A DNA stretch of 24,687 nt from Bacteroides sp. (lineage in GTDB: Bacteria; Bacteroidota; Bacteroidia; Bacteroidales; Bacteroidaceae), in the NCBI GenBank assembly GCA_021204375.1, contig JAJPZL010000076.1:1-24687 (forward strand), in the 5' to 3' direction. The notes beneath the pieces were generated by a model, which worked only from the letters and a program-made list of their open reading frames with translations, was not told where the DNA came from and ran no database searches. Below, piece after piece: positions 1-24,687 of the stretch (positions within the stretch are counted from its first letter, which is position 1; each line of letters begins with the position of its first letter). The position numbers and the translations under genes were made by a program.

Positions 1-1
1 G

Positions 2-3000
2 TCATCTACAATGGCTGAATATATAGACGAATGGGCTGTGGCAGGACGTAAGAACATTTTTGGCGAGACCGTATTGGTTCAGGAGATGCAATCAGAGGGT
101 GGTGCAGCGGGTGCTGTTCACGGTTCTTTGCAGGCAGGTGCCCTAACTACTACCTATACGGCTTCACAGGGATTGCTCCTGATGATCCCCAATATGTATA
201 AAATCGCGGGTGAATTGTTACCCAGTGTATTCCACGTATCAGCACGTGCACTGGCCTCACACGCCCTATCTATCTTCGGTGACCACCAGGATGTAATGGC
301 TGTCCGCCAGACCGGTTTTGCGATGCTGGCAGAAGGTTCCGTACAGGAGGTAATGGACCTTGCGGCCGTAGCGCACCTGGCTACCATCAAGTCACGGGTT
401 CCGTTCCTGAACTTCTTTGATGGTTTCCGTACTTCGCACGAGATCCAGAAGATCGAAATGCTGGAGAACGAAGACCTGGCTCACCTGATCGACCAGGAAG
501 CACTGGCTGAATTCCGTGCCCGTGCGCTTAGCCCGGAAAATCCTGTTGCACGCGGTATGGCTGAGAACCCGGATGTATACTTCCAGCACAGAGAATCCTG
601 CAACAAATATTACGATGCTGTTCCCGAAATTGTGGAAGAGTATATGAGAGAACTCTCTGCCATCACCGGCCGTAAATATGGTCTGTTCGACTATTACGGT
701 GCAGAAGATGCAGACCGTGTGGTGATCGCGATGGGTTCGGCTACCGAAGCTGCCCGTGAAGCGATCGACTATATGACAGCACAGGGTGAGAAAGTGGGTC
801 TGGTGGCTGTACACCTGTATCGGCCCTTCTCTGCCAAACACTTCCTGGCTACTGTTCCTAAAACAGCAAAACGGATTGCTGTTCTTGACAGGACCAAAGA
901 ACCGGGTGCTACAGGCGAACCGTTGTTCTTAGATGTGAAGAACTGCTACTACGGAAAAGAGAATGCTCCGGTGATCGTGGGCGGACGGTATGGTCTCTCT
1001 TCGAAAGATATCACTCCGGCTCAGTTCGTATCCGTATTTGAGAACCTGGCTCTTCCGACTCCGAAAGATCAGTTCACGATCGGTATTGTGGATGATGTTA
1101 CCTTTACATCGCTTCCTCCGAAAGAAGAACTGGTATTGGATAGCGACGGAATATACGAAGCTAAATTCTACGGTCTGGGTTCCGACGGTACGGTAGGTGC
1201 CAATAAGAACTCCGTAAAAATTATCGGTGATAACACAGATAAATATTGCCAGGCATACTTCTCGTATGACTCTAAAAAGTCGGGTGGTTTCACCTGCTCG
1301 CACCTTCGTTTCGGGAACTCTCCGATCCGTTCGACCTATTTGGTAAATACACCGAACTTCGTTGCCTGCCACGTACAGGCTTACCTGAGAATGTATAATG
1401 TTACATGCGGTCTGCGTGAGAACGGTACCTTCCTGCTGAATACCATCTGGAACGAAGAGGAGTTGGCTGAGCATCTGCCGAACAAGGTAAAACGTTATTT
1501 TGCACAGAAAAATATCTCTGTTTACTATATTAATGCAACGGCGATCGCTCAGGAAATCGGACTGGGTAACCGTACCAACACGATCCTTCAGTCTGCCTTC
1601 TTCCGCATCACCCAGGTGATCTCGGTTGATCTGGCAATTGAACAGATGAAGAAATTCATCGTCAAATCTTACGGTAAGAAGGGTGAAGATATTGTGAACA
1701 AGAACTATGCAGCGGTTGACCGCGGTGGTGAATATAAACAACTCACTGTAGATCCGGCATGGGCTAACCTGGCTGACGAAGAGAACGAAGGAAGTAAAGC
1801 TCCGGAATTTATCGAGAACGTTGTAAAAGTGATCAATGCACAGAATGGCGACCTGCTTCCGGTCTCTACTTTTGTAGGTATCGAAGATGGTACCTGGCAA
1901 CAGGGTACTGCCAAATATGAAAAACGGGGTATGGCAGCCTTCGTTCCGACATGGATCTCCAGCAACTGTATCCAGTGTAACAAGTGTGCGTATATTTGTC
2001 CTCACGCTTCGGTCCGTCCGTTCGTACTGGATGAAGCAGAACAGGCGAAAGCTCCGTTCAACGATACCCTCAAGGCAGTAGGTAAAGTATTTGCCGGTAT
2101 GACCTTCCGTGTGCAGGTGGATGTACTGAACTGTTCGGGTTGCGGTAACTGTGTGGATGTGTGTCCGGGTAACAAACAGGGTAAAGCCCTTGAAATGGTT
2201 AGCCTGGAATCGCAGCTGGGTGAAGTACCTAACTGGGAATTCTGTGCGGAAGAGGTAAAGACCAAACAACACCTGGTAGATATCAAAGTCAATGTGAAGA
2301 ACTCTCAGTTCGCCACTCCGCTCTTCGAGTTCTCAGGAGCTTGTTCGGGTTGTGGGGAAACTCCGTATATAAAACTGATCTCTCAGCTGTTCGGTGATCG
2401 TGAAATGGTTACCAACGCTACCGGATGTTCTTCTATCTATTCGGGTTCCGTACCTTCTACTCCTTATACAAAGAATGAACAGGGAAGGGGTCCGGCATGG
2501 GCAAACTCACTGTTTGAAGACTTTGCAGAGTATGGTCTGGGTATGACCATGGCAGTTGAAAAGATGCGTGAACGCCTGGTTAAACTGATGACCCAGGCTC
2601 AGAGCTGCGACTGCTGTTCGGAAGAGTTGAAAGAGTTGTTCCGTGAATGGATAGGCAGCATGAATGATGCAGCAAAAACCATCGAACTGGAAGCGAAGAT
2701 CACTCCGCTGGTGAAAGCCTGCGACTGCGACCTGTGCAAGGAGATTGCATCCCTGAGCAAATACCTGATCAAGAAGTCACAGTGGATCATCGGTGGTGAC
2801 GGTGCTGCTTACGATATCGGTTTCGGTGGTCTTGACCATGTACTGGCATCCGGCAAGAATGTGAATGTACTGGTTGTGGATACGGAGGTTTACTCCAACA
2901 CAGGAGGCCAGTCTTCCAAGGCTACTCCGGTAGGTGCTATCGCTAAGTTTGCTGCATCCGGTAAGAGGATTCGTAAAAAAGACCTCGGTCTGATGGCCTC

Positions 3001-3448
3001 TACGTACGGGTATGTATATGTAGCCCAGATCGCAATGGGTGCTGACCAGGCTCAGACGCTGAAAGCGATCCGCGAAGCTGAAGCGTATGACGGACCTTCA
3101 CTGATTATTGCGTATGCACCTTGTATCAACCACGGTATCCGTCAGGGTATGGGTAAAGCACAGGCTGAGCAGGCTGCTGCGGTTAAATGTGGTTACTGGC
3201 ACCTGTGGCGTTACAACCCGGCACTGGAAGCTGAAGGAAAGAATCCGTTCACCCTGGATAGCAAAGAGCCGAACTGGGATAACTTCGAGAACTTCCTCAA
3301 AGGCGAGATACGTTATACTTCGCTGTTAAAACAGTATCCGGAAGAGGCTGCCGATCTGTTTGCGGCTGCTAAGGAAAACGCCAAATGGAGATATAACAAC
3401 TACAAGCGTCTGGCTAAACAGCAGTGGGGTGTTGACCTGGAAGATTAA
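2..3448 (+). CDS. nifJ: Pyruvate:ferredoxin (flavodoxin) oxidoreductase, 5'-truncated by the window edge
   Basis: Oxidatively decarboxylates pyruvate to acetyl-CoA and CO2 in the cytoplasm, passing electrons to ferredoxin or flavodoxin. The frame is open from base 2 and reads SSTMAEYIDEW, matching the internal PSSTMAEY region of the family, so the ATG at 11 is not the start; roughly 35 N-terminal residues lie outside the window. Visible in order, numbered from that Met: the pyruvate-binding N-terminal domains; two 4Fe-4S ferredoxin motifs, CIQCNKCAYICP (about residue 653) and CSGCGNCVDVCP (about 708); the CSGCGE cysteines of the TPP-domain cluster (about 777); the TPP domain with GGDGAAYDIGFGG (about 927) and NTGGQSSKATP. 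About 1,180 residues in total is normal for the one-chain enzyme. No internal stop or frameshift. The residue after GDG is Ala, where many homologues have Trp. A terminator follows. The assignment is very secure. Confidence 0.97.
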   Translation, partial: SSTMAEYIDEWAVAGRKNIFGETVLVQEMQSEGGAAGAVHGSLQAGALTTTYTASQGLLLMIPNMYKIAGELLPSVFHVSARALASHALSIFGDHQDVMAVRQTGFAMLAEGSVQEVMDLAAVAHLATIKSRVPFLNFFDGFRTSHEIQKIEMLENEDLAHLIDQEALAEFRARALSPENPVARGMAENPDVYFQHRESCNKYYDAVPEIVEEYMRELSAITGRKYGLFDYYGAEDADRVVIAMGSATEAAREAIDYMTAQGEKVGLVAVHLYRPFSAKHFLATVPKTAKRIAVLDRTKEPGATGEPLFLDVKNCYYGKENAPVIVGGRYGLSSKDITPAQFVSVFENLALPTPKDQFTIGIVDDVTFTSLPPKEELVLDSDGIYEAKFYGLGSDGTVGANKNSVKIIGDNTDKYCQAYFSYDSKKSGGFTCSHLRFGNSPIRSTYLVNTPNFVACHVQAYLRMYNVTCGLRENGTFLLNTIWNEEELAEHLPNKVKRYFAQKNISVYYINATAIAQEIGLGNRTNTILQSAFFRITQVISVDLAIEQMKKFIVKSYGKKGEDIVNKNYAAVDRGGEYKQLTVDPAWANLADEENEGSKAPEFIENVVKVINAQNGDLLPVSTFVGIEDGTWQQGTAKYEKRGMAAFVPTWISSNCIQCNKCAYICPHASVRPFVLDEAEQAKAPFNDTLKAVGKVFAGMTFRVQVDVLNCSGCGNCVDVCPGNKQGKALEMVSLESQLGEVPNWEFCAEEVKTKQHLVDIKVNVKNSQFATPLFEFSGACSGCGETPYIKLISQLFGDREMVTNATGCSSIYSGSVPSTPYTKNEQGRGPAWANSLFEDFAEYGLGMTMAVEKMRERLVKLMTQAQSCDCCSEELKELFREWIGSMNDAAKTIELEAKITPLVKACDCDLCKEIASLSKYLIKKSQWIIGGDGAAYDIGFGGLDHVLASGKNVNVLVVDTEVYSNTGGQSSKATPVGAIAKFAASGKRIRKKDLGLMASTYGYVYVAQIAMGADQAQTLKAIREAEAYDGPSLIIAYAPCINHGIRQGMGKAQAEQAAAVKCGYWHLWRYNPALEAEGKNPFTLDSKEPNWDNFENFLKGEIRYTSLLKQYPEEAADLFAAAKENAKWRYNNYKRLAKQQWGVDLED

Positions 3449-3472
3449 TTGATCCATGTGATCCATCATAAA

Positions 3473-3506
3473 AAGGGCTGTCCGTAAGTGGGCAGCCCTT
3501 CTTTTA
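3473..3506 (+). terminator. Rho-independent terminator after nifJ
   Basis: AAGGGCTG (3473-3480) pairs with CAGCCCTT (3493-3500). The stem extends inward by TCC/GGG, including a G-U pair, over a six-base loop, and is followed by CTTTTA. It starts 25 bases after the nifJ stop, so nifJ is probably transcribed separately from the next gene. Confidence 0.85.
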
Positions 3507-3593
3507 TATATCCCCCGATATCATTCACCACCGTTATGCAATAATTTCCCTCAAATAACCGGGCTACCGGAAGGAATATCCGGATAAACTTTA

Positions 3594-3601
3594 TACCTTT
3601 A
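3594..3601 (+). promoter_or_regulatory. Possible Bacteroidetes -7 box before ldhA
   Basis: TACCTTTA resembles the Bacteroidetes -7 consensus TAnnTTTG at seven of eight positions and lies 28 bases before the ldhA ATG, after the nifJ terminator. I see no clear -33 TTTG at the right distance. A four-codon reading frame (ATG, three Lys codons, TAA; 3611-3625) sits between this box and the gene and is probably chance. Confidence 0.3.
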
Positions 3602-3628
3602 GGGGTGTTTATGAAAAAAAAGTAAGTT

Positions 3629-4627
3629 ATGTCTTTTACAATCGCATTTTTCGGTACACAGCCTTATGACGAGGCCTCCTTCAATGAGATCAACATTAAG
3701 TACGGGTTTGAGATAAAATATTTCAAAGGACACCTGAACCTCCACAATGTAGTGCTGACCAAAGGTGTGGATGCCGTATGTATCTTTGTAAACGATTCGA
3801 TCGATACCGCTATTATTGATGCATTGGTGGATAACGGGGTGCATATACTGGCGCTGCGATGTGCAGGATATAATAATGTAGATATTACCTCTGCGCAGGG
3901 CAGGCTGAAAGTGGTACGGGTACCTGCCTACTCGCCTTATGCTGTGGCAGAGCATACGGTAGCCCTGATGCTTTCGCTCAACCGGAAAATTCCCCGTGCC
4001 GCCTGGCGCACTCGCGACGGGAACTTCTCCCTGAACGGATTACTGGGGTTTGATATGCATGGAAAGACAGCGGGTATTATCGGTACCGGAAAGATCGCCA
4101 AAGTACTGATCCATATCCTGCGGGGATTGTGTATGAATATTTTAGCCTACGACATTTACCCGGATCATAATTTTGCGCGGGAGAACCAGGTGGTTTATAC
4201 GAGCCTGGATGAACTCTATCGTTACTCAGATATCATCTCCCTGCACTGCCCGCTTACACCCGAAACGAAATACCTGATCAATGATTACTCGATCAGCAAG
4301 ATGAAGGATGGAGTGATGATCATCAATACCGGACGCGGACAGCTGATCCATACGACCGCCCTGATCGAGGGATTGAAGAACAAAAAGATAGGTTCGGCCG
4401 GACTGGATGTATACGAAGAGGAGAACGAGTACTTTTACGAAGACCAGTCAGACCGCATTATTGATGATGATGTACTGGCGCGCCTGCTCTCCTTTAACAA
4501 TGTAATTGTAACGTCTCACCAGGCTTTCTTTACCCGGGAGGCATTGGAGAATATAGCTTCCACGACTTTACAAAATATACAGGATTTTATCAGTGGAAAG
4601 GTATTGATCAATGAAGTAACCGTGTAA
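3629..4627 (+). CDS. ldhA: D-lactate dehydrogenase (NAD-dependent 2-hydroxyacid dehydrogenase)
   Basis: Reduces pyruvate to D-lactate with NADH in the cytoplasm, a fermentative NAD-regenerating step that fits beside nifJ, since both consume pyruvate. The 332 residues are the normal length. The Rossmann nucleotide motif is GIIGTGKIAKV (about residues 149-159), with Ala where many homologues have the third Gly. The family catalytic triad is visible: Arg236 in NTGRG, Glu265 in DVYEEE and His297 in TSHQAF, matching E. coli LdhA Arg235/Glu264/His296. The substrate-side YSPYAVAEHTVAL segment (101-113) is typical of the D-LDH branch rather than glycerate or phosphoglycerate dehydrogenases. Start chosen at 3629 because the conserved N-terminal strand FTIAFFGTQPYD follows directly. 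The gene is intact, unlike everything downstream until susD. A closely related 2-hydroxyacid dehydrogenase is the only real alternative. Confidence 0.93.
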   Translation: MSFTIAFFGTQPYDEASFNEINIKYGFEIKYFKGHLNLHNVVLTKGVDAVCIFVNDSIDTAIIDALVDNGVHILALRCAGYNNVDITSAQGRLKVVRVPAYSPYAVAEHTVALMLSLNRKIPRAAWRTRDGNFSLNGLLGFDMHGKTAGIIGTGKIAKVLIHILRGLCMNILAYDIYPDHNFARENQVVYTSLDELYRYSDIISLHCPLTPETKYLINDYSISKMKDGVMIINTGRGQLIHTTALIEGLKNKKIGSAGLDVYEEENEYFYEDQSDRIIDDDVLARLLSFNNVIVTSHQAFFTREALENIASTTLQNIQDFISGKVLINEVTV

Positions 4628-4666
4628 GCAGAACTTAGTATCTCGTTCCATTCCTATACAACAGGC

Positions 4667-4681
4667 ACTTATAAAATAAGT
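4667..4681. promoter_or_regulatory. Perfect AT-rich dyad between ldhA and the regulator gene
   Basis: ACTTAT-AAA-ATAAGT is a perfect 6-3-6 palindrome, 40 bases after the ldhA stop and about 89 bases before the regulator ATG. Its position would suit an operator for the regulator gene. The symmetry is seen; the function is inferred. A palindrome of this size in AT-rich DNA can arise by chance. Confidence 0.3.
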
Positions 4682-4748
4682 AAGGAAAAACACCCGGGAA
4701 CAGTTAATTTATAGCTATGTTTCAGCTTTTAACGGAGGCACTGTTTGT

Positions 4749-4756
4749 ATCTTTAA
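4749..4756 (+). promoter_or_regulatory. Possible -7 promoter box of the regulator gene
   Basis: TATCTTTA fits the Bacteroidetes TAnnTTTG -7 box at seven of eight positions and lies 13 bases before the regulator ATG at 4770. No convincing -33 element is seen. So close to the start codon, the transcript leader would be very short. Confidence 0.25.
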
Positions 4757-4769
4757 AGAAATAAACCTG

Positions 4770-6371
4770 ATGAAAAAACTACTCATATTTATCTATTTAA
4801 TAGGAGCTCCTTTTTTTGAGATTTATCCGGCCGGCAGAATAGATTCTCTCCTGAAAGTCCTGGACCAGACACTCAGTGAACGGGCTGTATATGAAGAGAA
4901 AAAAGAGGCGGATATATGCGGATTGAAACAGCAAAAAAAATAAACTCCGGGACTTAACAAGTATATATTATATAAATAATGAGATCATTTCTCACTACCA
5001 GACCTTAATTTGTGACTCAGCCGAATGTTATATTCATGAAAATATAGAAATTACCCAAAAACTCGGGAATGATGCTCTGTTGAATGAAAGCAGGCTTGAA
5101 CTGGCGTTCGTCTACTCCCTCTCAGGTTTGTTCATCCAGGCTCACGGGATACTCAGGTCGGTTGTGTACGAGACTCTTCCCGGCTATTTAAAATGCAGGT
5201 ATTGCTGGACCTACATCCGATATTACGAAAACCTGATCAAATATACGGCCGACGCAAAATATTCCGGACCATATATGGAAGAAATTAATTTTTACCGGAA
5301 TGAAGTGATCGGTTTACTGGATAGTGAATCGGATGAATATAACAAAGAATATGCCTTCCGGTTGCAGGAGGCCGGTAATTATCAGGAGGCCCTTAAGTTA
5401 CTGCTTACCTCCTTTGGGAAAAAACAACCCGAAACACATGCTTATGCGATGGCAGCCATGAGCCTGGCAAAAGTGTATGCTTTGGCAGGGAATGAAGAAG
5501 AGGAAAAGTATTATTTACTGCTGGCCGCTATTACCGATACTCAGCTGGCCGTTAAAGAGAACGAGGCTTTACTTTCGCTGGCTACCAGGCTTTACCAGGA
5601 CGGCAGGACGAACCGCGTTTATACGTATATTAAAGTAGCCCTGGAAGATGCTAATTTTTTCAATTCCCGTTTTAAGAACAGCGTTATTGCACGGGTACAA
5701 CCCATTATTGAAAACACCTACCTGCAAAAAAAATAGAGCACCAGAAACAAAACCTGCGTCTGTATGCTGTTTTTATCACGTTGATCGTTATTGCCCTGGT
5801 CATCGCTTTGTACTTCAATTATAATCAAAAGAAGATCATCATACGGACCAGAGAGGTTCTTTTGCAGAAAAACGAAGAATTGATAGAACTTAATAAACGG
5901 CTGGATGAGGCGAATATCATAAAAGAGAAATACATCGGATACTTTATCAATCAAAACTCTGTTTACATTGACAAGCTGGAACGATACAGGAAAGATGTAA
6001 CCCTCAAGATCAAAGCGGGGCTGATCCATGAACTGTATAAATCCTCCTCCGGTAGTTTTGAGAAAGAGATGGAAGATATTTATACAAACTTCAATAAAGC
6101 CTTCCTGGAACTCTATCCTGACTTTGTAGAAAAATTCAATTTATTGCTAAAGCCTGATAAACGATTTAATCTACCGAAATCACAACTCAATGCTGAGTTA
6201 CGTATTTTTGCCCTGATCCGTTTAGGGATCACGGATGTGGCTCAGATCGCTTTGCAACTTCGCCTCTCCACACAGACAATCTATAACTATAAAAGCAAAA
6301 TAAAAAAGAACGCGATAACGGAAGGTGATCTGTTTGAAGAGCAGGTAAAAAAGATCGGTTCGCTTTTTTGA
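4770..6371 (+). pseudogene. TPR-transmembrane-HTH regulator (DUF6377 type), broken by two frameshifts in A8 tracts
   Basis: Probable membrane-bound PUL regulator. The N-terminus (MKKLLIFIYLIGAPFF) looks like a signal peptide. The family opening IDSLLKVLDQTLSERAVYEEKK follows, but the frame stops at 4941-4943 in an A8 tract (4933-4940). It resumes in another frame at about 4937 and runs through helical TPR-like repeats (best visible in 5080-5736), then breaks again at a second A8 tract (5726-5733, stop TAG 5734-5736). The third piece holds a transmembrane segment (AVFITLIVIALVIALYF, about 5766-5816), a coiled coil (5825-5940) and a C-terminal LuxR-like helix-turn-helix (AELRIFALIRLGITD, then LSTQTIYNYKSKIKK, 6194-6308). 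Joined, the pieces give about 533 residues, the usual length. Family members sit beside PULs; sensing by the TPR part and DNA binding by the HTH are inferred. Slippage at the A8 tracts could in principle restore the frame. Confidence 0.8.
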
Positions 6372-6399
6372 GCCGGAATTTGCCCTCCGGGACTCTTTT
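6370..6399 (+). terminator. Probable terminator after the regulator gene
   Basis: CCGGA (6373-6377) pairs with TCCGG (6386-6390). The stem is extended by GAG/CTC across a two-base bulge and is followed by TTTT. It overlaps the regulator stop codon and separates that gene from the GH38 gene. Confidence 0.5.
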
Positions 6400-6494
6400 C
6401 TATCTATTCATCCTTACCTTAAATATCCCGTTAAAACGTTACAGGATTCAGCAGTGACAACGCTTTTTCCTTTAAAAGTGCCTCTACGCTATTT

Positions 6495-6510
6495 ACTAAA
6501 TCCATTTAGT
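6495..6510. promoter_or_regulatory. Palindrome upstream of the GH38 gene
   Basis: ACTAAAT-CC-ATTTAGT is a perfect 7-2-7 dyad in the 291-base gap between the regulator and the GH38 gene. It may be an operator or a small hairpin. I see no coding sequence in this gap (6372-6662). Confidence 0.35.
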
Positions 6511-6529
6511 TTAAAAACATAAAACACTA

Positions 6530-6558
6530 ATTAACAGAGATATATCCTTTCTGTTAAT
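6530..6558. promoter_or_regulatory. Inverted repeat upstream of the GH38 gene, possible operator
   Basis: ATTAACAGA (6530-6538) and TCTGTTAAT (6550-6558) are perfect inverted copies separated by 11 bases; extending two bases inward gives 10 matches of 11. The site lies about 45 bases upstream of a candidate -7 box, a good place for a regulator bound by an HTH dimer. Function is inferred. Confidence 0.4.
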
Positions 6559-6603
6559 CTACTTTGCTCTCTACTACGGATATCACTCCTACCTTTTAGC
6601 TAC

Positions 6604-6611
6604 TACATTTG
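6604..6611 (+). promoter_or_regulatory. Candidate -7 promoter box for the GH38-GH92 unit
   Basis: TACATTTG matches the Bacteroidetes TAnnTTTG consensus exactly, 52 bases before the GH38 ATG. A TTTG occurs at 6563-6566, but the spacing (about 38 bases) is longer than the usual 19-21, so the -33 element is weak or absent, as at activator-dependent PUL promoters. Confidence 0.5.
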
Positions 6612-6662
6612 TAACAGCAGTTTTTTTGCATCATTCAGTCTGATACTTAATTTATATAAACC

Positions 6663-9206
6663 ATGAAACACACCTTTTTTATACTACTATCCTGTGTAGT
6701 ATATACCCTGGTCTACGGACAGCAAGTCTATTTTGTGGATAGATACCACGGAGGTATCTATGGTCATTATCCGGTGGAATGGAAAACCCGCTATATAACA
6801 GAGCTGCTCTCGGAATATCCCTGGTGGAGAATGGGCCTGGAAATAGAACCCGAGACCTGGGATACGGTAGCAGTAAGAACACCGGAAGATTATGAACGTT
6901 TCCGCAGGATCGCAACCGATAAACGGGTAGAATTCACCAACCCTGCTTATGCTCAACCTTACTGTTATAATGTATCCGGAGAGAGTATTATACGCCACTT
7001 TGGCTACGGTATCCAAAGTATTCGGAACCATTTTCCGGAAGTTGAATTTGTCACCTATGTGGTAGAAGAGCCGTGCTTTACCAGTAGCCTGCCACAAATA
7101 CTGACTCAATTTGGTTTCAGGTATGTCGTACTGAAATGTCTCAATACCTGTTGGGGAGGATACACGGCACCGTATGGGGATAAGTTGGTGAACTGGACCG
7201 GGCCGGATGGTAGTTCCATACTCACTGTACCCAGGTATGCCTGTGAGGAGCTGGAGCCTAATTCCGTATGGCAGACTACCGCCTGGGGCAATGAAACCGG
7301 TTACCTGCAAGCCTGTTTCAACGATGGAATAGAGCATCCGGTGGGTATGACTTATCAGGATGCGGGTTGGAGAAGAGTCCCCTGGATAGGTACGGGAGAC
7401 AGCATTAAAAATAACTCTGTCTATGTTACGTGGAGAGAATATTTTGAATAGATATCCAACGGTAGAACGGATGATAATTACCACCTTTCACAGGAAGATA
7501 TCCGTGTCAGCCTGATGTGGGGTAGCCAGATCCTGCAACGGATAGCCAGACAGGTACGTCAATCCGAGAACAACCTGGTCATGGCTGAGAAGATGGGTGT
7601 AATAGCCAATCTTTCTAACGGATACCGCTACAAACAGGAAGATCTGGACGAGGCATGGCGTACTTTAATGTTAGCCCAGCATCACGACTCATGGATCGTA
7701 CCTTATAATCGTTTACACGGACAGAAGACATGGGCCGATGAAATTCGGGACTGGACCCAGGCGACCAACCTGGCCTGCGGTAATATCCTAAAAGAAGCAT
7801 CGGATAGCTTTACAACCGGTAAAACCGGTACAAAGAGGACCTATCTCCGGGTATACAATACGCTGGGTGTTCCCAAGCGTGAAATAGTCTCTGCGGAACT
7901 GCCCGGGAACTTTACGGGAGTGAACCTGAAGGTTACGGATGCCACCGGTAAGAGAACAGAAACCTTTATTAAAACGGAAGATAGCAGATCGTTTCTCGTA
8001 TTCGAAGCAGAGGTGCCCGCTTTCGGATATGCTATCTATTATGTGGTACCCGATAAAAGAGCAGGAAACAGACGTAAGATCGAATCCGCAGCAGGAGAGG
8101 AGGAAATAGTACTGAAGAACAGTATGTACCGGATCGTCATTGATCCGTTAAAAGGGGGTGTTATTAAAAGCCTTATAGCTAAAAAAGAGGGTAACAGAGA
8201 GTTTTCAGATAACAACAGCGAATTTAACATCGGCGAACTACACGGGTTCTTCTATGACGAAGGTTTGTTCCATTCGTCCATAGAAAAGCCTGCCGTAGTG
8301 TCCGTCGTGCAGGAGAATCCTTTCGAAAAAAGTGTCCGGATAGAGGGAGAGATAGCTTCGCATCCTTTTACCCAGACCATTATCATCCAAGAAGGGCAAC
8401 GAAAAATAGATTTTGACCTTACTATCGACTGGAAGAGCAATGTGGGTATCGGTGAATATTATCAGACCGATGCCTACGCTAATAACCGCCGGGCCTTCTA
8501 CGACGACCGGTTCAAACTCAATGTACTTTTTCCCGTAGATCTGAATGCACCCGTTCTCTATAAAAATGCTCCTTTTGATGTTTGCCGCAGTGAACTGGAG
8601 AACACACATTTCAATACCTGGGATGGGATCAAACACACTATAATCTTAAATTGGGTGGATCTTACAAATCAAAAAGGTGAATATGGCTTTTCGCTGCTCT
8701 CAGACCACACGACTTCCTACTCGTACGGAGAAAATTTCCCACTTGGACTTACCGTACAGTTCTCCGGGAACGGCCTGTGGGGCCGTGATTATCCCATTGA
8801 AGGCCCGACCCATATCCGGTTTGCAGTGATCCCTCACAGCAAAGAGTGGAATACTTCTCATATTCATACTGAGAGCCTGCGATGGGATGAACCGCTCATT
8901 CCCTCCTTCCAAAGGGAGGCAAAGCCTGAAAATATTTCGTTGATAAATGTGGAGGAAACCGGTTATGAAATAGTAACCTCGTATTTGTGTGACGAAGGTA
9001 TCATTATGAGACTCTTCAATGCCGACGGAAATGATTCTCCCAAAGTTATAAAGTTCGGCACTTCTCTATCGAAAGTGGCAGAAACAGACCTGAACGGGAA
9101 TACATTATCTACTCTTCCTACCCTATATACAGAAGAGGGAACAGAGGTGGAAGTAGCCATGCCCCGTTTCGGATTGAAAACCCTGAAATTAATAACGAAT
9201 GAGTGA
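6663..9206 (+). pseudogene. GH38-type alpha-mannosidase, secreted, interrupted by one TAG
   Basis: Predicted alpha-mannosidase acting on alpha-mannosides in the periplasm or at the surface. A signal peptide (FFILLSCVVYTLVYG) is followed by the N-terminal catalytic domain (YHGGIYGHYP, about residue 28; VEEPCFTSSLPQILTQFGF, about residue 134). A stop TAG at 7449-7451 falls after WREYFE. The same frame continues at once with ISNGRTDDNYHLSQED, then SLMWGSQILQRIA, the metal-site motif AQHHDSW (7674-7694) and C-terminal beta-rich domains to the TGA at 9204-9206. Without the TAG the protein would be 847 residues, full length. The lost codon was most likely CAG or AAG. The segment that usually holds the GH38 nucleophile Asp (DP) reads EEP here, so the family fit is to a distant Bacteroidetes branch. 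The gene ends just before the GH92 gene on the same strand. Confidence 0.82.
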
Positions 9207-9276
9207 TAAAGAGGTGAAAAGAAAGCTTACTCAGAGAGGTAATATACAGTCTGTCAATTATAAACAAATAAAATAT

Positions 9277-11608
9277 ATGATACACAACCGGAACATTTTC
9301 AAGCTATTCCTGGTCTACCTGATCTTCGGGTTAACCTCCTGCTCGGAAACCCAGCGCAGCACCCATCCCCTATCACCGGCAGAGTATGTGAACCCCTTTA
9401 TCGGGGCAAGTACCAGCATTTCGGCCGCAGGAGCCTATCACGGGTTGGGTAAAACGTTTCCGGGAGCAACCACTCCTTATGGAATGGTACAGGTAAGCCA
9501 CAATACAATTACCGGAGGCGATAACAGCCCCGAATATAGTTATGAACACCAAACCATCGAAGGTTTTACTTTTACCCAGATGAGCGGAGTGGGTTGATTT
9601 AGGGATCTGGGCAACTTCCTGGTGATGCCGACAACCGGGGAGTTGAAAAAGATAGCCGGAAAAGAAGATGGAAGTATTACCGGGTATCGTTCCCGTTATG
9701 ATAAGAGTTCTGAAATGGCCCGGGCCGGATTTTACTCAGTAGAGCTTACCGATTATCAGATAAAGGCCGAAAGCAGCGCAACACCCCGATGCGGTATACT
9801 AAAATTTACATTCCCCGAAAATGAGACCTCCCGTATCCAGATAGACCTTGCCCGCAGGGTGGGCGGAACATCCGTTGAACAATACATACAGGTGGTAGAT
9901 GAAAACAGGATCCGGGGATGGATAAAATGTACTCCCGAAGGAGGGGGCTGGGGCGACGGAGAAGGGAACGTAGATTATACCCTATACTTCTTTGGTGAGT
10001 TCAGCAAACCGCTGGAGAACTACGGGTTCTGGAGTGCTGAGATCCCTGATAGCTGGAGCCGGAAAAAAGATGATGTGATCCGGGTTCCCTACCTGAAAAG
10101 GGTAGCGGAAGCTCCGGTAATAACCGGAAAAGATGAGCTCCGGGGTAAGTACCTGGGTTTTTATACGGAATTTTCAACCCGGAGCGAAGAAGAGGTGACG
10201 CTCAAAGTGGGGATCTCTTTTGTAGATATGAAAGGTGCGGAAAATAATTTCAATACTGAAATAGCTGCCTTAAGTTTCGAGGATGTAAAAGCAGAGGCTT
10301 ACCGACAATGGAATGAAGAGTTGAGCCGGATAAAAATATCCGGAGGAACCGATGATGAGAGGACCATTTTCTATACGGCCCTGTATCACACCATGATAGA
10401 TCCCAGGATATACACCGATGCCGACGAACGTTATACGGGAGGCGACGGTAAAATTTATTCTACCGGAGGTGCATTCACCAAACGGACTATTTTCAGCGGC
10501 TGGGATGTCTTCCGGAGTCAGTTCCCTCTACAGACCATCATTAATCCTGCCCTGGTCAGTGATGAACTGAACTCCCTCATTACACTTGCTGAATAAAGTG
10601 GCCGGGAGTATTATGAACGCTGGGAAATTATGAATGCCTATTCAGGATGTATGTTAGGGAATCCGGCACTCTCCATACTGGCTGATGCTTATATAAAGGG
10701 ATACGCACTTTTGATACGGATAAAGCATACAGGTATGCAAAGAATACCTCCAAAGTTTTCGGGAACGATAAACTGGGGTATACCCCTTCGGAACTCAGCA
10801 TCTCACATACCCTGGAATATGCTTATACAGACTGGTGCGTCTCGCAACTGGCAGCTGCACTTGGCAAGGAAGAGAATACGGCTGAATTCCAAAAGAAAAG
10901 CCAGGCGTATCGCAATATCTTTGATAAGGAGAAGGGCTGGTTCCGTCCCCGTAAAGCAGACGGCTCGTGGATGGCATGGCCCGAGAACGCCCGAACCACC
11001 GAATGGTACGGTTGTGTAGAGTCCAATCCCTATCAACAGGGTTGGTTCGTACCTCACGATATAGAGGGAATGGTGGAACTGATGGGTGGCAGGGAAGTTG
11101 TATTGGCAGACCTGGATGAACTCTTTGACAAGACCCCGGAGGATTTCTTATGGAACGATTATTACAACTATGCCAACGAGCCTGTACACTTTGTACCCTT
11201 CTTATTTAATAAACTGGAGGAGCCCTGGAATACACAAAAATGGAGCCGGCATATCTGTAAGAACGCTTATCGTAACGAGGTGGAAGGTATTGTAGGTAAC
11301 GAAGATGTAGGACAGATGTCGGCCTGGTATGTATTGACAGCCTCGGGTATCCATCCTTCCTGTCCGGGAGATACCAGGTTTGAGATCACTAGCCCTCTAT
11401 TTGACCGGATAGAATTCCGCCTGGACCCTGAGTATGCAAGCGCAGAAAATTTACGGTAATAGCTCACGATAACTCTCCTTCAAATATATACATACAAAGG
11501 GCCGTGCTCAACGGAGAAGAGTATAACAGGCGTTACCTGGACTTTTCCGATATAGTTCGCGGTGGGGTACTGGAAGTATATATGGGAGATACCCCTCAGA
11601 AACAATGA
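9277..11608 (+). pseudogene. GH92 alpha-mannosidase lipoprotein, four lesions
   Basis: GH92 enzymes are calcium-dependent inverting exo-alpha-mannosidases. Start chosen at 9277 because it gives a lipoprotein signal ending LTSC; an upstream ATG at 9199 overlaps the GH38 stop. The N-domain opens with EYVNPFIGAS and PGATTPYGMVQVS. Lesions: TGA at 9595-9597 in GVG*FRDLGNF (probably Trp or Cys); TAA at 10594-10596 in LAE*SGREYYERWE (probably Gln); a single-base loss at about 10700 (after ADAYIKG, resuming IRTFDTDKAYRYA); a single-base loss at about 11454 (ENLR, then IAHDNSPSNIYIQ). Restored length is about 777 codons, full length. The general acid Glu is kept in YANEPVHFVPF (codon 11178-11180), and the GNEDVGQMSAW motif (11295-11327) carries the catalytic-base region. 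Likely co-transcribed with the GH38 gene. A frameshifted 40-codon tail, ending with the TGA at 11606-11608, matches the GH92 C-terminus. Confidence 0.9.
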
Positions 11609-11664
11609 GGGATATAGAACGCTTTAATTCCGCTTAATTTTCTGTTTTACAATCCTTTTTCACG

Positions 11665-11690
11665 GATGCAGTGATTATAAAATCAGCATC
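11665..11690. other. Hairpin in the gap before susC
   Basis: GATGC (11665-11669) pairs with GCATC (11686-11690), and TGATT (11672-11676) pairs with AATCA (11681-11685), leaving a two-base bulge and an ATAA loop. No T-run follows directly, so it is not a standard terminator. It may still mark the 3' end of the GH92 transcript. Confidence 0.35.
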
Positions 11691-11693
11691 AAC

Positions 11694-11851
11694 TTAGTTC
11701 ATGTAGAACTATTCTCTTTTTGCTCCCCTTATAATATGCATAGTCATCTATAAGAGGCTTCTGTTTTTCTTCAGGATTCTCTTTTCCGCTAAATCTCCCT
11801 CTCTAAGGCATTCCTGCAACGTTTCTGTTTACCAAGTTCTGCATGAACTAA
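11694..11851. repeat. Paired 17-bp inverted repeats upstream of susC (twin operator or small mobile relic)
   Basis: TTAGTTCATGTAGAACT (11694-11710) and AGTTCTGCATGAACTAA (11835-11851) are inverted copies matching at 16 of 17 bases. Each arm is itself a dyad, AGTTC-N5-GAACT, and the two centres are 139 bases apart. The left arm is followed by TTCTCTTTTT, so it could also end the GH92 transcript. Two readings fit: two binding sites for one dimeric regulator that loops DNA before susC, or the ends of a 158-bp MITE-like element. I see no clear target-site duplication. The rest of the 335-base gap (11609-11943) is AT-rich and holds no gene. Confidence 0.5.
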
Positions 11852-11943
11852 TCAAAAAAAGAGACGATTTAAAAATAAAATGCCTTTAATGTTAGCCTGC
11901 TAATAAGGTACAACTTTTTATTAATTAAAAATTGTTTACTAAT

Positions 11944-14900
11944 ATGAAGAAAAAACAGAGAGCGGATGCACGGAGTGCCATGTGCAAAGTTGTAAAACTG
12001 ATGTTTGCCCTGACACTGCTGTTATTGAGCAGTGTTCAGGCGAAAGCAACCTCTACTATCCTGTCACAGACAGAAAGAACCATTTCCGGTTTGGTCAAAG
12101 ATGATAGTGGTGAACCTGTAATTGGAGCGGCTGTTGTGGTAAAAGGAACGACCATAGGCACCACCACGGATATTGACGGCCTTTTTACCTTGAAGATACC
12201 CGCCAATGCCGGAACCTTGCAAGTAACTTATATGGGAATGAAAACCATGGAACTTCCCATCGGTGACAAAACGCAGTTCAATGTAGTAATGGAACCGGAT
12301 TATGTGCTGATCGACGATGTAGTGGTAATAGGATACGGAACCTGTTCCAAAAAAGATATGTCCATAGCGGTGAGTTCCGTAAAAAGCGAAGAGCTCAACG
12401 ACCGCCCATCCGCATTTAACATTATGCAGAGTGTTGCCGGAAAAGTAGCCGGGGTAACCAATGTATCCATGTCCGGCAGACCCGGTGGTTCTTCCGTCCT
12501 GCGTGTTCGCGGTATGGGTTCCATCAATGCAGGCAAAGATCCTATTTATGTACTTGACGGTGTGATCGGTGTGGATCCTGATATTATAAACTCTGCCAAC
12601 GTTGAATCGATCGATGTACTTAAGGATGCGGCTGCAACAGCTATGTATGGTGCGCAAGGATCGAACGGGGTTGTGCTTATCACCACCAAAAAAGGGAAAA
12701 ACGGGAAAGGTACTGTTACCTACGACGGTAAGATGAGATTCGGCTTTATGGGCCGCAAACTCGATATGCTGAATGCAGATGAATATATGGAGGTCCAGCG
12801 ACGCAGCTATGCCTACAGCGAACAAACCATGCCTCATCTGCTCACTGCCGACGAAAAACTCTTCTATTATGCTAAAGATGCTTCTGGTAATTATCAGTAT
12901 GATGAGAACGGCCTGCTGATCGCTTCGCCCAAATACAATACTGACTGGCAGAAGGAGATAACCCGTACAGCCATTACCAATGACCACATTGTATCTTTTG
13001 CATCGGGTACCGATAACACCAGTGTTTACGCCAGTGTGGCCTATCAGAACTATGAAGGGGCGATGAAGGGTTCCGAATACGAACGCTTCTCGGGTACTGT
13101 AAATGTAAACAGCAGGATCAAAGAGTGGCTACGGGTTCAGGTAGTAGGAACTGTGGGGAGCCAAAAGGGTAATAATAACGACATGGAGAGTCATTTCGGT
13201 CAGGGGCCCTCCGTGGTATGATCGAAATGCCACCTATCGTACCTGTCAAATACGAAGATGGTACCTGGGGACGCAAAGGTGACTATCCATACTCCGAAGA
13301 GGGAGAGAATCCCCTGCTTTTGCTACGTGATAGAAAGGACGAATAGAAATCCAATTTCTCCGTATTTAACCTCAATGCGACCCTTGACCTCACTAAGAAA
13401 CTGACACTGACTCTTCAGGGTGACTACCAGCAGAATAACAAGAAAGAGATGAAGTATGCCAAGGCCGGTCTGCTGGATGTAAGCGAGAATAACGGTGGAT
13501 ACGCCGATATTTACAACTACGATATCCAGAAACTGACCAGCGAGAACTACTTCACCTACAGCGATGAATATTTTAACGGACAATTCAGTTCTAACTTTGT
13601 GCTGGGAGCCAGTTGGTATTACAAACGGGACGAAAGTTCCTCTTCCGGTTCTGAACAGTATTTTGATGATTTCTTTGATTACCATAATCTCTCTGCAGGA
13701 ACAACCTGGCACGAACCGACATCGGAGATGAACCAGAATACCATGAACTCCTACTACTTCCGTATGAACCACAGCTTCCGTGACAGGTATCTGCTGGGAG
13801 CTACTTTCCGTGTGGACGGTGCCTCAAACTTCGGTATGAATAATAAGTATGGTTACTTTCCCTCTGTTTCAGCCGGATGGCGTATCTCGGAAGAGAGCTT
13901 TTTTGAGTCCCTGCTCGGTGTGGTCAACCAAGCGAAGCTAAGAACCAGTTATAGTTTGGTAGGGAATGCCTCCATACCCAATCACAGAACCATCTCCCAA
14001 TACAGCAATGGTTCAACCATTTTCGATAATACCCTGAACTCGTATGTAATTCTCAGCAACCTGGGTAACAAAGATCTTAAGTGGGAATCATCCAGCCAGT
14101 TCAACATCGGGTTAGACCTTAACTTCTTTAACAACCGCCTGGAGTTAATTATGGATTACTATACCAAAACCACCAAAGACCTGTTGTTCGAAAAACAGAT
14201 ACCGATCACTACCGGATACGCTACCACATGGACCAACCTGGGTAAGATACGGAACAACGGTTTTGAGACTACCCTTACCACACGTAACATCCACAACCGC
14301 GACTTTATGTGGCAAACAGATCTTGTCTATTCTACCAATAAAGTGAAGACGATAGATATCAACGACGAAACCATCGACCTGGGCAACGACGTCATTGCCC
14401 GCGAAGGGATAGACTGGGCTTCTTACTATGTATATAAAAGGCTCGGTACATGGGGCTTGATGAGGTAGAAGAGGCAGCTAAATATGGTAAGAGACCGGGT
14501 GATATCAAATACGAAGATGTGAATGGTGACTATAAGATCGACGAGGAAGATCGGCAGCTTATGGGAGCCGGTCGTCCGAAAGGTAACCTTACGATGGTAA
14601 ATACTTTTACTTATAAAGGTTTTTCTCTTATGGTGGATGTTAACTACGTATATGGCTTCAAGATCATGAGTATCACCCACTCCATGGGTGAGAACAGGCC
14701 TTTGTATAGTAACAGTGTAAAAGATATACTCAAAGCGTGGACACCCGAGAACCAGAACACTATGGTTGCCGCACTGCGTTTGCCGTCAGATCCTTTCTTC
14801 GGCGAGAACGAGAAAGATTCATACATGCTTCACAAAGGAGATTTCGTAAGGATCCACAATATCGGCCTCTCCTACTCCTTTAGTCCCAAACTCCTCAGAC

Positions 14901-15082
14901 ATATTCTTGAGGTCAGCAACCTGTCACTTGGAGTAAATGTCGAAAATCTGGCATTATTTACCCAGTATCCCGGATACGATACGGAGATGGGAATATTCAA
15001 TACAGATAATGGTCAGAGTATCGATTTCTACTCCTACCCACGGCCGACAACCGTTACTGCTAACATTAAGATCACTTTCTAA
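11944..15082 (+). pseudogene. susC: SusC-family TonB-dependent outer-membrane transporter, three lesions
   Basis: Would import oligosaccharides across the outer membrane as a barrel capped by SusD. Start at ATG 11944, with a signal peptide (LMFALTLLLLSSVQAKA). Next come a carboxypeptidase-regulatory-like domain (ISGLVKDDSGEPVIGAAV), the plug (VVVIGYGTCSKKDMSIAVSSV; IYVLDGV; LKDAAATAMYGAQGSNGVVLITTKKG) and the barrel, ending in the beta-signal TANIKITF. There is no N-terminal STN domain, so anti-sigma signalling is unlikely. Lesions: a single-base loss in GGGGCCC (about 13204-13209), giving a stop at 13219; TAG at 13344-13346 in DRKDE*KSNFSVF (CAG lost); a single-base loss at about 14453-14458 in LGTWG/LDEVEEAAKYG, giving a stop at 14466. 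Restored, it would have about 1,046 residues, a normal SusC length. susD starts nine bases after the stop. Confidence 0.93.
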
Positions 15083-15091
15083 AAACATAAT

Positions 15092-16615
15092 ATGATGAAT
15101 TATATGAAAAAGATATATTCAACTATAACCCGGCTTATGGCTCTGGCGGTCATCCTCTCTTCCTGTGATTCCTTCCTGGAAGAAAACCACAAGACATTCC
15201 TCAATCCCGACTCCTATTATCAGAACGAAAAGCAGGCACTTGCCGCCGTTAACGGTATATATACTTTTGTGGACGATATCATGGATTCGGATATTGAGCC
15301 CGATTCGCAGAGTTTTATTTTCCTCGAATTTATGCACGGCTATGGTGAGCGGATACGCGGACAAGGAACCCAGGACCTTGTTCAGGCCAACAGCCTGCTT
15401 ATTGCCGATAACAACAGCTATGTGCAAAGATTCTGGGAAACAGCCCACAAAGCCATTGAGAACTGTAACAGCGTTATCGAAGGTATTGAAGGAATGGAAG
15501 AAGGCACGATAGATGAAAATAAAAAGAACCAGTACCTGGGCGAAACTTATTTCCTTCGCGGTTATTTCTACTTTAACTTAGTAAGGCTCTACGGACAGGT
15601 ACCGCTGAAACTTACACCAACCAAAGATGTAACCAACACAGCCATCGAGTTGTCATCCGCAGAGGATGTCTACAACCAGATCGATGAAGATATGGCTAAA
15701 GCCGGTGAACTGATGGAGAACCTGGAGTGGACCAATGCCGGCGGCCGTGTAACCAAGGGAACTGTGAAGTCTATGCATGCCAAGGTTTTACTGACTATGG
15801 CCGGGTATCCTCTTCAAAAAGGAACCGAATATTATACCAGGGCCTACAATATGGCAAAACAGGTATACAACAGCAACGCATTTCAACTGTTCGATACTTA
15901 CGAAGAACTGAGAACTGTGGAAAACTCCGGAGAGATCATCTGGTCTGTTCAGCGGGAAGCCGACCAGGCAGGTAATCCGCTCCATAGTGCCCTGCTGGCC
16001 TATCCTGCTCCTGCAAAATCGGTATCAGCCAGCGCCGCTTACGGCGGAGCGATCACTGTTACCCAACTCTTCTTCAATATCTACCCCCAGGGTGATAAGC
16101 GTACGGAAGAGCGAGAGTTCTATTATACGGAGCAGGAAGCCCTTGATGGTTCGGGGATGGTAGACCTCGGAAGACTCTATATCTATAAGTACTGGGATCA
16201 GGAAGCTGCAGAGACCGGAAAATCAGGTGCTGATTTTACCCTCCTGAGATATGCCGATGTTCTTTTAATGGTGGCTGAAGCAAAAGCCAGTGCTGACGGT
16301 GGTACTACAACCGATGCCGATGCCATTGAAGTATACTATTTAGTCAGAAGCCGCGCACTGCCCGAAGAGGGAAAACTAACCTCTATCACTGTTGATAAGG
16401 TATTGCAGGAACGTTTTTGGGAACTGGCTTTCGAAAACCAGACCTGGTACGATATGGCAAGAACCCGCAAAGCTTTGCATGCTGTTACAGGTCAGATCGT
16501 AAATCTGATCGGATACCAGACGCCAAGCCACACAGCACCCTTTACCGAGGTAAGTTTGCTGTTGCCGTACCCGATCCGGGAAAAGAGATTAAATCCCAAT
16601 TTGAAGAGAGACTGA
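15092..16615 (+). CDS. susD: SusD/RagB-family surface glycan-binding lipoprotein
   Basis: Outer-membrane lipoprotein that lids the SusC barrel and binds the glycan. The signal peptide ends at lipobox ILSSC (Cys25). Typical SusD features follow: FLEENHKTFLNPDSYYQNE, AAVNGIYTF, YLGETYFLRGYFYFNLVRLYG in the TPR-like helices (about residues 147-167), LLRYADVLLMVAEAKA (about 386), RFWELAFENQTWYDMARTR (about 437), and the standard end LLPYPIREKRLNPNLKRD. The 507 residues are full length and no lesion is seen, although the partner susC is broken three times. An overlapping frame reaching 16632 also looks protein-like but is a shadow, because the SusD C-terminal signature is in this frame. ATGs also occur at 15095 and 15104; 15092 is the outermost and is nine bases from the susC stop. 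Confidence 0.95.
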   Translation: MMNYMKKIYSTITRLMALAVILSSCDSFLEENHKTFLNPDSYYQNEKQALAAVNGIYTFVDDIMDSDIEPDSQSFIFLEFMHGYGERIRGQGTQDLVQANSLLIADNNSYVQRFWETAHKAIENCNSVIEGIEGMEEGTIDENKKNQYLGETYFLRGYFYFNLVRLYGQVPLKLTPTKDVTNTAIELSSAEDVYNQIDEDMAKAGELMENLEWTNAGGRVTKGTVKSMHAKVLLTMAGYPLQKGTEYYTRAYNMAKQVYNSNAFQLFDTYEELRTVENSGEIIWSVQREADQAGNPLHSALLAYPAPAKSVSASAAYGGAITVTQLFFNIYPQGDKRTEEREFYYTEQEALDGSGMVDLGRLYIYKYWDQEAAETGKSGADFTLLRYADVLLMVAEAKASADGGTTTDADAIEVYYLVRSRALPEEGKLTSITVDKVLQERFWELAFENQTWYDMARTRKALHAVTGQIVNLIGYQTPSHTAPFTEVSLLLPYPIREKRLNPNLKRD

Positions 16616-16634
16616 TACCAACAAGCAGCTAACC

Positions 16635-18017
16635 ATGAAATGTGACTCCAGGCCTATAGTGTTATCCGTGCTCTTACTGGGCTTCTTCTTCTCTTGCTCT
16701 GACAGGGATGGTAGTAAAAGGGAAAACCCCTTTGATACCGGAGATGACGATACGTTGATCAGGATTGCCACTACCTCCAATGCCGATACCTTATACCTGT
16801 GGTGGGAACTTACCGACCCGGAGCTCAGTTTCGATCACTATTGCATTGAACTGGACAAACCGGCCACAGTCGAAACCGTCGGAAGGGACGAAACGATCTC
16901 CTACTTTACCCGCGTGCCGTACAATGAGCCTGTATCCGTAACTATCTCCTTGATGGAGGATGACCAAACGGTCAGTACCAGTACCACTCAGGTAAAGATC
17001 GATGGCCTGGATAAGGTGATCGCAGGCGTTATCATCCACGACCGCGGTAGTGTAACCGCAGGCGATGGAATGTACTCCATCCTCCTGCCCGACGGCAGAA
17101 GTATCTTCCTGATGGGCGACTCTTACGTGGGAACGGTCACAGGCGGACAGCATCCGACATCCGACCCCATGTATCGCAATACATACATTGTGTATGACAA
17201 CGGTAAGATGAGTGCCATTTACGGGGCCGGAGGTAACAAAAATGCTTCTGCTGCTGTACCTCCCGGTTACCCCGACGAGAAAAAATAGTACTGGCCGGGA
17301 TATGGATTTGTGGAGGGTGATAAGTTGTACATCTTCCAGACCCTGATGTACCAGGGAAGGGATGATATGTGGGGCTTTATGTATGAAACTACCCATATAC
17401 TGGAGTATAACCTTCCCGGGTTGGAGTTAAACCGGATAACGCCTGTTCCATTCAACGGCTCAACAGATATCCATTACGGAATGGCCGTACTGAACGACGG
17501 TGACCACACTTATATCTATGCACAAGTGGATATACGGAACGATCTGGATCCTATTACCGAAGTGCTGGTAGCACGGACCACTACAGGCGATCCGTATAAC
17601 AACTGGCACTATTACAACGGTTCAGGCTGGAGCAGAGATCCATCGGATACCGTGAAGCTGGAAGGGTTAGCTTCTGTGCCTGTTTCGTCACAGTTCAATG
17701 TGTTCAGGCTGCGGGATAAATATGTATTACTTACGCAGAAGAAGACATTTAACTCTGGTGAGATCTATACTTTTATTGCAGAAAGTCCTACAGGGCCCTG
17801 GAGGAATAAACAGCTTATTTTTAAGACCTACGAACAGGATATTCCACATTTGTTTACCTACAACGCAATGGCTCATCCACAGTTTGAGAAAGAAGGGATG
17901 ATCCTTGTTAGTTACAATGTGAATACCGAAGTATTTGCGGAGCAATTCAGCGATGTAAGTACCTATCGTCCCCGGTTCTTCTGGGTGGATATAGATAAAA
18001 TCATGAATGAAAAATGA
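16635..18017 (+). pseudogene. Surface lipoprotein with a DUF5005/DUF4185-like domain, interrupted by one TAG
   Basis: Follows susD after 19 bases. The lipoprotein signal ends FFFSC (Cys17-18 region). A beta-sandwich-like domain (to about residue 130) precedes a larger domain with YSILLPDGRSIFLMGDSYVG, RNTYIVYDNGKM and MAVLNDGDHTYIYAQ, which resembles DUF5005/DUF4185 proteins thought to be beta-propellers related to glycoside hydrolases. TAG at 17286-17288 falls in PDEKK*YWPGYGFVEGDKLY and the frame continues unchanged to the TGA at 18015; CAG is the likely ancestor. Restored length is 460 residues. From position in the PUL it is probably a surface glycan-binding or glycan-cleaving protein. 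The domain name is from memory of similar sequences and is less certain than the lipoprotein and PUL assignments; the activity is unknown. Confidence 0.7.
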
Positions 18018-18534
18018 AGAGTCTGAAAACTCAAAATTTATAAACTCAAAAACTCAAATAATAAAGAAATATGCATTAATACTCACAGTGATTTCGGTTT
18101 TGTCTGCCCTTGCAGGCTGCGATGACAACAACCGTACTAGAATGTCATCAGATTACCCTTCTGATCATGATATAAATTATAGTTTATTCCACGTTTACCA
18201 GTATGATGAGGTAAACATTAACGGGATCGATATCGCTCAGAAGTTTGACTTTTTTGATACCTTCAAACTCATACTGCACTATACTGACGGTAAGATCAGT
18301 GCAGTAACGTTCAATAACGAGGATATATCTTTTTTCCCTTACAGCTATGAGATTCCTGCCGGTAAGGTGGATGCATACCTGGATACGACCGTGCTTCCCA
18401 ACGAATTGCGCATAACCGGATCGGGACCGGATCTCGTTATCGCCTATTTTGTGGATGGTGAGTTCAGCATTCCTTTCAAGCTGGATTGCCCGTCGGTGGA
18501 TTATAAATATACCTTCAAGAGTGTTAATCAATAA
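18007..18534 (+). CDS. Small lipoprotein of unknown function in the SusCD operon
   Basis: I do not recognise this 175-residue protein. The start at 18007 overlaps the end of the preceding gene by 11 bases. After a 21-residue polar leader come a hydrophobic stretch (YALILTVISVLSALAGC) with lipobox LAGC (Cys38) and then a beta-rich globular part (FDTFKLILHYTDGKISAVTF; ELRITGSGPDLVIAYFVDG). No internal stop or frameshift. The position between the DUF5005-like and DUF4961-like lipoproteins suggests a further surface glycan-binding protein or an assembly partner of them. It is one of only two intact genes in the PUL; its short length makes escape from mutation by chance plausible. Confidence 0.75.
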   Translation: MKNEESENSKFINSKTQIIKKYALILTVISVLSALAGCDDNNRTRMSSDYPSDHDINYSLFHVYQYDEVNINGIDIAQKFDFFDTFKLILHYTDGKISAVTFNNEDISFFPYSYEIPAGKVDAYLDTTVLPNELRITGSGPDLVIAYFVDGEFSIPFKLDCPSVDYKYTFKSVNQ

Positions 18535-18546
18535 AACTATACCTGT

Positions 18547-19562
18547 ATGAAATTCATGAAAAAATATAAATATTTACTGTCATTGCTGGTACTATCATTC
18601 CTTGTTGCCACTTGTATGACCATTGAAGAGATCATTCACCCTGACGATGCGCAGGTAGACAGCGATATCAACATTACCGTAAAGATAAAGCTGGTTGCCG
18701 AGACCGATGGCAGCAGCAAGCTGGCCTTTGGTATATTAATGCCTAAAGCCTGGAATGTGAGTGAGCATGCAACAGTGACCCTTACCACCGAGGCGGGATT
18801 TGCCGGTAATACGGTTACCAACGAACCCATGACACTGATGAGTGCCACAGATACAAATCCGTCTGACGGCAAATCCTGGCCTGCTTCGTTTCAGAGCCGT
18901 TTTGGGGTACTGGGTAACACGGGTCCTGTGGAATGGGTGGTGTTTAAATCGGCTACTACCTTCCAGATCGATGATAACATTGAAGTACAAAAACCGTAAC
19001 GGGTACTGTGAATATAAAACTTCACACCGGTACGCGCGCGGTCAAGTTCTATGCGGGATATACCTTTTGCGGAGAGTCGACCGGCTTCGACGGCGAAAAA
19101 TACCCGGATGAGGATGTAGTAGCAGCTAAACTGCTGGAAGTTACCGGAGGTGATGAACCTCAGATGGATTTCACATCTGATCCTGCGGTATCGTACGTTC
19201 CTGCGACTTTTGGTTTCGGTGATATATTCTCCATCCGCTACAATGAGCCCAACTATATAACCGAAGGCGGCCTGAAAGGGGGTGATGCGTATATGTATGC
19301 AAAGGTATTGTACATGGAAGGCGGAATAGAGAAGGAGAAGGTCATAGACGAGATCTCCGACAAAACCCTGATGGAGCCTCTGGAGGATCTGGGTTCGGTA
19401 ACCTCTTTCCAGAAGTATATCTATCCGAGAGATCTCTTTGAGCTATCAAAAGATGCTACGATCTTAGCGATCGAGGTGCACTTTACCAATAATGATAAAA
19501 GTATCATCATACTGGATAGTGAAACCGATCATAATTTTGTTGTTGAGGAGACTTGTGAATAA
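18547..19562 (+). pseudogene. DUF4961-type surface lipoprotein, one frameshift
   Basis: The N-terminus has a signal with a lipobox-like end (LVATC, about Cys23). The first piece carries NITVKIKLVAETDGSSKLAFG, MPKAWNVSEHATVTLTT and GNTGPVEWVVFKSATTF, which I associate with Bacteroidetes DUF4961 proteins found after SusD. At 18989-18993 an A5 run makes the frame end QKP*; adding one A restores EVQKTVTGTVNIKLHTG, and the protein continues through VKFYAGYTFCGES, VPATFGFGDIFSIRY, YMYAKVLY and SFQKYIYPRDLFEL to the TAA at 19560. Restored length is 338 residues, normal for the group. The role is probably surface glycan binding (inference from position). The second piece has no good start of its own, so a split gene is less likely than a frameshift. 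Confidence 0.78.
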
Positions 19563-19584
19563 AAAGTGAAGACCCCCCAGGAAA

Positions 19585-19729
19585 AAAGAGTGTTCCGGAG
19601 GATTCTTTAAGCCCCTTTACTCATGAAGATGTTCCGGGAACCCTCCTCCGGCCGACCCCTCTCCGAAGGATGGTAAGCCAGCCGGTCACCGTACCTGAAG
19701 AGCGGAGGAGAAGTCCCGGAACACTCTTT
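19585..19729. repeat. 145-nt structured element with 14-bp perfect inverted ends and a competing inner stem
   Basis: AAAGAGTGTTCCGG (19585-19598) is the exact inverse of CCGGAACACTCTTT (19716-19729). Inside, TGTTCCGGGA (19630-19639) is the exact inverse of TCCCGGAACA (19714-19723), and CTCCTCCG (19643-19650) of CGGAGGAG (19703-19710), so an 18-bp inner stem competes with the outer one for the same 3' strand. It fills most of the 208-base gap between the DUF4961 gene and the GH78 gene and is more GC-rich than the other gaps. It may be a cis-regulatory RNA, an intercistronic stabiliser or processing site, or a dispersed palindromic or MITE-like repeat. It matches no riboswitch I can recognise, and no U-run follows. 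Confidence 0.6.
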
Positions 19730-19770
19730 CCATCACTCTGTATAGTGCACCTGATCAAACGTATAATACC

Positions 19771-22432
19771 ATGAAAAAAGTCCTTTCCCTATTGGCAGTC
19801 TGTTTGATAGATATTCATATCCTCACAGCCTCTTCCATCCTTATTACTGACCTGCGATGTGAGAGTCTTACGGATCCGCTGGGTATTGATAACACCCTTC
19901 CGCATTTCAGCTGGAAGATACAATCCACGAACCCCGTGCAACCACAGTATTATGAGATCCAGGTGGCATCAGACAGTATACGGCTGATACAGAGCACTCC
20001 TGATCTATGGAATTCAGGTAAGACCCGGAGACCGGCTTCTGTGATGGTCCCTTATGAAGGAAAAGAGTTAAGACCGCGCATGCTCTGTTACTGGCGGGTC
20101 CGTATATGGGATGAAAAAGGAGAAGCATCCGACTGGAGTCCTATCGGGCGGTTTGCTGTGGGCATTCTGGAAAATGATAAACTTCAGGGAGCGTATATAG
20201 GACTTGCTCCAGGCCACGGGGATGTCCGTGCTCCGCTCCTGAGGAAAACCTTTACAATCGATCTATTGGCCACTACTTTCCTGCATGTTAGTTCCCTGGG
20301 TTATCATGAAGCTTATATCAATGGTATCAAAGCGGACAGCAGAGTACTGGCTCCGGTCACTTCTCAATTGGATAAACGTTCACTGATCGTAACGTATGAT
20401 ATTACTCCCTACCTGCAACAGGGAGAGAACGAGATCGTATTATGGCTGGGACAGGGATGGTATAAGAGAACAACCTTCGGAACCGATTACGACGGCCCCC
20501 TGGTAAAGGCGGAAATGGATATATTACAAAACGGGAACTGGCAACAAATCCTGACGACCGACACTTTGTGGAGCGGTCGTGAAAATGGATATTCGGATAC
20601 TGATACCTGGCAGGCCCTCCGGTTCGGCGGAGAAAGAATAGACGGACGGTTACTTCCCGGGGATCTGTCGGCTGATGGACTGAATAAACTGGAATGGTTC
20701 CCTGTAACAGCCATACCTGTTTCCAACCACAGAGAAACACCACAGATGTGCGAACCGGATAAAATACAGGAAGTACTACCCCCCCCCACCAGAATATTCA
20801 GGTCCTTAGTGAGAACTCCTGGTTGGTGGATATTGGAAAAGTAATAACCGGATGGTTTGAATTACAGCTGCCACCACTCCCGGAAGGACATGAAGTAATA
20901 GTGACCTATACAGACGATCTTACATTAGATCCCAACTTTACAGACCAAGGAGAAAGCGACATTTATATTACTTCCGGCAAGAAAGGCGATATTTTCTGCA
21001 ATAAATTCAATCATCATGCTTTCCGGTATGTAAAAATAACCAATTTGTCCTATAAACCTGAAAGCAGACAGGTCAAAGCGTATCTTATTCATGGAGATTA
21101 CAAACCGACCGCCACTTTCGAATATTCAGATACAGACCTGAATGCCATACATGCTATGATCCAATACACGTTGAAGTGCCTTACTTTCAGCGGGTATATG
21201 GTAGACTGTCCTCACATTGAACGTGCCGGCTACAGAGGCGACGGCAATGCATCTACCCAGGCACTGCAAACCATGTACGACGTTTCTCCTGTTTTCCTGA
21301 ACTGGTTGTAGTCCTGGAACGATGCAATGCGCAAAGATAGAAGCCTGCCGTATGTAGCACCCAATTACATAACTACCGACGGCGGTCCTTACTGGTGCAG
21401 CTTCGTGGTATTTGCTCCCTGGAGAACGTATGTAAATTACAACGACTTACGCTTCATAGAACGATACTACGACGCAATGAAACAATGGATGGAATATGTG
21501 GATAAATATACGGTTAACGGATTGCTGGAACGATGGCCCGACACGGAATACCGGAGCTGGTATCTGGGCGACTGGCTCGCCCCTGCCGGTGTGGACAGCG
21601 GGAATGAATTCTCCATTGACCTGGTTAATAACTGTTGCATCAGTGAATGTTTAGGTACTTTGCAAAAAATAGCTACTGTATTGAGAAAACCGGAAGAGGC
21701 TAAAGAGTTTGCTGAGCGTAAAGCAGCATTGAACCGGCATATACATGAAAGATTCTACAATCCGGAAGAGGGTATCTATGCAACCGGTTCGCACCTGGAT
21801 ATGTCGTACCCTATGTTGGTAGGTGCAGTTCCCGGATCCATATACAAGAATGTGAAAGAGAAAATGATCGGATTGAGCCAGGCTCATTATAACAATCATA
21901 TTGCCGTAGGATTGGTTGGTGTTCCTGTACTTACCGAATGGGCTATTCAAAACAAAGAGACAGACTTTATGTACACTATGCTGAAACAGCCTGACTATCC
22001 GGGATACCTGTACATGTTAAACAACGGAGCTACCACCACCTGGGAATATTGGAACGGGGAACGCAGCCGGATACACAATTGTTACAACGGTATCGGCAGT
22101 TGGTTCTACCAGGCTGTAGGAGGTATCCGGCCGGATGAAGATCATCCTGGGTATCAACACATCTATATCGAACCCCAGATCCCCCAGGGAGTTATCTGGG
22201 CAAAGACCACTAAAGAGACACCGTATGGAACCGTCACAGTAAACTGGGAACTGGCAAAGAATCAACAGGACATGTATGTATCCCTGCCGGCAGGGGTACA
22301 AGCCAGTGTGGCAATTTCAGAAAAAGCGATGGGTTGCACAGTGAACCGGAAAAAACAGAGATTAAAAGAGAAAAGTTGCTTTTAAGCACAGGCAGCTATG
22401 AGATCACATTTACATTCACCCCAAACGAATAA
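19771..22432 (+). pseudogene. GH78 alpha-L-rhamnosidase, secreted, three lesions
   Basis: Predicted to remove terminal alpha-L-rhamnose. A signal peptide (VLSLLAVCLIDIHILTASS) is followed by the N-terminal rhamnosidase beta domains (DLRCESLTDPLGIDNTLPHF; FLHVSSLGYHEAYINGIKAD; EIVLWLGQGWYKRTTFG). The frame breaks in a C9 run (20779-20787), stopping at 20842, and resumes as NIQVLSENSWLVDIGKVITGW. The (alpha/alpha)6 domain has VDCPHIERAGYRGDGN (about 21201-21248), then TAG at 21309-21311 in FLNWL*SWNDAM (CAG lost), then YLGDWLAPAGVD and TTWEYWNGERSRIHNCYNGI (22033-22092) with the usual base Glu. A third lesion, a one-base loss at about 22335-22345, causes an early stop at 22383; the corrected frame ends at TAA 22430 (LLLSTGSYEITFTF). 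Restored length is about 887 residues. The GH92 ATG follows after one base, so the two were co-transcribed. Confidence 0.9.
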
Positions 22433-22433
22433 G

Positions 22434-24647
22434 ATGAAGAAATTACAGGTACTATCTATTATCTTTCTATTTACACTTGCCCTACCTGCACAGGTTAAAG
22501 ACCTGGTACACTATGTAAATACTTTGTAGGGAACCGATTCTCATTTTGACCTGAGTTACGGGAACACCTATCCGACCACCGGTATACCCTACGGTATGCA
22601 TACGTGGTCGGTACAAACCGGAAAAAACGGAGAAGGGTGAAAATATCAATATTCCATACATACAATCCTGGGGTTCTGCCAGTCGCACCAATGCAGTCCG
22701 TGGGTAAGCGATTACGCCGTTTATTCTTTGATGCCCGTAGCATGGAAACTGGTTGTAAATCAGGAAGAGAGAGCTACCGGATTCAGCCACGATAATGAAA
22801 CAGCTAAACCTCATTATTACAAAGTAACGCTGGATAATGGTATTACTACCGAGATGGCTCCTACAACACAGGGCGTACACCTGCGCTTCTCCTTTCCTAA
22901 AAACGAAGAGGGTTACCTGATACTGGATGGCTATACGGATATAAGTGAGATCCATATCGACCCGGATAAAAGACAAATTACCGGTTGGGTTAACAATCAA
23001 CGTTTCGTGAATGAACCCTCTACCTTCCGGAACTACTTTGTGGTACAGTTCGATCAACCCTTTGACTCCTGGGGGATTTGGGAAAATCAGGAAGATAAGG
23101 TTTTCGCCGGACAACTTACAGTGGCAGGGAAAGGGTACGGGGCATACATCCGGTTCAGGAAAGGAACCACCGTACAAGCCAAAGCAGCCTCCTCGTACAT
23201 CAGTTATGAACAAGCCCGGATCACGCTCGGCCGTAAATTGGGCAAAGATAAAACCCTGGAAGTAACCAAAGCCCGCGGAGCAAAGACCTGGAATGAACTG
23301 CTAAACAGAGTCCTGGTAGAAGGAGGAACAGAAGAGCAGATGAGGACATTCTACTCCTGCTTGTTCCGTGCCAACCTTTTCTCCCGTAAATTTTACGAAC
23401 GCGATGCCGACGATCAGCCTTATTACTACAGTCCTTATGACGGGAAAATATATAGCGGTTATATGTACACCGATAACGGCTTCTGGGATACTTTCCGTTC
23501 ACAGTTCCCCCTGACAAATATTCTCCATCCCACTATGCAGGGACGCTATATGAATGCGCTACTGGATGCATACGACCAATATGGATGGTTACCTTCGTGG
23601 TCGGCCCTGGGAGAGACCGGAGGTATGATAGGTAACCATGCGATCTCATTATTGACCGATGCCTGGGTAAAAGGTATCCGCACCTTCGATCCTGAAAGGG
23701 CCCTGCGTGCCTACGCGCACGAAGCAATGAATAAAGGTCCGTGGTGAGAAGCCAACGGACGCCAGGGATGGAAAGAGTACTTCCAGTTAGGATATGTACC
23801 CTACCCGGAATCCCTGGGTTCTACGGCACAAACACTGGAGTATGCCTATGATGATTTCTGCGGATATCAATTAGCAAGGGAAACCGGAAATAAATTCTAT
23901 GAAGAGATATTTGCCCGGCAAATGTACAATTACCGGAATGTATTTGATCCTTCAACCGGATTCATGCGCGGCAGAGGAACAGACGGCCGATGGCAGGAGC
24001 CCTTTGATCCGTATGTTTTGGGTGGCCCTTATTATGAAGGAAATGCCTAGCATTATACATGGTCGGTGTTTCACGACGTACAGGGATTGATCAACTTGTA
24101 TGGAAACAACGAAAAATTCACCACCAGGATGGATTCGGTATTTACTGTACCCAGTGTGATCAAACCTGGTACATACGGCGGTGTTATCCATGAAATGAAA
24201 GAGATGGAACTGGCCGGTATGGGACAATATGCTCATGGCAATCAACCTATACAGCACATAATCTTTTTGTATAGTTATGCCGGGCAGCCCTGGAAAACCC
24301 AATATTGGGCACGTCAGATCATGGACAGGCTCTACAACTCTACAGAAAGAGGTTATCCAAGCGATGAAAACCATGGAGGCATGTCGTCCTGGTACGTATT
24401 GAATGCCCTGGGAATTTACAGTGTCTGTCCCGGAACGGACGAATATGTGCTGGGCAGTCCGCTTTTTCCCAAAGCAACAATTACGATGGAAGATGGCAGT
24501 AAGTTCGTTGTTGAAGCTGTTGAGAACAACAAAGAGAATGTTTATATTCAATCTGCCACACTTAACGGGGAACCGCTGACCAGGAATTGTATTACCTATA
24601 AAGATATAATAAAGGGTGGAACGCTACGTTTGGAAATGGGTGATTAA
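22434..24647 (+). pseudogene. GH92 enzyme with HGNQP motif (possible mannose-1-phosphodiester mannosidase), four in-frame stops
   Basis: Secreted GH92 protein, with a signal peptide (VLSIIFLFTLALPAQ) and no lipobox. Four nonsense codons interrupt one otherwise continuous frame: TAG 22527-22529 in YVNTL*GTDSHF (Gln lost), TGA 22638-22640 in NGEG*KYQYS (Trp), TGA 23745-23747 in KGPW*EANGRQGW (Trp or Gly) and TAG 24048-24050 in YEGNA*HYTWSVFHD (Trp). There are no frameshifts. Restored length is 737 codons, full length. Conserved pieces are YPTTGIPYGMHTW, SHQCSPWVSDYA, QTLEYAYDDFCGYQLA, YAGQPWKTQYW and DENHGGMSSWYVLNALGIYSVCPG. The general-acid Glu of canonical HGNEP is Gln (codon 24243-24245, HGNQPIQH), and the base region reads DEN rather than DED. 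In characterised GH92s the Glu-to-Gln change goes with cleavage of mannose-1-phosphodiesters, where the leaving group needs no protonation. That specificity is inferred here. It starts one base after the GH78 stop. Confidence 0.9.
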
Positions 24648-24687
24648 CCCAACAAAAGCAGAGGTACTACCGCAGATGCTACTCCTT
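24648..24687. other. Trailing 40 bases with no recognised feature
   Basis: After the GH92 stop only 40 bases remain. I see no start codon with a plausible coding stretch and no hairpin in them. The PUL may continue beyond the window. Confidence 0.4.

Follow-up and report, generated by a model that had tools for sequence, protein, structure and literature searches.

The disrupted PUL in the window (the whole stretch of 24,687 nucleotides analysed here) is best understood as one visible part of a recent erosion that reaches dispensable genes across the genome, in a lineage whose core genes stay under purifying selection, a reading to which we assign a probability of about 0.78. The lineage of the species probably belongs to the GTDB genus Bacteroides. 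Its genome (G000) is represented by a fragmented MAG of 3.30 Mb in 506 contigs with 79% completeness, and genome reduction is not visible at this size, listed members of the genus ranging from 1.6 to 7.1 Mb.

The PUL and its lesions

All genes of the window lie on the forward strand. Upstream stand nifJ, encoding pyruvate:ferredoxin oxidoreductase (11–3448; POR_N, E = 2e-71; open, truncated at the 5' end where the contig begins), and an ldhA-like gene for a D-2-hydroxyacid dehydrogenase (3629–4627; 2-Hacid_dh_C, E = 2.5e-50; open). The ten genes of the PUL follow on the same strand, beginning with a DUF6377 regulator-like gene (4770–6371), whose two pieces both match DUF6377 (E = 4.8e-16 and 5.5e-55) and which has frameshifts at about 4933 and 5726. 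Next are a GH38 alpha-mannosidase gene with Glyco_hydro_38N and 38C domains (6663–9206; one stop at 7449) and a first GH92 gene, GH92a (approximate limits 9277–11617; Glyco_hydro_92N and 92), broken by stops at 9595 and 10594 and by frameshifts at about 10698 and 11446. The SusC-like TonB-dependent transporter (11944–15082; Plug, CarbopepD_reg_2 and TonB barrel) has frameshifts at 13206 and 14452 and a stop at 13344. It is adjoined by a SusD-like lipoprotein (15092–16615; SusD_RagB, E = 2.3e-23), open in the window, then by a DUF5005/DUF4185-like gene (16635–18017; stop at 17286), a small lipoprotein-like frame (18007–18534; open, no Pfam family matched) and a DUF4961 gene (18547–19562), recognisable in both pieces around a frameshift at 18989. 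A GH78 alpha-L-rhamnosidase gene (19771–22432; Bac_rhamnosid domains), with frameshifts at 20784 and 22349 and a stop at 21309, and a second GH92 gene, GH92b (22434–24647; Glyco_hydro_92N and 92 in pieces), with stops at 22527, 22638, 23745 and 24048, complete the cluster.

Taken gene by gene, these lesions (2 in the regulator, 1 in GH38, 4 in GH92a, 3 in SusC, 1 each in the DUF4185/5005 and DUF4961 genes, 3 in GH78 and 4 in GH92b) sum to the 19 that the original prediction had placed in eight genes including the regulator, ten of them in-frame stops and nine frameshifts. The wider claim that the entire PUL is disrupted holds for eight of the ten genes, the SusD gene and the lipoprotein frame being open. 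With adjacent SusC and SusD homologues and glycoside hydrolase genes (GH38, GH92, GH78 and GH92) on the same strand, the locus is a PUL by descent, and most of its uptake and breakdown genes are no longer intact.

As TAG makes up six of the ten stops and is also the commonest stop within the SusC-barrel matches discussed below, the stops might be read through, by a recoded TAG or a suppressor tRNA. We reject this because TGA, TAA and the nine frameshift lesions occur as well. TAG furthermore terminates GH92a in its last, shifted frame and stands at normal-looking gene ends in three other contigs (L020, L026 and L028), so that read-through can be given almost no credence.

As had been predicted, neither nifJ nor the ldhA-like gene has a lesion in the window, and both are likewise free of stops and frameshifts in the related genome described below. 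The further argument that several lesions would be expected there by chance fared less well: at the lesion density of the PUL, the Poisson probability of none in these two genes is 0.014, and the local contrast taken alone is therefore only moderate evidence.

A sister genome with its own lesions

Nearest among ten named loci is that of the MAG 'Bacteroides sp. C.2_15' (locus L001, genome G031), hereafter the sister, which is approximately 92% identical and carries this PUL with its gene order conserved. Comparison with the sister locus, which the original prediction had proposed as a check, bore out nearly every lesion. The aligned sister PUL has sense codons at all ten positions of the window stops, and an indel separates the two copies at eight of the nine frameshifts (5726, 10698, 11446, 13206, 14452, 18989, 20784 and 22349); the remaining one, at about 4933, lies outside the sister's contig and was read from the reading frames of the window alone. 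Seven of the nine frameshifts fall within a homopolymer that is four or more bases long in either the window or the sister copy. The GH38 protein, broken in the window, is full length in the sister (847 aa), and the next five matches measure 844–862 aa. In a search with this protein, identities above 75% were seen only for the window fragment (P0024) and the sister protein (P0001; 89%) among the best 120 of 2053 passing matches (7999 candidates scored).

The sister PUL is itself damaged. It has stops of its own in GH92a (one), SusD (one) and GH78 (two). Indels of its own, assigned by which copy keeps the open frame, lie within SusC and the DUF4185-like gene and also towards the ends of three genes, those for the regulator, GH78 and GH92b. 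In its regulator, compared from window position 5103 onwards, the frame is altered only close to the C-terminal end. A further sister stop, at window position 18034, was not counted because it lies upstream of the likely lipoprotein start. No stop position is common to the PULs of window and sister, and the listed indels differ between the two; we therefore rejected the idea that both species inherited the lesions. The sister species is decaying separately, and the best reading is that dispensable genes are being eroded in parallel in the two lineages.

As a separate observation, DNA from GH92a to the DUF4961 gene (window 9373–19558) is 76–80% identical to loci of Proteiniphilum and Petrimonas (L002–L006). 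Among 158 genomes of its own genus, with two places scored in each, the whole SusC–SusD stretch was matched only in the sister and in one other genome (G073; 71%). Transfer of the GH92a–DUF4961 stretch between families is possible.

Decay elsewhere in the genome

In-frame stops were counted by hand in the matches to two protein families, one gene being able to give several matches. For the SusC barrel (PF00593), 16 of 37 matches in G000 contain stops, the window's own SusC among them, against 8 of 50 in the sister and 0 of 31 in a relative (G003). For ABC transporters (PF00005) the figures are 7 of 49, 3 of 57 and 0 of 42, respectively, one of the three sister matches being sub-threshold and covering the beginning of Der, a gene that is intact. 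Among the matches listed, none from any other genome had an in-frame stop. One ABC transporter match in G000 (contig C201, 17852–18298) has four in-frame stops, and this pseudogene looks older than those of the window.

A codon model was applied to evenly spaced contigs of G000, of which 20 were taken, three were masked and 17 were left, amounting to about 3% of the genome. With strict settings it called 23 lesions in 91.1 kb of coding sequence, compared with three in 135.7 kb of 17 control loci (two of which, L012 and L040, largely overlap); with loose settings the calls were 45 in 91.9 kb and 12 in 136.2 kb. Part of the model's training came from the sampled contigs and some of the control loci. 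On the window, the strict model recovered nine of the 19 lesions and called no other, and the 20 loose calls comprised 15 of the 19 lesions and five gene junctions. When the 23 strict calls were read individually, 18 were judged real, four were taken as gene junctions (two in L020, one each in L025 and L033) and one (L023) was unclear. The genes broken in these contigs are accessory ones: A2M, SusC, SusD, GH2, GH88, RND, outer-membrane efflux (OEP), SRAP and P-type ATPase genes. Contigs picked for decayed matches (n = 6) gave 16 strict lesions in 42.2 kb, and contigs picked for core genes (n = 9) gave nine in 46.9 kb. In the two of the latter that were inspected for this (L071 and L074) the lesions fall outside the core genes. 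Within the family searches and the contig sample, many recognisable pseudogenes stand alongside a spared core.

These results bear directly on the original interpretation, in which this PUL alone had decayed, either after its glycan disappeared or after the regulator was lost. Eight of its ten genes, including the regulator, are indeed broken next to intact neighbours. However, unrelated accessory genes are broken elsewhere in G000, and the sister PUL has separate lesions with a regulator altered only near its end. Lesions in unrelated dispensable genes, together with the separate decay of the sister, suggest that the lineage is shedding genes broadly and has not simply lost one food source; loss of the regulator could hardly have caused the stops in efflux pumps and ATPases. 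We regard this explanation as very unlikely, and a glycan-specific story is not needed.

Core genes and the possibility of sequencing error

A lesion rate in core genes similar to that of the PUL had been named as one observation that would count against true decay. This comparison was run in part, on the GTP_EFTU family (PF00009), a core set that was not hand-chosen and whose genes we named from their sequences, and it showed no such rate. Seven of its eight genes in G000 have no lesion (one of these is partial), and that for RF3 (prfC) is frameshifted (L068, about 1517–1666). RF3 is a dispensable gene, and the sister copy is open; none of the sister's 11 PF00009 matches contains a stop. Five of these genes, those for EF-G, LepA, IF2, Der and Era, together span 9.1 kb and have zero lesions and no significant excess of substitutions on the window branch, where the density in the PUL (19 per 19.9 kb) would predict about nine lesions. 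The model also called 64 frames whole; 20 larger ones, a chosen set, were annotated and include an FtsK-like protein, class II ribonucleotide reductase, GcvP, fumarase, HflX and RF1, as well as five without a family and one fragment of a disrupted SusC.

Error in sequencing or assembly of a low-quality MAG was weighed as a source of the lesions. G000 is fragmented and incomplete, most indels of the window lie in homopolymers, and nifJ and ldhA also show a nonsynonymous excess (see below). Error would nevertheless hit all genes alike, which fits badly with the five intact translation GTPase genes. Moreover, the sister, a separate assembly (coverage 9.5), shows the same kind of lesions, with its PF00009 matches free of stops. 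On this comparison of core GTPases, uniform sequencing error was judged unlikely as the main cause.

Selection and timing

Pairwise dN/dS (omega) between window and sister is 0.14 over the ten PUL genes (0.06 to 0.23 by gene), 0.08 for nifJ and 0.065 for the ldhA-like gene. The PUL genes were therefore functional during most of the period after the two species diverged, and their lesions look like a late decay of genes formerly under purifying selection, in agreement with the prediction that the decay is recent. Counted by branch in six PUL genes with three Proteiniphilum-group outgroups, nonsynonymous and synonymous changes number 98 and 135 on the window branch versus 47 and 130 on the sister branch (p = 0.001). 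The corresponding counts for the lesion-free nifJ and ldhA are 37 and 92 versus 20 and 105 (p = 0.017), and for EF-G, LepA, IF2, Der and Era 50 and 177 versus 45 and 187 (p = 0.49), single genes varying in their nonsynonymous changes (LepA, 13 on the window branch versus 3; IF2, 15 versus 24). Pooling the seven core genes gives 87 and 269 versus 65 and 292 (p = 0.045). The nonsynonymous excess on the window branch is strong in the PUL and weak in core genes, where it could come from error or drift. The sister branch has little such excess despite its lesions. At a background omega of 0.06, which was our choice, the unconstrained share would be roughly a sixth for the window branch and a twentieth for that of the sister, and relaxed selection is confined to a recent period.

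Mismatch repair and a possible course of events

In the sister, mutS and mutL have one in-frame stop each (L056, 379–381; L066, 2185–2187), and both genes are open in the relative G003. Searches of G000 yielded neither MutS1 nor MutL, only a MutS2-like protein (our label) whose frame is open over 829 aa. The entire mutL region of the sister, neighbours included, is also unmatched in G000; the absence of mutL is therefore uninformative, as the assembly may lack the region. It is conceivable that deficient mismatch repair was the primary driver, producing a clade of hypermutators in which selection cannot keep pace with the breakage of dispensable genes. The stops in both sister genes, slippage in homopolymers at seven of the nine frameshifts and the dominance of transitions are consistent with it. 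The spectrum of nonsynonymous changes is less so: GC>AT accounts for 81 of 139 on the window branch and 32 of 69 on the sister branch, AT>GC for 29 and 17, GC>TA for 13 and 3, and GC>CG for 10 and 2, respectively. Loss of mismatch repair typically leaves a spectrum unlike this GC>AT-heavy pattern with its GC>TA and GC>CG changes, and synonymous counts, 227 on the window branch and 235 on the sister's, are alike. Unfiltered mutation in general accounts for the spectrum of the window branch better than does a defect in mismatch repair alone, and we regard a repair-driven origin as possible yet doubtful.

Under the preferred reading, recent erosion of dispensable genes, selection on accessory functions would have weakened late on the window branch, over roughly a sixth of it, perhaps owing to small population size or to a stable, nutrient-rich or host-bound niche. 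Slippage and C:G-to-T:A changes would then no longer have been purged. More speculatively, a loss of mismatch repair like that suggested by the stops in the sister may have hastened the process. We would also suggest, tentatively and with some reserve, that two or more Bacteroides species form a clade in which mismatch repair has been lost and which is taking its first reductive steps by parallel loss of glycan-use, efflux and transport genes, possibly while newly bound to hosts or protists.

Bacteroides are regarded as glycan generalists. A sister pair independently eroding glycan use while its core is selected would, if true, offer a replicated view of a generalist starting genome loss, and could show whether loss of mismatch repair precedes or follows the first pseudogenes.

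Comparison with known systems

The locus shares with SusC/SusD-type PULs the SusC gene beside SusD, the GH38, two GH92 and GH78 genes and a regulator-like gene, in an order common to the sister and partly to Proteiniphilum-group loci; unlike them, it has eight of ten genes broken. Upstream of SusC, 17-bp inverted repeats enclose a segment of 158 bp (11694–11851; sister L001, 6595–6753), which has one orientation in the window and the other in the sister; no such segment was seen where three Proteiniphilum/Petrimonas loci (L003, L004 and L006) match this stretch. Bacteroidales invertible promoters are short segments flanked by inverted repeats, and the segment, short, upstream of SusC and found in both orientations, is a putative invertible switch of this promoter type. 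It differs from them in that TAnnTTTG, the Bacteroides -7 promoter motif, does not occur exactly in the window segment or in the sister segment, whichever strand is read.

No published description of such decay in this lineage was found in the titles and abstract openings of the literature searched, and none of it gave a habitat for the sister MAG. The kind of decay is known; the group, Bacteroidota, is unusual. In its many recognisable pseudogenes beside a spared core, and in its recently relaxed selection, the decay resembles recent genome degeneration of the host-restriction type. Sodalis-allied endosymbionts of lice are reported to have many inactivated genes that are still recognisable, a universally intact core and convergent inactivation in many lineages (PMC11137140). 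Recognisable broken genes, a guarded core and parallel loss are common to both cases. For the Sodalis-allied bacteria, association with insects is established and a free-living relative served as the comparison (PMC11137140), whereas the present lineage belongs to the Bacteroidota and its genome size is not clearly reduced.
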